Positions 1 to 64,000 of a stretch of DNA of 64,000 nucleotides are shown in pieces. The translations under genes were made by a program, and so were the position numbers. The first letter of the stretch is position 1. Each line of letters starts with the position of its first letter. The notes beneath the pieces are model-generated. The model was not told the origin of the DNA and searched no databases. It saw only the letters and a list, made by a program, of their open reading frames with translations. The DNA comes from a virus. Where the stretch lies: IMG/VR virus record IMGVR_UViG_3300017991_000010, positions 30,029 to 94,028 of that record; one strand, given 5' to 3'.

Positions 1-78
1 GTCCACGCGCATGTACTGGGCGACCTCGCCGATCGTGAGCAGGTGGTGCGGCGGGAGGCGGGTTTGCAGGGGGCGCAT
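1..78 (-). CDS. Partial excisionase/MerR-like helix-turn-helix protein
   Basis: The 26 N-terminal codons of a leftward gene run off the left edge. They read MRPLQTRLPPHHLLTIGEVA and continue QYMRVD. The LLTIGEVAQYMRV stretch matches the start of excisionase-type winged helix-turn-helix domains, usually written LLTxxEVAxxLxV, which bind DNA in phage excisionases and small regulators. A TATGAT box lies 9 nt before the ATG, so the leader would be almost absent. Only the domain start is visible, so its role (excision or transcription control) is inferred. Confidence 0.55.
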   Translation of the reverse strand, partial: MRPLQTRLPPHHLLTIGEVAQYMRVD

Positions 79-184
79 ATGGTAGCATCATACTAGATCG
101 TAGAGCGTCGGTCAACGCGCGAAGATCATTGCACCCGACCAAGAAGACCACCTTCCTTCTGGGCGCGCACGCCCGCGAGACGTA

Positions 185-214
185 TTGACTCCCTCCCTCC
201 AGCGCGCGTACTCT
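185..214 (+). promoter_or_regulatory. Sigma-70-like promoter of the structural block
   Basis: TTGACT at 185-190 and TACTCT at 209-214 are separated by 18 bases, and GCGCGCG lies just before the -10. The expected start is near 221, giving a leader of about 50 nt with CGAAAGGG before the ATG at 273. The same 18-base spacing and TACTCT -10 recur at 35518-35547. No strong terminator precedes it. Confidence 0.5.
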
Positions 215-272
215 TGATCGCGTACCCACCGATGCGCCGCCCGGCCTCATCGGCCAACGAAAGGGCGGCTCT

Positions 273-1889
273 ATGGCTCGAGTGACCTACCGCAGCAGGC
301 GCCGGACGGCCAAACCCAACCCGGGCTTCCTGACCCTGGTCAATCCGGGCAAACCCCCCCGCAAGCGGAAACGAGCCAAGCCCAAGAAGCGAACCACGGG
401 GGCCAGCCGGCGCCCGAGAGCAAACAGCACTGGAGGAACAATGCTGAGAAGGAAAAAGCGGCGCGCAGCCCCGAAGCGTCGGCGCAAGGTCGCCAAGCGC
501 AACCCGATGTCGGCTGCCAAGCGCAAGGCCGCAGCCAAAAAGGCTGCCCGGACCCGCGCTGCCAACAAGCGGAAGCGGTCCCTCGCGGCCAAGAAGGCCG
601 CCCGGACGCGCAAGCGCAAGTCGCGCAAGCGTGCAGCCCCGAAGCGCTCGTACCGGCGCAATGCTTCCAAAAAGCGGAAGCTGACCGCGGCGCAGAAAAA
701 GCGGCGCGCAGCTGCCCTCAAGGGCATCCGGCTCAAGAAGGGCCGCAAGGGCAAAAAGCGCAAGGTCACCAAGGGCGTCAGCCCCCGGCCCAACCGCAGG
801 CGGCGCGTGACCCGTCGGCGTAGGAGCTACATGCGCAACAGGCCCGTCCGTAGGCGGCGCATCAGGCGCAGGGCCAAGCGGAACGTCGGGCTGGAGATGC
901 TCAAGAGCGTGGGCGCTGGCTTCGCCGGCTTCCTGGCGGGTCGACTGACCGCCAACATGCTTGCTCGGGCGACCTTCCTGCCCGCAGCTGTGCAGCCCTA
1001 CGTGCCCCTCGTCGGAACCGTCGGCGCTGTGGCGCTGGCCTACTACCTCCCGAAGAAGGTCAAGGCCCTCAGGGTCAAGCCGGCCACGCACACCGCTCTG
1101 GTGCTCGGCACCGGCATCGCGGCTGCGGACGTGCTCTTCTCGTCCCTGGCCCCCGCCAGCGTGCGTCAGTACGTCGGCGCTCCCCCGCCTGTGGCCATCC
1201 CCGGCCTCTCGGGCGACCTGAGCGTCTACGAGGCCTCGCTGCGCGGCTTCGGCACCCCGCCCGCCTTCCTCGACGAGAGCGGCGACTGGGGCATGCAGCC
1301 CATGTTGCCCGGCCGGAGCTACCCCGTGGGCAAGTCCATGGCCGAGTACGTGCAAGAGCCCCTGGGCGCCACCGTACACGAGGCGATGGCCGAGTACATC
1401 CAGGAGCCCGGCATGGGCGAGTACGTCGTGGACGAGGATGGCGCAGTCCTCTCCGGCCATGACGAGCTGGACGCAGGCGTCGTGAGCGACGGCCTGTTCG
1501 GCGACGACGTGGACATCATGGCTCTCGATGGGGACGAACTCCCTTTTGAGGGTAGCGCAGCTGCCGGCGCCGCCGCGGCTGCAGCGCGTCGCATGGCTCA
1601 GATCGGCGCAGCCAACGGCCGCCCCGAGGCTGAGGTCCACCGTGCCGGCTACGGCGCAGCGTGCCAGGCCATTGGCGCGGGTCAGCTCTCGAGCGCCCTG
1701 CGTGCGATGGTCGAGGCGGAGATCCAGAAGGCCATGGGCCGCGTGCAGGCGTTCACGCCCGTGCAGGACCCGGCCGCTGGCGCCCCGATGGCCGTCGGCC
1801 CGATCCGCGCCCCCCAGCCCGCCAAGTGGACCTACGGGTCCGTGAGCGAGGGCGGAGGCGTCTTCGGGAAGTCGAGCATCGGCGGCTAG
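273..1889 (+). CDS. Basic, multi-TM virion-like protein with K/R-R-N tags
   Basis: 538 residues. Residues 1-205 are extremely rich in Lys and Arg, including two copies of KKAARTR, like histone H1-type or viral core proteins that condense DNA. At least three hydrophobic segments follow (about 210-235, 240-260 and 272-292), then an acidic, Ala-rich C-terminus with a repeated MAEYVQEP/MAEYIQEP element. In the basic half, KRNP (75-78), RRNA (128-131) and KRNV (202-205) look like repeated linker or cleavage sites, and NP also occurs at 16-17 and 24-25. First gene of the structural run, with an AAAGGG-type ribosome site. Inference: a genome-binding protein tethered to an internal virion membrane, possibly processed by protease. 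No named family recognised. Confidence 0.7.
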   Translation: MARVTYRSRRRTAKPNPGFLTLVNPGKPPRKRKRAKPKKRTTGASRRPRANSTGGTMLRRKKRRAAPKRRRKVAKRNPMSAAKRKAAAKKAARTRAANKRKRSLAAKKAARTRKRKSRKRAAPKRSYRRNASKKRKLTAAQKKRRAAALKGIRLKKGRKGKKRKVTKGVSPRPNRRRRVTRRRRSYMRNRPVRRRRIRRRAKRNVGLEMLKSVGAGFAGFLAGRLTANMLARATFLPAAVQPYVPLVGTVGAVALAYYLPKKVKALRVKPATHTALVLGTGIAAADVLFSSLAPASVRQYVGAPPPVAIPGLSGDLSVYEASLRGFGTPPAFLDESGDWGMQPMLPGRSYPVGKSMAEYVQEPLGATVHEAMAEYIQEPGMGEYVVDEDGAVLSGHDELDAGVVSDGLFGDDVDIMALDGDELPFEGSAAAGAAAAAARRMAQIGAANGRPEAEVHRAGYGAACQAIGAGQLSSALRAMVEAEIQKAMGRVQAFTPVQDPAAGAPMAVGPIRAPQPAKWTYGSVSEGGGVFGKSSIGG

Positions 1890-1964
1890 CAACTGAAACG
1901 ACCGGCGCCTCTCCTCGCCATGGAGGCTAAAGAAACGGCGTCGGCAAGCATAGAGGAGGCAGTA

Positions 1965-2576
1965 ATGCCTAAGATTCGCGGAGCAAGAGAGAAGCGCCAC
2001 CAGCCGTTCTGGGATAGCCTGATTCGCGGCACGGCGGGCAGCTACACGTTCGCATCCGGCGCAAACGCGCTGGGCGCGACCAACAACCTGTTCCAGACCC
2101 AGTCGGGCGGGAACCTGGCGATCACCAACATGGAAGGCAGCGGCGTCTTCCCGTCGGATCAGACCTACCGAATCCTCGCGATGCGCGTGGGACTGCACTT
2201 CCGCGGGATCACCGGCGGCGGCCTGACCGATCACATCATGTACCACCGAGCCGCCTGCCAGCTCTTCTGGGAGCTGTTCGTCGCCCAGAAGTCGGCGTTC
2301 CAGGCGTACACGCCCTACCTGCCCCTCGGCGGCGGGCTCTTCGGTGACGTCGGCAACGACACGACCGTGTACTTCAACAACGGAAACCCGGGCATGGACG
2401 CGACCATGGTTCTCGCCCGCAGCATCGCCCTCCCGGCGAGGCAGAACTTCCGCGTCGTGAACACGATCGTGGCCTGCGGCGCCGCCAACTTCCTCACCGA
2501 CATCGGCAGCGTGACCGGCGGGGAAATCTGGATCTGGTACACGGTGGACGGCTTGCACGTCCGCGACATCCTGTAG
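1965..2576 (+). CDS. Putative capsid protein, jelly-roll-like (paralogue of 39949-40557)
   Basis: 203 residues. ATG 1965 is chosen because AGAGGAGG lies just upstream; an in-frame ATG at 1920 lacks such a site. The sequence is beta-rich with few long helices. It shares P-K/R-I-R/K-G near the N-terminus, TNMEGxGxFPxDQ, ELFVAQ, RQNFRVV and the terminal RDIL with the protein at 39949-40557, so the two are clear paralogues. Size, beta content and position beside membrane proteins fit a single-jelly-roll capsid subunit such as those of P23-77-like membrane viruses, but this is inference; no named capsid family is recognisable by eye. Confidence 0.6.
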   Translation: MPKIRGAREKRHQPFWDSLIRGTAGSYTFASGANALGATNNLFQTQSGGNLAITNMEGSGVFPSDQTYRILAMRVGLHFRGITGGGLTDHIMYHRAACQLFWELFVAQKSAFQAYTPYLPLGGGLFGDVGNDTTVYFNNGNPGMDATMVLARSIALPARQNFRVVNTIVACGAANFLTDIGSVTGGEIWIWYTVDGLHVRDIL

Positions 2577-2582
2577 CAGCTG

Positions 2583-2700
2583 CTCCCACGCGGGAGTTTC
2601 GACTGCAGGATAGTTCGAGTTTCATACCCCCCACCGTCTGGCGTGACGCTGGGCGGTGGGGGAGTGCCCCTGCCAGGGGGCTACCCACTGCCCCGGGCAG
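2583..2700 (+). promoter_or_regulatory. Chain of four hairpins between two capsid-like genes
   Basis: Inverted repeats in order: CTCCC/GGGAG (2583-2596, 4-base loop), CCCCCACCG/CGGTGGGGG (2628-2662, 9-bp stem with a small inner GCG/CGC stem), CCCCT/AGGGG (2667-2679), and CTGCC/GGCAG (2688-2700). They fill the 141-base gap before the AGGAG ribosome site at 2703. No T-run follows. Likely an attenuator, RNA stability element or processing structure that sets relative expression of the flanking genes. Confidence 0.45.
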
Positions 2701-2717
2701 TTAGGAGAAAGCAAAAG

Positions 2718-3356
2718 ATGACCATCCCCTCCCTCAACAACCTGGCCAAGGCCATCCGCACGATCGATGGTAGGTTCAAGGCGCTCCAGCAGAACATCCT
2801 CCAGCGCCAGGACAACCTCGACAAGCTCCTCGTAGGGCGCGAGCCCACCGAGTCAGATCGCTTGGTTGCGTGCGCGGCGAAGATCATCCCCTTCCACTAC
2901 GTGATCGACATCGACTTCGACGCGGCAGACACGGCCAGAAGGCCCGGCACCGTGACCATCACACAAGAGGGCTACTTCTTGATGGATCGGCTGTACGCTT
3001 GCTGGCGCCCCACTGACGGCGCATTCATCGGTCGTTACCAGCCGATCTCGAGCGACAGTCCTGCTATCGCCAACGCCGAGTTAGTCAGCGGTGGTCAGTT
3101 CGCAAACAAGGTCGACTTCACCTGGGAACTCGTCGAGGGCGCGGCCCAAAGGGGTCGTCAGGACTTCGCAGTCCCCGGCGCGATCCTCTACCGGACCGAT
3201 GACGACGGCTACACCCAGAAGTGCAGCGACATCTTCATGCCGGCCTCGGTCGTCACGCTCTCCTGCACCCCGCTGTACGCGACGGCCACCGCAGGCACCT
3301 TCACCTTCGTGCTCGCTGGCCGCCAGCTCCTCAACGTCGTGGAGGGCGGAGCGTGA
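2718..3356 (+). CDS. Putative virion protein, N-terminal helix plus beta-rich domain
   Basis: 212 residues. ATG 2718 follows AGGAGAAAGC. Residues 1-50 are predicted helical (LNNLAKAIRTIDGRFKALQQ), followed by beta-rich sequence from about residue 60 (FHYVIDIDFDAA, TVTITQEGYF) to a hydrophobic C-terminus. Lies between two other proteins of almost the same size, with its stop overlapping the GTG of the next gene. I propose a second jelly-roll-like capsid or capsid-associated subunit with a helical arm. No recognised family. Confidence 0.55.
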   Translation: MTIPSLNNLAKAIRTIDGRFKALQQNILQRQDNLDKLLVGREPTESDRLVACAAKIIPFHYVIDIDFDAADTARRPGTVTITQEGYFLMDRLYACWRPTDGAFIGRYQPISSDSPAIANAELVSGGQFANKVDFTWELVEGAAQRGRQDFAVPGAILYRTDDDGYTQKCSDIFMPASVVTLSCTPLYATATAGTFTFVLAGRQLLNVVEGGA

Positions 3357-3991
3357 GTGTGACTCGCCCAAACAGGCGGCTGCGCGCGGGAGACCCGGCG
3401 CCCGCTGTGGCCGGCAAGCCCTCTGCAGGCGGCATCATCCGCCCCGGCGCGCCCGAGGCGGAGGCATGCGGCTGCAACTGGAATCGCAACGTCTTCTGGG
3501 AGGACTTCCCCTGGGAGAAGGTAAGTTGGTTCAGTCGCGAGGCGCGCGTCAGTATAGCCGCCGGGCCTGGCCAGTATGTCGTCGACACATTCACGATCCC
3601 ACGGGGACAAGTGCTTGCCCTGACGTCGGTCTTGTTCCGCGTGGTCGTCCAGCTGGGGGGTGTTGCGGGACCTTACTTCTTCCTGCCGGATGACGGTGTC
3701 TTGTTTCAGTGCGCCTTTGGGTTCATGATCGGCGGCACGTCTCCATTCGATCGCTACTTCAATATGGGGCTAGGCGACCAGAACCGCTGGGAGGTACTCA
3801 ACCGGAACATTGCAACCGCTGGCGTTCCGTGGCGCACCTACGCTTTTGAGGGGCAGGATGTCGTCTCGGTCTTCGACGCGCCTCTCCTTCCAGCCAACGC
3901 AACATTTGCGCTTGTCGAGTACCAGGGCGTCTGGATTCCCAAGAGGACCTACGACATGTACCGAGAGAAGTTCACCGGGGGGCGTGGCTGA
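3353..3991 (+). CDS. Putative virion protein, beta-rich, about 210 residues
   Basis: 212 residues from GTG 3353, which overlaps the previous stop (GTGA) behind GGAGGGCGGAG; GTG 3359 is an alternative. After a basic, Gly/Pro-rich arm comes a beta-rich body with WEDFPWEKVSWFSR, VDTFTIPRGQVLALTSVLFR and YFFLPDDGVLF, and a C-terminal VEYQGVWIPKRTYDMYREKF helix. The TGATG overlap with the next gene ties it to the membrane-protein run. Third consecutive protein of about 200 residues; capsid, vertex or minor shell role inferred. No family recognised. Confidence 0.55.
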   Translation: MSVTRPNRRLRAGDPAPAVAGKPSAGGIIRPGAPEAEACGCNWNRNVFWEDFPWEKVSWFSREARVSIAAGPGQYVVDTFTIPRGQVLALTSVLFRVVVQLGGVAGPYFFLPDDGVLFQCAFGFMIGGTSPFDRYFNMGLGDQNRWEVLNRNIATAGVPWRTYAFEGQDVVSVFDAPLLPANATFALVEYQGVWIPKRTYDMYREKFTGGRG

Positions 3992-4644
3992 TGGCTGCTG
4001 CTGAACAGGTCGCCGGCCGAGCACCTACCGAAGTCGAGAAGCGCGATGTGGCCGCGCGCCTCGAGCGCCTGCGCAAGTCCATCAGCGCGTTCCATCGGGC
4101 GCGCCTGAAGACCGGCGAGTACCTCATGGGCATGCGCAAGATGCGCTACCCCCAGGCCCAAGGCATCGAGGTGGCGCGATCGCTCCGTAGCCCCGTGGAC
4201 GAGGAGCGCGCCGTTGGCGGCCTGCGCTCGCTCAACCAGCTCTTGCTCGGGCGCGATCCTACGGTCGCCGAGATGGAGGCTGGCGTAGCGGTCCAGGAGA
4301 CAGGCCTCGGGATCATCCCTGCGCTGCCTGCCACTTGGGTCGCCGTCACGGCCATCGCAGGCGGGGCCTGGTCCCTGTCCTCGATCTTCGACGCCCTGAC
4401 CGAGCGCGAGCGCCGCATCCAGCGCGAGCTGAACCCCTCGGCGGCATTCTGGTCGGACGTAGCCAACACCGCAGCGACCTGGGTCTTGCCCGTGCTCATC
4501 GTGGGGGGCGTGGTCGTGGGCGGCTGGTACCTCTGGTCCAGGATGAAGAAGGGCAAGGGCCGCAAGCGCAAGGGCAAGCTCCAGAGCAAGCGCCCTGCCA
4601 AGAAACTGCCGCCGAAGCCGGCGGAGAAAGAGAAAGAGGAGTAG
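3991..4644 (+). CDS. Two-TM protein with basic tail, probable virion membrane protein
   Basis: 217 residues. A helical, charged N-terminal half is followed by two hydrophobic segments at about 112-135 and 168-188, ending VVVGGWYLW, then a Lys/Arg-rich tail with GKGRKRKGK. The start overlaps the previous stop (TGATG). Membrane protein with a long positive tail; in this context it may sit in an internal virion membrane with the tail facing DNA (inference). Confidence 0.55.
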   Translation: MAAAEQVAGRAPTEVEKRDVAARLERLRKSISAFHRARLKTGEYLMGMRKMRYPQAQGIEVARSLRSPVDEERAVGGLRSLNQLLLGRDPTVAEMEAGVAVQETGLGIIPALPATWVAVTAIAGGAWSLSSIFDALTERERRIQRELNPSAAFWSDVANTAATWVLPVLIVGGVVVGGWYLWSRMKKGKGRKRKGKLQSKRPAKKLPPKPAEKEKEE

Positions 4645-4647
4645 CCA

Positions 4648-5259
4648 ATGCAGACTCCTGTCAACGACTACATCGCCCGGCTTGCGACGCGGCTGGCCAA
4701 CAGGACCTTGCGCCGGCTCGCGACGATCCCCATGGCGCAGAAGCGCGCGCTCTCTCTCCGCGGCATCCTGCGCCAGCTGAACGTGGAGAAGGTCTACGAG
4801 GCGGCTGTCTCCGGCGGCATGAACCCCAAGACCGCCCTCGTCGCAGCCTACGCCGAGTACCTACGCAGACAGGGCGGCCTACCCCAAGGCGGCCTTGCTG
4901 ACTTCGAGGAGGACATGGCCCAGGCCGAGCAGATCATGGGCGCCATCGAACAGGGCGCGGACACGCTGGAGCACGTCGTCGACACGGGCACCTCCATCTA
5001 CGGCTCGATCGCCGGGGCCATCCGCGGCGAGACCACGGGCGAGTCCCCGCCCCAGCTCACCGAGGAGGGCGCGCGGCGCCTGGCCCAGATCCGCGCGGGC
5101 GGTATCGCCGTGGGCCAGCCGGTCGCGGCGCCTGGCGTGCTCGATTCCATACTCGGCGGCGGCCCGGGAGGCATGTCGACATCCATCCTGATCGGCGGGG
5201 CGGCGGCTGGCGCAGCGCTGCTCTACTTCCTCGCGACCAAAAAGAAGAAGCGGAAGTGA
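4648..5259 (+). CDS. C-terminally anchored membrane protein with LAQIRAGGIA module
   Basis: 203 residues: helical soluble N-terminus, a PQLTEEGARRLAQIRAGG module near 135-155, then one TM segment (GGAAAGAALLYFLA) and a KKKKRK end. The same module followed by a C-terminal TM occurs in the next gene, so the two are built alike. Ribosome site AGAGGAG. Probable structural membrane protein; no named family recognised. Confidence 0.55.
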   Translation: MQTPVNDYIARLATRLANRTLRRLATIPMAQKRALSLRGILRQLNVEKVYEAAVSGGMNPKTALVAAYAEYLRRQGGLPQGGLADFEEDMAQAEQIMGAIEQGADTLEHVVDTGTSIYGSIAGAIRGETTGESPPQLTEEGARRLAQIRAGGIAVGQPVAAPGVLDSILGGGPGGMSTSILIGGAAAGAALLYFLATKKKKRK

Positions 5260-5265
5260 TCACCG

Positions 5266-6546
5266 ATGAACGCCGGCAACGCCCGCTCGCTCACGTGGCT
5301 CGAGTACTACGGCATCCTGCGCGCCCAGGGGAAGTCCCCTCGGGCCGCAGCCGTCTTCTGTGAGCAGCCCTCCGAGGAGGCAGCCGAGCGCTTCACCCAG
5401 CTCTCCGAGATCGCTAGCCTCATGCAGCAGTCGCGCTCGGCCGTCCGCGACGTAGCCTTCACCACCCAGGCCAACATCATCTCGGCCGTGCCTGTCGTGG
5501 GCAACTTTGCCGCGCGCGTGCTCGGCTGGATGCGCGACCTCGTCTCCGCCATCGAGAAGGTGCAGCGTCAGGCGTGCGAGGACGACTGCCCAGGCATCAA
5601 CAGCTGGGCGCGACGCAACATCATTGGCATCAACCCGGGCCCCGGTGGCATGGAGGTCATGGGCACGCTCATCTGGAGCCTGCACGACGGCCTCGTTGTC
5701 GACGGGCTCGGGGGCGGCGCCGACGCGCTGGGGCGGTACGTGGGCGTGATCACGCGCGTGGGCCCGGCCGACTCCGGCAGGACGACCTCCGAGGGCGTGT
5801 GGTCCACCGACTCGCGCTATGCCTCCCTGCTCGACCCGCGGGTGGCGCGAGAGGGCCGCTACGCCAACTGGCCGCCGGCTGGCATCCCCGAGGGCAACTA
5901 CGCCCACCCCGAGGCTGCCCCCGGCAACAACTTCTGGTACAGGGCCTGGCGCGTCCAGCAGATCCTGAACTGGATGGAGAACAAGATGAGCTGCCGGGAC
6001 GCCTGGTGCTTCCGCGAGCAGCTGCGCACCTTCTCCATGGCGATCAAGGGCGCGCTCAAGGAGGAGGGCGTCGCCGCTGAGCAGGCCGACCGCGTCGCGG
6101 ACCAGGCCACCCGCCGCAAGGGCTCGCGCTGGTACGCGTCGATGTGGCAGCTCCACAAGGACGTCTGGGACCTCGCCGCCGGCCGCCCCGAGGTCGCAGA
6201 CGTGGCGCAGGCCCTCGGCGAGACGACCTTCGCGAGCGAGTACCGCGCGGCCATCGCCGGCAAGACGTACCCCGAGCGCGACCTGCGCATGTGGCCCTGG
6301 TGGCCCATCACGAAGAAGCTCTCGTGGGACGGGGCGCGCGCTCTGCTCCTCGAGATCGCTCCCGTGCCCCAGCTCACGGCAGCGGGCGCGGCGCGCCTTG
6401 CTCAGATCCGAGCAGGCGGCATTGCGCTCCAGCAGGCCCAGGCAGCGCGCCCCGTGGCCAGGGACCCCGGACTACCCTCCTGGGCGCTCCCGGCCGGTGT
6501 GGTTGCCGCTAGCGGCCTTCTCTGGTACCTTCTGAAGGGAAAGTAA
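5266..6546 (+). CDS. Large C-terminally anchored protein with LAQIRAGGIA module
   Basis: 426 residues. About 360 residues are a soluble, mixed helix/loop domain with several Trp and paired Cys (CEDDCPG, SCRDAWCF). Then comes PQLTAAGAARLAQIRAGGI, almost identical to the module in the preceding protein, and a C-terminal TM (VVAASGLLWYLL) ending KGK. Membrane-anchored virion or entry protein inferred. No catalytic motif seen. Confidence 0.55.
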   Translation: MNAGNARSLTWLEYYGILRAQGKSPRAAAVFCEQPSEEAAERFTQLSEIASLMQQSRSAVRDVAFTTQANIISAVPVVGNFAARVLGWMRDLVSAIEKVQRQACEDDCPGINSWARRNIIGINPGPGGMEVMGTLIWSLHDGLVVDGLGGGADALGRYVGVITRVGPADSGRTTSEGVWSTDSRYASLLDPRVAREGRYANWPPAGIPEGNYAHPEAAPGNNFWYRAWRVQQILNWMENKMSCRDAWCFREQLRTFSMAIKGALKEEGVAAEQADRVADQATRRKGSRWYASMWQLHKDVWDLAAGRPEVADVAQALGETTFASEYRAAIAGKTYPERDLRMWPWWPITKKLSWDGARALLLEIAPVPQLTAAGAARLAQIRAGGIALQQAQAARPVARDPGLPSWALPAGVVAASGLLWYLLKGK

Positions 6547-6554
6547 GAGGTAGC

Positions 6555-7469
6555 ATGCCTACGTTCGGAAAGAGTGTCACCGTACAGGCCGCCCCTGGGA
6601 CGACCACGACCACCACGCAGGCGCCCACGACGGCAGCCGCGCAGTCGGCGTCACTGCCCACAACCTCGGGCACCACGGCCCTGCTCGCAGGCGTGGTCAC
6701 CGTGCCCGACAGCGAGCGCGGCGGCTACATCGCTTGGAAGGGGCGCTACAGCGGTAGGTGGCCGACCCCCGGCCCTGACGGCAAGGTCACGGCCCAGGCC
6801 ATCGACCTCTCGGCCTATCGCGTGGCGCGTGATCGCGTCGCAGCCCTCCTGGCGCGCGATGGCGCCGTGGCGGGCCCTGCGGCTAGCGCCGAACGTGCTG
6901 CGCTCGAGGCCCTTTGGCGCGAGGCCGACCCGCACGGGCTGGCCGCCTTCGACCGACGCGTCGTGGCCGCTGCAACCTTCCAGGGCAACCGGGGCAAGGC
7001 GTTGACCTTCGCCCCCCGCGCCTTCAAACAGTGGTTCGACGGCGCCGTGCATCAGGAGGCCGAGCAGCTCGGGATCAACCGAGACGCCGCCCGCGCGAAC
7101 ATCGTCGCCAAGGGCGTGCCCAACACGGACAAGCAGCGCGTCTTCGGCTTCGACCTGACCGCGGCCCAGCGCTCCTTCGCTTCGGGCGGCGCGACCACGG
7201 GCGGCGAGCCCGAACCCCAGGTGTCGGTGGGCCGGCGCGAGATCTACTCGCCGACCGGGCGCGTGCCCTCGACCACGCCCCCTGCCACGGACATGACGAT
7301 CCCCCCTGGCGCGCCGGCGCCTGATTATGTAGGATACGGAATCTGGGGCGCCCTCGGGGGCGTTCTTGGCGGTGTGGGCGCAGCAGTGCTCAAACAAGAC
7401 GCGAAGATCGGGGCGGGCCTGGGCGCGCTCCTTGGCCTCGGCGCGAAGTACGTGACCGGGAGGAGGTAG
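6555..7469 (+). CDS. Membrane-anchored protein with Thr-rich N-terminus
   Basis: 304 residues. An N-terminal Thr/Pro/Ala tract (PGTTTTTTQAPTT), a central helical domain rich in Arg, and a C-terminal Gly-rich hydrophobic hairpin (IWGALGGVLGGVGAAV, IGAGLGALLGLGAKYV) ending TGRR. Ribosome site AAGAGG. Fourth membrane protein in a row with a C-terminal anchor; likely part of the same virion layer (inference). Confidence 0.5.
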   Translation: MPTFGKSVTVQAAPGTTTTTTQAPTTAAAQSASLPTTSGTTALLAGVVTVPDSERGGYIAWKGRYSGRWPTPGPDGKVTAQAIDLSAYRVARDRVAALLARDGAVAGPAASAERAALEALWREADPHGLAAFDRRVVAAATFQGNRGKALTFAPRAFKQWFDGAVHQEAEQLGINRDAARANIVAKGVPNTDKQRVFGFDLTAAQRSFASGGATTGGEPEPQVSVGRREIYSPTGRVPSTTPPATDMTIPPGAPAPDYVGYGIWGALGGVLGGVGAAVLKQDAKIGAGLGALLGLGAKYVTGRR

Positions 7470-7472
7470 ATC

Positions 7473-7787
7473 ATGAACATCAGGAACTGGCTACTGTCGC
7501 AGGTCGACGAGACCGAGGAGCTTGAGGACCTCGCCTACCACGGCGCGGCCTCCGGCGCGTTCGGTCCACTGACTTACTACAGGGACACGATCGCGTTCTA
7601 CGACGAGCACGAGGACGAGATCTGGGAGCGCGCCTCCGAGATGGCAGACGACATGGGCGCCAGCAGCACGCTGGAGTTCATCGCGAGCCTCCAGGGCGCG
7701 CGGCAGGTAGAGGACGACGCCACCTTCAAAAACCTCATGGCGTGGCTCGCTGCCGAGGAGGTAGCGCGCGAGATCGTGGAGGAGTAG
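7473..7787 (+). CDS. Small acidic protein, unknown
   Basis: 104 residues, strongly acidic and helical (QVDETEELEDLAYHG, YDEHEDEIWERASEM). The ATG follows GGGAGGAGG. Similar in size and charge to the next gene. No domain recognised; the acidic pair could act as chaperones or partners for the basic virion proteins upstream (speculative). Confidence 0.55.
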   Translation: MNIRNWLLSQVDETEELEDLAYHGAASGAFGPLTYYRDTIAFYDEHEDEIWERASEMADDMGASSTLEFIASLQGARQVEDDATFKNLMAWLAAEEVAREIVEE

Positions 7788-7791
7788 GATC

Positions 7792-8181
7792 ATGACCAAA
7801 GAAGAGCTACTCGAAAAGATCAGCCGCAACGACTTCATGTCGGGGTATTTCGAGGCGATCTTGTGGGCTGAGACGGACGACGACGGGGAGCCCTTGGAAA
7901 CCTACCATGGGATCGAGGACTTCTACGCAGGGGATCTCAAAGAGGCTCACTCCGAAGCGCTGGTGTTCTACCGTCAAGCCGAGCCCATCCTCGACGAGAT
8001 CGACGGCGATGACGCGCAGGCTGGGCATGACTTCTGGCTCACGCGCGTAGGACATGGTGCAGGCTTCTGGGATGGCGACTGGCCCGAGCCAGCAGCAACG
8101 AAGCTCACGGAGCTGGCCGAGGACTTCGGGGAGGTGTGGGTGTACGTAGGGGACGACGGTAAACTCGGATTCAGCCGCTAA
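7792..8181 (+). CDS. Small acidic protein, unknown
   Basis: 129 residues, acidic throughout, with several aromatic residues (DFMSGYFEAILWAE, GAGFWDGDWPEP). The ribosome site GGAGTAGG overlaps the end of the previous gene. Last gene before an inverted repeat and a new promoter, so it closes the structural transcription unit. No family recognised. Confidence 0.5.
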   Translation: MTKEELLEKISRNDFMSGYFEAILWAETDDDGEPLETYHGIEDFYAGDLKEAHSEALVFYRQAEPILDEIDGDDAQAGHDFWLTRVGHGAGFWDGDWPEPAATKLTELAEDFGEVWVYVGDDGKLGFSR

Positions 8182-8193
8182 CCAACGAGCCCG

Positions 8194-8223
8194 TTGCCAA
8201 CGCCCCCGTTGGCGTGATATCCT
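8194..8223 (+). promoter_or_regulatory. Extended -10 promoter of a leaderless gene
   Basis: TTGCCA (8194-8199), an 18-base spacer, then TATCCT (8218-8223) preceded by TG and one base. The last T is 7 nt before the A of ATG 8230, the usual -10 to start distance, so transcription should begin on the start codon. There is no Shine-Dalgarno site. Same geometry at 17342, 22492 and 39934. Confidence 0.6.
8196..8213 (+). terminator. 7-bp inverted repeat after the structural operon
   Basis: GCCAACG (8196-8202), CCCC loop, CGTTGGC (8207-8213): a perfect 7-bp stem 15 bases after the stop codon. No T-run follows, so it may be a weak terminator. It also lies between the -35 and -10 of the next promoter and could be an operator. 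Confidence 0.4.
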
Positions 8224-8229
8224 CCCCAC

Positions 8230-8685
8230 ATGCCTGGTCCTTTCGATCGATCCATTCTCGACGCGCTGACCGGCTCCCTGGTTGACACCGTCAAGGGCGC
8301 CGCCTACTCCGCCATCCCCGAGTGCAACTGCTGCGACCAGAAGGCCGTGCCCATCCCGTGCGTGGCCTGCGGCGAGTACTCCTGCATCGATCATGGGTTC
8401 TTCAACAAGCGCCTACAGGCGATCTGCGGCCAGTGCGCCATGGCGCTCGAGGTCGACCTCGACGAGGACGAGCCCCAGGTGGCCGACGTCGACGCCGAGC
8501 GCATCGACTGGGCGTTCTCGATCCTGGGCCTGAGTAAGAGCGCGACAAGCGACGAGATCAAGGCCGCGCACCGCAAGCTGGCCATGCAGTACCACCCCGA
8601 CCGTGGGGGCAATGAGACGGACTTCTCGCAGGCGCAGAAGGCCTTCGAGGTCGCGTCGGAGTACGCAAAGCAGGAGGGACGATAG
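8230..8685 (+). CDS. Zinc-finger J-domain protein (DnaJ-like co-chaperone)
   Basis: 151 residues. The C-terminal 60 residues are a J domain with the diagnostic HPD in MQYHPDRGG, the loop that stimulates Hsp70 ATPase. The N-terminal part has a Cys/His cluster (CNCCDQ, CVACGEYSCIDHG, CGQC) resembling a B-box or zinc ribbon. Expected role: recruiting host DnaK to virion proteins or replication complexes. Leaderless start; followed 1 base later by another zinc protein, with which it may act. Confidence 0.75.
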   Translation: MPGPFDRSILDALTGSLVDTVKGAAYSAIPECNCCDQKAVPIPCVACGEYSCIDHGFFNKRLQAICGQCAMALEVDLDEDEPQVADVDAERIDWAFSILGLSKSATSDEIKAAHRKLAMQYHPDRGGNETDFSQAQKAFEVASEYAKQEGR

Positions 8686-8686
8686 C

Positions 8687-9091
8687 GTGCAGGACTCGTA
8701 CAAGGGTGTCAACCAGGTCTCGCAGATAGCGCGCGTGCCCGGCCGCAAGGTCTACCTCTACTACCGCACGGGCCAGGTCTACCTCGAGTGCGAGCTATAC
8801 GACAAGCCGCACCAGGACAGCGAGGGGAAGGTCCCCCCAGAGCTGCACATCCAGTGCCCGGCCTGCGGCGGCGAGTCCATCATCCCAGGCTCCAAGGTCA
8901 AGAAGACCATCCACGTCGAGTACCTCAAGCCCCCCCGTCGCCTCGAGATGCCCGACAACGGCGAGGTCGTCCAGCAGACGGCGCGCGTGACGGTTGACGA
9001 GGTCTGCCAGTGCGGCTATCCTGACCCGGCTGGAAAGGGGAAATGTGGATGGCGCTTCAAGCTGACGGACAACGTGGTCGAGCGAGTGTAG
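8687..9091 (+). CDS. Zinc-ribbon protein next to the J-domain gene
   Basis: 134 residues from GTG 8687, one base after the J-protein stop, behind AGGAGGG. Paired Cys motifs (QCPACGGE; VCQCGYP and a later CGW) suggest a two-part zinc ribbon; the rest is beta-rich (KVYLYYRTGQVYLECELYD). Probably co-translated with the J-protein; client recognition is possible but unproven. Confidence 0.6.
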   Translation: MQDSYKGVNQVSQIARVPGRKVYLYYRTGQVYLECELYDKPHQDSEGKVPPELHIQCPACGGESIIPGSKVKKTIHVEYLKPPRRLEMPDNGEVVQQTARVTVDEVCQCGYPDPAGKGKCGWRFKLTDNVVERV

Positions 9092-9166
9092 AGGGTCGAT
9101 GGGAGCCGGCGGAGGCGCGCCGGAAATACTGGTGGGGGCGCTTTGCGTTCCCGAAAGGAGAGACAC

Positions 9167-10765
9167 ATGATCTACTTCGTGGCGAGCATCCTAGGCAGGG
9201 GCGAGTGGGCGATCAGGGCGAGGGAGTGGGCGCGGGCCCTCTATCCACTCGCCGACTGCAGGCTCTACTCGACCGATAGGCAGCCCCTCCAGTCCGCCAT
9301 CCTGCCGCGCTACAACCCGACCATCACCAAGGAGCACCCCAACGGCAGCTCGCCCTACGACTTCCTGCTCGAGATGGCGACGCGCGAGCCCAAGGCGGCG
9401 CACTGCACGATCCGCTTCGGTCCCATCCAGACCCTGATGAACATCACCGATCGCGCGCCCTACGAGATCGCGATCACGGACATCCCCGAGAACCTCACCG
9501 GGCGCCAGCGGCGCGTCCTCGAGCGCTTCGACGAGGTCTGGGTTCCCACTCTGGCGATGCAGGAGCTGTACGGGAGTGGGAACTGCGTGGCGTGGGCCGA
9601 GCCACACGCGGGCGGGGGTTTCTGGGGGGCGATCAAGCCGCTCAGCATCGACGACGAGGGGCGCGAGATCACGGCCGCATTCGGGACGTGGGAGGAGATC
9701 GAGCCGCGTGCCGCGCGCTTCTTTGCTCAGCACCCGCCCGACGGGCCCCACCGCTTCTTGGCCGTGTGCCCCGACTGTCCGATCACGACCTCGGGGCAGC
9801 TCGTCAAGGCCTTTGGCCTGGGCGATGTGCGCCTGCCCTTCTCCCTCAGCCCAGCGCTGCCAACGGACATCGAGACCCTGATCGCGATCCGCAAGGCGTG
9901 CAACAACGTCTCTGAAGTGCCCCGCCCCATGGGCCCCTCCTACTGGGATCGCATGAGCTGCTACGCAACCCCGCCGGCCTGGAAGGTGCGCAACCGCCTC
10001 GCGGAGATCCCCAACGACACCGTCGAGCCCGAGCCTGTGCAGGCGAGCGGCCCGGCCTCGAGCGGCACCGACATCTGCTACGTGATCCCCTTCCGCGACC
10101 GGCCTCGGTACATGCTCGAGGACTGCCTGGCTGCGATCCGCGAGGGCGAGCTGCCCAAGGGCGATCGCATTGTGGTCTCCGACCAGTCGCCCGAATTCGA
10201 CCCCGAGGTCCTCGCGCTGTGCGCCCAGTTCGATGCGACGCTCGTGCGCGACATGGCGCCTCCGCACCGCTGGAACGCAGCCAAGTGCCGCAACATTGGC
10301 GTCAGGGCGTGCCCCGAGGCGGACTACTATGCGCTCGTGGACGTGGACTGCACCGTGCCGCCCGACTATGGTGATCGCATCCGCGAAGAGCTGGCCTACG
10401 CGCCCGGCACGCCGATCACGCCCATGGTCTCCGACCTCGACGAGGAAGGTGCCCCTGCTGACTCGCGCCCGGCGCCCGGCTGCACGGTCTACCCGCACCA
10501 CCTCTACTGGGCGGCGAGCGGCATGGATGAGGGCTTCGAGCGCTGGGGCTCCGAGGACATGGACTTGCTCTGGCGCCTGCGGCAGGGCGGGATCGAAGCG
10601 AGCCTGCTCGAGGACGTGATCCTGGAGCACGCCTACCACCCCCCTCAGGAGGGCAAGGCCGAGAGCGGCGAGGCGAACCTCGAGCGCATCAACAGGCGCC
10701 AGCGCGGCGAGCTAGGCGCAGCCAACCCCGACGGATGGGGCGAGGGCGGGGAGGTGGTGGCGTGA
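9167..10765 (+). CDS. Two-domain glycosyltransferase (GT-A C-terminal domain)
   Basis: 532 residues; ATG 9167 has AAAGGAGAG upstream. The N-terminal 290 residues resemble the donor half of GT4-type enzymes (RFDEVWVPTLAMQELY). From about residue 300 there is a GT-A domain: ICYVIPFRDRPRYMLEDCL, a DVDC metal-binding DxD, and the acceptor motif RWGSEDMDLLWRL typical of family 2/7 galactosyl- or hexosaminyltransferases. It ends in NPDGWGEGG, a tail shared with another GT here. Overlaps the next GT gene (GTGA). Builds a glycan on a virion or host surface acceptor; sugar specificity unknown. Confidence 0.75.
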   Translation: MIYFVASILGRGEWAIRAREWARALYPLADCRLYSTDRQPLQSAILPRYNPTITKEHPNGSSPYDFLLEMATREPKAAHCTIRFGPIQTLMNITDRAPYEIAITDIPENLTGRQRRVLERFDEVWVPTLAMQELYGSGNCVAWAEPHAGGGFWGAIKPLSIDDEGREITAAFGTWEEIEPRAARFFAQHPPDGPHRFLAVCPDCPITTSGQLVKAFGLGDVRLPFSLSPALPTDIETLIAIRKACNNVSEVPRPMGPSYWDRMSCYATPPAWKVRNRLAEIPNDTVEPEPVQASGPASSGTDICYVIPFRDRPRYMLEDCLAAIREGELPKGDRIVVSDQSPEFDPEVLALCAQFDATLVRDMAPPHRWNAAKCRNIGVRACPEADYYALVDVDCTVPPDYGDRIREELAYAPGTPITPMVSDLDEEGAPADSRPAPGCTVYPHHLYWAASGMDEGFERWGSEDMDLLWRLRQGGIEASLLEDVILEHAYHPPQEGKAESGEANLERINRRQRGELGAANPDGWGEGGEVVA

Positions 10766-11820
10766 TCACCTTCTACGGCCACTTCAGCGGCTACTCGAGC
10801 TACCCGACGGTCTGCCGCGCGATCGCCAACTACTTGCACTCGATCGGCACGAAAGACTTGCAGCTGTGCGACCTGCGGCCCCAGGGCGCGTACGACGGCG
10901 TCCCCGGCATCTCGCGCGTGCCTTCGAGCACGTGGCGTGCGGTGCAGGAGGGGCGGGCCGACCGATGGAACAAGCGCCCAGGCACTGCGCTCGTCTTCGG
11001 CTTCCCCGAGTGGGTGCGGCGCGTCGCCCAGCACGAGCGCATGGTAGGCTACCACGTGTGCGACGTGGACCGAATCCCCCGGCACTGGGCGCACATCATA
11101 AACACCGAGGACCTCGTCATCACGCCCTCGCAGTGGTGCCACGGCGTGTTCCGCAACTGCGGCGTGACGACCCCGATCGCGATTGTGCACCACGGCGTCG
11201 ATGTGGCCTTCGGGGCGGTCAAGCGTCCGAAGCTCCCGCGCGAGCCCCTGACCTTCCTGCACACCTGCTCGGCGGGAGAGCCCGATCGCAAGGGCACCCT
11301 GCAGCTCGTCGAGGCGTGGGAGCGGCTGGCGTCGATGGGCGAGATCGACGCGAAGCTCACGATCCTGTCGTCCTTCCCCGAGGCGCACGCTCCCCTGGCC
11401 AAGAAGAGCTTAGGCATCAAGGTCATCAGCGGCAAGGTGGCCCGGACGCCTGCTGAGATGGCCCAGTGCGTTGCGGGCTTCCACGGCCTCGTACAGCCGT
11501 CCCGCGCCGAGGGCTTCGGCATGCTGCCCCTCGAGTGCGCCGCTGCAGGCCTCCCAACGCTCGCTACGGACTGCACGGGCCACGCAGAGCATGACAGGTA
11601 CTCGACCTCCTGGAGCATTCCCACGGGCCCCTTGGCCCCCTGCGGAGGCGCCCAAGCACCTAGCCTTGACCTTGGCCACGTTGCCAACGCCCTCTTGTAC
11701 ATGATCGAGAACTACGATACACTCCAAGACGAGGCCAATGCCCGGCGCTCAACCATCATGGAGACGTGGGCGTGGCACAAGGTCCTCGAAAACCTGCCGG
11801 AATTGTTGACACCCTCCTGA
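10762..11820 (+). CDS. GT-B glycosyltransferase, family 4-like
   Basis: 352 residues from GTG 10762, overlapping the previous stop. The C-terminal Rossmann half carries PSRAEGFGMLPLECAAAGLP and LATDCTG, the nucleotide-sugar binding signature of GT4 retaining transferases (E-x7-E). HHGVD and SAGEPDRKGT fit the linker and donor-site loop. Cytoplasmic sugar transfer from an NDP-sugar; acceptor unknown. Part of the glycan cassette reaching to 22447. Confidence 0.8.
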   Translation: MITFYGHFSGYSSYPTVCRAIANYLHSIGTKDLQLCDLRPQGAYDGVPGISRVPSSTWRAVQEGRADRWNKRPGTALVFGFPEWVRRVAQHERMVGYHVCDVDRIPRHWAHIINTEDLVITPSQWCHGVFRNCGVTTPIAIVHHGVDVAFGAVKRPKLPREPLTFLHTCSAGEPDRKGTLQLVEAWERLASMGEIDAKLTILSSFPEAHAPLAKKSLGIKVISGKVARTPAEMAQCVAGFHGLVQPSRAEGFGMLPLECAAAGLPTLATDCTGHAEHDRYSTSWSIPTGPLAPCGGAQAPSLDLGHVANALLYMIENYDTLQDEANARRSTIMETWAWHKVLENLPELLTPS

Positions 11821-11870
11821 GCGTCAGCGCCGGTCTGCTCGCCCTCCTCCTCTTTCCTCAGAGGTAGTCA

Positions 11871-12425
11871 ATGCCCGGTGAGCAGGGATCGCATCCTATC
11901 CAGCAACTGGCGCCGATCGTAGCGCAGGAAACGTCCTACTCCGTCTCGGGCGTGGGCGCGAACGAGACCCGTACGGTACTGTGTGACGCTACAGGCCGGC
12001 TGGTCGTCGTAGCGCCCGCGGCAGGCATCGGCGTCGACATCCAGTTCGTCGATGGCAACCCCGTCCAGAGCGATGGCGCCGGCACCATGAACGTCGCAGT
12101 CCAGGGCGTCGAGGGCGACGACACGACCCTGACCCCAGTCCCCGCAGCGCGCTTCTCGCCCGTCGACAGCGAGGGCGGCTCGCAGGCCGTGACGAACGTG
12201 AGCGCGCGCATCGGTCCCTTGACGGTCAACAAGGCCATCCAGTTCTTCTGCGACGAGATTTGTTGGTGCGCCAAGGGGAACAACACCGTGGTAGCGACCA
12301 ACAACGACACGCCCATCCAGGCTGGCGTGGTCTACGAGTACGTGCCCACGGCGGGGAACGACTATCTCGCGTTCATCCACGACGCGAACGACGGCGACCT
12401 CAAATACGGTCGGGCGGAGGCGTAG
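11871..12425 (+). CDS. Probable virion surface protein, beta-rich
   Basis: 184 residues, small and acidic residues dominate, with beta-strand-like repeats (RTVLCDATGRLVVVAP, TMNVAVQGVEGDD). AGAGG ribosome site before ATG. The MPG start is shared with the spike-like protein at 14071. Lies between glycosyltransferases and beta-helix proteins, so it may be the spike base or a glycosylated surface protein (inference). A TTGACA at 11806 has no matching -10. Confidence 0.45.
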   Translation: MPGEQGSHPIQQLAPIVAQETSYSVSGVGANETRTVLCDATGRLVVVAPAAGIGVDIQFVDGNPVQSDGAGTMNVAVQGVEGDDTTLTPVPAARFSPVDSEGGSQAVTNVSARIGPLTVNKAIQFFCDEICWCAKGNNTVVATNNDTPIQAGVVYEYVPTAGNDYLAFIHDANDGDLKYGRAEA

Positions 12426-12428
12426 ATC

Positions 12429-14069
12429 ATGGGCTCAACGCTCTGGGGCACGACGCTACCGAGGGGCGGTGGTGCTGGTGGTGCGCTTTCACTGCCCGAC
12501 ATCCAGCAGATCCTCATCGTGGACAAGACCGCAGGCACTTACGCGCCCGACGGCACGCAGCAGCGTCCCTTCAACTCGATCGGTGCGGCCGTGACTGCCG
12601 CAGTAGCGCTTGCGCCCACGACGACCAATCGCATTCTGATCTACATCCACCCGGGCATCTACGAAGAAGCCGTAGCCATCACCAACGACTTCATCTACCT
12701 CCAGGGCGAGGATCGGGACACGACGATCATCACGAGCGACACGGTGACCCTGGGGATCACGGCCGACGAGGTCTCGGTTTCGGACCTGACGATCCACAGC
12801 GAGGATGCGTTCTACGCGATCGGCCTCAATGGCTCCTTCAACGAGTTCGTCCGGTTCTTCAACTGCCTGATCGATGTTGGTGACCCTGACGGGTACGTGT
12901 TCATCGAGGGCGGCGCCTCTGCGTGGTTCGAGCGCTGCGATTGGATCGTGGACGATGGTGCAGGAGGCGACCCTGCGCTTGCAACAGACGATGACGCGTC
13001 CAACCGCGTGGTCCTCAACGACTGCACCATCTCAGGTGGCTATATCGACTTCGACGGCGGCGCGCTCACAGTCCGGGACGGCTCGATCTCGTCCGACTCC
13101 GCCAACGGCTGTGTGCGCCTGACTGACGCCAACGTAGGCGTAGTCACGCTCGACAGCGTACACTTCATTGGCTTGGCTGCTGGGGCGCGCAAGATCTACG
13201 TGACCGCGGCGCCCACTCAGGGAATCGTGCGCAACTGCCTCTTTGACTCGGGCGCGAACAACCCCGACATCGACTCGACCGTAGCACTCACCGGCTGGAT
13301 CATTGAGGGCAACGTGATGGAGGCAGGGATCGACTCCAATGTCTCGCACGTGGCCCCGACGCGCTACGTGGGTGCGGCAGGGGACGTCGACTTTTATGCA
13401 GCCATCCAGGACGCTCTCGACGCGTGCACCTTCGACGACATCACCGTGCACCTGCTGCAGGACTTCACGATCGCCGCAGCGCTGACTCCGCCTTCAAGGC
13501 CCGTGATCATCGATGGCCATGGGTTCACGATAACGCGCGCGGCAGGCTCTCCGGCCATAACGATCGGCTCCAGTGACGACCTCGAGACACGGGACGTGAA
13601 CATCGTTGGCAGCATCGACTTTGCTCCCGCGCAAGGAGGCGCTACGCTGCTCCTGGGCCCCGGCACGGTTCTTACGGGCATGCTTGACGTGCAGAGCGGT
13701 GACGCTACAGCCACAGTTGACCTGGACGGAGCTACCGTGAACGGCGACGCGAGCGACAACTACTGCATCCGTCTCGCCGACGCAGACCCGGTCGTGACGA
13801 TCAAGCGCTCCTACCTGAAGGGCAATAGCGGCAACGTGGCCATCTACTGGGATACGGTCACGAACGACGACCTACAGCTCGCGTGGTCTACGGTGATCCA
13901 CGGGAGCGTGGGCGCCAACAACCCTTTCGGGAGGTCGGGTGCGCAGACGCCAGACTACAAGTCGCACCACGACGCGTACAACAGCGATCCCGAAGCAGGG
14001 GCGATCTGGACCAACCTGGTGGCTGCTGGGCAGCGGTTTGACAGCCTAGACGTGAACACGGACTACTAG
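12429..14069 (+). CDS. Beta-helix (pectate-lyase-like) spike protein, copy 1
   Basis: 546 residues. After a Gly-rich start comes DGTQQRPFNSIGAAVTAA and YIHPGIYEEAVAI, the usual entry into right-handed parallel beta-helices of phage spikes and polysaccharide-binding proteins; the rest is rung-like. It is a tandem paralogue of the next protein: N-terminal LPRG/LSLPDI/DGTQQ and C-terminal NNPFGRS, YNSDPEAG, SLDVNT are conserved while the middle diverges. Likely receptor-binding or glycan-degrading surface protein; no catalytic residues assigned. Confidence 0.65.
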   Translation: MGSTLWGTTLPRGGGAGGALSLPDIQQILIVDKTAGTYAPDGTQQRPFNSIGAAVTAAVALAPTTTNRILIYIHPGIYEEAVAITNDFIYLQGEDRDTTIITSDTVTLGITADEVSVSDLTIHSEDAFYAIGLNGSFNEFVRFFNCLIDVGDPDGYVFIEGGASAWFERCDWIVDDGAGGDPALATDDDASNRVVLNDCTISGGYIDFDGGALTVRDGSISSDSANGCVRLTDANVGVVTLDSVHFIGLAAGARKIYVTAAPTQGIVRNCLFDSGANNPDIDSTVALTGWIIEGNVMEAGIDSNVSHVAPTRYVGAAGDVDFYAAIQDALDACTFDDITVHLLQDFTIAAALTPPSRPVIIDGHGFTITRAAGSPAITIGSSDDLETRDVNIVGSIDFAPAQGGATLLLGPGTVLTGMLDVQSGDATATVDLDGATVNGDASDNYCIRLADADPVVTIKRSYLKGNSGNVAIYWDTVTNDDLQLAWSTVIHGSVGANNPFGRSGAQTPDYKSHHDAYNSDPEAGAIWTNLVAAGQRFDSLDVNTDY

Positions 14070-14070
14070 C

Positions 14071-15672
14071 ATGCCTGGAATGCACATCTCGACACTCCCC
14101 CGCGGCGCAGTCGGCCTTGGGCGCCTCTCCCTGCCCGACATCACAAACGTTCTCTTCGTGGACAAGTCCTCCGAGGTGGGCTCGCAGGACGGCACGCAGC
14201 AGAACCCCTACCACACGATCCAGGCGGCCATCACGGCAGCCAACGCGCTCGCCGCTGTGGCTACGCCGTACCTGGTCTACGTGTATCCAGGCATCTACGA
14301 CGAGGCGATCACGCTCTCGACCGACTACGTGTACCTCGCTGGCGCGAACCGGGACACGACGATCGTAGAGAACTCGGGGGCGAACGTCGTCACGATCACC
14401 TCTGACCTGACGAGCATCAACGACCTCACGATCAGGGCAAGCAGCACGCGCCGCACGATCAGCATGGGCGTGGCTGCCAGCAACTACGTCCCGGTCTTCA
14501 ACTGCATTCTGGCTGGCGCGACAGCGAACAACTACGTCGACGCTTCCCTTGGCGCGATGCTGCGGTTTGTTGACTGCGCCTTCGTCAGTGACGTAGACGG
14601 CGTGGTCCTCCTGACTCTTACGGCTACTACTGACGTGCTGGTCGAGAACTGCGCCATCACAGGAGGTCTGCACCACAGGCAAGGGAGCTTGCTCGTACAG
14701 GACTCCAGCATCCTTGCAGAGGCAGTCGACGGCATCCTGATGAACACTGCCGCGGCTTCTTTGTCCGTGCGAAATAGCCACATTGTGAGCACAAACAACT
14801 CGGCGATCATGGTGAACTTCGCGCCGGTGTCGATCGTGCTTCAGAACAACCTGATGTCAGCCAACGCGGCATCCTACGCGATCGGAGCGGGGGTAGCGGT
14901 CACGGGTGCCGTAGTCGAGGACAACATCCTGACCACAGGGCTCGGCATCGACCCGGACGTCTCCCATGTGGCGCCCCACCGGAACGTAGGATCTAACGGG
15001 ATGCGGGACTGGTACGCAACCACACAGAACGCGCTGGACTCCTGCACCTTCGACGGGATCACGGTGCACCTCCTAAAAGATGAGGCTACTGCTGCGCTGC
15101 TTAGGCCGCCTGACTTCTGTGTGATCGTCGACGGACACAACCACACGATCTCGCGCGCTGGGGGCGTGCTCACCATACTGTCGGGAGAGTGCATAATAAC
15201 CAAGCGTTTGGGTTTGGTCGGTAAGATCGTCGTAGCTGGCACCAACGGCCAGTTGTATCTGACAGATAGGAGTTCAGTTCTTGGTGGGATTCAGTTTGCT
15301 GTGACGTCAGCAGGCGCGATGCTAATACAAGACACCGAAATAGTGGGCTCTGCAGTGTGGAACTACCCCGTGCAGATTGACACTAACCCAGGCTTCTCCA
15401 TCCTGATCAACCGCTCGAGGCTCGAAGGGGTATCTGGGTCCCCTGCAGTCTACTGGACGAGCGCGAACGACGACCTATCGATCAAGTACAGCACACTGTG
15501 GCACGGCTCTGGCGCGGGAAACAACCCCTTTGGGCGTAGCGCTGCTCAGACGCCCGACTACAAGAGCTACCAGAGCGCCTACAACTCAGACCCCGAGGCT
15601 GGAGGCATCTGGACAAATCTGGTTGCGGCCGGGCAGCGCTGTGACTCGCTCGACGTCAACACGAACTACTGA
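14071..15672 (+). CDS. Beta-helix (pectate-lyase-like) spike protein, copy 2
   Basis: 533 residues, starting 1 base after copy 1. Same architecture: LPRG, DGTQQNPYHTIQAAITAA, YVYPGIYDEAITL, beta-helical rungs, and the shared C-terminal NNPFGRSAAQTPDYKS with LDVNTNY at the end. The nucleotide sequence around 15180-15340 is more AT-rich than its surroundings, consistent with exchange of the variable middle. Probably an alternative or heteromeric receptor-binding spike. Confidence 0.65.
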   Translation: MPGMHISTLPRGAVGLGRLSLPDITNVLFVDKSSEVGSQDGTQQNPYHTIQAAITAANALAAVATPYLVYVYPGIYDEAITLSTDYVYLAGANRDTTIVENSGANVVTITSDLTSINDLTIRASSTRRTISMGVAASNYVPVFNCILAGATANNYVDASLGAMLRFVDCAFVSDVDGVVLLTLTATTDVLVENCAITGGLHHRQGSLLVQDSSILAEAVDGILMNTAAASLSVRNSHIVSTNNSAIMVNFAPVSIVLQNNLMSANAASYAIGAGVAVTGAVVEDNILTTGLGIDPDVSHVAPHRNVGSNGMRDWYATTQNALDSCTFDGITVHLLKDEATAALLRPPDFCVIVDGHNHTISRAGGVLTILSGECIITKRLGLVGKIVVAGTNGQLYLTDRSSVLGGIQFAVTSAGAMLIQDTEIVGSAVWNYPVQIDTNPGFSILINRSRLEGVSGSPAVYWTSANDDLSIKYSTLWHGSGAGNNPFGRSAAQTPDYKSYQSAYNSDPEAGGIWTNLVAAGQRCDSLDVNTNY

Positions 15673-15682
15673 GAGGACTCTG

Positions 15683-16327
15683 ATGGCCAACGCTTTCTCC
15701 GATTCGTACACCGCGATGATCGATCAGCTGCGCGACATCGAGGAGGCGCTGCGCGGCGTGCAGGAGGTCTGGGACGACCTAGTAGATGAGCAGGTCCCGC
15801 ACCTGGCGGCGCTGGACATGGACGGAGACCCCAGCCCCTTCGACGCCAAGCTCGCTGAGATGGGCACGTGGACGAACGGAGTAGAGCTACGCCCTGCGGA
15901 TCTTGCCGCGTCTGCGCGTTCGCGCTTTGCTTCCGAGGCGCTAGGCATTCGCGCAGCGTCGATCGAGGTGATGCGAAAGCGCGCTCGCAGCATGGCAGAA
16001 CGTCTAGCGCGGACGGCGCGGGAGCAAGCAAGAGGCGTCAGCCTTGTGACGCGCGCTCATGCGGACGCAGTAAAGGACCCGCACGATCTTGCTTGGGTGG
16101 CCAAGCTCCTGCTAGGCCTCCACGCGCTTGACCAAACGGGCGTGCCGAAGGGCGTCGAACCTACTGCGGCAGCCTTGATCGACGACGGGATGAAGCTGTG
16201 CGTGACGCGCGGGGCTACCTTGGCTCGCGTGGTCCGCACTCTGCTCCGCCAGTACCCGGATCACGTGCAGTCCCACGAGGTGCTGAAGGCCGCGCGCTAC
16301 GCAGCGGGGTTGCAGGATGGTAGCTAA
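15683..16327 (+). CDS. Helical protein of the spike gene cluster
   Basis: 214 residues; ATG 15683 (MANAFSDSYTAMIDQLRDIE) has GAGAGGA upstream. Almost entirely alpha-helical with heptad-like charge patterns (DIEEALRGVQEVWDDLVDEQ), suggesting a coiled-coil trimer or scaffold. Overlaps the next gene by 11 bases. No family recognised; spike stalk or assembly factor are options. Confidence 0.5.
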   Translation: MANAFSDSYTAMIDQLRDIEEALRGVQEVWDDLVDEQVPHLAALDMDGDPSPFDAKLAEMGTWTNGVELRPADLAASARSRFASEALGIRAASIEVMRKRARSMAERLARTAREQARGVSLVTRAHADAVKDPHDLAWVAKLLLGLHALDQTGVPKGVEPTAAALIDDGMKLCVTRGATLARVVRTLLRQYPDHVQSHEVLKAARYAAGLQDGS

Positions 16328-17234
16328 GCTCAACCACCACATCGGAGCGCATGCGGGAGATGCAGCAGCCAACGCGTTCATCGCGGCAGCTGGTTGGACT
16401 GTCGAGAGCGGCTGGATGTACGACGACACGTCTTCAGGAAAGCTCAAGACCTGGGACGACCAGCAAAACGCTTGGCTCTTCTTCGGCGGCGCGTCGGGCG
16501 AGTCTGGACAAGAAACGCTTTGGGAGTGGAACGGCAACGACATCTCGCAGTTCGATAGTCCGCTGTCATACGGCGGAGGAAACGGCACACTCTCGGTGGC
16601 GACCTATCCTGCAGGTCTAGACGTGCCGCGCCGCAACCGCTTGGTGTACACCCATGACGGAAGCCCTGCAGTGCGCGCCGGCCGCCTGTACTGGATCAAC
16701 GACCTCCCCACGCTGCCTGATGCCTACGTAGTGGAAGCCACGCTGGGCCCGCGCAACGAGCTAACCCTCGGCGCCAACACGGCCCCAGGTGTAGCTGTCC
16801 TGGGGCAGGATACGGCGCACTTCTTGCTGTTTGGCCGAGGGGGTGCCGGCTTCCAGGACGACCTCAACCTGGAGATCACCAACGGGGTGACATACGACGT
16901 TGGCGCACGGTGGACTACCATGCTGACCGGCGCGATGGATCGCACGGACGAAGGGTACCGAGTTCGGATGCTTGTCGATCTCCGAGACCCCACGGGCTCG
17001 ACAGACCCTGGCATCAGCCTGTACCTGCTTCGCCCTGGCATGGAGGCCGTAACACGCGCCAGCTCGGTCGGCTGGACTGGATCTGGCGGTTCTCCGCCCC
17101 CAGACCCCTCGTCGTCCTGGGATGCGGGTTGGCAGTCCGGCGGCACATGCAAGAACGTAGGGCTGAACTTCCTGCATGACGCCACCGCCGCCGGCTCTGC
17201 GTACATCACAGACTTCCGTGTTCTAACCGTCTAG
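16317..17234 (+). CDS. Surface protein with N-terminal attachment module and beta-sandwich
   Basis: 305 residues. The first 35 residues (HHIGAHAGDAAANAFIAAAGW) match the N-terminus of the protein at 38365-38928 (HYIGQFASDAAASAFISSMGW), which suggests a common virion-anchoring module on different outer domains. The rest is beta-rich, like a lectin or carbohydrate-binding sandwich, ending AYITDFRVLTV. Receptor binding inferred. Confidence 0.5.
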   Translation: MVAKLNHHIGAHAGDAAANAFIAAAGWTVESGWMYDDTSSGKLKTWDDQQNAWLFFGGASGESGQETLWEWNGNDISQFDSPLSYGGGNGTLSVATYPAGLDVPRRNRLVYTHDGSPAVRAGRLYWINDLPTLPDAYVVEATLGPRNELTLGANTAPGVAVLGQDTAHFLLFGRGGAGFQDDLNLEITNGVTYDVGARWTTMLTGAMDRTDEGYRVRMLVDLRDPTGSTDPGISLYLLRPGMEAVTRASSVGWTGSGGSPPPDPSSSWDAGWQSGGTCKNVGLNFLHDATAAGSAYITDFRVLTV

Positions 17235-17243
17235 GAGCAGATC

Positions 17244-17339
17244 ATGTCAGGACTCATTCCACACTACCTCGGGCCCTTCGACCGGCACCACCTGGGTCGC
17301 GACGGGGTTCTGATGTCCCCTGGACAGCGCCTCGCCTAG
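17244..17339 (+). CDS. Short protein with the same N-terminal attachment motif (31 residues)
   Basis: ATG 17244 behind AGGAG starts MSGLIPHYLGPFDRHH and stops after 31 residues. LIPHYLGPF is close to LVPHYIGQF of the spike-like protein at 38365-38928, so this is either a truncated copy of that gene type or a mini-protein occupying the same binding site. It ends inside the next promoter region. Confidence 0.45.
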   Translation: MSGLIPHYLGPFDRHHLGRDGVLMSPGQRLA

Positions 17340-17350
17340 CGTGATATCAT
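17321..17350 (+). promoter_or_regulatory. Extended -10 promoter of a leaderless glycosyltransferase gene
   Basis: TGGACA (17321-17326), an 18-base spacer, then TATCAT (17345-17350) with TG one base before it. Its last T lies 7 nt before ATG 17357, and only C residues separate them, so no ribosome site exists. It lies inside the end of the 31-residue ORF. Confidence 0.6.
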
Positions 17351-17356
17351 CCCCCC

Positions 17357-18124
17357 ATGCCTGGTTTGACTTACGGCGTCATCATCCCTACCAGCGGCAA
17401 CCGATACGTCCCCTACCTCCAGAACACCCTGGGCGCGATCCGGCGCCAGCGCTCCGAGGTCGGGATCAAGGTCGTGTGCCTCTACGACGAGCTGGAGGAC
17501 TTCAAGCCGCTGGCCGACGTGTGCTGCGAGCACGACGCCGACCTGATCGTCACCGCGGGCAAGCACCCCGCCTTCTGCGCCCCCCGCGCGCGCAACATCG
17601 GAACGCGCGCGTCAGAGGCCGACGTGCTCCTCCACATCGACAGCGACATCGTGCTCCACCCGTCCACTTTCGATGAGCTGGACGCGCTCTTCACTGCCGA
17701 GCAGGGCATCGCGGTCATCCTGTCCGTGTACCTGATGACGGGCTGCTGGCCCGCCGACCCGATCTTCCAGATCACCGACCCCGCCGCCTTCGACTCGGTG
17801 TGCCGAGGGGGCAAGTTCACCCCTACGGGCTACGGCGCCGTGGCGGTCAAGCGTGCGGACGTTGAGCACATGCGCGGCCATGACGAGCGCTTCTACGGGC
17901 CCTGGGCCGACGACGTGGACTTCGTCCGGCGCCTCGAGCGCATGGGCCGGCGCGTCGTGCGTACGCAGGACGAGTGCAGGATGAGCATGATGCACCAGCA
18001 CCACAGCTACCCCGGCGGCAAGATCCCCAACGCCTCGAACCCCTTCACGGCGCGCAACCGCAAGATCCTTGCCGAGTCGACCGACATCATCCGCAACCCG
18101 GACGGGTGGGGGGACCAGGACTGA
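17357..18124 (+). CDS. Family 2-like GT-A glycosyltransferase
   Basis: 255 residues. YGVIIPTSGNRYVPYLQNTL is the nucleotide-sugar entry of GT2 folds, HIDSDIVL has the DxD metal site, and YGPWADDVDFVRRLE is the acceptor/catalytic region. Ends NPDGWGDQD, almost the same tail as the protein at 9167-10765. Leaderless start from the promoter at 17321. First gene of the second half of the glycan cassette. Confidence 0.75.
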   Translation: MPGLTYGVIIPTSGNRYVPYLQNTLGAIRRQRSEVGIKVVCLYDELEDFKPLADVCCEHDADLIVTAGKHPAFCAPRARNIGTRASEADVLLHIDSDIVLHPSTFDELDALFTAEQGIAVILSVYLMTGCWPADPIFQITDPAAFDSVCRGGKFTPTGYGAVAVKRADVEHMRGHDERFYGPWADDVDFVRRLERMGRRVVRTQDECRMSMMHQHHSYPGGKIPNASNPFTARNRKILAESTDIIRNPDGWGDQD

Positions 18125-18984
18125 TGCATCCCACAGTGGCCCGGCGCATCCAGAGCGGCGAGATGAAGGACCCGCGCACCGGGGGCTTTTGGACCTTCGT
18201 ACCCTACATGCCCAACCGGCCCGTGAGCTGCCTGACGCGCGCGCTCATCGCGCTGGACCGCGCCGTCGTGGACGCACGCCACAGGGTCGAGGTCGTCGTC
18301 CAGGGCCCCTGCAAGCACGAGCTGCCCGACCCCGACGTGTTCGACTTCGACCTGCACTACGTCCACAACGAGCGCAACGAGGGCAACGCCAAGCCCCCCG
18401 CGGACTCCATCCGACGCTTCCTCGACAGCGACTGCGCCTGGTGGTGCCGCCTGCAAGACGACATCATCCTCGCCGATCGCGCTTGGCACCAGCTCGTGCT
18501 GATGATCCAGCAGGAGGCAGACAGAGGCGTGCGCATCGCCTGCGCGCAGGTCTCCACCGGCAACGCCAAGTGGATGAAGCCCTGGTGCTTCGAGATCAAG
18601 CCCGTGCCCGGCGGCGTCCCGCATCTAGCCCTCGTCGAGCACGCGCACGCCACCCACTCGGGCGGCTGGATGCAGTGGCACGTGGCTGAGTGCGTCGGCT
18701 TTGGTTCCACCGTGATCCGTCGCGAGCCTCTCGAGGAGGGTTGCATCCCGGACGAGCGCTATTTCGTCGGCGGCGTTGACACCGACCTCGCGCTGCAGTT
18801 CCACGCGGCGGGCTATCGGTCGATCCTGACGGTCGACCCCGTCTGCAAGCACATCCACAGCCAGTGCTCCACCGAGGCCTACGACAACGCGCGCTACTCG
18901 AAGGAGCGGCACATGGAGGCGTGGCGCGTCTGGCGCGACAAGTGGGGCATGGACTTCGAGTTCCTCAGGACCTTCGGGAGGTAG
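18124..18984 (+). CDS. Glycosyltransferase-like protein
   Basis: 286 residues, start overlapping the previous stop (TGATG). GT-A-like pattern: RVEVVVQGPCKHEL, WWCRLQDDIILADRAW (DD at the expected metal site) and YFVGGVDTDLALQFHAAGY. It lacks a classical N-terminal VIPxxN motif, so it may be a divergent family. Co-translated with its neighbours; sugar and acceptor unknown. Confidence 0.6.
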   Translation: MHPTVARRIQSGEMKDPRTGGFWTFVPYMPNRPVSCLTRALIALDRAVVDARHRVEVVVQGPCKHELPDPDVFDFDLHYVHNERNEGNAKPPADSIRRFLDSDCAWWCRLQDDIILADRAWHQLVLMIQQEADRGVRIACAQVSTGNAKWMKPWCFEIKPVPGGVPHLALVEHAHATHSGGWMQWHVAECVGFGSTVIRREPLEEGCIPDERYFVGGVDTDLALQFHAAGYRSILTVDPVCKHIHSQCSTEAYDNARYSKERHMEAWRVWRDKWGMDFEFLRTFGR

Positions 18985-18986
18985 GA

Positions 18987-19655
18987 ATGAACCGCAAGAC
19001 CCTCGAGTTCGATCGCAGGACGGTCGAGACCAACCAGCGCGAGTGGACCGGCGAAGGCCTCTGGGAGGCGATCTGGAGGGACCTGCTGCCCCCCGGCGCC
19101 GACGGCCATCTCCTCGACATCGGCTGCGCCGTGCATTGCTGGTCCTGCAGCGACTACAAGGTGATCCGCTGCGACCAGTACGCCACGCGCGATCAGGGCG
19201 GCTGGACCCACTTCAAGACGGGCGACATCAACGGCCGCTGGCCCTACGGAGATCAGTCTTGCGAGGGCGTGATCGCTGTCGAGGTGCTCGAGCACATCGA
19301 AAACGTCTGGCACTTCTACCGCGAGGCAGCTCGGGTCGCGCGCCGCTTCGTGCTGGTGACCACGCCCAACGTCGAGTGCCAGATCAGCCGCCGCCTCTTC
19401 GCCAAGACCGGACACTTGTTCAACTTCTCGCCCGAGGAGCGCGAACGCCACCGCCACATCAGCCCGATCTTCGGCTGGCAGATCGAGCACGCGGCCGAGG
19501 CTGCAGGCTGGCGGATCGAACACATCGGCTACGAGAGCCCCGACCTCGCGAAGGAGCCCCTCGTCAAGTCGACCGTCGATGCGCACCCTGAGCTGTCGCA
19601 CCTCGCGCCGGCGGGCATCAACCAGAGGACCCTCGTTGCCCTATGCGTACGCTAG
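18987..19655 (+). CDS. Class I SAM-dependent methyltransferase
   Basis: 222 residues. HLLDIGCAVHCWSC is motif I (SAM binding), VIAVEVLEHIENVWHFYREA matches motifs II/III of small-molecule methyltransferases, and VLVTTPNVECQ fits post-III. Probably methylates a sugar or glycan end. Overlaps the sulfotransferase gene by 13 bases. Confidence 0.75.
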   Translation: MNRKTLEFDRRTVETNQREWTGEGLWEAIWRDLLPPGADGHLLDIGCAVHCWSCSDYKVIRCDQYATRDQGGWTHFKTGDINGRWPYGDQSCEGVIAVEVLEHIENVWHFYREAARVARRFVLVTTPNVECQISRRLFAKTGHLFNFSPEERERHRHISPIFGWQIEHAAEAAGWRIEHIGYESPDLAKEPLVKSTVDAHPELSHLAPAGINQRTLVALCVR

Positions 19656-20485
19656 CGATCATCGGACAGGACCGCTGCGGCAGCACGATCCTGGCGCGCA
19701 TGCTCGACCGAGTCCCGGGCCTAGCGTCCGCGGGCGAAGTCCACTGGCTTGTCGACGCGCCCCCTCACCGCCCCCTAGCAACGCGCATTCGGGGCTGGCA
19801 CATCTCGCGACGCTGTATGCGGCACGGCGCGTCCTGCCCCGTCTTCGATGAGCCTTTCATCACGCAGCGCTTTCCCGAGGGGGACTTGTATGCGATCGTG
19901 GCCAAACGGCTCGGGTGCGACACGCTCGTAAGCGCCGACAAGTCGCCCCAGCACTTCGAGCGCTTTACCGAGCGGGGGCAGCCCTTCGGCGTGATCTTGT
20001 ACAAGCGGCCCCAGCGCGCGATCTACTCGCACATGGTCGGCGAGGCGAAGACCTTCGAGGAGGCGCTCGAGGCCTGGCACCGATTCTACGCGCTCGCGAT
20101 CCGCTGGGCGCCTCAGTGGTGTAAGGAGTACGTCGCGCTCTCCTACGAGGACATCGTGCGGTCGCCGGGCTGGAGCGTCTACGCGATCACGCGCATGCTG
20201 GGCGCGCCCCGCACCGAGATCCCCCTCGCGCTCCCCGACGAGTACCACTTCATCGGCGGCAATCGCAACGCGCACCTCTGGGGGCGCATCAGCGAGGACC
20301 GCCGGTGGGAGAAGAACCTGGCCGCGCATCTGCAGGCCCAGGCAGACAAGGACCCCAGGACCAAGCGGATACTGCGCCACCTCGAGCCCCTGCGACGAGA
20401 GAGTCTGCATGGCTGGCGACGCGCACAGGAGGAAGCTGATGCTACCGGGCGTGACGATCGTGATCCCGATCACGCGACTGACTGA
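19643..20485 (+). CDS. PAPS-dependent sulfotransferase-like protein
   Basis: 280 residues. IIGQDRCGSTILARML is the 5'-phosphosulfate binding loop (GxxRxGST-like) of the sulfotransferase fold; VALSYEDIVRSPGWSVYAI matches the second (3'-phosphate) motif, where SYEDIV is followed by a helix. Expected to transfer sulfate from PAPS to a glycan hydroxyl. Shares the operon with an SQD1-like gene, both pointing to a sulfur-bearing glycan. Confidence 0.75.
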   Translation: MRTLAIIGQDRCGSTILARMLDRVPGLASAGEVHWLVDAPPHRPLATRIRGWHISRRCMRHGASCPVFDEPFITQRFPEGDLYAIVAKRLGCDTLVSADKSPQHFERFTERGQPFGVILYKRPQRAIYSHMVGEAKTFEEALEAWHRFYALAIRWAPQWCKEYVALSYEDIVRSPGWSVYAITRMLGAPRTEIPLALPDEYHFIGGNRNAHLWGRISEDRRWEKNLAAHLQAQADKDPRTKRILRHLEPLRRESLHGWRRAQEEADATGRDDRDPDHATD

Positions 20486-21302
20486 GGACTATGCGACGCG
20501 CCTGGGCTGCTGCCTGCGCTCGATCTCGCGCCAGACGCTAACCCGCGAGCGACGCGACACGATCATCTCGCTCTGCCTGCAGCCCAGGTCGATCGAGGAG
20601 AAGGCAGACGTGCTATCGGCGCTCCTAGGCGAGGCGATCATCCACCAGGCCTCGATCGTCTGCACCAAGCACATGCTCAACACGGACTACCCCACCGCGC
20701 TCGTGCGCAACATCGGGGGCAGGTGGGGCCGGCGCGAGTACCTGACCTTCGCCGACGTAGACGGCGTGCTCCACCCTGAGGCACTCGAGGTTTCGCTGGA
20801 GCGCCTGGACGCAGCCCCCGAGACGTCGCCCCCCGCCGTGACGTGCATCCAGACGGCGATGACCAACTGGCCCCTGGGCTCGGCTAACTACGAGACGAGC
20901 GACCCTGAGGTCTTCGAGCACCGCTGCAACCAGTTCCCTCTAGCCATCGGCACGGGCTGCTGTACCGTGACGACCCAGCGCGTCTTCGAGTACGTCCGCG
21001 GCTTCGACGAGCGCTACACCTGGTATGGCGCGTCCGACGTCGACTTCACCGACCGACTCGTGCGTGGGGGCTACAGAGTCGAGAACCTGACCGAGACCTG
21101 TGGCTTGATGAACATGCACCAGCACCATGACAGAGGCGATCGCGACAAGGGCCACAGGCTCAGCGAGAAGCGCCGGGCCATGCACGACATCCTCGAGTCC
21201 TCGAAGGGCCAGCTCGTCCGCAACGAGGGCGAGCCCTGGGGCGGGATCGATTTGGCCGCGGATGCGCTTGATGGCTGGCCAAATCCAACGGAAGGATCAT
21301 GA
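20439..21302 (+). CDS. Family 2-like glycosyltransferase
   Basis: 287 residues from ATG 20439, which has AGGAGG 6 bases upstream; ATG 20409 lacks one. GVTIVIPITRLTEDYATRLG begins the GT-A fold, TFADVDGVL carries DxD, and YTWYGASDVDFTDRLVRGGY is the acceptor region. The tail RNEGEPWG resembles the NPDGWG ends of two other GTs here. Overlaps the sulfotransferase gene by 47 bases. Confidence 0.7.
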   Translation: MLPGVTIVIPITRLTEDYATRLGCCLRSISRQTLTRERRDTIISLCLQPRSIEEKADVLSALLGEAIIHQASIVCTKHMLNTDYPTALVRNIGGRWGRREYLTFADVDGVLHPEALEVSLERLDAAPETSPPAVTCIQTAMTNWPLGSANYETSDPEVFEHRCNQFPLAIGTGCCTVTTQRVFEYVRGFDERYTWYGASDVDFTDRLVRGGYRVENLTETCGLMNMHQHHDRGDRDKGHRLSEKRRAMHDILESSKGQLVRNEGEPWGGIDLAADALDGWPNPTEGS

Positions 21303-22447
21303 GAGTCTACATCCTAGGCATCGACGGGTACATCGGCTGGGCGCTGGCCCAGTACCTCTCCTACCACGGGCACGACGTCCACGGCATGGACAACGGCGCC
21401 AAGCGACGCTGGGCTGCGGGCCTAGGCGCGCGCTCAGTGCTCAAGACGCCGCTAATGTCAGAGCGATTCGCCGCTCTCGAGAGCGCCACGCAGAACCGCG
21501 GCATGCGTCCCTTCTCCGCGCTGAGCTATCACATCCTGCGCAACGAGCTGGCAGCCTTCGCCCCCGACGCGATCGTCAACCTCGCGCAGCAGCCGAGCGC
21601 GCCCTATTCGATGAAGGGGCCCGAGGAGTGCGCCGAGACCAAGCGCAACAATGAGATCGGCATGACCAACGTGCTGTGGGCGATGCGCGAGGCCTGCCCC
21701 GACGCGCACCTGGTCGCGATCGGAAGCATGGGGGAACTCGGCACCCCTCCCTGCCCGATCCCGGAGCCCCCTTTCTCGCTCAGCGTCCACGGTGTGGACT
21801 GGGAGCCTCAGCACTTCCCGCGCTGTCCCTCGAGCCTGTACCACAGCGCAAAGGTGGCGAGCACCCACGACATCGAGCGCGCCTGCGAGTGGTGGGGCCT
21901 GAGCGCGACGGACATCATGCAGGGCGTGGTCTACGGCGTCGATCACCCGGGCAGGTTCGGGGGGCTCTCGGGCAACCCCTCCATCTGGGCAGACGAGTGC
22001 TTCGGCACCGCGCTCAACCGCTTCTGCGCCCAGGCTGCGATCGGGATGCCGCTCACCGTCTACGGCGCCGGGACGCAGCGGCGCGGCTTCTTGCCCCTGC
22101 GCGACAGCCTGCAGTGCCTGCGGCTCGTCCTCGAGAACCCCGCTGAGGGCTACCGCTGCATCCACCAGTTCGATCGGGCCTACCATGTCCTCGAGCTGGC
22201 CGAGGCGGTCCAGGGCGTAGGCAGGCCGATGGGCCTCAACGTCCGCATCGAGCACCTCGACAACCCCCGCTACGAGGCCGAGGAGCACGTCTACTCGCCC
22301 GAGGTGCGCTGGCTCCCCGAACACGGCTACGACCCCGCGGGGGACCTGCACGGCGAGATCGAAGAGATGCTGCGCGTCATGATCGCCAACCGCGAGCGTA
22401 TCGAGGGGATGCGCGGCGTGCTGGCTCCGACGACGCGCTGGCGCTAG
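21299..22447 (+). CDS. sqdB: UDP-sulfoquinovose synthase-like (SQD1 family) epimerase
   Basis: 382 residues, short-chain dehydrogenase fold. ILGIDGYIGWALAQYL carries the DGYxGW NAD loop of SQD1; ALESATQNRGMRPFSALSYH, NLAQQPSAPYSMKG, AIGSMGELGTP and SSLYHSAKVASTHDI (YxxxK) follow SQD1 in order. SQD1 makes UDP-sulfoquinovose from UDP-glucose and sulfite, for sulfolipids or sulfonated glycans. The gene is last in the glycan operon (ATGA overlap) beside a sulfotransferase. Subfamily assignment is by motif reading, and a related nucleotide-sugar epimerase remains possible. Confidence 0.7.
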   Translation: MRVYILGIDGYIGWALAQYLSYHGHDVHGMDNGAKRRWAAGLGARSVLKTPLMSERFAALESATQNRGMRPFSALSYHILRNELAAFAPDAIVNLAQQPSAPYSMKGPEECAETKRNNEIGMTNVLWAMREACPDAHLVAIGSMGELGTPPCPIPEPPFSLSVHGVDWEPQHFPRCPSSLYHSAKVASTHDIERACEWWGLSATDIMQGVVYGVDHPGRFGGLSGNPSIWADECFGTALNRFCAQAAIGMPLTVYGAGTQRRGFLPLRDSLQCLRLVLENPAEGYRCIHQFDRAYHVLELAEAVQGVGRPMGLNVRIEHLDNPRYEAEEHVYSPEVRWLPEHGYDPAGDLHGEIEEMLRVMIANRERIEGMRGVLAPTTRWR

Positions 22448-22470
22448 CCGCCTTTCACGCGCACGACACC

Positions 22471-22500
22471 TTTCGTGATCACGAACAGTCGTGGTACACT
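22471..22500 (+). promoter_or_regulatory. Leaderless promoter with a 14-bp palindrome over the -35
   Basis: Extended -10 TG-G-TACACT (22492-22500) ends 7 nt before ATG 22507. A perfect palindrome TTCGTGATCACGAA (22472-22485) covers the -35 region, which otherwise matches poorly (TTTCGT). Likely a regulated promoter with a dimeric repressor or activator site. Confidence 0.55.
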
Positions 22501-22506
22501 CGGAGC

Positions 22507-22785
22507 ATGGGCGAGCGCCGACTAGCCGTCATCATGATCTACGCACGCAAAGGCGAAGTCCAGGAGGTGCGCGGGATCGTTGGGCGTGCGATCCGCTCGT
22601 CGCTGGGCGTGCGCCGGTGGCTCGAGGACGACCACTGGGTGGCGTACCATCGGCGCGAGGGCGATCAGTCCCCACGCTACACGCTCTACGTGACCGACGC
22701 AGAGATGGATCGACTGGTGGGCGAGATCGAGGACCTGGAGGTCGGGCTGGGCTGGCGCCTCCCCATCGAGATCTTCCACGACTGA
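22507..22785 (+). CDS. Small protein, unknown
   Basis: 92 residues, alpha/beta, starting MGERRLAVIMIYARKGEVQE and ending in a helix (EMDRLVGEIEDLE). The gene has its own leaderless promoter with a palindromic operator. It heads a transcription unit with the next three genes. No domain recognised. Confidence 0.6.
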   Translation: MGERRLAVIMIYARKGEVQEVRGIVGRAIRSSLGVRRWLEDDHWVAYHRREGDQSPRYTLYVTDAEMDRLVGEIEDLEVGLGWRLPIEIFHD

Positions 22786-22793
22786 GGTAAGCG

Positions 22794-23438
22794 ATGGCCA
22801 AGTACATCTTTCCGAAGGAGAAGAAGTTCCCCGTCGGGGACAAGGAGCACGAGCGGCGGGCCTACGCCTACGCGCTCGCTGGCCGCATCTCCGAGGACCA
22901 GATCATGCCCGTGTTCCGCTACCTTGCCAAGCACGCCAAGGACGAGGACACGAAGCTCCGGGCCTTGGGCGCGCTGCTCCAGTGGCGCAACTACCAGACC
23001 GGCGACGTCGCCAAGGCCTACGGGGTCGTGCGGCGGAAGGGGGCGCGGCGGAATAGCAGCAAGACCGACTACATGAACTACAAGGCGCGCCTGTGGGACG
23101 GCGTAAGAGCCGCGCAGGAGCTGGATCGCTTCACCTTCATCGTCCTGTTCGTCGCTCGCATGACGCGGCGCAAGGTAGATCGGGACGTGACCGAGGGCTA
23201 CATGGTGCACCGGACTCGCGGCGGCTGGGTCTACGGTTGGGGCACGCGCCCCGACGATTGGCTCAACCGCCCCACCAAGGACGCCTACCGCCTGTACGAT
23301 ATGATCCGTAGGACCCCGCTGAACTTCTACGTGCGACAAGCCGAGGAGTTCAGGATCGATGTTCACGAGAGGCAGCCGTTTGGCACGGCTGACGCGCGGA
23401 AGCGGCGCGCGGTCGAACAGGGAACGGAGGGCTGGTGA
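22794..23438 (+). CDS. Basic protein of unknown function
   Basis: 214 residues, helical and basic, with RRKGARRNSSKTDYMNYK in the middle; RRNS resembles the K/R-R-N tags in the large basic proteins. Contains a hydrophobic helix (FTFIVLFVARM). Ends GTGA-coupled to the hydrolase-like gene. Possible DNA-binding or virion protein. Confidence 0.5.
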   Translation: MAKYIFPKEKKFPVGDKEHERRAYAYALAGRISEDQIMPVFRYLAKHAKDEDTKLRALGALLQWRNYQTGDVAKAYGVVRRKGARRNSSKTDYMNYKARLWDGVRAAQELDRFTFIVLFVARMTRRKVDRDVTEGYMVHRTRGGWVYGWGTRPDDWLNRPTKDAYRLYDMIRRTPLNFYVRQAEEFRIDVHERQPFGTADARKRRAVEQGTEGW

Positions 23439-24016
23439 AACTCCTCTACTCCCTAGGCCTGGGCGCCCTCGTAGCGGCTTTGCTCTCGCGCCTGCACCGA
23501 GCCCGCGTGTCCATCAACAACGGCATCATGGCAGGCCCTGGGGACGTCCGCTACCGCATCACGCCCACGGACCTGCTCTGGACCAAGCGCATGCTCGCAG
23601 GCGAGGTGGGCGAGAGCCCCCCCGAGCGCTCTGCCGCCGCGTGCCTCTGGGCCATGACCAACTACCACATGCTCGTGATCGGGCCCCGCGGCGCCCGGCC
23701 CAAGTTCAGCACCTTCACCGAGCTGCTCCGCGCGTACTCGCAGCCCATCAACTCCGCTTGGGACTCCGCCTCCGACAGCAAGTGCCAGGCCTACCCCTCG
23801 AGCTGCACGCCCGAGCGCCTGGCCCGGCGCGCCCGTATCACGAGAATGACATTGTTTAGTTCTGTGATAGAGAGGGTCGTGTCCGAGTGGTACGCTGGCC
23901 GCCTGGCCAACCCGGTCCCGGGCTTGACCGACTGGCACGCGCGCCACTGGGAGGGGGCGACGGTCGAGGTCGGCGGCAACTGGTTCGGCGTCGGATCGAC
24001 CCGGAGGCTTGCGTGA
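23435..24016 (+). CDS. Membrane-anchored, possible peptidoglycan hydrolase
   Basis: 193 residues from GTG 23435 (GTGA overlap, GGAGG upstream). An N-terminal TM/signal anchor (LLYSLGLGALVAALLS) precedes a domain with LLWTKRMLAGEVGESPPERS, AAACLWAMTNYHM and RLANPVPGLTDWHA, reminiscent of SleB-like cell wall hydrolases, where an early Glu and a late PxPG(A/L)T loop occur. If right, it would open peptidoglycan during entry or release. The assignment is tentative; E in AGEVGE is the likely catalytic residue. Confidence 0.4.
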   Translation: MKLLYSLGLGALVAALLSRLHRARVSINNGIMAGPGDVRYRITPTDLLWTKRMLAGEVGESPPERSAAACLWAMTNYHMLVIGPRGARPKFSTFTELLRAYSQPINSAWDSASDSKCQAYPSSCTPERLARRARITRMTLFSSVIERVVSEWYAGRLANPVPGLTDWHARHWEGATVEVGGNWFGVGSTRRLA

Positions 24017-24186
24017 CCGAGCTGCAGCACTACCGCTGCCTGACGTGCAGCCACGAATGGGACTGGGCCCCGCAGAGCGGCGATCCAAAACAGGTCCTCC
24101 TGCCCTCTTGCTCCCGGTGTGGCGCCATCTACATCCTGTGGGTGGACTCCGACGGGTGGCGCGAGCGCAACCCACTCAGGTACTAG
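24013..24186 (+). CDS. Small zinc-ribbon protein (57 residues)
   Basis: GTG 24013 overlaps the previous stop (GTGA). Two Cys pairs, YRCLTCSHEW and PSCSRCG, form a rubredoxin-like zinc ribbon. Ends RERNPLRY. Function unknown; closes the unit begun at 22507. Confidence 0.6.
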   Translation: MTELQHYRCLTCSHEWDWAPQSGDPKQVLLPSCSRCGAIYILWVDSDGWRERNPLRY

Positions 24187-24189
24187 TGC

Positions 24190-24218
24190 TTGCGTAGCTG
24201 TCTCACCTGGTGTATCAT
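24190..24218 (+). promoter_or_regulatory. Promoter with short leader
   Basis: TTGCGT (24190-24195), a 17-base spacer, then TATCAT (24213-24218). The start near 24225 gives a 20-nt leader with AGGAAAGG before ATG 24245, unlike the leaderless promoters. Confidence 0.5.
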
Positions 24219-24244
24219 CCTGTCTCAGGAAAGGAACCGTGTAC

Positions 24245-24505
24245 ATGCCCGAATCGCCCCTCGTCCCAACCCTGCGAGCCAACCTCGGAAAGCGCGTCAT
24301 GATCATGATGCCTGGAGCGCCGCCGGTCGACGTCCTTGTGCTGGAGGAGACGCCAAGTGGCGCCTGGGTCCTCGAGCTTCAGATCGCAGGCCCCCAGGGC
24401 GTCAACAAGACCGCCATGACCTTCGACCCGACATTCATCGGGGGGATCAGCACCAAGGATGACGAGCTGATCCAAGCCCCTACGGCCCCGCCCCTCATCC
24501 AATAG
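24245..24505 (+). CDS. Small protein, unknown
   Basis: 86 residues, probably a small beta-barrel (VMIMMPGAPPVDVLVLEETP) with a flexible tail. Own promoter and ribosome site; last rightward gene before the recombinase, so it could belong to the integration/excision control. No domain recognised. Confidence 0.5.
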   Translation: MPESPLVPTLRANLGKRVMIMMPGAPPVDVLVLEETPSGAWVLELQIAGPQGVNKTAMTFDPTFIGGISTKDDELIQAPTAPPLIQ

Positions 24506-24531
24506 CACGCCCCCGGGCCCCGTGGTCTGGA

Positions 24532-24594
24532 GGGGGCGTCGATTTGGCCTGCCGAGAGAAACCGGTAGGCGCCGGGCATGAGATCGACGTCCCC
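24532..24594. promoter_or_regulatory. Nested inverted repeat between convergent genes, beside the recombinase
   Basis: Outer arms GGGGGCGTCGAT (24532-24543) and ATCGACGTCCCC (24583-24594) pair at 11 of 12 positions. Inside, GCCTGCCG (24547-24554) and CGGTAGGC (24563-24570) form an 8-bp stem with one G-T pair. It ends 2 bases before the recombinase stop codon. It can work as a bidirectional terminator; its place also fits a phage attachment site (attP), often next to the integrase gene. Confidence 0.45.
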
Positions 24595-24595
24595 T

Positions 24596-25720
24596 TCAGG
24601 CCCCGGGGTCCTCCTCGCCCTCCCCCAAGTCCCATAGATCTCCAGCACTTGTAGAGCGGTCCAGCTTGTCCCCGTGGTACAGGAGCGTCGTCTGGACGTC
24701 CCGGTGGCCGTGGTAGCGCTGGACCGAGGGCAGGGGCGCCCCGGCGTCGAGGGCCTCGGTGATGGAGGTCGCTCGGAGCGCATGGGGCCCGACAGGCCGC
24801 CCCAGGGCCGCTGAGACGCGCTTGCGGACGATCTTGGTGACCGAGGACGTCGAGAGCGGGAGCGCTCTGTGGACCTTCCCAGCGCCACGGATGACGGGGA
24901 ACAGCACGTCGTCGAGGTCGAGGGTGGCCATGTACTCCGAGAGGGCTCGCTCGAGGTCGCGGGGGACGAGCACGATCTGGCGCTTGTCGCCCTTGCGCCT
25001 GAGCGTGACCTGGAGCCCCCCGTCTGGCGCGCGATCGAAGTCGCCCACGGTCATTTCGGCCGCCTCCTCGCGTCGCAGGCCCATGCGCACGATCGTTCGG
25101 ATCAGCATCCAGTCGCGGTAGCCGATGGGTGTCGTGCGGTCGATCGCGTCCAGGACCTCGCGCACCTGCTCGAGCGGGAGCGGCGGCTGGTGGTAGGCGC
25201 GATCGGGGCGCTTGCGCGTGATCTTCTCGGTGGGCTCGTCGGTGCGCTTGCCTAGCTCGATAGCCTGGAGGAACAGCGAGCGCAGGGCCGAGAGGCGGTT
25301 GTTGATCGTCGAGCGCTCGAAGCCAACCTTCTTGTTGCCCCGCTTGTCGACCATGGGCTTGTTCAGCAGCGCGTTCTCGTAGGCTTGGATCTCGACGGTC
25401 GTGATGTCGCCGACGTGATCGTCCAGCCACGCCAGCGCCTGCTCGGTGACCTCGATGCGGAAGGCGCGCTCGGTGTTGGCCCAGTCGGCCAGGGGGCGCT
25501 CCTCGCGGAAGGCCTGCAAGAACAGCGACGCGTCGACCCAGTTGCGCCGGTAGCGCGCCGCGGTGCCCGCGGGCGCCTGGCCCGTCATGGCCTCCCGGCG
25601 CGATCTGCGGCCCACCTGGGCGTGCTCGGCCTGCTTGGTAGCGCTCTCGCGCAGGGGCTTGCGCCGGACGATCGCGCCCTGGGCTGGGGCAAGCTTGTCT
25701 GTCACTCGGGGAACCTGCAT
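24596..25720 (-). CDS. Tyrosine recombinase (integrase)
   Basis: 374 residues from ATG 25720. Core catalytic residues of the family are visible: Arg in MGLRREEAAEM, Lys in LRRKGDKRQ, H-x-x-R in GPHALRATSI, His in GHRDVQTT and the Tyr in LLYHGD. An N-terminal SAM-like core-binding region precedes. It ends at an acidic tail (GEGEEDPGA). Integration, excision or chromosome dimer resolution of the element. It is the most distal gene of the leftward unit, next to an inverted repeat that may be its substrate. Confidence 0.85.
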   Translation of the reverse strand: MQVPRVTDKLAPAQGAIVRRKPLRESATKQAEHAQVGRRSRREAMTGQAPAGTAARYRRNWVDASLFLQAFREERPLADWANTERAFRIEVTEQALAWLDDHVGDITTVEIQAYENALLNKPMVDKRGNKKVGFERSTINNRLSALRSLFLQAIELGKRTDEPTEKITRKRPDRAYHQPPLPLEQVREVLDAIDRTTPIGYRDWMLIRTIVRMGLRREEAAEMTVGDFDRAPDGGLQVTLRRKGDKRQIVLVPRDLERALSEYMATLDLDDVLFPVIRGAGKVHRALPLSTSSVTKIVRKRVSAALGRPVGPHALRATSITEALDAGAPLPSVQRYHGHRDVQTTLLYHGDKLDRSTSAGDLWDLGEGEEDPGA

Positions 25721-25947
25721 GGGGTCTTCTTGACGACGGGGCGTCCGCTGTGGCGCGCTTGTCGGCTGTTGGTGACCAGGTTCGGCATCGCCTGAACGTG
25801 CCCGGACCAGCGCGCATTCACCCTGGGGCCATCGTTCGGTAGGCATCTACGATCGCGAAGGCCCTTGTAATTGGGCGATCGCGCAACTGTAACGGCCCGC
25901 CGCACCTCTGCTGTGTCCTCCGCCAGCTCCTCGATCTCGTCGAACAT
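25702..25947 (-). CDS. Small basic protein upstream of the recombinase
   Basis: 81 residues; ATG 25947 has GGAGGAC upstream and overlaps the previous stop (TGATG). Acidic start (MFDEIEELAEDTAEVRR), then basic and proline-rich. Overlaps the recombinase start by 19 bases, which suggests translational coupling; could be a recombination directionality factor, but no fold is recognised. Confidence 0.45.
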   Translation of the reverse strand: MFDEIEELAEDTAEVRRAVTVARSPNYKGLRDRRCLPNDGPRVNARWSGHVQAMPNLVTNSRQARHSGRPVVKKTPCRFPE

Positions 25948-26234
25948 CAGCAGTCCTCCAGCATCACGTCGGTCTCGTCCGAGCACCACTCCACAGCGGA
26001 CCAGGCGCAGTTGGGCAAGGCCTCGACGCAGTTGTAGTAGTCCATCGTGGCGTTGCGGCATTGCCAGCTGGCGGCCTCACGGTACTCCTCGGGGCAGCGT
26101 CCGACGCAGCGCGCCTCGTCGATCAGGCCGCAGCTCGCGTCGCGCCTGCAGCGGTCCTCGCACGCGTCGATGAACGCGGCCTCTGATGCGCACCCCGTGA
26201 GCGCGGCTACTAGCAGCAGACTAAAGGCTTTCAT
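25947..26234 (-). CDS. Cys-rich lipoprotein
   Basis: 95 residues. MKAFSLLLVAALTGCASEA is a lipoprotein signal peptide with lipobox LTGC. The mature part has ten further Cys (for example CEDRCRRDASC, CVGRCPEE), likely disulfide-paired outside the cytoplasm. Start overlaps the previous gene. Such Cys-rich lipoproteins are common in Myxococcota, a weak host hint. Possible superinfection or surface role. Confidence 0.65.
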   Translation of the reverse strand: MKAFSLLLVAALTGCASEAAFIDACEDRCRRDASCGLIDEARCVGRCPEEYREAASWQCRNATMDYYNCVEALPNCAWSAVEWCSDETDVMLEDC

Positions 26235-26760
26235 GATACATCTCCTCAATGATCTCGCGATCGTGATCGGTCACCTCGCCCAAAGAGTCAAGCGGACTCG
26301 ACATGATACTGCGCAGATCGACTGTCACGGGCGGTCCAGGATCGTCGTCGAGGCCGAGGGGGCAGTGGCCCAGTTCGTGACGCAAGGCCTGCAGGGCCGT
26401 TGCGCGATCATACGCGTAGTCGGACGCGATGGTAATGACACACCCGAGGATGGCGCCATCGCGAGCGTAGTCGATGTCTGCCCGACCCAGCGCGTCCGGG
26501 TTGGGAATGTACCCCACACCCACGACAACGTCGGAGGCACCCAACGGGGTGTACTCCATGAGGGGCAGACCTACTTGGTCGTTCCACCACTCGGCTGCTT
26601 CCTCCGCAAGGGCGTCCGACATCGTGCCGTCGGTAGTTACGTAGCGCGGGAACGTGCCTGAATGTAACTCGACACCGTCCCGCACAAGGAGTCCGTTGTC
26701 CATCCAGTCGGGGGCACATCCCGCGAGCGCGACGGCTAGAATGATGGCGGCGGTTCGCAT
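26221..26760 (-). CDS. Metzincin-like lipoprotein peptidase
   Basis: 179 residues. Lipoprotein signal MRTAAIILAVALAGCAPD (lipobox LAGC). ALRHELGHCPLGLDDD matches HExxHxxGxxD of metzincin zinc peptidases, with the Glu as general base and the third zinc ligand replaced by Asp, as in some matrixin-like enzymes; IMSS may be the Met-turn. It would act in the periplasm or on the outer surface. GAGGAGG ribosome site. Substrate unknown. Confidence 0.65.
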   Translation of the reverse strand: MRTAAIILAVALAGCAPDWMDNGLLVRDGVELHSGTFPRYVTTDGTMSDALAEEAAEWWNDQVGLPLMEYTPLGASDVVVGVGYIPNPDALGRADIDYARDGAILGCVITIASDYAYDRATALQALRHELGHCPLGLDDDPGPPVTVDLRSIMSSPLDSLGEVTDHDREIIEEMYHESL

Positions 26761-26993
26761 GGCTTTGCCTCCTCCTCTTTGCGCGGGTCCTCGGCGAGTT
26801 CGAGCAGCGCGCGCAGCACATCGGCCAGGTACCCGGCCTTCTGCTTGAAGATCGCTTCCACGCCGTGGCGCTCGTTGTGCTCGTCGCACATGCCGAGCGC
26901 TTGGGTCCACTCCTCGGTCTCCAGGAGCAGCGTGCAGTGCCCCTCCTCCTCGCGGCGGAGCGTGATCGTCCCGCCCACCCTAGTCCGGCTCAT
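26736..26993 (-). CDS. Small helical protein, unknown
   Basis: 85 residues. A short beta N-terminus (GTITLRREEEGHCTLLLE) is followed by helices and a Pro-rich end; a Cys near 20 and another in MCDEHNERHG. Start overlaps upstream stop (ATGA). No family recognised. Confidence 0.55.
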   Translation of the reverse strand: MSRTRVGGTITLRREEEGHCTLLLETEEWTQALGMCDEHNERHGVEAIFKQKAGYLADVLRALLELAEDPRKEEEAKPCEPPPSF

Positions 26994-27184
26994 CCTTGGC
27001 TCCTTTCACAGCGCAGCTCCTTCCTGATCTCGGCCTGCAGCAGCTTCCAGTTGCACCAGTCCTTCTTGTCCGCCTCGAGCACCTGCTGCAGGAGCGCCTG
27101 TCGCGTCCCTGCGCACGCCTTCCAGGCTGCAGCGGCCCACCGTGCGCTGTCGGTCTCCGTGCCGTCGGGCAGCTTGTAGATCAT
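26990..27184 (-). CDS. Small protein, unknown
   Basis: 64 residues from ATG 27184 (MIYKLPDGTETDSARW), coupled by ATGA to both neighbours, with GAGGACGAGGG upstream. Helical and basic toward its end. Function unknown. Confidence 0.5.
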   Translation of the reverse strand: MIYKLPDGTETDSARWAAAAWKACAGTRQALLQQVLEADKKDWCNWKLLQAEIRKELRCERSQG

Positions 27185-27543
27185 CCCTCGTCCTCCTTGA
27201 TCAGCCACTCGTCGGCACTGGCCCGAATGGCCCTCGAGATGTTTTTGGTGATCGCGACGTCACGCATGATGAGGGTGGCGTCCCGAACAAGCCCGGTCAA
27301 CGCGCGCACCTTGGCGAGGTCCTGGTCATGCCGCTCCAGCAGCGTCCTGCACAGATCTATGGCGTCTCCCCACGGACCGGAAGCCCCGAGGCTCGTCTCC
27401 AGTCCTCGTAGGACGCGTAGCGTCGGGCGTGCGAGGCGCGCTTCGTTACCGCCGCGAGCCTCCACGAATGCTATGCAGTCCCGAACGGCCTCCAAGGCCT
27501 GCATGCGCTCTTCTTGCTCTCGGGTCATGTCTGGCTTGCTCAT
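27181..27543 (-). CDS. Helical protein, unknown
   Basis: 120 residues, nearly all helical (REQEERMQALEAVRDCIAFV, LLERHDQDLAKVRALTGLV), ending in an acidic tail. ATGA-coupled on both sides. No domain recognised. Confidence 0.55.
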   Translation of the reverse strand: MSKPDMTREQEERMQALEAVRDCIAFVEARGGNEARLARPTLRVLRGLETSLGASGPWGDAIDLCRTLLERHDQDLAKVRALTGLVRDATLIMRDVAITKNISRAIRASADEWLIKEDEG

Positions 27544-27782
27544 CTCCCCTCCAGTCCCTTCTTCGCCTGAATCAGGGCGCGATACTCCGGCGCCCCGCCA
27601 GCGAGAAACGCGGCCAGCTCGGCCACGGTCGAGTCCTCCTTGAGTAGGCGCTCGATCAGGCGGCGCCGTGCCCGGTTGACGATCTCCTTGGCGCGCTTGG
27701 TCGGGTAGTAGCGCATCAGCACGCGGTCGACGAAGCTCGTGACGCGCAACTCGATCGCCAAGTCAGTCGCCCTGAGCAGCAT
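27540..27782 (-). CDS. Small helical basic protein, unknown
   Basis: 80 residues from ATG 27782, behind GAGGAGGGG. Starts MLLRATDLAIELRVTSFVDR; contains a basic helix (KRAKEIVNRARRRLIERLL), so DNA or RNA binding is possible. No named family. Confidence 0.5.
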   Translation of the reverse strand: MLLRATDLAIELRVTSFVDRVLMRYYPTKRAKEIVNRARRRLIERLLKEDSTVAELAAFLAGGAPEYRALIQAKKGLEGR

Positions 27783-27960
27783 CGCTCCCCTCCTCTTGCT
27801 TGCCATGCACGGGACAGTCGCCTCTGACGTCCCAGCCGTACTTGGTGCCATCGCCCCAGTACCCGCGGCCGTAGTGGTTGTCCCACACAGCGCAGATGCA
27901 CCCGGCCTCTACCGCCTCCTGCGAGCCTGGCGCGCCCCTGGGCCACTGCGTCTCAGGCAT
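27763..27960 (-). CDS. Small Cys/Trp-rich protein, unknown
   Basis: 65 residues; CICAVWDNHYGRGYWGDG and GDCPVHGK suggest a metal-binding loop. Start overlaps the previous gene end by 8 bases; its own end overlaps the next start. Function unknown. Confidence 0.5.
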   Translation of the reverse strand: MPETQWPRGAPGSQEAVEAGCICAVWDNHYGRGYWGDGTKYGWDVRGDCPVHGKQEEGSDAAQGD

Positions 27961-28519
27961 CGCGCACCTCGATCACGCCGCTCAGGCCGCGCGCTTGCGT
28001 CAGCTCGTCGATGGCGCGTGCCATGCCCTTGTCGACCTCGACCCACACGCCGCGCTTGAGCTTCTCGACACACACGCGATCGCGCCCGTAGCGCAGCCGC
28101 CGCCGGCCCTCGCCGCGTGTCTTGTCGACGTAGTCGGCCATGGCGTTGACGATGCCCTCGACGTAGTCCATGGTGCGGTAGGTGCTGCCCTCCCATCTGA
28201 GTCCGCGCGTGACGTCGTAGGGGGCCATGTCGCCCGCGTGATGGCAGTCGAAGCCCTCCCAGTTGTACTCGCAGTCCTCCTCACAGACACCTGCGCCGGG
28301 CTTGAGACGGCCGCCGTAGGTGAGCCCCCCATGCGCGATCTCCTCCAGCCCATTGCTGTCGTAGCGCACGCCCTTGGGGATGCCCACGTAGCCGCAGAGG
28401 TGCCCGCCCTTAGGCATGCGGAGGATCAGGCACACCAGCCCGTGACGCACCCACTCCTTGCGGTCGGGCTCGTCGTCCCAGGGCCCTGCGATCCACTTCC
28501 TGGCTTTCTTGACGTTCAT
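27953..28519 (-). CDS. Protein of unknown function with Cys/His cluster
   Basis: 188 residues from ATG 28519 (MNVKKARKWIAGPWDDEPDR). The middle holds GVCEEDCEYNWEGFDCHHAG, a likely metal site; the C-terminal third is helical and basic. ATGA-coupled to the upstream zinc protein. No recognised family. Confidence 0.55.
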   Translation of the reverse strand: MNVKKARKWIAGPWDDEPDRKEWVRHGLVCLILRMPKGGHLCGYVGIPKGVRYDSNGLEEIAHGGLTYGGRLKPGAGVCEEDCEYNWEGFDCHHAGDMAPYDVTRGLRWEGSTYRTMDYVEGIVNAMADYVDKTRGEGRRRLRYGRDRVCVEKLKRGVWVEVDKGMARAIDELTQARGLSGVIEVRDA

Positions 28520-29142
28520 TGGCTCTCTCCCTTCCCCCCGAGCATACCAGCCAGGGCGGCGAGCGTCGAGGGGCCCAGCTCGATCACCTTGGCGTTGCGC
28601 TGCGTCGCTAGCGCCTTGTACTCCTGGCCCCAGCGCGAGAGCAGAGCCAGCGCCTTCTCGACCGTGACCTCCTTGGCGCCCTCGCACGCGGGGCAGGGCG
28701 CGGCGTCGAGGGGCTCGGGGGCCTTGGGCGCGCTTCCCGGCTCGTCGATGATCCAGGGCTGGAACACGGCGTAGTGCTCGCCCGTGCCGTGGCACCGGGG
28801 GCAGGCGATCTTCTGCTTGGCGAGGGGCGTGGCCGCAAGCGGCGCGCTAGGCGGCCCGGAGTGCTCGTCGCACTGCATGCAACGGTCCGGCGTGGCCGTG
28901 TGCCCCTTCTCGCAGACGCCGTTGTCGGGGCAGTAGTGCGCGCAGCTCTCGGTCCCCGCGTCGAGCGGCAGCTGCGGCTGGAGCATCGGGTGCTCGGGCT
29001 TGAGGTAGAGGAACATGGCGTGCTTGCGCAGGGGGCAGTCCTCCTGGGGCGGATCGCCGGGCTTGATGTCCGTGTCGTCCCAGGCGCAGTCACACAGCGG
29101 GCACTCCCCGCACTTCACGATCTCAATGCTCTTCGTCTTCAT
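28516..29142 (-). CDS. Multi-zinc-finger protein
   Basis: 208 residues; ATG 29142 with GGAGG 6 bases upstream. Several Cys clusters: KCGECPLCDCAWDD, CAHYCPDNGVCEKGH, CMQCDEH, ACPRCHGTG and PCPACEGA; the last two resemble DnaJ-type CxxCxGxG repeats. C-terminal helical region. Probably an adaptor for protein or nucleic acid binding. Confidence 0.6.
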   Translation of the reverse strand: MKTKSIEIVKCGECPLCDCAWDDTDIKPGDPPQEDCPLRKHAMFLYLKPEHPMLQPQLPLDAGTESCAHYCPDNGVCEKGHTATPDRCMQCDEHSGPPSAPLAATPLAKQKIACPRCHGTGEHYAVFQPWIIDEPGSAPKAPEPLDAAPCPACEGAKEVTVEKALALLSRWGQEYKALATQRNAKVIELGPSTLAALAGMLGGKGESQ

Positions 29143-29353
29143 CACTGACCTCCTCCAGCTCGACAGCCGTTGCTTCGCCGCATTCGATGTTGACCATTGG
29201 CGGGCCTCCGAAGTAGGTCATGTGCGCCAGTTCCTCCCCGGCCACCAGCTCCGCATCGGCCCGGCTCCGCGCCCAGACTCTGACCTGCACGGTGACGGTG
29301 CCCCGGAACTTCCTGAAGCCTCGCTTCCGCCACTCCGTCGCACAGATTGCCAT
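29123..29353 (-). CDS. Small protein with acidic tail
   Basis: 76 residues, basic N-terminal beta region (TVTVQVRVWARSRADAELVA) and acidic end EEVSDEDEEH. AAAGGAGG ribosome site. Overlaps the zinc protein by 20 bases. The 145 bases upstream hold no clear gene. Confidence 0.5.
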   Translation of the reverse strand: MAICATEWRKRGFRKFRGTVTVQVRVWARSRADAELVAGEELAHMTYFGGPPMVNIECGEATAVELEEVSDEDEEH

Positions 29354-29498
29354 CTCTAGCCTCCTTTCAAAAGGTGGGCCCCGGGCATCGAGGCGTGAGC
29401 GCCCTGCGCGCTATGAACACACGCCGCTCGACCTCGATTCGTCAGGCACTGCGCGAAGGATGGGCACGCAGCCTGAAGCCCGGGAGCCCTGGGCGCGT

Positions 29499-29780
29499 CT
29501 ACTCGCCGTCCTCCGCGTACTCCATGATCGTGACCACGATGCGCTCTTCCCCGTCCTGCACCCACACGCGCGCTGGACCAAGGACGCAGATCTCCTTTCG
29601 TGAGCCGCGCTGCACGAACTCGTGCCGGGGCAAGCCCGTCGGCCCGTCGAGTTGGCGCTGGATCTTCTCGAGCGCGTCGGCGATGTGGCAGTACACGGGC
29701 GTGACCGGGAGCGTCTCGGCGAGGCGCCTGATCTCCTGGCAGTGCTCGATGACCTTCTGTCCTGTCGGTGTGCGGATCAT
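29499..29780 (-). CDS. Small protein, unknown
   Basis: 93 residues from ATG 29780 (MIRTPTGQKVIEHCQEIRRL), ATGA-coupled to the Ala-rich gene. Helix then a beta hairpin (EICVLGPARVWVQDGEERIV). The long upstream in-frame extension is Gly-rich shadow of the Ala-rich gene and is not used. Confidence 0.5.
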   Translation of the reverse strand: MIRTPTGQKVIEHCQEIRRLAETLPVTPVYCHIADALEKIQRQLDGPTGLPRHEFVQRGSRKEICVLGPARVWVQDGEERIVVTIMEYAEDGE

Positions 29781-30583
29781 TTCGTCCCTCCCGGCCACTC
29801 GGGCAGCTCGCGCCGGGTGTCTCGGGCCTGGAGGCGTAGCTCCGCCGCCGCCGCCGCCGCCCTCGCCGCCGCCCACGCCGCCTCCCTCGCCGCCCACGCT
29901 GCCTCCGCCGCCCACGCCGCCCTCGCCGCCCGCGCCGCTGCCTCCGCCGAGCGGTCCTCGCCGCTGATCCAGCGCTTAGCCCAGCGCCGCCAGTCAGCAG
30001 CCCAAGGCTCACGGACGCCGCAGATCGCGCGCACGCCGCGCTCGATGGCCCGCTCCACGATCCTCTCGATGGCCACTTTGGGGATCGAGATCCCCTCAGC
30101 TCGAAGGGCCCAGATCATCCAATCCCCGCGGGGACAGACTTTCCAAGCGGAGGCCGTCTCGTAGCTCTCCAGCCACTCGACGGCCTTGCGGCAGGGCTTC
30201 CTACCATTGAGGCGAGCAGTTGAGATCCAGTCACTCGGTTTCATCGTCCGCCTCCCGTTCCAGCTCGGCAACTCGCGCCGGATGTCACGGGCCTGGAGGC
30301 CCAGCTCCGCCTCCCTCGCCGCCCTCGACGCCGCCCACGCCGCCCACGCCTCCGCCTCCCACGCCGCCGCCGCCGCCGCCGCCCTCACCGCCCACGCCGC
30401 CCCCGCCGCCCTCGCCTCCGCCCTCGCCTCTGCCGCCGAGCGGTCCTCCCAGCGACGGGCCCACCGCCGCCACTCCGTGGCCCAGAGCTTGCGGACACCG
30501 CGCAGCGATTTCAGGCCTCGAGCTACGATCCGCTCGACTGCTGCGGGGGGCACTTCCAGCCCCTTCCACTCGCTCGGTTTCAT
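29777..30583 (-). CDS. Duplicated Ala/Trp-rich repeat protein ('putative immunity protein'-like)
   Basis: 268 residues in one frame made of two tandem copies. Each has KPS(E/D)W, an IVERG-x-(K/R) helix, GVR, WRRWA(K/R)RW, EDRSAEA, then Ala-rich repeats with Trp/Arg and a QARD-x-RRELP end. Copy 2 also contains RKAVEWLESYETASAWKVCP followed by RGDWMIW, seen in phage proteins annotated as putative immunity proteins. An internal ATG at 30244 with GGAGG lacks an upstream stop, so copy 2 may also be made alone. Function unproven. Confidence 0.6.
   Translation of the reverse strand: MKPSEWKGLEVPPAAVERIVARGLKSLRGVRKLWATEWRRWARRWEDRSAAEARAEARAAGAAWAVRAAAAAAAWEAEAWAAWAASRAAREAELGLQARDIRRELPSWNGRRTMKPSDWISTARLNGRKPCRKAVEWLESYETASAWKVCPRGDWMIWALRAEGISIPKVAIERIVERAIERGVRAICGVREPWAADWRRWAKRWISGEDRSAEAAARAARAAWAAEAAWAAREAAWAAARAAAAAAELRLQARDTRRELPEWPGGTK
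29834..29945. repeat. GCC-rich short tandem repeats coding for Ala/Trp
   Basis: Imperfect repeats of GCCGCCCACGCC/GCCGCCCTCGCC units encode the Ala/Trp/Glu/Arg tract of copy 2; a second similar block at about 30315-30430 encodes that of copy 1. Slippage-prone sequence; copy number may vary between isolates. Confidence 0.55.
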
Positions 30584-30795
30584 CGCCACGCCCCCATCCG
30601 CTTCAGCTGCAGCTGCGCGAGAGCGCGATCGAGCCGCTGGGCGACCTTGCGCGCCTCCACTGGCCCCTGCCCGGGGTAGTGCAGCGGGACGTAGTCGCCC
30701 TCGGTGTAGTACTGCCCACAGACGCACAGCACAGCTCCGCCGGCTGGGATGCGCGAGCCCGAGCCCGCGCAGATGTCCTTGTTCCTGTTGCTCAT
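30580..30795 (-). CDS. Small zinc-binding protein, unknown
   Basis: 71 residues from ATG 30795. CAGSGSRIPAGGAVLCVCGQ looks like a treble-clef or ribbon zinc site, followed by a helix (EARKVAQRLDRALAQLQL). ATGA-coupled to both neighbours. Confidence 0.55.
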   Translation of the reverse strand: MSNRNKDICAGSGSRIPAGGAVLCVCGQYYTEGDYVPLHYPGQGPVEARKVAQRLDRALAQLQLKRMGAWR

Positions 30796-31286
30796 ACCTC
30801 CATCCTCCTTATGGACACAGGCGGGCCCCCACGCAGGTTCTGCTGGGACTGGCTCTCGTGCCCCAACTGCAACGCAGTGAGCGCCGCTGTCTTGCCCCCA
30901 TGTCCGTTGAGTCGGTAGAAGTCCCACTCGAGGTTCTGCTGCAGGAGAAGGCGCAAGGTGACGAAGTGGTCCGTGGAGTCGAGGGCAAACCAGCACTCGG
31001 CATACTCCCGCAGGCGCTCCTCGGAGATGGTCGACGGCTCGTAGCACTCGAACACGAGCCACCAGCGCTCCGCCTCGTCCTGCTCCCACACCGGGCGGAA
31101 GTCCTTCGGCTCGGGCACGTGGTGGGGCATCTCGTCATCGACGAAGGCCTCCCACTCCTCCGGCGTCGTGCCTTCTTCGATGGGCTCCTGGCGGCAGCAC
31201 GCTTCGATCGCGCACCAGAGCGCTTCCTCGAGCGTGTCGGCATCCAGGATGGCGTCCACGGTCTTGTCATCATCAAGTGGGTTCAT
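30792..31286 (-). CDS. Acidic protein, unknown
   Basis: 164 residues, acidic and Trp-rich (DEAERWWLVFECYEPSTISE). AGAGGAGAGA upstream. First gene of its run after a 184-base gap, so transcription may start there. No domain recognised. Confidence 0.55.
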   Translation of the reverse strand: MNPLDDDKTVDAILDADTLEEALWCAIEACCRQEPIEEGTTPEEWEAFVDDEMPHHVPEPKDFRPVWEQDEAERWWLVFECYEPSTISEERLREYAECWFALDSTDHFVTLRLLLQQNLEWDFYRLNGHGGKTAALTALQLGHESQSQQNLRGGPPVSIRRMEV

Positions 31287-31470
31287 CTCGTCTCTCCTCT
31301 CTCTGATCTACGCCCGGGGGGTGGCGTGGTATTCCCAAAGGTGAAGTGAAACTGGGTTTTTCAGAGCCTACACGTGTAAGTACTTGAAATCATTGAGGAA
31401 TCCCACAATCCGCGTGTGAGATCCCCCTGCAACCTCCCGTAATCACTCAACCGCCGTTCTCGACGGCAGA
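31287..31470. other. AT-richer intergenic region with palindrome
   Basis: 184 bases without a convincing gene. It holds a perfect 10-bp palindrome TACACGTGTA (31369-31378), possibly an operator for the leftward gene at 31286. On the + strand CCCA/TGGG followed by TTTTT (about 31335-31360) is a weak terminator shape. I found no convincing -35/-10 pair. Confidence 0.35.
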
Positions 31471-31666
31471 TCACCCCCGATCCGCGTGCCGTATGCACAC
31501 CGGAACGTACTCTCTCAGGCTCGCCAGCATCTGTCGGCGAGCCCGCTCGACAACGCCCTGCGTGGTCTCCGGACGCTCCGACGGCCACCTCCCCCCAGGA
31601 AGAGGCGCCACAACAGGGCTCGGGCAGCTCGCCCCACATGCCTTCCACGCTACCCCAGCTGATCAT
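31471..31666 (-). pseudogene. Small gene split by a +1 frameshift at a G6 run
   Basis: ATG 31666 (ATGA-coupled to the preceding gene) opens MISWGSVEGMWGELPEPCCG; at six G on this strand (31591-31596) the better protein sequence moves to the +1 frame, RWPSERPETTQGVVERARRQ and on to ADRG with TGA at 31471. Together they would give about 63 residues. The unshifted frame runs to 31361 with low-complexity sequence. A one-base indel (sequencing or mutation) or programmed frameshifting could explain it. Confidence 0.4.
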
Positions 31667-31923
31667 GCTTCGATCCTCTCCCGCTCGAGGTCGACTCGGT
31701 ACGTGTGGCGCTCTCCCGTCTCCGGGTCGACATACGCGACCTGGCGATCGATCAGCGGCGTGCGGGCCTCCCACAGCTCGTTGTAGTCGCGGCACGCCCG
31801 GCCGTACATGTGGATCGCCTCGATGGTCATGGCGCGCCAGTGCACCCTCGCGTGGGCGTAGCCGTAGGCGAAGCCTATCAGGAGCGCCGCTACGACGAAG
31901 ATGGCGCTGATCAGCAGTGTCAT
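31663..31923 (-). CDS. Single-TM small protein
   Basis: 86 residues. N-terminal TM (LLISAIFVVAALLIGFAYGY), then a soluble helix and a short beta hairpin (VDPETGERHTYRVD). Follows a signal-peptide protein by 1 base. Possible membrane accessory or superinfection protein. Confidence 0.55.
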   Translation of the reverse strand: MTLLISAIFVVAALLIGFAYGYAHARVHWRAMTIEAIHMYGRACRDYNELWEARTPLIDRQVAYVDPETGERHTYRVDLERERIEA

Positions 31924-31924
31924 C

Positions 31925-32119
31925 TCACTCCTCCTCGCAGATCACGTGGTACTCGGCGCCGTCGGGCAGCAGGCACACGAGGTGCCCGTCGCACGTCTCG
32001 ACGACCTCGCCGACGCAGTCCAGCTCGCAGGGCTCGCGGGTCTGCGCCACGCAGTAGCCGAAGCCGAACGCGGGCGCGAGCAGGACGAGCACGGACGCGA
32101 TGGCCCTGGCCCAGGTCAT
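31925..32119 (-). CDS. Small exported Cys-containing protein
   Basis: 64 residues. Signal peptide or anchor (AIASVLVLLAPAFGFGYCVA), then a compact Cys-rich part (CELDCVGEVVETCDGHLVC) with likely disulfides. ATGA-coupled to the topoisomerase-like gene. Confidence 0.55.
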   Translation of the reverse strand: MTWARAIASVLVLLAPAFGFGYCVAQTREPCELDCVGEVVETCDGHLVCLLPDGAEYHVICEEE

Positions 32120-33075
32120 GACACTCCCCCCACGATCTTGCGCAGCAGGCTCCTGTCCTGCATCTCCTGGGCGATGACCGCGTCGACCATCACCTGATCG
32201 ATCAGGTCCCCCAGGCGAGCCTCGATGAGACGCTGGAGCACCTCAGGCCGCAGCGCGTCGACCTCCCAGGAGTGGTGCCCGTGCTCGGCGATGTACGCCG
32301 CCGCGCGCGAGTCCTTGAGCTTGGTCGGGTTGGGAGGCGGCCCATACTTCGCGACCTGCTCGGGCGTGATCGCGATCTTCTCCACGCGCACCTGGACCGG
32401 GAGTGCGTCGCTCACGTCGATGAACCATCCCGTAGGCGAGATGCGCTCGTCGCCGTCCTGGTAGCCCCACAGGAAGTCGTTCAGCCGGCTGCGCACGTCG
32501 CGCACCATGTCCTCGCCCGACGGGTCCAGGTCGCCCAGGTAGAGGATGATGGGCTCAGCCTGCGGCACGCCGTCTGCGTTGCGGCAGGCGTGGTCGATTC
32601 GGCACGCGGCCTCGTACATGGCCGACTGCGAGGAGTACCCCCGGTTGACCATGAGGGTGATGTGCCAGTGCTTCGCGATGGGGGCGAGCACGCCAGCCAG
32701 CGCGTCCTTCTCGACCCACAGCTCGACGTAGTTGGGCTGCCCCTCCATGCGTGGGCGCCGGTAGGAGTCCAGCGCCACCTTCACAAGCTCGTCGAGGTCG
32801 GCGAACTCGTTCGGGCGCTCTGGACGCCTGATGCGATCCTCGATCGCGTCCCAGTCGGTCAGCCCGGCCAGGCGCGCCTTCGACAAGAGTGACGAGAGCC
32901 GCTTGTACTCGCGCTCCTCGTTGGCGATGATGTTCTGTGTCACGAGCTGGTAGTAGAGCTGCCGGAGCGTGAGCCGCAGCCCCTGCTTCTGGTAGTGCTC
33001 CACGACCTCGTTGACCTGAGCCAAGCGCGCGAGCGTGTCCAGGCGCATCCTGGGCGGCTTGTAGCACTGCTTCAT
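32116..33075 (-). CDS. TopoVI-A/Spo11-like protein without B subunit (Mini-A type)
   Basis: 319 residues from ATG 33075; the longer frame to 33390 is not used. LTLRQLYYQLV (residues 35-45) matches the RxxYY catalytic tyrosine motif of TopoVI A and Spo11. A Toprim domain follows, with E122 in ELWVEKDALAG and the DxD pair D182/D184 in YLGDLDPSGEDM. Such single A-type proteins of viruses and plasmids were named Mini-A. It could cleave or nick DNA through a 5'-tyrosyl link, for replication, recombination or host DNA. No GHKL ATPase (B subunit) gene is visible. Confidence 0.7.
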   Translation of the reverse strand: MKQCYKPPRMRLDTLARLAQVNEVVEHYQKQGLRLTLRQLYYQLVTQNIIANEEREYKRLSSLLSKARLAGLTDWDAIEDRIRRPERPNEFADLDELVKVALDSYRRPRMEGQPNYVELWVEKDALAGVLAPIAKHWHITLMVNRGYSSQSAMYEAACRIDHACRNADGVPQAEPIILYLGDLDPSGEDMVRDVRSRLNDFLWGYQDGDERISPTGWFIDVSDALPVQVRVEKIAITPEQVAKYGPPPNPTKLKDSRAAAYIAEHGHHSWEVDALRPEVLQRLIEARLGDLIDQVMVDAVIAQEMQDRSLLRKIVGGVS

Positions 33076-33308
33076 GACACGGCCTCCAACGTCTTCTTCT
33101 TGATCGACAGAGCCTTGCCCTCCCAGATCGCGCCCTTGGCCCACGCGGCGCAATCCTCGGTGCGTGCCCACGGCTTCAGAGGCATGTAGTCGGCGCGCCG
33201 CCTGCGCTCGCGCGTCACGCTCTTGTCCTTGTGCTCGGTCTCGACGATCTCCGTGAACCGCTCCCGGTGGGCACGGCGCAGGACCTTCATGTTCACGATC
33301 AGCAGCAT
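33072..33308 (-). CDS. Small basic protein upstream of Mini-A
   Basis: 78 residues from ATG 33308 (MLLIVNMKVLRRAHRERFTE). Basic, beta then helical; ATGA overlap with the Mini-A start suggests coupled synthesis. Possible partner or regulator; no fold recognised. Confidence 0.5.
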   Translation of the reverse strand: MLLIVNMKVLRRAHRERFTEIVETEHKDKSVTRERRRRADYMPLKPWARTEDCAAWAKGAIWEGKALSIKKKTLEAVS

Positions 33309-33499
33309 TGTCTCTCCTCCTTTGCTCGGCGCGAGCATGCGGGACAGTAGTCCGTGACCTTGCCGTCCACTTTGCTGCACGTCCACCCAAACCTTTTGAG
33401 TTCCTGTCTCACATCAGCTACGCGGCTTCCAGAACGCTGCTCCCACCGCCAGCATCCAGAGGCGTCGCACCAGATGGTTGTCTCTCTGGACCAGCTCAT
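33299..33499 (-). CDS. Small zinc-finger protein
   Basis: 66 residues. WCDASGCWRW and DYCPACSRRA form a two-knuckle zinc ribbon separated by a helix. Ends in CC. Overlaps the next gene by 10 bases. Confidence 0.55.
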   Translation of the reverse strand: MSWSRETTIWCDASGCWRWEQRSGSRVADVRQELKRFGWTCSKVDGKVTDYCPACSRRAKEERQCC

Positions 33500-33675
33500 T
33501 CCGTGACCTTGTCCCGCAGCGCGTCACGCACCAGCGCGCCCATGATGTGGAGTGCATCCTCGGCGTCACACAGCTCTTCCTCCGTCATCTCCGCTAGGCC
33601 CTTGTTCTGGACCATGACCATGGCGGATAGCACGTCGTTGAGTGTGGCGACCTCTTTCGGGGTGCGGCTGTTCAT
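33496..33675 (-). CDS. Small helical acidic protein
   Basis: 59 residues from ATG 33675, behind AGGAGGG. All-helical (EVATLNDVLSAMVMVQNKGL). ATGA-coupled to the zinc-finger gene. Function unknown. Confidence 0.5.
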   Translation of the reverse strand: MNSRTPKEVATLNDVLSAMVMVQNKGLAEMTEEELCDAEDALHIMGALVRDALRDKVTE

Positions 33676-33685
33676 GTCGTCCCTC

Positions 33686-33979
33686 CTACAGCAGCGTCCA
33701 GTCGCCCACGTACACCTCCTCAAGGATCTCGTGGACCATCTGTCGGGCGCGCCGGGCAAACGTGACTTCCGCCTCGGCCTCGGAGTACTTCGCTTGCATC
33801 CGCAACTCCTCGTCGAGGCTCTGCAGGGCACCGAGCAGGTGGCGTCCGCGCATCAGGAGCAGCATCAGGTCGTCGTTGCTCCCGTCCTGGGGCAGGTCGA
33901 GCGTGACGCGTTTGTCGATGCCCTCGAGACGCGCTAGGCGCTCTTCGAGGTCAGCCAGCTTGGCTGTGATCTCGTCCAT
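33686..33979 (-). CDS. Coiled-coil protein
   Basis: 97 residues with an N-terminal heptad pattern (ITAKLADLEERLARLEGIDK). Overlaps the ribbon-helix-helix gene by 29 bases. It may oligomerise with the regulator; no family recognised. Confidence 0.5.
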   Translation of the reverse strand: MDEITAKLADLEERLARLEGIDKRVTLDLPQDGSNDDLMLLLMRGRHLLGALQSLDEELRMQAKYSEAEAEVTFARRARQMVHEILEEVYVGDWTLL

Positions 33980-34133
33980 CGTTCTCCTCCTCCAGCCACC
34001 AGCGCACCGCGTCCTCTACGATCGCGCTCAGGCTCGCAGGCGCTTTGGCTGCGCGCCGGCGGCGCTGCTCCAGCTCGAGGCGCTTGCGCAGGTCCTCGTC
34101 GATCTCGATCACCGTCGGTACTTGGCGTGCCAT
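33951..34133 (-). CDS. Ribbon-helix-helix transcriptional regulator
   Basis: 60 residues. VPTVIEIDEDLRKRLELEQ (beta strand plus helix A) and PASLSAIVEDAVRWWLEE (helix B) give the MetJ/Arc/CopG fold, a dimeric DNA binder. Its own promoter (34151-34180) is covered by an 8-bp inverted repeat, so it probably represses itself and perhaps other promoters of the element. Confidence 0.7.
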   Translation of the reverse strand: MARQVPTVIEIDEDLRKRLELEQRRRRAAKAPASLSAIVEDAVRWWLEEENDGRDHSQAG

Positions 34134-34150
34134 TCGTCTCTCCCTCCTCT

Positions 34151-34194
34151 AGAGTGCCTCGACTGTGAGGCGATTGTCAACGCTATTCGCCTCA
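34151..34194 (-). promoter_or_regulatory. Promoter with inverted-repeat operator for the RHH gene
   Basis: Leftward TTGACA (34180-34175) and CACTCT (34156-34151) are 18 bases apart. TGAGGCGA (34166-34173) and TCGCCTCA (34187-34194) form a perfect 8-bp inverted repeat flanking the -35. Likely operator of the adjacent regulator. Confidence 0.55.
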
Positions 34195-34404
34195 GGCGCG
34201 ATCCCCCTCCGGCAGGCACGCGAGCAGGTAGGCGCCTACGTCGACGTCCTCGTAGCGCTCCAGCTCGTCGATCGTCTGCGCGCGCACCTCGAGCACGAGG
34301 CGCCCCACGACGGGCGTGCCGTCGGGCGGCACGACGATCCCGTAGGCTCGAGCCGGGTACTCTCGGTGGTAGCCCAGCAGGCGTTTGATGGCTTCCTTGA
34401 TCAC
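34192..34404 (-). CDS. Small protein, unknown
   Basis: 70 residues from GTG 34404, GTGA-coupled to the upstream gene. Mixed alpha/beta (AYGIVVPPDGTPVVGRLVLE), acidic end. No domain recognised. Confidence 0.5.
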   Translation of the reverse strand: MIKEAIKRLLGYHREYPARAYGIVVPPDGTPVVGRLVLEVRAQTIDELERYEDVDVGAYLLACLPEGDRA

Positions 34405-34583
34405 GACGGCACCTCCTCCACCTTGATCTCGCCGGGCTCGGCGCAGCCCTCGGCCTGGAGCGCGTCGTAGTCGCGGTAGCCGGCCTCCTGGGCCAGCGCG
34501 TCCAGCGCACCCTCCTCGGTGAAGGCGTTGTGCTCCCCGAGCACGTGGCCCGAGATCACGTTGGTGATGCGGTAGCGGTTCAT
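34401..34583 (-). CDS. Small protein, first gene of the leftward accessory operon
   Basis: 60 residues from ATG 34583 behind GGAGGACAAGAG. Starts MNRYRITNVISGHVLGEHNA, an alpha/beta mini-domain with acidic C-terminus. It is transcribed from the promoter at 34636-34664 and heads the run toward the recombinase. Confidence 0.55.
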   Translation of the reverse strand: MNRYRITNVISGHVLGEHNAFTEEGALDALAQEAGYRDYDALQAEGCAEPGEIKVEEVPS

Positions 34584-34631
34584 CTCTTGTCCTCCGTCAT
34601 GCCCTCCCCTATCTGCTATCCCCGTGCCAAC

Positions 34632-34755
34632 GCGCAACCTACCGGGATCACGCCAAGCGGTCAACTCCCTATTGCGCAGAGGATTGCGCACCTATTGCGC
34701 GTTTTGCGCTTTGAAATCTGAAATGACTAGTGATCGCGCAGCGTTGTATTGCGCG
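34632..34755. repeat. TTGCGC iteron-like cluster
   Basis: TTGCGC occurs at 34672, 34684, 34695, 34704 and 34749, and inverted (GCGCAA) at 34632. The first three are spaced 12 and 11 bases, about one helical turn, as ATTGCGCA/G. The region is AT-richer than its surroundings. Typical of initiator or activator binding sites: either a replication origin or the control region of the leftward promoter. Confidence 0.55.
34636..34664 (-). promoter_or_regulatory. Promoter of the leftward accessory operon
   Basis: On the minus strand TTGACC (34664-34659), a 17-base spacer, TAGGTT (34641-34636). The start near 34629 gives a 46-nt leader with a good ribosome site. TTGCGC repeats lie directly upstream of the -35 and one inverted copy overlaps the -10. 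Confidence 0.6.
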
Positions 34756-34784
34756 CTCTCCGGTGCGAAGAGCAATACGCAGCG

Positions 34785-35516
34785 TTACGCAGTAGGGATC
34801 GGAATGCGCGGTAGCGGCCAGCCCGTGATCCACAGCTCGGCTGCTTTGCCTCGCATGGCATCGCGCCAGGCGTCCCTGAGCCGCTCCTCGCACCAGGCGC
34901 CCTCGCCCCAGACGAGATCGAGTACCGATAGCCCAGGCTGCCCCGCCTGCCCCCAGCCGCTGGGGAACTCCCTCGCCGCGGGGTTGGCGGTGACGTGTCC
35001 TACGGTCGCGTGCGCGCGTACACTACCTCTCCAGCCCAGCGCGTAGAGCGCGTCGCGGAGCCGCGCGGCCACGCCCCGCTCGCCCCCGGGCCCGTAGCTG
35101 CCGGCGTACCAGTCGGGCTCGCCCGGGTTCGCGGCGGTGCGGCAGTTGGCCAGGCCGATCACGCCACGCTGCACGGTCACGTGCGCGAGGCCTCGAGCCA
35201 GGCGCGCGAGGTCGAGGTTGTACTGGGGCAGGATCTCGCGTGGGGTGCCGTGGCCGACGATCACGACCGGGCCGGCGGAGCGGCGGGGTCGGGACTCGAG
35301 GGCGCGGTAGACATCGGCGGCGCTGCCTACGGGCACGCGGTCGCCCTGGAGTACGTTGTGGATGCGGTCGGCAGTCTCGCGCATCTCGGAGACTCCCGTG
35401 TCCGCGCGCGTCTGGTAGAGGACCAGGGGGCGGCCTCTCGCGCGCATGAGCGAGACGATCCAGGCGAGAGCGCCGGCGCCAAGCCCCGCGAGCAGCCATT
35501 TGGGGGGACGTCGCAT
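34785..35516 (-). CDS. Membrane-anchored caspase-like (clan CD-like) protein A
   Basis: 243 residues. N-terminal TM (WLLAGLGAGALAWIVSLM). PVVIVGHGTP gives a His-Gly (H89) and VIGLANCRTA a Cys (C125), each at the end of a beta strand, the dyad layout of caspase, gingipain and CHAT peptidases. A second shared block, RAHATVGHVTAN, aligns with RGHVAAGHTINL of protein B (37522-38250). It may process the adjacent K/R-R-N proteins, or act as a toxin or defence effector. Divergent promoter with the polyprotein gene. Confidence 0.55.
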   Translation of the reverse strand: MRRPPKWLLAGLGAGALAWIVSLMRARGRPLVLYQTRADTGVSEMRETADRIHNVLQGDRVPVGSAADVYRALESRPRRSAGPVVIVGHGTPREILPQYNLDLARLARGLAHVTVQRGVIGLANCRTAANPGEPDWYAGSYGPGGERGVAARLRDALYALGWRGSVRAHATVGHVTANPAAREFPSGWGQAGQPGLSVLDLVWGEGAWCEERLRDAWRDAMRGKAAELWITGWPLPRIPIPTA

Positions 35517-35517
35517 C

Positions 35518-35547
35518 TTGCCCTGATCCTACCAGAGGTGGTACTCT
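35518..35547 (+). promoter_or_regulatory. Promoter of the polyprotein operon (divergent region)
   Basis: TTGCCC (35518-35523), 18 bases, TACTCT (35542-35547) preceded by TG and one base. The start near 35554 leaves a leader with AGAGAGGA before ATG 35574. On the opposite strand TG-G-TAGGAT (35534-35526) can serve the gene at 35516 with only a 3-nt leader; the two promoters overlap and may exclude each other. Confidence 0.55.
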
Positions 35548-35573
35548 TAGTCTACAAGAGAGGACGCGCGCAC

Positions 35574-37370
35574 ATGAAAGCCACCGCCAAGAAGACCGCC
35601 TCTGGATACTCCGTCTCCATCGTCGACCGCAACGGCAGGAAGCTGACCATCGCGGTCTCGTCCAAGGCCAAGGCCGACAAGATCAAGAAGCTCGTCACCG
35701 TCGACGGCTTCACCGTCGGTCAGATCAAGATGCTCTACGGCAAGCGGCCGAAGGGCAAGGCCAAGCCAAAGCGCTCGACCACGAAGCCGCGCAAGAAGAA
35801 GCCAAGCGCGGCTGCTGTGCGGCGGGGAGCCGAAGCCCCCAAGCGCAAAGCCAAGCGTAACGTTTCGCGAGCGAAGACCAAGGCCAAGGTCACGATCCGC
35901 AAGCTCGCCAAGGGCTACTCGGTCAGTGGCAAGGACCGCCTGGGCAAGGCGATCCCCAAGATCACCGTGACGACCAAGGCGAAGGCCGACAACGCCAAGC
36001 GCCTCGTCGAGCAGAAGGGCATGACCGCCAAGCAAATCAAGATGCTCTTCGGAGCCGCGAAGAGGGCCGTCAAGCGCGTCGTGCGCAAGGCCAAGGCTCC
36101 GCAGCGCAACGCGGGCAAGACGGTCAAGCTGCTCCTTGGGGAGTACGGAGCCTACGTCGACGTCCCCATCAACGCCTGGGTCTACCAAGGTGACCCCAAA
36201 GAGGACAAGTACGGCGACTGGGAGGTCAGAGTCAAGAGCATGCGCGCGAAGGACGTCCCTAAGGGCCAGATGGCCTTCGAGACGAGGCACGAGGCCGAGA
36301 AGGACGTACAGCACTGGCTCAAGTCCAACCCCGGGCGCAAGGCGACTGCGAAGCGGCAGGCGGCGAAGCGCAATGCCCCCGGCATCACGATGGTGCTGGC
36401 AGACTACGGCGGGGACTACACCACCAGCGTGCCGCCCAACAAGTTCCTCTACATGTTCAAGCGCGGCGTGCTCCAGCGCATCAAGGCCAAGGACGTGCCC
36501 AAGTCGAAGCGGCTGACTGGAGACGTGTGGGAGTCCAAGCAGGGCGCGATCCAAGACGCACAGGACTACGCCGCTGGGGGACCTCGCGGACCGCGTAGTA
36601 GGGGCATGGCCGAGTACAACCCCAAGCGCACGCGCCGCAACAAGTGCAAGAACCCCAGCCCCCACGACCGCGTAGCGACGTACAAGATCAAGGGGAAGGT
36701 GGGCATCGACGCCGGCACGTACAACTACATCGTCTACGCCATGACCAACAAGGGGCGGAAGGATCTCGCGTACTACAAGAGCTACCGGTCTGCTAGCGCA
36801 GCCGCCAACTCGATCAACAAGCACGGCAAGTGGACTGGGGGGCGGGACCCAAAGCGCGGCATCTCCGTCATTCAGGTCCGGGGCAAGACGGCGACGGTGC
36901 ACTACACCGGCAGCCGCAAGAACCCCGCGAAGCCCAAGCGCAAGAAGCACTCCAACGCCGCGCTCAAGAAGGCCTTCCTCGCGATGCGCGCGAAGGTCGC
37001 CAAGCGCTGCCCGCAGATCAAGTCCATCGGTTTCGGCATCGATCCCAAGATCCACGACAAGCCCCGGCACTTTGGCCTGTACTACCCGATGACGAAGAGC
37101 CGTGGCGGCCAGGTTGGCCTCGCGCCCGAGATCGCCTACCAGCCCATGAGCGTCGTCCGCGGCATCATCCTCCACGAGCTGGGCCACGCCCTCATCGACC
37201 TCGGTTGCTTCCCCAAGGCCAAGAGTTGCAGCTACGACGCCATCGAGCGTCGGGCCGACGCCGCCGCCAAAGCCGCTTCGGGCATGCAGATCTACTACGG
37301 CAAGGACAACGTACAGCGCGCAGGGCCGGGCGCTAGCGGCAAGAAGCTCCGCCCGAAGGGTCTGCGGTGA
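35574..37370 (+). CDS. Basic multidomain protein with K/R-R-N linkers and HExxH peptidase domain
   Basis: 598 residues, very basic. Two copies of a small domain (residues 10-57 and 113-160; GYSV start, IKMLxG end), two copies of another (183-250 and 270-335; L-x-x-Y-G start, IKAKDVPK/SMRAKDVPK core), a beta domain at 366-445, and a C-terminal domain with VRGIILHELGHALIDLG, a gluzincin HExxH (H534, E535, H538). Between domains sit KRNV (95-97), QRNA (178-180), KRNA (266-268), RRNKCKNP (355-361) and RKNP (449-451). Looks like a polyprotein of DNA-binding or virion modules, matured by cleavage at these linkers (inference). Confidence 0.65.
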   Translation: MKATAKKTASGYSVSIVDRNGRKLTIAVSSKAKADKIKKLVTVDGFTVGQIKMLYGKRPKGKAKPKRSTTKPRKKKPSAAAVRRGAEAPKRKAKRNVSRAKTKAKVTIRKLAKGYSVSGKDRLGKAIPKITVTTKAKADNAKRLVEQKGMTAKQIKMLFGAAKRAVKRVVRKAKAPQRNAGKTVKLLLGEYGAYVDVPINAWVYQGDPKEDKYGDWEVRVKSMRAKDVPKGQMAFETRHEAEKDVQHWLKSNPGRKATAKRQAAKRNAPGITMVLADYGGDYTTSVPPNKFLYMFKRGVLQRIKAKDVPKSKRLTGDVWESKQGAIQDAQDYAAGGPRGPRSRGMAEYNPKRTRRNKCKNPSPHDRVATYKIKGKVGIDAGTYNYIVYAMTNKGRKDLAYYKSYRSASAAANSINKHGKWTGGRDPKRGISVIQVRGKTATVHYTGSRKNPAKPKRKKHSNAALKKAFLAMRAKVAKRCPQIKSIGFGIDPKIHDKPRHFGLYYPMTKSRGGQVGLAPEIAYQPMSVVRGIILHELGHALIDLGCFPKAKSCSYDAIERRADAAAKAASGMQIYYGKDNVQRAGPGASGKKLRPKGLR

Positions 37371-37525
37371 GGCTCCTCGCACGCGCCATCGTCTCCCTGA
37401 TCTTCCTGCTCTTCGTCGCGTTCGTGCTGCCCTTCTACTCGTCCACCGCCGCCGTCGTCACGGGCCTCGTCATGTGCGCCGCGATCCTCGTGCATTGGGC
37501 CTGGACTGAGAGGAGGTACAGATGA
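37367..37525 (+). CDS. Two-TM mini-protein (52 residues)
   Basis: GTG 37367 overlaps the polyprotein stop (GTGA), and its own stop overlaps the next ATG (ATGA). Two hydrophobic helices, IVSLIFLLFVAFVLPF and VVTGLVMCAAILVHWAW, and an RRYR end. Too short for usual ORF cut-offs but firmly set in the operon. Could be a small holin-like or membrane partner of the caspase-like protein. Confidence 0.6.
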   Translation: MRLLARAIVSLIFLLFVAFVLPFYSSTAAVVTGLVMCAAILVHWAWTERRYR

Positions 37526-38250
37526 GAGTCGGCTTCTACTTGGTCAAGGACAGGCCGCGCAGGGTCCGTACCTTCATGCGCGCCGCGCGCTGGTGGCGCC
37601 AGCAGTGCTACGGGGACGAGGTGCGCATGTTCGCCTTCGCCGAGGGGCAGGACGTGCTCGCCGTGCTCGAGGACTTCCCCGACGACAGCCTCGAGCAGGT
37701 GGCCTTCTTCTGCCACGGGATCTCGTATGCGCTCGGCCGCCCCGGCAGGCTCGGCTTCGACGTCAGGCCCAAGCGCTACTCGCCCCCCGAGATCTGCGCG
37801 CACACCGAACTAGCCGAAGTCCTCGCGCGCAAGATGAAGCAAGGCGGGCTCGTCTCCCTCTGCGCGTGCCTGTGCTCTCGCTCGCCCCGCTGGCGCATCC
37901 GACAGCTCTTCGGCCGCATCCTCGACCCGTGGTCCCCGCAGTCCTACAAGGACGGGGGCGACGCCTCTTTCTCCTCGCGCTTGTGTCGGACGATCGACCG
38001 CATCGGCAAGCGCGTCCAGGTGCGCGGGCACGTCGCTGCGGGGCACACGATCAACCTCGCCTTGCTGCGCCAGCACGAGGGCGACGAGGCTGTGGGGCGC
38101 GCCTTGTTCCAGATGGTGCACGGCACCGGGACCAAGCCAACCTTGCGTTTGCGCCGCCAGTGGAATAGGATCGTGCGAGGCCGGCTGGCCGCGCGCTGGC
38201 TCTTGGGCCTGTGTGAGGTGGACGATGTGCGACGAACTCTGCAGCGATAG
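37522..38250 (+). CDS. Caspase-like (clan CD-like) protein B
   Basis: 242 residues, no TM. Paralogue of protein A at 34785-35516: AFFCHGIS provides His-Gly (H65), LVSLCACLCS the Cys (C116 aligns best, C114 and C118 are near), and RGHVAAGHTINL the second shared block. The dyad at the ends of two beta strands is typical of clan CD. Same operon as the tagged basic protein, ATGA-coupled through the 2-TM mini-protein. Maturation protease is the main hypothesis. Confidence 0.55.
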   Translation: MRVGFYLVKDRPRRVRTFMRAARWWRQQCYGDEVRMFAFAEGQDVLAVLEDFPDDSLEQVAFFCHGISYALGRPGRLGFDVRPKRYSPPEICAHTELAEVLARKMKQGGLVSLCACLCSRSPRWRIRQLFGRILDPWSPQSYKDGGDASFSSRLCRTIDRIGKRVQVRGHVAAGHTINLALLRQHEGDEAVGRALFQMVHGTGTKPTLRLRRQWNRIVRGRLAARWLLGLCEVDDVRRTLQR

Positions 38251-38368
38251 CCTTCCGACCTGCCCCGAGTGCGGCTCCGAGCTAGAAGAGCGCGGCGGCC
38301 TGCGCTACTGCCTGGACTGCTCGTACCAGGAGGAGATCCCCGACGACCTCTTCTGCGACGCTACCTAG
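38225..38368 (+). CDS. Zinc-ribbon mini-protein (47 residues)
   Basis: ATG 38225 follows GAGGTGG and overlaps the caspase-like gene by 26 bases. TCPECGSE and YCLDCSYQ form a zinc ribbon; further Cys in the N- and C-terminal parts. Its TAG lies in the CCTAGG shared with the stop of the convergent gene. Confidence 0.55.
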   Translation: MCDELCSDSLPTCPECGSELEERGGLRYCLDCSYQEEIPDDLFCDAT

Positions 38369-38928
38369 GCGGGGGGCGGCGCTGGGTTCTGGAAGGTAAA
38401 CGCCTGATAGCTATCGAGCACGTCCCATGTGCCGGCCTCGGCACAGCCTACCTCCAGAGATCCTCCGATCACAGCCATGCGTGCGAAGAAGGCGCCTTCG
38501 TTGCGGAAGCCTTCGCCCCCTTGAGGTCGAATGTCTAGGTTGACGGAGTCCCACGCCTGCGTGAAGTGGTAATGCAGTCCAACGGTGGCCGTGGGTAGGT
38601 TGAGCGTCCAGTCACTCTCCGAGGCGGTGTTGATGATCCACTTGCCTGTATCATCAGCCAAGATGTTGTAGGGAGAGGACGCAGGCGCGACGATGTCCAG
38701 TAGCCCATCATCGCCTGAGGCCCCGCCTAGCGCCTCCCACCCGCTGGCGCCGTAGATGCGGTACAGGCCCGAGGTGCTGTTCTTGTACAGCAGGCCAGGG
38801 GTGAGGGTGGTTGTTGCCTGCTGCTGCACGGCCGAGCCCGTCGGGCGCCAGCCCATCGACGAGATAAAGGCGCTTGCAGCCGCGTCCGATGCAAACTGTC
38901 CGATGTAATGGGGGACGAGCGTGCTCAT
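38365..38928 (-). CDS. Spike-like protein with N-terminal attachment module
   Basis: 187 residues. LVPHYIGQFASDAAASAFI is the attachment-type N-terminus also seen at 16317 and 17244; the remainder is beta-rich with LYRIYGASGWEALGG. Convergent with the zinc-ribbon gene. It sits in the M23/3-TM cassette. Receptor-binding protein inferred. Confidence 0.5.
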   Translation of the reverse strand: MSTLVPHYIGQFASDAAASAFISSMGWRPTGSAVQQQATTTLTPGLLYKNSTSGLYRIYGASGWEALGGASGDDGLLDIVAPASSPYNILADDTGKWIINTASESDWTLNLPTATVGLHYHFTQAWDSVNLDIRPQGGEGFRNEGAFFARMAVIGGSLEVGCAEAGTWDVLDSYQAFTFQNPAPPPA

Positions 38929-39233
38929 ACGTACACCTTTCCAAGCTCTGTGGCTGACGGCTCTGGCTCGTGCTCGCCGTGGGGGAGCATCGCCGCCTTG
39001 GTCGCGTAGCTCGCGCCCGTGAGGATGAGCGCCGCGAGCCAGGGCTTGTCGCTGAACGCCGGGACGGCCCAGAGCCCTAGAGGGACGCCGATGGCCGTGC
39101 CGACGAGGCCCACGATCGTGAGCTGCGTCGCGAGGTCCTTCTGCTCGTCGCTCAGGACGTGCCGGCCGACGAGCACGCCGCCGGTGGTGAGGATCGCGAG
39201 CGCCCCGAGCATGCCAAGCTGAGCTTGAGTCAT
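38925..39233 (-). CDS. Three-TM membrane protein, holin candidate
   Basis: 102 residues with three hydrophobic segments (MLGALAILTTGGVLVG, QLTIVGLVGTAIGVPLGLWA, AALILTGASYATKAAM) and charged loops, an acidic C-terminal tail. ATGA-coupled between the M23 peptidase and the spike-like gene. Size, topology and neighbour suggest a holin, though a virion membrane role is possible. Confidence 0.5.
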   Translation of the reverse strand: MTQAQLGMLGALAILTTGGVLVGRHVLSDEQKDLATQLTIVGLVGTAIGVPLGLWAVPAFSDKPWLAALILTGASYATKAAMLPHGEHEPEPSATELGKVYV

Positions 39234-39883
39234 CGGTTCCACCTCTCGCGCGCGTAGGCCGTGCCATTGGAGCGGAGCCACGCCACGGGGTCGAGCCTCC
39301 GGGGCGTGCGGCCTAGCCGCGGACGTGACCAGGGATGCACCTCCATGTGCAAGTGCGGCCCCATCGCGGCTGCCTGCCCTGGCGCCCAGTCTGGCGGCCT
39401 CCCGCCGGGGCCATGAGTCGTGGCACCCACGTCGCCGATGCGCCAGCCGGGGACTACGCTCTGCCCCACGCGGACGCGGATGCGGCTCAGGTGGCCGTAG
39501 AGCGTGCTCTGGCCGTCCCCATGATCGATCTGGACCGTCTCGCCGTAGCCGCTGATGGGGCTGGCGTGGACGACCGTCCCGCCCTTGACTGCGTAGATCG
39601 CCGTCCCGACAGGTGCTGCGATGTCGACGCCCCAGTGGGGGCTGATCTCGCCCGCGCCCGTGCGCCGCTGCATGTCGAGCCCGCGTACGAAGTTGCCCTG
39701 TGCGAGGACGTACTGGGCCGCGCCGCGCGTTGTGGTTCGGGGGGCCTCGCCGGGCTTGGTGCCGGGGCTGGGAAGCGTGCCGCCTGCGGCGAACCACTCA
39801 CGAGCTGTGCGGCGTTTGAGGGCGAGGATGGCAGCGACACCGAGGCCGGCGCCAGCAGCGGCTAGGAGGGCTCCACCTGGCAT
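39230..39883 (-). CDS. Membrane-anchored M23 (LytM) peptidase
   Basis: 217 residues. N-terminal TM (LLAAAGAGLGVAAILAL). M23 zinc motifs: HWGVDIAAPVGTAIYAV (H and D ligands), GYGETVQIDHGDGQSTLYGH, and GPHLHMEV with HxH. Cleaves peptide cross-links in peptidoglycan, for entry or lysis. Promoter TG-G-TACCCT at 39918-39910, with GGAAAGGT as ribosome site. Confidence 0.8.
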   Translation of the reverse strand: MPGGALLAAAGAGLGVAAILALKRRTAREWFAAGGTLPSPGTKPGEAPRTTTRGAAQYVLAQGNFVRGLDMQRRTGAGEISPHWGVDIAAPVGTAIYAVKGGTVVHASPISGYGETVQIDHGDGQSTLYGHLSRIRVRVGQSVVPGWRIGDVGATTHGPGGRPPDWAPGQAAAMGPHLHMEVHPWSRPRLGRTPRRLDPVAWLRSNGTAYARERWNR

Positions 39884-39909
39884 TGGACACCTTTCCGCCG
39901 GGCACCCCT

Positions 39910-39942
39910 AGGGTACCATGATCGCGCGCGATGTGCTAGACT
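39910..39942. promoter_or_regulatory. Divergent promoters around a GCGCGCG palindrome
   Basis: Leftward extended -10 TG-G-TACCCT (39918-39910) serves the M23 gene; rightward TG-C-TAGACT (39934-39942) ends 7 nt before ATG 39949, so that gene is leaderless. Between them lies the palindrome ATCGCGCGCGAT (39921-39932). A similar GCGCGCGA element precedes the promoter at 41994. Confidence 0.5.
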
Positions 39943-39948
39943 CGTGGC

Positions 39949-40557
39949 ATGCCACGGATCAAAGGCCCTCGCGAGACCCGCCAGCTGCTATTCTACGACA
40001 CGCTCCTCCTGGACTACCGGGAGGACCCTTATCTGGAGTCCTACCACTGGGAGTGGGACAAGCAGACGACCTACCCGGGCATGATCTTCGTCAACATGTT
40101 CCAAGCGGCGTCAGGGGGGGACCTACGCGTCACCAACATGGAAGGCCTCGGGTGCTTCCCCTTCGATCAGAGCGCGTCCGTAAACGGGCTTGACCTGCAC
40201 TGCGCCTTCAGCGACCCTACGATGATCCGAGACCTGTTCCTGGGCTGCACATTCGAGCTGTTCGTCGCGCAGATGTCTCAGACCAACCTGCCCTTTGCCG
40301 CCTTTGCCGACCCAGCGCGTTGGGAGTGCTCGGAAGCGGGAGTGCCCGTCACGGCCTACCCCCACGGCATCTCGGCTGGCTATCCATTGCAGACGCGTCC
40401 CATCGACATCCCTCCACGACAGAACTTCCGCGTGGTCACCTATCTGGACCGCGCGTTCGCGGACAAGCTCTGGACCCTCTACGAGCGCAAGGAGCGCGGC
40501 ACCTTCGCCATGATCCGCATCGGGCTTGACTGCCTCCTCACGCGGGACATCCTGTAG
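39949..40557 (+). CDS. Second capsid-like protein (paralogue of 1965-2576)
   Basis: 202 residues with the same landmarks as the protein at 1965: PRIKGPRE start, RVTNMEGLGCFPFDQ, FELFVAQ, PPRQNFRVV and RDIL end. Lies 38 kb away under its own leaderless promoter, which suggests separate timing or amount, such as a vertex or minor form of the shell protein. Jelly-roll fold inferred. Confidence 0.6.
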   Translation: MPRIKGPRETRQLLFYDTLLLDYREDPYLESYHWEWDKQTTYPGMIFVNMFQAASGGDLRVTNMEGLGCFPFDQSASVNGLDLHCAFSDPTMIRDLFLGCTFELFVAQMSQTNLPFAAFADPARWECSEAGVPVTAYPHGISAGYPLQTRPIDIPPRQNFRVVTYLDRAFADKLWTLYERKERGTFAMIRIGLDCLLTRDIL

Positions 40558-40715
40558 CCTCGCGCCATGATCATGGGGCGGTCAACTGCCCAGGGGGTCG
40601 AGCGTCCCAGGCCAGAGCGGCGGAGGGGCAAGCCGAAGGAGTAGTCGGGCGCCTCCGGCCAAGGCTGGATCGTCTCGAGCAGATCGTCGATGATGCTAGC
40701 CTTTGCGCGCGTCAC
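40479..40715 (-). CDS. Small ORF partly antisense to the capsid-like gene
   Basis: 78 residues from GTG 40715, GTGA-coupled to the zinc-ribbon gene. First half looks protein-like (VTRAKASIIDDLLETIQPWP); the last 26 codons lie antisense to 39949-40557. Real translation is uncertain. Confidence 0.35.
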   Translation of the reverse strand: MTRAKASIIDDLLETIQPWPEAPDYSFGLPLRRSGLGRSTPWAVDRPMIMARGYRMSRVRRQSSPMRIMAKVPRSLRS

Positions 40716-40861
40716 GCGTACCTCACGTAGAGCGGGACCTGACCGTGCGCGGGGCAGACGTAGGCGACCTCGCCGCAGCACAGCCGGACTAGGACCGCAC
40801 GCCGGCCGCACTCGCAGGCGAGCACCTTGCGCGCCGGGCGGCGGGCTACTCGACGTCGCAC
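40712..40861 (-). CDS. Zinc-ribbon mini-protein (49 residues)
   Basis: GTG 40861 with GGAGG 5 bases upstream. MRRRVARRPARKVL start, then ACECGRR, LCCGEV and YVCPAHG form a Cys/His metal-binding ribbon. Overlaps the end of the TM/coiled-coil gene. Confidence 0.55.
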   Translation of the reverse strand: MRRRVARRPARKVLACECGRRAVLVRLCCGEVAYVCPAHGQVPLYVRYA

Positions 40862-41247
40862 GCGGGCCTCCGCAGCGACCGGATGTCATCGCGGATGATG
40901 CGCAAGTCGGAAGCCCTCCCCGCAGCCGAGATCTTGAACTGCTCCTTGATGATCTCGATATCCTTGGTGTGCTCGTTGACCATGGTGCGCGTCTCGACGG
41001 CCTGGTCTCGGTGCTGCGAGCAGGTGACCAGGAAGCCGCCAGAGAGGCCGATGAGCGCGACCGTGAGCGCGATGCCCCAGGTGCGCAGGCCCTTCCAGCG
41101 GCTCTCGTGGACGGCGCAGGGGAGGTCCGCGAGCTGCTCGAGGTGCTCCTTGATCCAGCGCACGTCGGACTCGAGCGCGCCGGCCGCCTTCTCGCGCGCG
41201 AGCTTGTCCTCGAGTGGCAGGCTGTCTCGCTTCTTGGCGGCGGCCAT
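40846..41247 (-). CDS. Coiled-coil protein with central TM
   Basis: 133 residues: helical N-terminus, one TM (WGIALTVALIGLSGGFLV), then a long helix (QAVETRTMVNEHTKDIEIIK). Topology like small phage membrane proteins with a periplasmic coil (inner spanin or XhlA-type). TGATG-coupled to the upstream gene; a lipoprotein gene lies two genes upstream, so a spanin-like pair is conceivable. Confidence 0.5.
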   Translation of the reverse strand: MAAAKKRDSLPLEDKLAREKAAGALESDVRWIKEHLEQLADLPCAVHESRWKGLRTWGIALTVALIGLSGGFLVTCSQHRDQAVETRTMVNEHTKDIEIIKEQFKISAAGRASDLRIIRDDIRSLRRPACDVE

Positions 41248-41450
41248 CAGTCCTGCGCCATGACCAGGCGCTTGGCCTTCTCGGTCTCGAGCGCCATGAC
41301 CTCCTCGGACTGGAGGCGCTCGCCAGGTGGGAGGACCTGCTGGACCTTCTCGAGCTTCGAGGGGTCGCCGTTGACGTAGGCCTCGACGGCCTCGGTGACA
41401 GTGGAGACGAGCGACTGGATCAGCCGCCCCAAAACCTGAGTGAAGTTCAT
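41247..41450 (-). CDS. Small helical protein
   Basis: 67 residues, fully helical (QVLGRLIQSLVSTVTEAVEA). Between the lipoprotein and the TM/coiled-coil gene. Function unknown. Confidence 0.5.
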   Translation of the reverse strand: MNFTQVLGRLIQSLVSTVTEAVEAYVNGDPSKLEKVQQVLPPGERLQSEEVMALETEKAKRLVMAQD

Positions 41451-41454
41451 GGAT

Positions 41455-41967
41455 CTACCTCGAGAAGTAGGGGCCGGCTACAGCGCAGGCCTCGTCCAAC
41501 ATGCCAACGACGGTGCGCACCTGCTCCGGGATGCCGTCCACGCCCGCAGCGTCGAGCGCTTCGAGTAGATGACTCGCTGCGTCACCGACGCCGTCGCAGA
41601 AGGGCCCCCACTCCTCAGGCAGCTCGCCGCCCTCGATCCAGGCCGTGAGCGCGCCCTGGGCCGTGAGGAGTGCCTCCTTGATCACGCGCAGTGCCCTCGT
41701 CACCTGGGCCAGGGGCTCGAGCCGAACGACGAGCACGCTGAGCCAATGCTCGGGCGGCATCTCGACGGGGGACTCGAGGCGCTCGCGACGGACCTCGTGG
41801 GCGATCTCCTCGACCATGGGTGGGATGCGCGAGGCAAGCTCCTGGTCGACGGCCGCGACCACGTGGGCTGCGGCGGTGAGGCTGGACTGCACGGCGACCT
41901 GGGCGCGCTGCTGGCTGCAGGAGCACAGCACGAGGGCTAGTGCGAGCAAGAGGGCATGGATACGCAT
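41455..41967 (-). CDS. Helical lipoprotein
   Basis: 170 residues. Signal MRIHALLLALALVLCSCSQQ with lipobox LCSC; the mature protein is helical (AAAHVVAAVDQELASRIPPM). Promoter at 41994-42022 and GGAAAGGT ribosome site, the same leader style as the M23 gene. Possible outer spanin or surface exclusion lipoprotein. Confidence 0.6.
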   Translation of the reverse strand: MRIHALLLALALVLCSCSQQRAQVAVQSSLTAAAHVVAAVDQELASRIPPMVEEIAHEVRRERLESPVEMPPEHWLSVLVVRLEPLAQVTRALRVIKEALLTAQGALTAWIEGGELPEEWGPFCDGVGDAASHLLEALDAAGVDGIPEQVRTVVGMLDEACAVAGPYFSR

Positions 41968-41993
41968 AGAGGACCTTTCCGCCGGGTCTCTCT

Positions 41994-42022
41994 AGTGTAT
42001 CAGTCGCGCGCACGTTCCTCAA
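41994..42022 (-). promoter_or_regulatory. Extended -10 promoter for the lipoprotein unit
   Basis: Leftward TTGAGG (42022-42017), 17 bases, TACACT (41999-41994) with TG one base before it. GCGCGCGA lies between, as in the M23 promoter. The leader CCGGCGGAAAGGT is nearly the same in both. Confidence 0.5.
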
Positions 42023-42455
42023 CCCTCGCTTTAGTTTCGTGCCCAAACCGCCCCAGCAGCCAGCGCGCGATGTAGTCGGTCACCGACGCCGGGTGCGGGA
42101 TCTCGGGGTTGCTGCTGCGTCCGGGCATCATGCCGCAGGGCTCGAAGCGCTTGCCGATCTCGCCCCGGACCAGGACCTCGAGCGGGATGCCGTGCTGGAG
42201 TCCCTTTGACACGGCCGTGCACCACGCGTCGACAATCGCGCTCAGGGTCGAGCCTGCCTGGCCGATCGAGCAGAAGACCTCGGCGAGGCTGCCGTCCTCG
42301 TAGGGGTTGGCCGTGAGGTAGATGTCGGTCTTCACCGAGCACGCTGTCTTGCCGTCTGGGCCCACCTCTGACGAGTAGATCACGACGTGGTGGTCGATGC
42401 CCTCGCGCGTGTTTGGGAGCCTGTGGCGGGGCGGCTGGGGCGGGGGGCTATCCAC
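42000..42455 (-). CDS. Orphan TSCPD domain protein (NrdJ C-terminal-like)
   Basis: 151 residues from GTG 42455. DIYLTANPYEDGSLAEVFCS, GQAGSTLSAIVDAW, GLQHGIPLEVLVRGEIGKRF, EPCGMMPG and ASVTDYIARWLL follow the C-terminal domain of B12-dependent ribonucleotide reductase (TSCPD), but the catalytic barrel is absent from this window. Stand-alone copies occur in phages; role may be regulatory or metal/redox related. Confidence 0.65.
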   Translation of the reverse strand: MDSPPPQPPRHRLPNTREGIDHHVVIYSSEVGPDGKTACSVKTDIYLTANPYEDGSLAEVFCSIGQAGSTLSAIVDAWCTAVSKGLQHGIPLEVLVRGEIGKRFEPCGMMPGRSSNPEIPHPASVTDYIARWLLGRFGHETKARVEERARD

Positions 42456-42693
42456 CGCTGTCGTTGCCCAGCGCAGCCTCGCCAGCTTGCGTGATCACCC
42501 AGCCGCTGGGATCGTGGGACCATGCAGCCGGCCCCATGTCCTGAAGCTGTCGCAGAAGCCTCCCAGCAGGGCGAGCGTAGTGCTGCGGCAGCCGAAAGGA
42601 CCTACCCCAAAGGAAGAACCCTAGCCAGCCAGGTAGTTTGGGCTTCTGAGTGAGCTGCGAGAGCATCTTGTGCTGTGCGACGGTCAGTTCCAT
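42448..42693 (-). CDS. Small winged-helix-like protein, unknown
   Basis: 81 residues from ATG 42693 (MELTVAQHKMLSQLTQKPKL). A helix-rich start and WVITQAGEAALG end resemble small winged-helix proteins, in which an ITxxG wing follows, so DNA binding is possible. Overlaps the TSCPD start. Confidence 0.45.
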   Translation of the reverse strand: MELTVAQHKMLSQLTQKPKLPGWLGFFLWGRSFRLPQHYARPAGRLLRQLQDMGPAAWSHDPSGWVITQAGEAALGNDSGG

Positions 42694-42716
42694 CGTTCGT
42701 CCGTGTCTCTCCTCCC

Positions 42717-42989
42717 TTATCGCGCATCTCCGGGCTCCCCCAACTGCCGAAGACGCTCTGCCATGAACTCGATCGTCGACTGCCGTCCCCCCTGCCACCA
42801 CGGACTGATCACGCGATCGATCTCGGCGAGCAACTCGGCGCGCATCCTAGACACCTCCCGGGGATGGCTCGGCGGACGGAATGCAGTAAGCGACGCCTCA
42901 CACGACCTGGCGCAGTCATAGGCCTCCTCGGATGTCGAGTACAGCCTGCTGCAGTAGAAACACTCGTAGCCGTATTTCTCCTCGAGCAT
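42717..42989 (-). CDS. Zinc-finger protein
   Basis: 90 residues from ATG 42989. YECFYCSRLYSTSEEAYDCA is a C2-type zinc knuckle followed by helices (MRAELLAEIDRVISPW). Function unknown. Confidence 0.55.
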   Translation of the reverse strand: MLEEKYGYECFYCSRLYSTSEEAYDCARSCEASLTAFRPPSHPREVSRMRAELLAEIDRVISPWWQGGRQSTIEFMAERLRQLGEPGDAR

Positions 42990-43005
42990 CCGTCTCTCCT
43001 CTCCC

Positions 43006-43179
43006 CTACTTCTTGTGTCGTCGCCGCCCAGTCCTACTCCCACAGACGGGGCACTTGGCCCACTCGGCCACGATCTGCATGTCGCATGGCCAGCACCAGA
43101 AGGCTCCAAGACGAGGCGCGCGGACCTGCTCGCGGTTGCTGCGCTTACGGCCCCACTCGTCCTCGCCCCGCTTGTGCAT
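43006..43179 (-). CDS. Zinc-ribbon mini-protein (57 residues)
   Basis: ATG 43179. Basic N-terminus, then FWCWPCDMQ and AKCPVCGSRTG, a zinc ribbon, and a GRRRHKK end. Likely nucleic-acid binding. Confidence 0.55.
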   Translation of the reverse strand: MHKRGEDEWGRKRSNREQVRAPRLGAFWCWPCDMQIVAEWAKCPVCGSRTGRRRHKK

Positions 43180-43200
43180 CTTCGGCTCTCCCTACCGAGT

Positions 43201-43377
43201 CTAACGCACCTCGGCCGGAAAGTCTTCCCCGAGATCACCTACCGGGATCACCACGGGCTCGAGGCGCATGATCTCGCGGGCCTCTACCTCGCCACCGTCG
43301 AGCCACCAGAGCGTGACGACGCAGGCCGCAATGATAGCAGCGATCAGCGAGGCGATCATCTGGAGCCGGCCGCTCAT
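43201..43377 (-). CDS. Single-TM mini-protein (58 residues)
   Basis: ATG 43377. N-in TM helix (MIASLIAAIIAACVVTLWW), then an acidic soluble tail. Neighbouring zinc ribbons suggest no clear partner. Membrane role unknown. Confidence 0.5.
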   Translation of the reverse strand: MSGRLQMIASLIAAIIAACVVTLWWLDGGEVEAREIMRLEPVVIPVGDLGEDFPAEVR

Positions 43378-43387
43378 GAGGGGGAGA

Positions 43388-43531
43388 CTACCGCGGCTTG
43401 CGGCGCCTGTCCAGAGGAGAGTGCATCAGGAAGTACGCCCGCCAGAGCATGCACTGGAGGCACAGCCACTTACGGGAGACGTGATCGTAGATCCAGAAGT
43501 ACGTGCGGCAGGTGGGACAAGGCTCGATCAG
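43388..43531 (-). CDS. Zinc-ribbon mini-protein, probable CTG start
   Basis: 47 residues (LIEPCPTCRTYFWIYD, LCLQCMLW, ending RRRKPR). The frame has no ATG/GTG; CTG 43531 overlaps the SbcD-like stop as CTGA and has GAGGTG 4 bases upstream, so a rare CTG start is proposed. Confidence 0.45.
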   Translation of the reverse strand: MIEPCPTCRTYFWIYDHVSRKWLCLQCMLWRAYFLMHSPLDRRRKPR

Positions 43532-44367
43532 AGGGACACCTCGGAGAAGGCCATCTCGCGCGTGGCGGGGATGATGGTGATGCAGGCGTGGCCGATGGGC
43601 GTCGCCTGGTAGCCCTTCATCTCGCCGTAGCCGCCCTCGCCCTCGGAGTAGGTCCGGAGGTAGGTGCCGGTCATCACGCCCAGCTGGGACGCGTTGCCGA
43701 TGCCCTCTTCGGTCTGGCGCAGGCGGATGGACGTGACCTTCATCGTGTCGTGCAGGTGGCCCATGAGGACGAGGTCGCTGTCGACCATGTCGCAGTACTT
43801 CTTGAGCCTCTGCATCTTGCCGCCGGGCGTGGCCGCATTTCCCGCGCCGTGGGTCGCGAAGACGGACAACTTGGCGCGCTTCTTCGTGGACTTCTCGACA
43901 AAGATAAGCGTGAACAGGCCCGAGTAGCCCAGGTAGCGGCACCCGAGCCGGTCCGCGATCGCGCGCCCGAGGTTGCGGTGCGTCTTGACGCTCATCGTGT
44001 TCTCGTGGTTGCCCTTGAGAGCGCCGATGATCTTGCCAGGGCCGCCGGCGCTGCCGCCGCGCAAAGGGCGAGCGACGGACGCGATCTTGTCGATCAAGAA
44101 GTCGGCCCAGTCGCCCAAGTCCTCGACCTTCGCGTCCTGGCACACCGCCATCGGATCGAAGCGGTTATCGCTCGGGATGATGAACTCCCCGAGGTCGCCC
44201 ATGAGCAGCACGATCGCGTTGCGCTTGCGCCCGACCCTCTCCATCGTCGCCCGGAGACGGTTCTCGGCGCACCCCCGGGCGCCTAGGTGCCAGTCCCCCG
44301 TGGCATGGATCTCGTAGGGCTTGGTGAGGTCGTCAACGACGATCTCGGTTGGCGTGAATACCTGCAT
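43528..44367 (-). CDS. SbcD/Mre11-like calcineurin phosphoesterase
   Basis: 279 residues. Metallophosphoesterase motifs in order: HATGDWHLG (D-x-H), LMGDLGEFI (GD), LKGNHENTM (GNHE), and FATHGAGN with a later GHLHDT. In SbcCD/Mre11-Rad50 such enzymes are nucleases that work with an ABC-type ATPase; an SbcC-like gene lies at 46097-47842. Likely DNA end processing or hairpin cutting during replication or packaging. Confidence 0.75.
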   Translation of the reverse strand: MQVFTPTEIVVDDLTKPYEIHATGDWHLGARGCAENRLRATMERVGRKRNAIVLLMGDLGEFIIPSDNRFDPMAVCQDAKVEDLGDWADFLIDKIASVARPLRGGSAGGPGKIIGALKGNHENTMSVKTHRNLGRAIADRLGCRYLGYSGLFTLIFVEKSTKKRAKLSVFATHGAGNAATPGGKMQRLKKYCDMVDSDLVLMGHLHDTMKVTSIRLRQTEEGIGNASQLGVMTGTYLRTYSEGEGGYGEMKGYQATPIGHACITIIPATREMAFSEVSL

Positions 44368-44799
44368 CTATCGCATCTCCTCCTGCAGCATGGCCCTGAC
44401 CAGGTCGATCGCCTGGTCCAGGGCGTTATTGGGCGGACCGCTCGACAGCATGCGCTCGGTCACGCGCTTGATCATCTCGGGCATGTCGCCGAGGGCGGGC
44501 GCCGTCGCTTCCTCGGCATCCTCCTCGAACTCGGCGTCGATGACGTCGGGGTCGGTCAGGTCGATCGTATTCGGCTCTGTTGGCGGTTTTGGTGACTTCT
44601 TCGGCGGGGGCTGAGAGGGCGCAGCTGCGTCAGGTATCGGGCGCGCCCGCCGGATCGACCCGTCTGGGTTCCTTCGACTCTCGGCGTACTTCTTGTAGCA
44701 CCCGCTGCACCTGCCAGTACCAGCGCCTTTGCAGTACTCACCGCAGTCGATGCAGTACCCTGCCTCACCCTTCTTGGGGCCGCCGTTCTTCAGTGGCAT
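44368..44799 (-). CDS. Zinc-finger protein with acidic linker
   Basis: 143 residues from ATG 44799. YCIDCGEYCKGAGTGRCSGC is a four-Cys ribbon; RRNPDGS follows, a K/R-R-N type tag; then a Pro/Lys linker, an acidic stretch and a C-terminal helix (ALDQAIDLVRAMLQEE). Adjoins the phosphoesterase start (TAGATG). Confidence 0.55.
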   Translation of the reverse strand: MPLKNGGPKKGEAGYCIDCGEYCKGAGTGRCSGCYKKYAESRRNPDGSIRRARPIPDAAAPSQPPPKKSPKPPTEPNTIDLTDPDVIDAEFEEDAEEATAPALGDMPEMIKRVTERMLSSGPPNNALDQAIDLVRAMLQEEMR

Positions 44800-44804
44800 C
44801 TCTC

Positions 44805-45035
44805 TCACTCTCCTCTCTGCCCTAGAGTCGGTATCGGTCCGCTCCGGGCGTTACGGTACTTGGCGCGCTTGAGGCCCTCGAGCACGTCTCGCAGCGACCT
44901 TCTCACTCGAGCGGATCGCTGGCACTCTGCGCACTCTCCCTTGAGCCGCGTTTCCCTACCACAGGTGACGCAGCGTCGTTGCACCTTGATCTCCACCATC
45001 TCCGCATCCGACGGAGTCGATCCGAACGTGATCAT
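44805..45035 (-). CDS. Zinc-ribbon protein
   Basis: 76 residues. RRCVTCGRE and GECAECQRS give a four-Cys ribbon; basic helix after it (RVRRSLRDVLEGLKRAK). Overlaps the upstream gene (ATGA). Confidence 0.55.
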   Translation of the reverse strand: MITFGSTPSDAEMVEIKVQRRCVTCGRETRLKGECAECQRSARVRRSLRDVLEGLKRAKYRNARSGPIPTLGQRGE

Positions 45036-45301
45036 CCTAGATCCTCCAGGTACTCAGCGAACACCTCGGCGACCTCGGGGGCAGGCCGCGTCTCCATCGG
45101 AGTGAAGAGCTGGCACTGCGTGCACGTGAACGAGCGCCAGTTCTCCTTGGCCGCCTTCCAGAGGCACTCATCGTAGAACGGGCACGGGTAGGGACCGTCG
45201 CCCGGCCCCTGCGCCCTGTGCTCGTCGACCTTGGCGTCCGTGCCCAGCTCCTCGCGCAGCCTCACCGGGTTGGGCTTGCCCGGCGGGATCAGGGACTTCA
45301 C
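45032..45301 (-). CDS. Zinc-binding protein
   Basis: 89 residues from GTG 45301 (GTGA overlap). YPCPFYDECLW and FTCTQCQLF look like a metal site with a W-rich spacer. Acidic C-terminus. Function unknown. Confidence 0.5.
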   Translation of the reverse strand: MKSLIPPGKPNPVRLREELGTDAKVDEHRAQGPGDGPYPCPFYDECLWKAAKENWRSFTCTQCQLFTPMETRPAPEVAEVFAEYLEDLG

Positions 45302-45714
45302 TTGAGCATCCCCAGCCCGCGCGCCTGGGCAGCCAGTTTGAGGACCTGATCGAGCCGGATGGGCTTCATGATCGACACGTCGCGCAGGTTGACCTTGCCC
45401 CCGGGCGTGTTCGGGTTGAGGTTGCGCCCCTCGCCCTTGTAGCTGCCGTAGCACTTCGGGCAGTAGGCGTGGAGCAGGTAGCCCGTGGTCGTCTTGATGA
45501 TGTCGACCTCGGCGCCGGGCGTCTTGCCTATGGGCTGGTGTTGCGCCATGCGCGAGAGGTCGTCCATCGAGAGAATCCCGTAGGAGTGGTATGTGCAGGT
45601 GGTGCAGTCCATCGGGACCGTGACCACGCCCTCCTTCACCATGAGCTTGGGGCGGTCGGGGTTGCGCTCGTCGTCGTGGTGTCCGATCGAGCCCTGGTTC
45701 CAGATGCTACGCAT
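45298..45714 (-). CDS. Zinc-binding protein
   Basis: 138 residues. MDCTTCTYHSYG and YCPKCYGSYKG give a Cys pair set; N-terminal beta part, C-terminal helix with KLAAQARGLGMLK. Coupled to the next gene. No family recognised. Confidence 0.5.
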   Translation of the reverse strand: MRSIWNQGSIGHHDDERNPDRPKLMVKEGVVTVPMDCTTCTYHSYGILSMDDLSRMAQHQPIGKTPGAEVDIIKTTTGYLLHAYCPKCYGSYKGEGRNLNPNTPGGKVNLRDVSIMKPIRLDQVLKLAAQARGLGMLK

Positions 45715-45718
45715 GTTG

Positions 45719-46093
45719 CTATTCCTCCTCTGGCCAAATGTAGCCTGTCTTGATCTCCTCTAGAAGCGCCCAAAGGGCCTCCTCGATACAGTCCCCGTTC
45801 CGCGTGAGGCTCTCTGCCGTGCCGCGAAGCCGTGCCGTAGCGCAGCCCTGCTCCGCGTCTGGGCTCTGGACGGCGAAGACCGCGTCGTATTGCTCGAGGC
45901 GCTTTGCCTCGGACTCGGTCAGCCCCTCGTCAAATCCCCGGAGACCTTGCCTCTCTCCGATGAACGCGCGCGACCAGCAGTTGGGGCACCACAGGACAGG
46001 CTTGCGGCGCTTGTCCGGCTTCAAAGTCGCCCCGTGAGTCAGGCAAAAGGGGCAGAAGACCTTGGAACCATCCTCCTCGAACTTGAACTCCAT
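45719..46093 (-). CDS. Zinc-ribbon protein upstream of... SbcC operon neighbour
   Basis: 124 residues. VFCPFCLTHG and LWCPNCWSRA form a zinc ribbon; helical, acidic C-terminus. Four bases after the SbcC-like stop, so co-expressed with it. Could be a DNA-binding adaptor. Confidence 0.5.
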   Translation of the reverse strand: MEFKFEEDGSKVFCPFCLTHGATLKPDKRRKPVLWCPNCWSRAFIGERQGLRGFDEGLTESEAKRLEQYDAVFAVQSPDAEQGCATARLRGTAESLTRNGDCIEEALWALLEEIKTGYIWPEEE

Positions 46094-46096
46094 GTC

Positions 46097-47842
46097 TTAT
46101 TCCTCCTCCCCGAGGCGGATGAGCTTCCAGCCCTCGGGCGCTTTGCCCTTGTACGATACCGCGCAGACGATCGCCTGGCCAGGCCCTCCGTCGCTCTCGA
46201 CTGCCTTGCGCAGCGTCTTGCACAGCTCGCGCAGGCGCTTGGGGTCGAACCAGACCTCGTCGATCACGATCATGTTGACGTGCTCGTCGCCCAGCAGCGC
46301 GCTGGCGAAGGCCGTGACGAGCAGGGTGCGCTCGGCGCCGCTCAGGGCCCGGAGGTCGCGCGCGGGGTCCTTGCCCGTCTTGAGCGCGATCTGGCAAACG
46401 TCCCTCGAGCCGTCACGCAACTTGATCGAGCAGTTGGTCCCGCGGGGCAGGAAGGCGTTGATGCGCTTCTCGAGGCCCTCCACGCGGCTGTCGAGCAGGT
46501 CGCCCACGATGCGCTTGGCCGTGGCCTGCAGGCTCTCGGCGGTCTGGATGGCCTTCTCGCACGCCACCTTGGTCTCGGCTGCGCGAGCACGCTGCTCGAT
46601 CGCGCCCTGCCGCCGCTCCAGCTCGGCAAGGCGGCCCTGGTCGACGGGCTCGGCCAGCGTAGCCTGGTTGAGCTGCTTGGACAGCGCGTTACGGTCGGCC
46701 TTGAGGGCGCGCAGCCCCGCGGCCTTGCGTTCCTGGCCCTCGATCTGGGCGAGGCTGTCCTGGCTGCGGGCGAGGATGCCGCCGATAGCCCCCGCGCAGT
46801 CCTCCAGGGTCCGGAGCGCTACGCCCTTGGTACCGCAGCACGCGCAGTTAGCCTGCTGCACGCCCGCGTTGGACATGCGCTGCCGAAGCCAGATGTTGAC
46901 GTCGCGCGCTTGCTTGAGCGCCGTCACGGTCGCGTGATCGAGCGCGCCGGGCGGGGGCTGCATGGCTGCGACCTCGGCCGCGAGGACACGGATGTCAGCG
47001 TCGAGGTTGTCACGCCGGGCGCGCATGCTGTTGATCTGCTCCTCGGTCATGCCCGTGCGCGCAGAGGCCGCAGCGAGCGCCTCGAACTCCTCGATCTCGT
47101 CGGGGGAGAGCGGCTCGGGCTCGTCTTCGAGGACCTCCTCGGCGAGCTTCAGCTCCTTGCGCTGGGCTGTCTTGCGCTTCTTGAGCGCTGCCTCGGTCGC
47201 GAGGATCGCGTCGATGTCCCAGAGCACGCCGGGCGTGTCGTCGGTCGCGCCGCACCAGTCGTCCCACAGCTCGGCGGGGATCTTGCCCTTCAGCTCCTCG
47301 GTGGGCAGCTCGGCGCCGAGGCGCGAGAGCAGCGCTGCGCGGATGCGCTTCGGGTCGCCCCGGAGGAGCGCCTGCGCCTCCTCGTTGATGATCGCCGCGA
47401 CGGGCGTGTGTATGGCCGTCTCGCCTTCGCGGTCGGTCAGTTGGCCTAGCCACTCGGCGCGCTTGGCCTTGGCCGTCGTGCCCTCGGCCGTCCAGCGCAG
47501 GACCGTCCCATCGGACAGGTCGACACGCGAGCGCAGCGAGGTGTCCTCGAGCGGCTTGAGCGTCATCAGGTCGATCTCGCGCTTGCCCAGCCCGGCGGAT
47601 CGCGCCGTGCCCGTGAGCGCCAGGGACAGCGAGTCCACAACGCGGCTCTTGCCCGATCGGTTCTCGCCGACGATCAGGGTGCAGGGTTCGAGGTCGTGGT
47701 TGAGCAGCCCCTTGACATTGCTCTCGACGTGCTTCGCAAACGCCTTCTCGGTCTTCTTCTCTTCGGTCACGTTGTCTCTCCTCCTCCGCTTGCGCGGCTT
47801 GGTCTTTGACTCGAGCGGTAGGTCCATCTGTGCGGCGGTCAT
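46097..47842 (-). CDS. SbcC/Rad50-like SMC-type ATPase
   Basis: 581 residues from ATG 47842. Walker A GENRSGKS (59-66), a coiled coil with a CACC zinc hook near 331-334 (NCACCGTKG), ABC signature ALSGAERTLL and Walker B MIVIDEVWF near the C-terminus. Shorter coils than cellular SbcC, as in phages (T4 gp46 type). Works with the phosphoesterase at 43528 to trim DNA ends. ATGA-coupled to the upstream gene. Confidence 0.75.
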   Translation of the reverse strand: MTAAQMDLPLESKTKPRKRRRRDNVTEEKKTEKAFAKHVESNVKGLLNHDLEPCTLIVGENRSGKSRVVDSLSLALTGTARSAGLGKREIDLMTLKPLEDTSLRSRVDLSDGTVLRWTAEGTTAKAKRAEWLGQLTDREGETAIHTPVAAIINEEAQALLRGDPKRIRAALLSRLGAELPTEELKGKIPAELWDDWCGATDDTPGVLWDIDAILATEAALKKRKTAQRKELKLAEEVLEDEPEPLSPDEIEEFEALAAASARTGMTEEQINSMRARRDNLDADIRVLAAEVAAMQPPPGALDHATVTALKQARDVNIWLRQRMSNAGVQQANCACCGTKGVALRTLEDCAGAIGGILARSQDSLAQIEGQERKAAGLRALKADRNALSKQLNQATLAEPVDQGRLAELERRQGAIEQRARAAETKVACEKAIQTAESLQATAKRIVGDLLDSRVEGLEKRINAFLPRGTNCSIKLRDGSRDVCQIALKTGKDPARDLRALSGAERTLLVTAFASALLGDEHVNMIVIDEVWFDPKRLRELCKTLRKAVESDGGPGQAIVCAVSYKGKAPEGWKLIRLGEEE

Positions 47843-48099
47843 GACCTTACCTCGTGGAAGCCCGCCTCGCCCTTGTACAGGATCGTCTCTCCATCCTCGG
47901 GGTAGTCCGGATGTACGCCCTTTCGCGCCAGGCCTAGCACCAGCAACGCTTCGTCGCACCCGAGTTGGTAGTAGTCGAAGTCGTACTCGTATATCTCCTC
48001 CCACAACTCGTGCGCCTCTGCTAGGGCGTCGCCTCCGCCGACCTTGGCGAGGTAGGTGAAGAACCGGGCGAACAAGCGCGCTGAAGTTCTATCTGCCAT
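47839..48099 (-). CDS. Small acidic protein upstream of SbcC
   Basis: 86 residues, helical and aromatic (HELWEEIYEYDFDYYQLG). ATGA overlap with the SbcC-like start. Function unknown. Confidence 0.5.
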   Translation of the reverse strand: MADRTSARLFARFFTYLAKVGGGDALAEAHELWEEIYEYDFDYYQLGCDEALLVLGLARKGVHPDYPEDGETILYKGEAGFHEVRS

Positions 48100-48463
48100 C
48101 GTTTACCTCCTCCTCGAAGTACCTGCAGATCTCCGTGCGACGGCGGTCTCCAGAGTTCAGCGCTGCAAACCAAGGCTCCATGGACGCCGCGGTGTGGACG
48201 CTCTCGTAGATCTTGGCGCGGTCCCCGCCAGTGAGGACGCGGAGAGCCGCCACGAGCATCGAGTGTGCCGAGTCGAGCGGGCTGATCCTGCGGTAGCCCC
48301 AGCTCTCGTGGCGCGCCCTCTCGACCTCGCGCAAGTGTGCCAGAGCGCCTAGGACGCAGCGCGCGCCTTCGAGGCACGTCTCGCAGTCTGCCGGCCCTTG
48401 AGTGAGCCGCGCCAGCTGCTCCTCTAGATCCTCGAGACGCTGCTCAAAGCTCTTGTTGCTCAT
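48089..48463 (-). CDS. Coiled-coil protein with Cys cluster
   Basis: 124 residues. N-terminal heptads (SFEQRLEDLEEQLARLTQGP), then CETCLEGARC and helices. Overlaps its neighbours. Resembles in layout the coiled-coil gene at 33686. Function unknown. Confidence 0.5.
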   Translation of the reverse strand: MSNKSFEQRLEDLEEQLARLTQGPADCETCLEGARCVLGALAHLREVERARHESWGYRRISPLDSAHSMLVAALRVLTGGDRAKIYESVHTAASMEPWFAALNSGDRRRTEICRYFEEEVNDGR

Positions 48464-48849
48464 CCCAGCACCGCCGTCGCATACGCGCCCTTCCAGTCCC
48501 CGTCGGGCAGGACGCTCACGCCCACCATGCGGGAGAAGATGCCTGCGCGCCAGACGTAGCAGCGTGTGCCCTTCTCGAGGGCCGCCTCGGCGATCGTGGT
48601 CTGTCCCTTGGCGAGGAAGTGGCCGTGCTCGTCGGAGCCCTCGATGAAGATCAAGGCCTCGTAGGCCCCGGCCACGTAGCGGTACCCGCCGTTCCAGCCG
48701 CCGTGGTTCGCGCGCAGGCCCTTCCAGTCCAGCTCACCGTCGAGCGTGACCTCGTGGCCTGCGCCCTCGAGCTGGTCCCGTGCGCCGTAGACCGCCTCTT
48801 GCTCTCGCGTCGTCTTGTTCAGCCGTGACAGGATGATGCAGCGTTTCAT
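48460..48849 (-). CDS. Alpha/beta protein, possible nucleoside deoxyribosyltransferase-like fold
   Basis: 129 residues from ATG 48849. Starts with a beta strand (KRCIILSRLNKTT), helix, then VTLDGELDWKGLRA and AGAYEALIFIEGSD; KGQTTIAEAALEKGTRCYVW resembles the late region of deoxyribosyltransferase/TIR-like Rossmann proteins. The match is loose; no catalytic residues confirmed. Confidence 0.4.
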   Translation of the reverse strand: MKRCIILSRLNKTTREQEAVYGARDQLEGAGHEVTLDGELDWKGLRANHGGWNGGYRYVAGAYEALIFIEGSDEHGHFLAKGQTTIAEAALEKGTRCYVWRAGIFSRMVGVSVLPDGDWKGAYATAVLG

Positions 48850-49115
48850 GAGTCGTCCTCCTTGCGCGAGCGCTCTTCGACCTCGAGAACGGCCTCTCTG
48901 ACCACGCTCTCGTAGCACACGCAGAGCAGGCATTCCTTGACGCGTCGGTAGCCGATCCACTCCCCGCAGCCAGCGAAGGTCCCCTTGCAGTGCTCGGGGT
49001 GCCGAATGCAGCGCTCGCCGCCGCCTGTGCGGTGGTAGATGCACGTGTAACACAGCACGGTCTTGTCGATCCTCGCACGCACCTCGGCCATCTCTTTGGC
49101 GCTAAGCAGCTTCAT
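48846..49115 (-). CDS. Cys-rich protein next to the polymerase
   Basis: 89 residues with eight Cys (VLCYTCIYH, RCIRHPEHCKG, GCGEW, CLLCVC), possibly two zinc sites or an Fe-S site. Overlaps the polymerase end by 14 bases. Might modulate replication; unknown. Confidence 0.5.
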   Translation of the reverse strand: MKLLSAKEMAEVRARIDKTVLCYTCIYHRTGGGERCIRHPEHCKGTFAGCGEWIGYRRVKECLLCVCYESVVREAVLEVEERSRKEDDS

Positions 49116-51669
49116 CTAGATCCCTCCAGTTAGGCCCGACACCCAGGTCAGTGGGTAGGGGCATTCCTTCCAAGTGAGACGCCATCAGCTCTTGCACTCT
49201 ACGCCCCACAGTCCATCCCATATCCTCGGGCACCTCGAGCCCAAGGCTGTCGTAGTTGTAGTGGATCACGCCGGTCGACTCGCCCGCGAATCCCCAGGGG
49301 AACTCCGCGATCACGCGCTCGGTTGCGTCGTTGACATCTGCGGCTCCCAGGCTCTGCACGGGGAAGTTGTTTTGAGCCTCTTTGACCGACTCGTCTCCGC
49401 CGCCGTCGAGGAAGTAGCGCCTGCGGTTGTGCAGGGGCTCCTCTAGGTACCCCTGCTCAGCCCACAGGTCCTGGTTTGCCTTCTGGTACACCTTGATCGC
49501 GTTGCGCTGGCGCCAAAAGCGCTTGTACAACGTCTCTATCTGCCCGATGGTCCGGTCTCGATAAGGACGCTGACCAAACTCGTCTCGGTGGTTGCGGATC
49601 ATACGGAAAGCAGTGTTGAGCGCCGCCCCATACTGCACCGCATATACAAAGGCCTTGGTGAACTTGCGCGCCCCTTTGTTGACCCGCTCGATTGGCATCT
49701 CAAGGAGCTTTGACGCATTGAACGTGTGAACGTCGAACTTGTCCTCCTGGAACACACGGATCAGCTCCCAGTCCTGCGCCAGCCAAGCAATGATACGCAA
49801 CTCGAGCTGCTTCTTGTCACAGAAGACCAAGATGTGGCCTGGGGGCGCCGCCCACATGGAGCGCAGATCGCCCTTGACGTTCATGACGTTGGGGTCAGAG
49901 CACGAGAGGCGGCCCGAGACGACGACGTGGGGGTTCCAGTTGGGCCGGACGCGCCCGTCCTCCATCGGGACGATCGAGCAGTAGCCGCGCAGCTTGCTTG
50001 CCTCGCGGTAGTCGATGATCAGCTGGACGGTCTCCTCGAGCTGGGGCGTCAGGCCCTTGTCAACGAGGTAGAGCAGGTTGTCCTTGCTCACGCTGGGCTC
50101 GCCCGTGTCGGTGTAGCCGCCCTCCTTGCCGGGGACGGGAGCGACGCCGCAGACCTCGAACATGAACGCACCGACCTGCTGCGGGCTGTTGGGGTTGAGC
50201 CCCTCGGCCAGCTTGCGCGCGCCCTTGCTCGCGTCCGAGGGCAACGCCTGGACCGCCATGGCCTGCGCCGCGACGCGCGCCTCGTCCATGCGCTCGGTGA
50301 AGACCTTGTAGTGGCGCTTCATCTCGGGGACGTCGAGCCACATGCCGACCTCGTGCAGCTCGCGACAGAAGCGAGACAGGCGCATGTCGGCCTCGAAGGC
50401 GCGCTTCTGCCCCCAGAGGCGCACGTCCTTGACCATGAGGTCGCCCACGCGCGATGTTCCCGCGCAGTCGAGCATGCAGTATTTGGCGATGTCCTCGTCC
50501 GACGCCCACTTGTCGTGGTCGACGTTCTTGTGCTGTGGGCTGTCGGTGTACTGGGCCATGACGAAGCCCAGGTTGTGGGGCAGCTCGCTCCAGATCACGT
50601 GGTGCGAGATCACGGTGTCGAACTCGCGGCGCAGGACCGGGATGTCGGGGCACTGGTGCCGCATGACGAGCGCGTCGTACTGGACGTTGTGAGCCATGAT
50701 GGCCTGGTCGGGGGCACCAAAGAACTCGCGCAGCAGCGCACGCACTCGCGCCTGGTCCTCGGGCGAGTAGAACGCGCTCATGCCGAAGGGCTTCTTGCGA
50801 TCGACGACGGACTCGAAGTGCACGCAGGTGGCGAGGTCCTTGTCACTGATGCCGATGCAGCGCAGCACGTCCGTTGTGGGGTCGAAGGGGTGGTCGGGGC
50901 TCTTGGGCCGGGTCTCGACGTCGTAGGTGATGGGGCTCCTGAGACGCGCCAGGATGTCGCGCAGCTGGTCCACGGTGGGATTGAACACCATGTCGGGATC
51001 GCGCCACTGGAGCCGGCCTCGCGCCATCCTGACAGCCTTGTCGAGGTCGCCCTCGTAGATGGTCGTCCAGCGCCTGGAGCGCAGAACGAAGGCCGGGTGC
51101 ACCGACGAGAGGAGGTTGTACTCGCGCCCGTCGATCACCTTACGATCAGGGAAGCCCCGCGACGCCATCATGGACTTCTCGGAGCCCTCCTTGCTCTCGA
51201 GTAGGACCTGGCGCGCGGTCGCGCCGAGCAGGAGCAAGTTGTCGTGCCCCTTGATCTCCTCGAAGAGGTGTGCCGAGCAGCAGGCGATGGGCGAGGGAAG
51301 GGGCTCTTCGCCCTTGGCCTTGCGGCGCTTGTTGCGCTTGGACCAGCCCGCCATGAGCTTCTTCAGGTCGTTGCCGGGCGGCCGGCACAACAGCGCGTTG
51401 GTCAGGGAGGTGCGCTCACGCGACGACCCTGCCTTGAGCAGCGCGCGGCTGTGCTCACGGCCCGACGACCCCACGAGGGGCCGGCGTAGCTCCTCCTCGG
51501 TATGGCCCGGGGCCTCGGCTATCACGAGCAGCTCAGCGCCTTGCCTGATCTCCGGCGGCACGTACTTGTTTTGCCTCCGCACTGGATACAGGATGCACTC
51601 GCTGCAGCGACAGCCGTGGTCCTCGGGCACATACCGGCTGGTGTCGTTGATGGTGTTGTACGCCGTCAC
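49102..51669 (-). CDS. polA: Uracil-DNA glycosylase/family A DNA polymerase fusion
   Basis: 855 residues from GTG 51669. Residues 1-200 match family 4 UDG: Cys pair CRCSEC, IAEAPGHTEEE, second Cys pair (IACC), and SSVHPAFVLR. About 230-420 is a 3'-5' exonuclease (ITYDVETRPK, MAHNVQYDAL). The polymerase has motif A (near 616) with D and QLELR, motif B (near 668-681) RKFTKAFVYAVQYG, with Tyr at the position of E. coli Phe762, and motif C (near 805) as YDS in place of HDE, keeping the Asp. Family 4 UDGs were first noted as related to phage SPO1 polymerase. Replicative polymerase. Confidence 0.85.
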   Translation of the reverse strand: MTAYNTINDTSRYVPEDHGCRCSECILYPVRRQNKYVPPEIRQGAELLVIAEAPGHTEEELRRPLVGSSGREHSRALLKAGSSRERTSLTNALLCRPPGNDLKKLMAGWSKRNKRRKAKGEEPLPSPIACCSAHLFEEIKGHDNLLLLGATARQVLLESKEGSEKSMMASRGFPDRKVIDGREYNLLSSVHPAFVLRSRRWTTIYEGDLDKAVRMARGRLQWRDPDMVFNPTVDQLRDILARLRSPITYDVETRPKSPDHPFDPTTDVLRCIGISDKDLATCVHFESVVDRKKPFGMSAFYSPEDQARVRALLREFFGAPDQAIMAHNVQYDALVMRHQCPDIPVLRREFDTVISHHVIWSELPHNLGFVMAQYTDSPQHKNVDHDKWASDEDIAKYCMLDCAGTSRVGDLMVKDVRLWGQKRAFEADMRLSRFCRELHEVGMWLDVPEMKRHYKVFTERMDEARVAAQAMAVQALPSDASKGARKLAEGLNPNSPQQVGAFMFEVCGVAPVPGKEGGYTDTGEPSVSKDNLLYLVDKGLTPQLEETVQLIIDYREASKLRGYCSIVPMEDGRVRPNWNPHVVVSGRLSCSDPNVMNVKGDLRSMWAAPPGHILVFCDKKQLELRIIAWLAQDWELIRVFQEDKFDVHTFNASKLLEMPIERVNKGARKFTKAFVYAVQYGAALNTAFRMIRNHRDEFGQRPYRDRTIGQIETLYKRFWRQRNAIKVYQKANQDLWAEQGYLEEPLHNRRRYFLDGGGDESVKEAQNNFPVQSLGAADVNDATERVIAEFPWGFAGESTGVIHYNYDSLGLEVPEDMGWTVGRRVQELMASHLEGMPLPTDLGVGPNWRDLDEAA

Positions 51670-51691
51670 GGTCCCTCACGTGAAGGGGGAA

Positions 51692-51733
51692 CGGCAGACC
51701 GAGAGCCCCGGGCACGACACCCTCGGTCTGCCG
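51692..51733 (-). promoter_or_regulatory. 12-bp hairpin between ssDNA-binding and polymerase genes
   Basis: CGGCAGACCGAG (51692-51703) and CTCGGTCTGCCG (51722-51733) pair perfectly with an 18-base loop, 23 bases before the GTG start of the polymerase. No T-run: an attenuator or processing site that could lower polymerase relative to the ssDNA-binding protein. Confidence 0.5.
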
Positions 51734-51744
51734 GACCCAGCTAG

Positions 51745-52428
51745 CTACACGGCGAAGCCGCCGCCCCCGGTGGGCTGGGACTGCGTCTGGCCGCCGCCCG
51801 TGCCGAGGAAGTTGTCGACGTCACCGTTGACCCCCGCTGCCCCGTTGTCGGGGGCTGCGTTCTGGTCACCGCCGCCCATCATCTCGGGGGCCTCGCCCTG
51901 GGGCGCAGGCTCGCTCCAGACGGTCACGCAGGTGGGGCCAGCGTCCTTGGCGTACTCCTCGGCGTCCATGAAGTAGGCGACGCGGGAGGACTGGCGGTCG
52001 GACGAGTCGTCATCGACGATGAAGGCACACAGCTCCTTGCCCTCGAGCTTGGAGGGGGTGACGTCGATCCGGCCTGCGGCGCGGGCGTCTTCGAGGCGCC
52101 CCTCGGCGCTCATGATCGAGGCGAAGAAGTTGGCGAAGTTGCGCTGCGCCTTGGCGAGGTCGTCGCCGGTCTTCTCGTTGTCGGGCACGGTCTGGTAGTG
52201 CACGATCTTGGTGCCCAGGGCGTCGCAGCCGGGGGGGCCAACGATCTTCATGGACGTCTTGAGCGTGAGCTTGTTCTTGCGGTACCACTCCGCCTTGCTG
52301 ATCTTGAGGCGGTAGTTGCCCTCGTCGCAGAAGCCGGAGGTGTCGCCCCCGAACTTCTGCCCCTCCATGTCGACGGTGACCGCCGTCCCCTGGTCGCCCG
52401 ACTGGACCTTTGCCAAATGCTCGTTCAT
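51745..52428 (-). CDS. Candidate ssDNA-binding protein
   Basis: 227 residues. The N-terminal 110 residues look like an OB-fold (NYRLKISKAEWYRKNKLTLK, GTKIVHYQTV) as in DUF669-like phage proteins often next to recombination ATPases; the C-terminus is a Gly/Asn/Gln-rich linker with GGGQTQSQPTGGGGFAV, not the acidic tip of host SSB. Between polymerase and recombination genes. ssDNA binding is inferred from fold and context. Confidence 0.55.
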   Translation of the reverse strand: MNEHLAKVQSGDQGTAVTVDMEGQKFGGDTSGFCDEGNYRLKISKAEWYRKNKLTLKTSMKIVGPPGCDALGTKIVHYQTVPDNEKTGDDLAKAQRNFANFFASIMSAEGRLEDARAAGRIDVTPSKLEGKELCAFIVDDDSSDRQSSRVAYFMDAEEYAKDAGPTCVTVWSEPAPQGEAPEMMGGGDQNAAPDNGAAGVNGDVDNFLGTGGGQTQSQPTGGGGFAV

Positions 52429-52467
52429 CTCTTCTCTTCCCTTTCCCCGCGCCCTCGCGCGGATTGT

Positions 52468-52914
52468 TCATTTACTTGCAGGCGCGTCCACGTACACGCT
52501 CTTGGGCGTGTACGGGAACTCGATGTAGACGCGACTGTCGCGGTTCGTGAAGCAAGCCCCCGACGGCTCACGGAAGATCCTCCCCTCGCTGTCATAGGCC
52601 CGCCCGTTGGACTCCTTGAAAACGTGGGGGCACCGCTTGTTCTGCCACTTCGGCTTGCACTTCGCGCTCCCGACCTCCGTCCACTCCTCGTCTGCGCCAG
52701 TCAAGGGCGTCACGGGCTCCCAGCGCGCCACCTTGTTGAAGATGGACAGGATTATCGGAGCTGACGCCCCCGAGTGCCCCTGCTTCTCGAACACGTCGAT
52801 CAGCTCGAGGACGTTCTCTGCGGCCCACTTGTTGGGCCCCTCCTCGGGGTCGTCGACGCGGCTGCCGATCAGCTCCAGCTCCCTCTCCGCGAACTTCCTA
52901 AAGCTGCTGCTCAT
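52468..52914 (-). CDS. Conserved phage hypothetical protein
   Basis: 148 residues from ATG 52914 (MSSSFRKFAERELELIGSRV). The pattern HSGASAPIILSIFNKVARWE, LTGADEEWTEV, QNKRCPHVF, GRAYDSEGRIFREPSG and FPYTPKS is one I associate with a widespread phage family of unknown function. Probably in DNA metabolism given its place. Confidence 0.6.
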   Translation of the reverse strand: MSSSFRKFAERELELIGSRVDDPEEGPNKWAAENVLELIDVFEKQGHSGASAPIILSIFNKVARWEPVTPLTGADEEWTEVGSAKCKPKWQNKRCPHVFKESNGRAYDSEGRIFREPSGACFTNRDSRVYIEFPYTPKSVYVDAPASK

Positions 52915-53309
52915 GATCCTGATCCTCCCTTGCAGTCGCCGCCCGCGCATCCGTCGCCCGAGCCGCAGCAGTCCTTGGCGCCACCCTTGCGGTGCTTCTC
53001 GTTCCATTTCACACGGAAGTTCATGCACGTGAAGCAGTTGGGCCAGTCCCCCGTCTGGTGGAGCGTCTTCGTCTTGTGATCGATGTGCCACTCACGCCCG
53101 CACTGGGTGCAGTGTCCTGATTCGAGGTTGCACTTCGATTTGCAGGTGCTACTTTCCATCGCTGCCGTCTCCTCGGTCTGGGGCGTCCCTAGGTTAGCAA
53201 GGGAGTCGCACTCTGGACACACGCCTCCCGGCTCGGGCAGCATGCCCATGTAGAAGCGCTTCCCGCATGAGGGACAGTCGAACGGTGCGCCATACCTGAT
53301 CCTTGGCAT
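52911..53309 (-). CDS. Multi-zinc-finger protein
   Basis: 132 residues from ATG 53309. FDCPSCGKRF/GVCPECDSL, CTQCGREWH, CFTCMNF and a Cys/Gly-rich end (CCGSGDGCAGGDCKGG) give several metal sites. TGATG-coupled to the methyltransferase gene. Nucleic-acid or protein adaptor inferred. Confidence 0.55.
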   Translation of the reverse strand: MPRIRYGAPFDCPSCGKRFYMGMLPEPGGVCPECDSLANLGTPQTEETAAMESSTCKSKCNLESGHCTQCGREWHIDHKTKTLHQTGDWPNCFTCMNFRVKWNEKHRKGGAKDCCGSGDGCAGGDCKGGSGS

Positions 53310-53929
53310 CAGCCCAGCCTCCTCTCCTCGCGCGGCACCGACTCGAGGATCTGCAGCTGTCCGCCCCAAGCGAGAGTGCCCCAGTGGAACCAAGCGTATT
53401 CCTGCATGTCAGTCCGCCCGTTGATCGTGAACGACGGCCGGTTGGGCAGCACGTGCGCGTCCGGCGGGTTCGCCCGCAGCCACTCGTTGCGCTTGTGCGA
53501 CGCCAACCAGTTGAGCCTCATGAGCAGGTACACGTCGTCGGCGACCTCGAGCCCGCGTTGCGCGAAGGCGAGGCCCAACGAGAAGGGCGGGTTGGTTACC
53601 ATGTTGTCGTGTCCATCGATCGCGGACGGCTTCGTGAAGTCGAAGACGTGCTGGGCTGCGTTGGTCCTGCGGATGTCGATCGTGGTCCACTGGCAGAACC
53701 CATCCCCTTGCATCTCGTCGATCGTGTGGACGATCGCGCCGTCGCCAACCGCAGGCTCGAGGCACTTGCCACTGATGGCCGGCGCGACCTCTCGCACGAA
53801 CTGCCGAACGACCCAGCACGGCGTCGAGTACACCTCGTAGAAGCAGGTGTCGCAGAGCATCTTCTTGCCCCGCGGTTGGAGCCGCCGCGGAGGGTTGACG
53901 ATCCGCTTGCACTTGTCGCAGACGTTCAT
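53309..53929 (-). CDS. Adenine-specific DNA methyltransferase-like protein
   Basis: 206 residues. N-terminal zinc ribbon (VCDKCKR, LCDTCFYEVY), then LEPAVGDGAIVHTI (SAM motif), TTIDIRRT, and MVTNPPFSLGLAFAQRG with the NPPF catalytic motif of N6-adenine methyltransferases. Could protect viral DNA from host restriction or mark replicated strands. Target site unknown. Confidence 0.7.
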   Translation of the reverse strand: MNVCDKCKRIVNPPRRLQPRGKKMLCDTCFYEVYSTPCWVVRQFVREVAPAISGKCLEPAVGDGAIVHTIDEMQGDGFCQWTTIDIRRTNAAQHVFDFTKPSAIDGHDNMVTNPPFSLGLAFAQRGLEVADDVYLLMRLNWLASHKRNEWLRANPPDAHVLPNRPSFTINGRTDMQEYAWFHWGTLAWGGQLQILESVPREERRLG

Positions 53930-55026
53930 CAGAACCCCACAGCCCGCACGGTCTTGCGCTCTACCCTCTCGCCGTCGCCATCGGCCAGCGCGTACACGTC
54001 AGCCAGCGAAGTGGGCCGGGTGAACTCGTGCTCCTTGCTCGTCAGCCGCTTGTACACGGCCGCAGCGTGCACCGGCTCGAGGTCGTCGATCTGGATGTGG
54101 CGGAAGGTCCGCCCCTTGCGCAGCACGGCGCGGTCGATCTTCTCGAGGGGCGCGTTGGTCGTGGCAATCAGGCGCGCGTCGAGCGACGAGCCAATGAGGC
54201 CGTCTGCCAGGTTGAGGATCGCGCTGATCGCGCCGAGGTCCCCGCTCTCACGTGGGACGAGACATCGGTCAGCGTCCTCGAGCACGAGTACGATCTGATC
54301 GTCCCCGTAGGACTCCTGGAGCAGCACCGGCAGCAGGGTAGGCCCGCTGATCTCCTCCACGAGCGCCGCCGGGATCACGATGAACCGCGCCTTCTCGGCT
54401 GCCTTGATCAGGCTGCGGATCATGAAGGTCTTGCCCGTGCCGGGCGGCCCCTCGATGATGGTCAGCTGGCCGCGGTCTTGGTGCGCGCCGCCAGTCCACT
54501 CGAGGATGTCCTTGTAGGCAACCTGAGCGTCCTTCGTGTAGTTGTCGGGCTCGAGGTCGCAGAACTCGCCTCGGGGCATCGGAGAGACGTCCAGCCCTTG
54601 CTTCGTGGCAACCAGCGCATAGACCTTCGTCTTGGCCTTCTTGGTCGCCTTCTCCGTGCACATCGACGCGATCCGATCAGCCGTGGCTTGGTCGAACGTC
54701 GTCAAGAGGACGTTGCACGACAGGCTCATGGGCCCAGGCTTCTTCGGTTTGAACACCGTCAGCACGCTCTGCGCGTTCGCGAACCCGCGCCAAACGCCCG
54801 CAGGGCCCTCTTTGCGGTAGAACAGCTTGAAGTAGTGGGGCAGCCACTCCAGAAGGGGCTCCACGTCCTCCACGGCCCACTTGTGCAACAAGCACGGGCG
54901 GCCAGTAGAGACGGCTCGCGCACAAAGGGCATCCTCGAAAGGAGCCTCTTCGTCCCAGCCTTGCATGAGCTGGCCATCCGTCAGGCCGTCGATGACGAAG
55001 TGCTCGATCTCCTCGATAGGTCTCAT
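53929..55026 (-). CDS. AAA+ ATPase
   Basis: 365 residues from ATG 55026. N-terminal 190 residues are a unique domain; then Walker A IEGPPGTGKTFMIRS, Walker B VLVLEDADRC, sensor 1 LIATTNAP and an arginine-rich end with DRAVLRKGRTF, as in the FtsH/Bcs1-like clade. Could remodel replication or recombination complexes. Start TGATG/ATGA coupled. Confidence 0.75.
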   Translation of the reverse strand: MRPIEEIEHFVIDGLTDGQLMQGWDEEAPFEDALCARAVSTGRPCLLHKWAVEDVEPLLEWLPHYFKLFYRKEGPAGVWRGFANAQSVLTVFKPKKPGPMSLSCNVLLTTFDQATADRIASMCTEKATKKAKTKVYALVATKQGLDVSPMPRGEFCDLEPDNYTKDAQVAYKDILEWTGGAHQDRGQLTIIEGPPGTGKTFMIRSLIKAAEKARFIVIPAALVEEISGPTLLPVLLQESYGDDQIVLVLEDADRCLVPRESGDLGAISAILNLADGLIGSSLDARLIATTNAPLEKIDRAVLRKGRTFRHIQIDDLEPVHAAAVYKRLTSKEHEFTRPTSLADVYALADGDGERVERKTVRAVGF

Positions 55027-55283
55027 CTCTCCCTCCCGTACGTGTTCCTGTACTCGATGCGTGCGCCGCTCGGGGCCGTGCACCAGCACTGGCCTGAACT
55101 GCCCCGCGCCGAGTACCTCAGGCACTCGTGCGCCCTGCCGACGACCTCGCACTGCTGTGTGTGGCGTCCGTGCCTTGCGCCGCTGCAGACGAAAGGGCTA
55201 CCCACCAGCGACCCCACCCAGAGCAGCAGGCCCGCGAAGACCAGTACCACCACGAACACGACAACGTCCCCTGACGATCTCAC
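55023..55283 (-). CDS. Membrane-anchored Cys-containing protein
   Basis: 86 residues from GTG 55283 (GTGA overlap). N-terminal TM (VVVFVVVLVFAGLLLWVGSL) then Cys and basic residues (CEVVGRAHECLRYS, CWCTAP). Unexpected inside the recombination cluster. Function unknown. Confidence 0.5.
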   Translation of the reverse strand: MRSSGDVVVFVVVLVFAGLLLWVGSLVGSPFVCSGARHGRHTQQCEVVGRAHECLRYSARGSSGQCWCTAPSGARIEYRNTYGRER

Positions 55284-56014
55284 AACAAACCTCCCCCTCC
55301 GCTGTTCTCCGCCATGCGGATCGGCTTCGGCGCGAACTCCGGCATCGGCTTGTCGCCTGCCATGATGCGCCAGAGGATCGGGCGCAGGTCGAGCGGCTGC
55401 TCCTTGGCAGCGGCGCCGTAGCGGCACTTCTGAATCCACATGGCGTCGGTCCCGTCACACTGGTAGACGCGCTTGCCGTTGACCACGGCCGCGCGGTAGA
55501 CCGCAGAGAACTTGCCTGCAATGGGCTGACGTAACTTGCGCCACCCGCACGCCGGGCCGCCCCGGAAGAAGCCGTCCGAGGTGGACTCGCTCTCCTCCTC
55601 GTGCCAGAGGGTCACGATCCAGATGGGCAGGGCGAGGAGCTTGTCCATCGTGCGTCGCAACTGGGTCGCAAACTTGGTGTAGCCCTGCCTCGAATCGCCC
55701 GCCTTGGACACGGCCGTCATGAGCAGGCCCTCGGCCCACGCGGTGCCAGAGTCGAGGATCAGGGAGGTGATCTCGCCCGTCTGCACGCGCGGGGTGATCT
55801 GCTTGTTGATCGTGTCGAGCATGGCCCGGTAGGGGTCGTCCGGCGCAATCAGCTCAAAGTGCTTGGGCTCGCGCCCCAGGTTTGCTGAGACGGAGTCGAG
55901 AGCGCCGCGCTCGGTGACGATGCCCCAGGCGCGCTCGAAACAGTGGAACGCATCCAGCGTCTTGCCGATGCCCGTGCGCCCGTAGATCAGGATCGTCCCT
56001 CCTCGACGTGTCAT
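55280..56014 (-). CDS. Sak4-like RecA-fold ATPase
   Basis: 244 residues from ATG 56014. TILIYGRTGIGKTLDAFHCF is Walker A of the phage AAA_24/Sak4 family, SLILDSGTAWAE Walker B; the size fits single-strand annealing/recombination ATPases. Followed by a Gly-rich C-terminus. With the nuclease at 56229 and the SSB-like protein it forms a recombination unit. Confidence 0.65.
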   Translation of the reverse strand: MTRRGGTILIYGRTGIGKTLDAFHCFERAWGIVTERGALDSVSANLGREPKHFELIAPDDPYRAMLDTINKQITPRVQTGEITSLILDSGTAWAEGLLMTAVSKAGDSRQGYTKFATQLRRTMDKLLALPIWIVTLWHEEESESTSDGFFRGGPACGWRKLRQPIAGKFSAVYRAAVVNGKRVYQCDGTDAMWIQKCRYGAAAKEQPLDLRPILWRIMAGDKPMPEFAPKPIRMAENSGGGGLL

Positions 56015-56232
56015 CTCTCCTCCGTTTCCCTCACGCGCTCCCAGTCTGAGCTGACCGCTAGATGCACCACAAGCCCGCAGCGGCAGCGTGCCCGGATGAG
56101 GTCTGCGGCAGAGCAATCGGCGAAGTCCCACTGCCGGCTGCCGCAAAAGGGACAGTCCTCGCAGAAACCGTGCGCCGCCATCCACCGCAGCCACAACTCG
56201 CCCCACTCGCAGGCCGGTCGCAAGGACTTCAT
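56011..56232 (-). CDS. Zinc-ribbon protein between nuclease and ATPase
   Basis: 73 residues from ATG 56232. FCEDCPFCGSRQWDFADC and CRCGLVVH give a ribbon of six Cys. Tight coupling on both sides suggests a factor of the recombination complex. Confidence 0.55.
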   Translation of the reverse strand: MKSLRPACEWGELWLRWMAAHGFCEDCPFCGSRQWDFADCSAADLIRARCRCGLVVHLAVSSDWERVRETEER

Positions 56233-57020
56233 CTCGCCACCTCGTACTGCCCCATCATCCGTCTCCCATACGTGCAGAGGTCGTCGTAAGCGCATCGGCC
56301 GAACCGGCCGTCGCACGCGCCCGACCGTGGATGCGCCCAGGGGTCAACGTCCTTGAGCGCCTCGACCATGCGCAGGTACCAGCAGATCGACCGCGGCATC
56401 TCCTCGAGCATGCGCTCAGGGAACCTGATCGGCTGGCGCCGGAACTCGTGCGCGTCCCCGCTGCCGATGAGGTTGAGCACGAAGCCGCCGTAGGGCAGCC
56501 CGAAGTGCGTCGGCAGCGTCGCACGGCCAATCAGCTCCTGCGTCGCGAGGGACCAGTCCTTGGTCGCTCCTCGCAGACGGTCGGGGATACGCGCTGCGCT
56601 CTTGTGATCCATAATCCAGATTCGGCCACTTCTCTTGTACACCAGGTCGAGCTTTCGCGTCAAGGGCAGCCCACCGAATTTGGCCTCGACCTCGTACTCC
56701 GTCGCCAGGACAACGAAGCTGCGGTCGTTGCCGTAGTGGTCCAAGTAGCGCTGCAACAGCTCCAGTCCCCTGGGGATGCAGTGCGCGAGGCGCTTGGGCG
56801 CCGCCGCGGCCGTCGCTTCGGCCAGGACGCGATTCCGGTTGTTGTTCTGGTAGAACGCCGCGAGCCCGTCGTGGAGCACCGTGCCCGAACCCGTGGCCAT
56901 CTTCTCGACAGCGGGGACGAGGCGCAGGCGCCACCTGTACGCGCCGCGCTGGGCGCACCTGATGTAGTCCGCGAGGCGGTGCCAGCCCGCCCGGGAGGGG
57001 CCTGATACGATCTGTGTCAT
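56229..57020 (-). CDS. Cas4/RecB-like PD-(D/E)XK nuclease
   Basis: 263 residues from ATG 57020. First Cys in DYIRCAQRGAYRW, nuclease core TRKLDLVYKRSGRIWIMDHKSA (D and DHK), Q in the ATQELIGRA helix, and C-terminal CDGRFGRCAYDDLC: one N- plus three C-terminal Cys as in Cas4-type Fe-S exonucleases. 5'-3' resection for recombination is expected. No CRISPR genes are near, so a Cas4-like phage nuclease. Confidence 0.7.
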   Translation of the reverse strand: MTQIVSGPSRAGWHRLADYIRCAQRGAYRWRLRLVPAVEKMATGSGTVLHDGLAAFYQNNNRNRVLAEATAAAAPKRLAHCIPRGLELLQRYLDHYGNDRSFVVLATEYEVEAKFGGLPLTRKLDLVYKRSGRIWIMDHKSAARIPDRLRGATKDWSLATQELIGRATLPTHFGLPYGGFVLNLIGSGDAHEFRRQPIRFPERMLEEMPRSICWYLRMVEALKDVDPWAHPRSGACDGRFGRCAYDDLCTYGRRMMGQYEVAR

Positions 57021-57487
57021 CGCGTGCACCTCTCGCGCGCCGTGATGACCTTCTCGACTAGCGGTCCGACGATGTGGCGCTCGAGGATCTCGCGCACGGC
57101 CGCACGCTCGGGCATCGGGCCCTCAAAGCCATCGGCTACGTCGACGTGACACCCTTCCTCGGACAGTTGCACGATCCCGATGCACTCGCCTTCGTAGCGC
57201 ACGACGTAGGCGGCGAGAGACGCTGTCGGGCCCACCACCAGCAGATCCTCCTGCAGACTCTTGCGGCACTCGGCCAGCTTCTGGGCCAAGCGGCGCTTGA
57301 TCTCGCGCTGGCGCGCGATCTCGGCGCGGGCCTTCTCGATCGCTACCTCGCGACACTCCCACGCTCGAGTCAAGTCGTGGTAGCGCTCGCGCACGTCACG
57401 CTCCCTGGAGAACTCAGGCATAAGCCAGTAGAGCAGCCCCGCGCCCAGGTCACACAGCTCTCGCACCAGCAGCGCTAGGCGGTTCAT
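57017..57487 (-). CDS. Coiled-coil protein, unknown
   Basis: 156 residues from ATG 57487. Central coiled coil (IEKARAEIARQREIKRRLAQ) then a beta part (AAYVVRYEGECIGIVQLSEE). ATGA coupled to the nuclease. No family recognised. Confidence 0.5.
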   Translation of the reverse strand: MNRLALLVRELCDLGAGLLYWLMPEFSRERDVRERYHDLTRAWECREVAIEKARAEIARQREIKRRLAQKLAECRKSLQEDLLVVGPTASLAAYVVRYEGECIGIVQLSEEGCHVDVADGFEGPMPERAAVREILERHIVGPLVEKVITARERCTR

Positions 57488-57741
57488 CTGGTTGCCTCCT
57501 TGGCGTAGCGCCACTCGGCTAGCTCTTGGATCGCGTCTCTTGCGTCCCGAATCAGCTCTTGCGCGACCTCCCTCTGGGGACGCGTTCTCGCTGCCCGCTC
57601 AGCCTGCAGCGCATCCCACAAGAACACCGCGGGGCAATCAGAGTGCATCCACGCATCCCACTCCCAGGAGAAGGCGTCGCAGCCGTCCATGTAACAGAAC
57701 CAACAGCCGCCCAGATTTGGATCGAGCCTCTTGCGGTTCAT
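57484..57741 (-). CDS. Small zinc-binding protein
   Basis: 85 residues. GGCWFCYMDGCDAF and MHSDCPAVF give Cys residues for one metal site; long helix after it. Function unknown. Confidence 0.5.
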   Translation of the reverse strand: MNRKRLDPNLGGCWFCYMDGCDAFSWEWDAWMHSDCPAVFLWDALQAERAARTRPQREVAQELIRDARDAIQELAEWRYAKEATR

Positions 57742-58196
57742 CGTTCCCCCAGGATCGTGACAGCGTCCTCGACGTCCTCGGGCGTCAGACCCACAGTAGG
57801 GATCGTCTGGACGAAGTGGCCCTCGATCCCAGCGTCGGCGTAGTCGTCCAGGATCACGAACTGCTCGACGTCCTCACCGTGCCCGGCCAGCCACGCTTGG
57901 ATCTCCGAAGCACGCTGGTTGTACGAGATCCGGGGTGTCGCACCGATCACGTCGCCCAGGAAGCCGACCTCCTCGAGTACCTCCTGGAGCCATTCGAGCG
58001 TCGCGCCCTGCCTCCACGAGGAGGAGACCACGACCTGGGCGCCCGTGCGCTCGATGATCTCGTTGACCAGCGCCACGAGGTCGGGGTCGAGCCCCGCCGC
58101 ATACCACGGGATCGACAAGTGGGGCTGATCGTCAGCATCCGGCACCCACGAGGTGCTGTTGATCACGCCATCGAAGTCGAGGAAGATGACCTTCAT
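57738..58196 (-). CDS. HAD-superfamily phosphatase, SAK_2-like
   Basis: 152 residues from ATG 58196. KVIFLDFDGVINS is HAD motif I (nucleophile Asp and DxD), VVVSSSWRQG is motif II-like with the SSWR of the Swiss-Army-Knife RNA-repair HAD family, and FVILDDYAD motif IV. In that family the domain joins RNA-repair enzymes; here it is alone. May act on 3'-phosphate ends or nucleotides. Confidence 0.65.
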   Translation of the reverse strand: MKVIFLDFDGVINSTSWVPDADDQPHLSIPWYAAGLDPDLVALVNEIIERTGAQVVVSSSWRQGATLEWLQEVLEEVGFLGDVIGATPRISYNQRASEIQAWLAGHGEDVEQFVILDDYADAGIEGHFVQTIPTVGLTPEDVEDAVTILGER

Positions 58197-58732
58197 TGCT
58201 TGGCCTCCATGTCCGCCACGATCCGGACGCACTCGTCGACCATGCGGTCCACGTCGACACCCACGTCCGAGAGGTCCTCCTTCATCTCGTCCACGGTCAG
58301 CCCCAGGCTCGCCTCGATGACGAACTTGTCGATGTGCTCGGCCATCTTGCTCGCCAGCTTCCCTGCACAGTGTTGTGCCCAGAGCTTGCGCGCCTCGGGG
58401 ATGGCCCTGTTCGTGCTCGACAGTACCGTGTCGGGGGACACGCCGCGCGCCAGCGCAAGGAACGCAGCCTCTACGTCACCGTTTGGGATCTCGTAGATGG
58501 CCGGCGCCGTCTCGCCGCCACGCCCGCAGCACTCGCAGGTCTCGACGACAGCATCGCTGATCTTGCGCACCGGGAAGGGCACGCCCTCGTCGTTGGTCTG
58601 GTCAACGGTGTGCGACCAGGCGAACTTGGCGCCGCACTCCCGGCAGGTGTCTTTGCCGTCCCAGGCGTAGACGTCGATCTCGTCGTAATGCCCGTGGCGG
58701 CAGATCCTCTGAACGTAGCCCTCGAAGCTCAT
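58193..58732 (-). CDS. Zinc-finger protein, unknown
   Basis: 179 residues from ATG 58732. ICRHGHYDEI, DTCRECGAKF and VETCECCGRG form metal sites; the C-terminal half is helical. ATGA coupled. No family recognised. Confidence 0.5.
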   Translation of the reverse strand: MSFEGYVQRICRHGHYDEIDVYAWDGKDTCRECGAKFAWSHTVDQTNDEGVPFPVRKISDAVVETCECCGRGGETAPAIYEIPNGDVEAAFLALARGVSPDTVLSSTNRAIPEARKLWAQHCAGKLASKMAEHIDKFVIEASLGLTVDEMKEDLSDVGVDVDRMVDECVRIVADMEAKQ

Positions 58733-59958
58733 GACTCGTCCTCCTCGTCGCCCTCGTCGAAGGCAGACACGTTGTCCAGCTGGTTGAACTCGAACCACTC
58801 CTCCTCGTCGTCGCCCTCGTCATAGCGAGAGAAGTCGACCCAGGCTCCGAACTGGCCCACGTCCGTGACGCACCCGACGTGGTTGAACCTGTCCTCGCTC
58901 AGATCGACCACCCGAACGCGGTCGAGCCTCTCGAGGGGCCAGTGCTCGACGTCGCGCGCGACCACGCCGTAGCGATCATCGCCGTCAGTGGTGATCATGA
59001 CCATGTCGGACCTCTCGGGCTTGGCCGAGGTCGCGCGCCCGGTCAGCGGGAGTCCCTGCAGCAGTGCGTGGGGCGCGCGCACTAGATCACCGGCCTTGAA
59101 CTCTGGCTCCTCAAGCGCGTTGAACGCTCCAATGTCTGCGCAGGCCTCTAGCTCACTGGCAGAGTAGCAACAGCCCCTCCCACCGAAGTGCACGCCGTAG
59201 ACAAGCGTCTGCCGGTCCCAATGAATCTGAGTCACCGTACCCAACTCGCCCGCGTAGGCGTTGCCCGCACGAACGCGTACGCCCTGGCCGACCTTGAACT
59301 CCTGCTCATCTGCTTCCATCTGCCTCTTCACGTTCGGATGCTCCCAGTATGGGAGCGTCCTGCACTTCGCGCAGTAGAAGCGGCCGTCCTCAGACTTGAA
59401 CCAGCCCTCGGGCAGCTCAAAGTTGGTCGTCTTGCCGATCGCGCTACATCCCCCGCACTGGTACGTCAGATCTTCGTCCCCCCGCACCGCCGCAGCTACG
59501 GTCTCTCTGAACGCGCGCGACTCCCAGTGGACCGGCGTGAGCCCGCTCGCCGCGCAGTCGCGCGTCGTAGCGCCCCCTCTGCAGTTGCCGAACGACACGG
59601 TACTGTCCGCCCCGCAGTCCTGCAGCACCAGTTTCTCAGACGCGACAGGCCACTGATACCCGCAGTGCTCGCAGCGCAGGTCCGCCTCGTCGAAGGGCAG
59701 GTCCCACGGGCTCTCGCGACGAAACTCGAAGGGCCGGCCCTCCTCGACGGGACGCCAGAAGCCCTCGGCGGGTGTCAGGAGCACGACTGCCTCGCGCGAG
59801 GCGCCGCACTTCGGGCACGTGGGCTCGGGCTTGTCGGCTCGCACGGACTCGAGGCGCGTGCACCCGTCGTAGGGCTCGCAGACCTCGCCGGGCTCGTAGG
59901 GGCACCTGTAGCGGCCGGAGCCGATGGGCTCGGCCTTGGGACACTCGTCACACCTCAT
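58729..59958 (-). CDS. Zinc and SH3/KOW-like module protein
   Basis: 409 residues from ATG 59958. N-terminal zinc parts (MRCDECPKAE, PTCPKCGAS, LRCEHCGYQ), more Cys (QCGGCSAIG, YCAKC), then SH3/KOW-like repeats: FKVGQGVRVRAGNAYAGELG, FKAGDLVRAPHALLQG, and an acidic tail. Related modules occur in 60223-61689 and 62874-64000. Possible DNA- or RNA-binding scaffold. Confidence 0.5.
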   Translation of the reverse strand: MRCDECPKAEPIGSGRYRCPYEPGEVCEPYDGCTRLESVRADKPEPTCPKCGASREAVVLLTPAEGFWRPVEEGRPFEFRRESPWDLPFDEADLRCEHCGYQWPVASEKLVLQDCGADSTVSFGNCRGGATTRDCAASGLTPVHWESRAFRETVAAAVRGDEDLTYQCGGCSAIGKTTNFELPEGWFKSEDGRFYCAKCRTLPYWEHPNVKRQMEADEQEFKVGQGVRVRAGNAYAGELGTVTQIHWDRQTLVYGVHFGGRGCCYSASELEACADIGAFNALEEPEFKAGDLVRAPHALLQGLPLTGRATSAKPERSDMVMITTDGDDRYGVVARDVEHWPLERLDRVRVVDLSEDRFNHVGCVTDVGQFGAWVDFSRYDEGDDEEEWFEFNQLDNVSAFDEGDEEDES

Positions 59959-60226
59959 CGTTCCCTCCCAGCACGGCTCTCGCGCGCGTTGCGAAGCGAC
60001 TGAAGGACTGGTCGAACTGGCGCCAGCGCTTGGCGAGGTACTTCGCTGCCGTGCGCAGCTGCTGGTCCGGGCCAGTCCGCCCAGCCTCACACGTTACCCG
60101 CACGATCGCGCGCATCGCCGTGAGCACGTCCCCAGGATGCGCCTCGCCCTCGAGGATGAGACGCGTCACCGGGTTCGGCTCCTTGCGCAGCTCGTCGTGC
60201 AGCTTCTCGGTCAGGGCGTCGCTCAC
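59948..60226 (-). CDS. Small helical protein
   Basis: 92 residues from GTG 60226 (GTGA overlap). All-helical; VTEKLHDELRKE-like start and basic helix (YLAKRWRQFDQSFSRFATRA). Function unknown. Confidence 0.5.
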   Translation of the reverse strand: MSDALTEKLHDELRKEPNPVTRLILEGEAHPGDVLTAMRAIVRVTCEAGRTGPDQQLRTAAKYLAKRWRQFDQSFSRFATRARAVLGGNDEV

Positions 60227-61689
60227 AGTCCGATGCCCTCGCCCCCCTCAGAGGCTGCCTTCGGCGCCAGCATGGCCACCTTGGCGAAGAGGGGCTCCAG
60301 TTGGCCCAGGACCTCGGCGGACAGCTGCGCGGCCTCGCCGGTCATGGCGTAGCTGCACGCGGCCTGGACGCCCCTGGCGTGCGGGACGGTCTCGTGAAAG
60401 GCGTTGGCGGCGATGTGGAGCATCGTGATCAGGAGCGGGATCTCGACCTTCTGCCCGAGCGGCGTCGAGAAGAACTCCGGGTAGGCGTCGCCCGCCTGGG
60501 ACTTGATGAGGTCCCGCACGCCGTGGGCGACCTTCTGCGCGCCGGCGATCTTCACGCCGTCCTTCGCGGCCTCTGCCAACTGCCTCGTGCTCTGCTTCGC
60601 TGCCCTCGTGATCTTCTCCATCGTACTCTCCTCTTTCTCCCCCTCTCGGGGGTTGGTTGCTAGGATCTCGTCGTCTTCGGACGCGTAGTGCTCGAAGCGA
60701 CTCACACTGTACCATCTCATGCTGCCGCTTACTTGGATGCTGTTGAAGGCGCTAACGTCCTCCACCTCCACGACGTCACCCAGGGTCAGGTCGCTATGGT
60801 CGGCGCCGATTACCCGAACGTGCTCGCCATGCTTGAACTTCATCTTGCTCTTCTCCTTCTCGTTCGATCGCGCCGGGCCGGCGACCTTCTGGAGCCATCG
60901 CTCGTCAATGCGGAGACCTCCTCCACGCTCAGTGTGCTCCGCGTCGACAGTCCACCCACTACTCCCATCCCAACGGGTAGCCTGCAGCACCCGGCCCGCA
61001 AGGCCGCTCCACACTCGCACGGCTGAAGACTGGTGGCCCGACACATCGTCCGGCTTGAACACACGCACCCAGTCGCCCTTGACGATGGGCTCGGGGTCGA
61101 GGTCGCCCGGCAGGTATGCCTCCTTGCCGCCCCCGTCGAAGAGCACCACGGGGTACCCGCCCTCGTCCAGCTCTGCCACCGTCCCCGAGCTATGGTGGTA
61201 CGTCTTCACGCGGTCGCCTACCTGGTACCGCGGGGGCTTCTTGTCCGTGGCCGGCGTCAGCCAGCTCTCACGGGCGTAGCAGCGGTTGTCACCCGCAGCC
61301 ACGTAGTAGTTCCAGGTCCGATGGTTGTCACTCCACGCCCTGGACAGGATCTCGCAGGTCTGGCCGTCGAATACGTCCATGTGGTCAGTCCAGGAGGGCC
61401 ACTCGGCGCGGTCACTCGGGCAACTGACGATGACGCACTCGCCGACCTTGAACTTCGCGTCGAGGGTGCCACCATCGATCAGGCGATCCAGCGCGTCGGG
61501 GTCGATCAACTTCCACGTGCGAAAGTCCTGCTGCTGCACGACACCACGTTCCTCGAGCCACCGTGCCGCAGCGCCAAAACGGCTCCAACGGCCGCCCGGG
61601 GCAAAGAACCTCTCCCGCCCAGCCCCGCACTCTGTCCGGCACCACTCCCGGATCGTCTCCAACGCCTCTCGATCAGGTCTCTCCGTCAT
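60223..61689 (-). CDS. Multi-module SH3/KOW-like protein, possible in-frame fusion of three genes
   Basis: 488 residues. A winged-helix-like start (about 1-75), then SH3/KOW-like modules at 79 (FKVGECVIVS), 153 (YQVGDRVKTY) and 203 (VKGDWVRVF). Internal ATGs at 60843 (MKFKHGEHVRV, residue 283) and 60621 (MEKITRAAKQ, residue 357) each have an AAGGAG or GAGGAG site but no stop before them. The last 132 residues are a helical domain. Could be one protein or three overlapping products. Ends EGGEGIGL. Confidence 0.5.
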   Translation of the reverse strand: MTERPDREALETIREWCRTECGAGRERFFAPGGRWSRFGAAARWLEERGVVQQQDFRTWKLIDPDALDRLIDGGTLDAKFKVGECVIVSCPSDRAEWPSWTDHMDVFDGQTCEILSRAWSDNHRTWNYYVAAGDNRCYARESWLTPATDKKPPRYQVGDRVKTYHHSSGTVAELDEGGYPVVLFDGGGKEAYLPGDLDPEPIVKGDWVRVFKPDDVSGHQSSAVRVWSGLAGRVLQATRWDGSSGWTVDAEHTERGGGLRIDERWLQKVAGPARSNEKEKSKMKFKHGEHVRVIGADHSDLTLGDVVEVEDVSAFNSIQVSGSMRWYSVSRFEHYASEDDEILATNPREGEKEESTMEKITRAAKQSTRQLAEAAKDGVKIAGAQKVAHGVRDLIKSQAGDAYPEFFSTPLGQKVEIPLLITMLHIAANAFHETVPHARGVQAACSYAMTGEAAQLSAEVLGQLEPLFAKVAMLAPKAASEGGEGIGL

Positions 61690-61927
61690 TGGTCTCCTCC
61701 AAGGCCCCGCCGGCCACGATGGCCGGCTCCAACATTATCGTGAACGGCGCTTCGAGTAAAGGGCAATCGCCCGAGGACCCGTGTAGGGGGATCTTCCCCG
61801 GGCCCGCTGGGTGCCTGCACCAGGCGCGCGCGAAGGTCGCCTGCCTGAGCGGGCAGCCCCGACATCGGGACACGACGACCCGGCGCTTGAGGCTGTCGTG
61901 CGGGGGGCGTCCCTTGCGCGGGGGCAT
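61673..61927 (-). CDS. Small Cys-containing basic protein
   Basis: 84 residues. RCRGCPLRQ and AWCRHPAGPG form a Cys/His site; ends with a short beta part (TIMLEPAIVAGGALEE). Overlaps the next gene start by 17 bases. Function unknown. Confidence 0.45.
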   Translation of the reverse strand: MPPRKGRPPHDSLKRRVVVSRCRGCPLRQATFARAWCRHPAGPGKIPLHGSSGDCPLLEAPFTIMLEPAIVAGGALEETNDGET

Positions 61928-61965
61928 CAGTTCTCCTCCTCGTCCCAGATCGCGTAGTCAGCCAT
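61927..61965 (-). CDS. 12-residue micro-ORF between overlapping genes
   Basis: ATG 61965 behind GGAGGAGTG codes MADYAIWDEEEN and stops at 61927, where TGATG joins the next gene; its ATG also overlaps the previous stop. Both joints are standard coupling, so it may be a real mini-gene or just a relay that keeps ribosomes attached. Confidence 0.35.
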   Translation of the reverse strand: MADYAIWDEEEN

Positions 61966-62138
61966 CACTCCTCCGGCGACCACGACACGACGGCCAACAG
62001 CTCGCAGGACTCGACGCGCTTGGCCGCGTCCCACAGACGCTGCGCCTCGTCGCGGGCCTCGTGCACGGTCTGGGTCGCGAACTCATAGACCACGCGCATG
62101 CCCTCACGCTCCTCGATCACGAAGCGGTACGATCTCAT
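61965..62138 (-). CDS. Small alpha/beta protein
   Basis: 57 residues from ATG 62138 (MRSYRFVIEEREGMRVVYEF), helix in the middle, ends WSPEE. ATGA coupled. Function unknown. Confidence 0.5.
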   Translation of the reverse strand: MRSYRFVIEEREGMRVVYEFATQTVHEARDEAQRLWDAAKRVESCELLAVVSWSPEE

Positions 62139-62470
62139 TCCGCGTCCCTTTCTGCTACAAGCCGATCGATTTCGGCCTCTGCGCGCTCGACCGATCGCGT
62201 TATGCGTGCGATGGCCGCCCGGCTCTCGCTCAGGATGGTGCGTTGGTTGTCGATGGCCTGCTCGAACGCGCCCTCTCTTGAGGCGAAAGCGCGAAACCCC
62301 ATCTCGTACCAGAGATCGGTCTGGGTGCAGCGCACCGAGCACTCGTCCTCCGGGTCTACCTCCGCGATCGTGGTCCGCACGTCCCCGTCCGCGGTGATGA
62401 TCCACATCGGCACGCGCTTGGCCGCGATCGCGTTTTCGCACCTGGCGCAATAGGCAGCCTTGCGTGTCAT
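62135..62470 (-). CDS. Zinc-ribbon/coiled-coil protein
   Basis: 111 residues from ATG 62470. YCARCENAI with a later CSVRC gives four Cys; C-terminal coiled coil (ARITRSVERAEAEIDRLVAE). ATGA coupled. Unknown role. Confidence 0.5.
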   Translation of the reverse strand: MTRKAAYCARCENAIAAKRVPMWIITADGDVRTTIAEVDPEDECSVRCTQTDLWYEMGFRAFASREGAFEQAIDNQRTILSESRAAIARITRSVERAEAEIDRLVAERDAE

Positions 62471-62877
62471 CCTTGCTCCTCCACCAGCCTCTTGCGCGCT
62501 GCCTCGAGCCACTTGATCTTGCGCTCGCAGGACGCGATCAGGCCGCGATTGTACGTGAGGTCCGCGTCGATCCAGCTGACTGCGGCAGCAACGGCCTCCT
62601 CACGCGTCGCGTAGTGGCACTCTGCTGCGTCCTCGCCGTTGATGGGCCAGAACACCTGATCATCAGGGTGGTCGTCGGGATGGTCGAGTGTGCCCTCACG
62701 CTCCACGACCTCGTAGCTCTCCAATCCCTCCCCGATGATCCAGCGCTTGATCACCTTGGGGTTGAGCATCACGGCCCAGCCGGTCTTGGCCGAGAGCTTG
62801 TCCGACGCGCACTGCGCGCAGTAGTGGCGGTCTTTGATGATCGTGGTTGCGTGCGCCCCACAGCTGCAGAGTCTCAT
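62467..62877 (-). CDS. Zinc-ribbon protein, unknown
   Basis: 136 residues from ATG 62877. RLCSCGAHATT and YCAQCASDK start; then an acidic loop (DHPDDHPDDQVF) and helices. ATGA coupled to the SH3-like gene. Confidence 0.5.
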   Translation of the reverse strand: MRLCSCGAHATTIIKDRHYCAQCASDKLSAKTGWAVMLNPKVIKRWIIGEGLESYEVVEREGTLDHPDDHPDDQVFWPINGEDAAECHYATREEAVAAAVSWIDADLTYNRGLIASCERKIKWLEAARKRLVEEQG

Positions 62878-64000
62878 TCCGATCGCTCCTTCCCGTTGCG
62901 CATGGCCCAGTCGTAGCCCCGCTTGCACCGGTCCTGCCACTGCACCCCGGTTTGGCCCTCGTCACCCACCGAGCACCGCAGCACGGGCCCGGTCCGCTGC
63001 TCGAGCGTCAGCCCGAGACACTTGGCGCCAGTCCCCTCGGGCCGGCACAGGTAGGGGCAGGGCGGGTGCTCGTCGTCGCCTCCGCAGGTGCGGAGGGGGC
63101 GGACAGCGTGCTCCATCTCGCTGACGGTGTACCAGAAGACCTTCGGATCTTGTCCGTCGGCGAGAGCCACCAGAAGCATGCCACCGTCAATCTCGCGGAT
63201 CACGCCGCTGCGCACCCGGTGCGACCCGCCCTGGTTGAAGCACTGCACGTAGTCTCCGACCTCAAACTGCTGCCGCTTTCGGTGCAGCACCAGTTCACGG
63301 CCTGGCACGGCGTCGTATGGGGTGCACGCGTCGGCGCCGATGTCGCCCAGGCCGCATGTGTCGTGGGACACGACGACCACCTGACGAACGCGGCCTTCGT
63401 GCACGACCAGATCGCCCAGTTCGAAGGCGTGCTCGTCCTCGGGGGGCGCGTCCTCGATCGCGCGCAGGTCTTTGGCCTGGCCCCAGAAACGCTCGTGCTC
63501 GTTGTCGAGAAAATAGATGCACACGCCGTCCTCGCGCCACTTACGCCCCACGACCTCGAACTTTTCCCGCGCCGATCGGACGAACTGGCCGACCTCGAAG
63601 ACAGGGGCCTCGACGCGCATGAGATCGCTGCCACGGCGAAAGGCTGCGCCCGTGAGCGTTTTCACGAACCAGCGGCCGTCGGGCATGCGCATGGTGATCT
63701 CGCCCTCCTGACCGTCGAACTTGCCCCTGAACACGCGCACCCAGTCTCCGGCCTTGAGCGCACCCAGCGCGCTGGCCTTCTCCGCCGGCGGGGCGACCTC
63801 GCGGAAGCCATCAAGCCCGCCGGTCACAGCCCACTTTTCGCCGGTCTCCCAGTCGATGATCGCGGCGCCTGCCTCGACAGCACGGAAGTGGCCAATTGGA
63901 GCGTGTCCGATCTCACGCACCCAGTCCCCGACGCCGAAGGGATCTTCGTGGAGGTTCCCGGGATTGGCCTTGAAGATCCGATCGTCGCTGCCGCCCTCGC
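62874..64000 (-). CDS. Partial SH3/KOW-like module protein (5' end outside window)
   Basis: At least 375 residues; the frame stays open to the right edge. Repeated short modules of the form VGDWVRE, AGDWVRVFRGKF, VGQFVRSAREKF, LGDLVVHEGRVR and VGDYVQCFNQGG fit SH3/KOW or Tudor-like barrels, 5-6 copies, and a Cys-containing C-terminal tail (CPYLCRPEGTGAKCL). Shares modules with 60223-61689. No enzyme domain seen. Confidence 0.5.
   Translation of the reverse strand, partial: EGGSDDRIFKANPGNLHEDPFGVGDWVREIGHAPIGHFRAVEAGAAIIDWETGEKWAVTGGLDGFREVAPPAEKASALGALKAGDWVRVFRGKFDGQEGEITMRMPDGRWFVKTLTGAAFRRGSDLMRVEAPVFEVGQFVRSAREKFEVVGRKWREDGVCIYFLDNEHERFWGQAKDLRAIEDAPPEDEHAFELGDLVVHEGRVRQVVVVSHDTCGLGDIGADACTPYDAVPGRELVLHRKRQQFEVGDYVQCFNQGGSHRVRSGVIREIDGGMLLVALADGQDPKVFWYTVSEMEHAVRPLRTCGGDDEHPPCPYLCRPEGTGAKCLGLTLEQRTGPVLRCSVGDEGQTGVQWQDRCKRGYDWAMRNGKERSE

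What the first reader, a model, noticed from the sequence alone, without database searches (positions are those of the whole stretch)
35574..37370. Basic polyprotein-like protein with repeated K/R-R-N linkers
Five to six short linkers, KRNV, QRNA, KRNA, RRN/KNP and RKNP, lie exactly between duplicated domains. The same tags (KRNP, RRNA, KRNV) occur in the basic virion-like protein at 273-1889, with weaker cases at 22794 and 44368. This spacing is what a processing site would give. It also ends in an HExxH peptidase domain. Cleavage is inferred, not seen.
Basis: partly seen in the sequence, partly recalled or inferred. Interest (0 to 1): 0.8.

Follow-up and report, generated by a model that had tools for sequence, protein, structure and literature searches.

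The report
Asn-tagged modular proteins of tailless phages
In an uncultured bacterial virus, a basic protein is built like beads on a string with a short asparagine tag (K/R-R-N-P/A/V) between every bead; a second virus group uses the same kind of tag exactly where beads are gained, lost or swapped, which suggests a shared, untested way to cut up or anchor virion proteins.

Summary
The 598-aa protein at 35574-37370 has six small segments (two of them duplicated) joined by five basic linkers. Each linker carries a [KR]N[PAV] tag and no segment does (within-linker shuffle P = 5e-5). Tags also crowd the basic protein at 273-1889 (P = 0.01); elsewhere in the record they are at chance, so the 'weaker cases' at 22794 and 44368 carry no weight.

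No close homologue of the protein exists in the collections. A tag-pattern scan did find an independent group of about 17-kb circular viruses with three neighbouring Asn-Pro-tagged proteins. There NP is invariant while flanks and linker lengths drift, and modules are gained, lost or swapped at tags. Both viruses, and the cultured tailless membrane phage SSIP-1, encode a homologous transglutaminase-like cysteine protein beside the structural genes; in SSIP-1 it is annotated as structural. No terminase was found here.

Cleavage at the Asn remains the best single explanation (about 0.4); a non-cleaved docking or turn motif is a serious rival. The tag system looks undescribed, and SSIP-1 virions may allow a direct test.

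The parts
35574..37370 (+). Modular basic tagged protein, 598 aa
   Evidence: ORF with plausible ribosome site; internal duplications; no family or homologue found
35583..35747 (+). Segment 1 (residues 4-58)
   Evidence: 55% identical to segment 1'
35853..35864 (+). Tag KRNV, linker between 1 and 1'
35883..36053 (+). Segment 1' (residues 104-160)
36102..36113 (+). Tag QRNA, linker between 1' and 2
36114..36329 (+). Segment 2 (residues 181-252)
   Evidence: 30% identical to segment 2'
36321..36332 (+). Extra NP site KSNP at the end of segment 2
   Evidence: resembles KSNPGKK in L043
36366..36377 (+). Tag KRNA, linker between 2 and 2'
36381..36578 (+). Segment 2' (residues 270-335)
36633..36656 (+). 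Double tag RRNKCKNP, linker between 2' and 3 (YNP at 36615-36623 in the same linker)
36666..36911 (+). Segment 3 (residues 365-446)
   Evidence: sequence reading; no homologue found
36915..36926 (+). Tag RKNP, linker between 3 and 4
36936..37367 (+). Segment 4 with HELGH (37173-37187) followed by ERRAD: zincin-like motif
   Evidence: motif only; no family or PDB match
34785..35516 (-). Caspase-like motif gene, H89-G90 and C125, N-terminal membrane segment
   Evidence: paralogue of 37522-38250 (27% identity, E 9e-10); fold not confirmed
37522..38250 (+). Second caspase-like motif gene
273..1889 (+). Tagged basic protein (KPNP 312-323, LVNP 336-347, KRNP 495-506, RRNA 654-665, KRNV 876-887) followed by a hydrophobic region; positional counterpart of protein (iii) in L043/L044
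   Evidence: no sequence-level homology shown
1965..2576 (+). Candidate capsid protein, next to the tagged basic protein
   Evidence: best hit in this record for the L043-group capsid-like family, but only E 0.06; model too weak
39949..40557 (+). Paralogue of 1965-2576 near the main tagged gene
   Evidence: 30% identity, E 5e-16

Best explanation
The gene encodes a chain of small basic modules, made with or for the particle of a virus whose structural region resembles that of tailless membrane phages, joined by Asn-centred junction tags ([KR]xN followed by P, A or V). The tags are junction signals: the chain is most likely cut at or beside the Asn during particle maturation, releasing small modules, as in other viral precursor proteins. 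The cut would be made by the conserved transglutaminase-like cysteine enzyme encoded with the structural genes, or by self-cleavage of the Asn. Shown: the tags, their placement, their conservation in a second virus group, and the shared enzyme candidate. Inferred: virion location of this protein, cleavage itself, and the enzyme.
For: All five linkers are tagged and no segment is (P = 5e-5). Tags are concentrated in the structural-type gene regions (8 against 0.9 expected) and at chance elsewhere (2 against 1.3), although the excess is carried almost entirely by the two tagged proteins. In the L043/L044/L046/L047/L051 viruses NP makes up 54, 30 and 47% of Asn contexts in three adjacent proteins against 6-8% in the capsid-like protein and in the rest of this record. 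NP columns are aligned and invariant while flanks and linker lengths drift, and modules are inserted (L046), lost (L047, L051) or swapped (C-terminus) at NP. Modules of that protein match PHROG families of small separate phage proteins, and one is a separate 49-aa gene in MW202825. A transglutaminase-like protein with the GDCDD motif (ADCDG in SSIP-1) sits beside the structural genes in this record (L003:2556-3017), in the L043 group and in SSIP-1, where gp34 is annotated as structural. Precedents: LapG, a transglutaminase-like cysteine protease (PMC3032545); autocleavage at an Asn-Pro bond in aquareovirus VP5 (PMC9148132) and at NPTH in FlhB (PMC3708937); repeated prohead-protease sites in one propeptide (PMC10052503).
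Against: No cleavage data exist. Pro after the cut is disfavoured by most proteases (own knowledge). LapG cuts between alanines (PMC3032545), and many transglutaminase-fold proteins are not proteases. In the (iii) proteins the tags lie only about 12-15 residues apart in an Arg-rich arm, which fits a binding arm equally well. The two virus types do not share homologous tagged proteins at sequence level.
Confidence: 0.4

Rival explanations
1. The tags are uncut short linear motifs: Asn-Pro turns in a basic linker that bind DNA, membrane or a capsid pocket, so each module is anchored in the particle.
For: NP is invariant with K/R favoured two residues before it, and the residue directly before it is variable; tags also lie near N-termini (MAEMLLINP, invariant in seven viruses) and are repeated 3-5 times in an Arg-rich arm before a hydrophobic domain. 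Asn-Pro is a known turn former (own knowledge).
Against: About one tag per junction is more than anchoring needs; in the window record Pro is often replaced by Ala or Val, which loses the Asn-Pro turn but keeps Asn.
Confidence: 0.33
2. The tags are plain flexible linkers, seams left where small genes fused and where recombination swaps modules, without a function of their own.
For: Modules are stand-alone genes elsewhere and swaps fall at tags. The C-terminal repeat NPATGSKKS...NPATGSKKS in L044 looks like a local duplication.
Against: NP is kept while adjoining linker residues and lengths drift, and tags with the same core occur in a separate virus type.
Confidence: 0.17
3. The caspase-like pair beside the gene is the dedicated tag protease.
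For: Two paralogues directly flank the gene with conserved H-G and C; predicted strand-HG and strand-C order is as expected for that fold, at low confidence. Ala or Val after Asn would suit an Asn-specific enzyme (own knowledge).
Against: No homologue detected in the second tagged group (weak test); no caspase or CHAT family match; no significant fold match; NP tags would be poor substrates.
Confidence: 0.08
4. Chance: a K/R-rich protein produces such strings by composition.
For: The single cases elsewhere in the record are at chance.
Against: Composition-preserving shuffles inside the linkers give P = 5e-5, and a second virus group shows the same placement.
Confidence: 0.02

Closest known systems
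[quoted passage not shown]
   Same: Transglutaminase-like protein homologous to those of this record and of the L043 group (E 2.4e-7 and 1.6e-24), annotated as structural in SSIP-1; similar order of coiled-coil gene, transglutaminase-like gene, small membrane proteins, then a protein with NP sites before a hydrophobic region and tandem proteins of about 200 aa
   Different: 43.8-kb halophile phage; its NP sites are ENP type (4, all in structural proteins, a pattern noticed after the fact); no sequence-level match of capsid or tagged proteins
FLiP-group (Finnlakeviridae-like) viruses, PMC5894146
   Same: Up to 17-kb genomes with a rolling-circle Rep, like L044
   Different: The L043-group capsid-like protein has no sequence match to solved structures; membership not shown
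Prohead-protease propeptides of giant phages (SPN3US, PMC10052503)
   Same: Repeated short cleavage motifs in one head protein
   Different: Different motif and a tailed phage; there cleavage is shown by mass spectrometry
Asn-Pro self-cleaving proteins (aquareovirus VP5, PMC9148132; FlhB, PMC3708937)
   Same: Scissile Asn-Pro bond
   Different: Single site in the protein, not repeated linker tags
LapG / Peptidase_C93 (BTLCP), PMC3032545
   Same: Transglutaminase-like Cys-His-Asp enzyme; the window-record protein gives a weak LapG hit (E 2e-4)
   Different: LapG is a protease cutting Ala-Ala in an adhesin; the phage proteins fall below the C93 cut-off

Membership tests
Viral polyprotein processed at repeated sites | Recurrent motif at module junctions | tested here: met
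Viral polyprotein processed at repeated sites | Motif conserved while flanks drift in relatives | tested here: met
   met in the independent L043 group; no relatives of the window protein itself were found
Viral polyprotein processed at repeated sites | Cleavage products in particles | not testable with these tools
   needs mass spectrometry
Caspase/legumain-like (clan CD) peptidase, flanking genes | His-Gly and Cys dyad after core strands | tested here: inconclusive
   dyad conserved between the two paralogues; strand order fits but mean pLDDT is 44
Caspase/legumain-like (clan CD) peptidase, flanking genes | Match to a clan CD family profile or fold | tested here: not met
   PF00656 and PF12770 silent; Foldseek nothing significant
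Transglutaminase-like superfamily (L003:2556-3017) | Transglut_core above cut-off with Cys-His-Asp | tested here: met
   26.9 bits against 23; aligned C, H and D
SSIP-1-like tailless membrane virus | Capsid proteins homologous to SSIP-1 | tested here: inconclusive
   no sequence match; structure model too weak
SSIP-1-like tailless membrane virus | Shared virion transglutaminase-like protein | tested here: met
   E 2.4e-7 against SSIP-1 gp34
Tailed phage (Caudoviricetes) | Large terminase | tested here: not met
   no phrog_2 match, but the record may be a fragment
Zincin metallopeptidase (segment 4) | HExxH plus third ligand and a family match | tested here: inconclusive
   HELGH and ERRAD present by eye; no family match

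The most novel reading that the evidence does not exclude
Tailless membrane-type phages share a maturation system in which modular virion proteins are assembled from swappable small domains separated by Asn(-Pro) tags and cut during particle maturation by a virion transglutaminase-like enzyme or by Asn self-cleavage.
Probability: 0.25. Interest if true: 0.85.

Novelty: new variant of a known kind. Interest (0 to 1): 0.6.

Why it matters
[quoted passage not shown] A tag that marks module junctions in two unrelated-looking viruses, with a shared enzyme candidate that is annotated as structural in a cultured phage, would give a concrete and testable maturation or docking mechanism. It would also show how such viruses shuffle small basic domains.

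Tried and rejected
Direct homologue searches of the main protein, of 273-1889 and of the caspase-like genes in annotated phages and IMG/VR (one of the caspase pair in IMG/VR), and of the main protein also in bacterial genomes, found nothing; the search with segment 1/1' also failed. Most hits of the RNP-repeat pattern were frame-shifted or low-complexity reads; only L033 was convincing. The bacterial genome hit G129/L055 looks like a TatC-type membrane protein, hit by composition. AlphaFold models of 1965-2576 and of the caspase-like protein were too weak to use. Segments 1-3 are not demonstrably related to the L043-group modules. Rctr197k shares the polymerase type but is filed as a tailed phage, and no tag-rich frame was found in its first 50 kb. 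Relatedness of 273-1889 and (iii) to SSIP-1 gp44 is positional only.

Full report
Setting. The window is bases 30029-94028 of a 94,028-base virus record. It encodes a family A DNA polymerase fused to a uracil-DNA glycosylase-like domain, an integrase, glycosyltransferases and M23/endolysin genes, and the part of the record before the window encodes a SNF2-type helicase. No large terminase was found, and the structural-looking region at record 20-37 kb is rich in small membrane proteins. The record may be incomplete.

Observation. The 598-aa protein has two internal duplications and ends in a segment with HELGH. Five basic linkers separate six segments; every linker contains a [KR]N[PAV] tag and no segment does. 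Shuffling residues inside the linkers, which keeps their strong K/R content, reproduces this with P = 5e-5. The segment limits are mine, set with the tags in view except for the two duplications. The tags are also enriched in the basic N-terminal part of 273-1889 (P = 0.01). In the rest of the proteome they are at chance, so the single cases at 22794 and 44368 should be dropped. Two further cases in the structural region, RRNV just before the catalytic GDCDD of the transglutaminase-like protein and RRNA at record 29331-29870, are not significant together (P = 0.08).

Relatives. No homologue of the protein was found in annotated phages, IMG/VR or one genome per bacterial species. A DNA pattern for repeated RNP, scanned over IMG/VR, led to L033, part of a record whose ends overlap, so probably circular and about 17.7 kb, with a rolling-circle Rep. 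Its tagged protein and capsid-like gene then brought in further members. They carry three adjacent tagged proteins: (i) a multi-module protein, (ii) a DUF6321-like protein and (iii) a basic protein with a hydrophobic domain, followed by the capsid-like gene.

What that group shows. In (iii) and in most of (i) the NP columns are aligned and invariant while neighbouring residues and linker lengths change; in (ii) the linker is eight residues longer in L043 but keeps NP. L046 has an extra module between two NP tags, L047 and L051 lack modules, and the C-terminal modules differ, all at tags. Several modules match PHROG families of small separate proteins, one of which is a 49-aa gene in another phage. 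K or R is favoured two residues before Asn; the residue directly before Asn is variable. In the window record Pro may be replaced by Ala or Val. The common core is therefore a basic residue plus Asn, with Pro strongly preferred in one group.

Which virus is this. The gene order of coiled-coil protein, transglutaminase-like protein, small membrane proteins, tagged basic protein and then capsid-like proteins is similar in the window record and in L043/L044. The transglutaminase-like proteins are homologous (E 4.8e-11; Pfam Transglut_core above cut-off). The capsid candidates match only weakly (E 0.06, best of all proteins in the record). The same enzyme family was found in few annotated phages, foremost the tailless membrane phage SSIP-1, whose gp34 is annotated as structural. 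SSIP-1 also has four [RH]ENP sites, all in structural proteins, but that pattern was noticed after the fact. Membership of the window virus in an SSIP-1-like group is a good lead, not a demonstrated fact.

Enzyme candidates. The two genes flanking the tagged protein are paralogues with a conserved H-G and Cys, consistent with a caspase-like motif, but family profiles and a low-confidence fold gave no support, and they were not detected in the second tagged group (a weak two-sequence model). The transglutaminase-like protein is the candidate shared by all lineages examined; LapG shows that this fold can be a protease (PMC3032545). Self-cleavage at Asn-Pro has precedents in aquareovirus VP5 (PMC9148132) and FlhB (PMC3708937).

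Mechanism. I favour maturation cleavage at the Asn tags at about 0.4, mainly because a two-residue core recurs once per junction and outlives its flanks. A non-cleaved anchoring or turn motif is close behind (0.33), and plain seams are possible (0.17). No sequence evidence available here separates the first two; the SSIP-1 virion test would.

Limits. The two virus types do not share homologous tagged proteins at sequence level, so their tags may be convergent. Functional statements are inference; no experiment was run. That the tag system is undescribed rests on two narrow paper searches and on the lack of family matches, not on a full literature review.

Noticed in passing
L044 15905-16132 (minus strand): A group I intron (Rfam RF00028, E 4.9e-19) interrupts the capsid-like gene of the 17.7-kb virus; L043, L045 and L046 have the gene uninterrupted.
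   Followed up: partly
L003:2556-3017 (record 22556-23017): The transglutaminase-like protein has a tag-like RRNV in a short insertion directly before its catalytic GDCDD, absent in the L043 group; perhaps a self-processing site or chance.
   Followed up: partly
window 49102-51669 (-): Family A DNA polymerase fused at its N-terminus to a uracil-DNA glycosylase-like domain.
   Followed up: no
window 1965-2576 and 39949-40557: Two diverged copies of the candidate capsid protein about 38 kb apart, the second close to the main tagged gene.
   Followed up: partly
window 12429-14069 and 14080-15672: Tandem pair of pectin-lyase/tail-spike-like proteins, 42% identical.
   Followed up: no
window 9143-22447: A run of glycosyltransferase, sulfotransferase-like and sugar-epimerase-like genes.
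   Followed up: no
virus record (gene not located; one of the 95 proteins of alignment A1): One protein matches Tad3 (type I Thoeris inhibitor, Pfam E 7.9e-39), suggesting an anti-defence gene.
   Followed up: no
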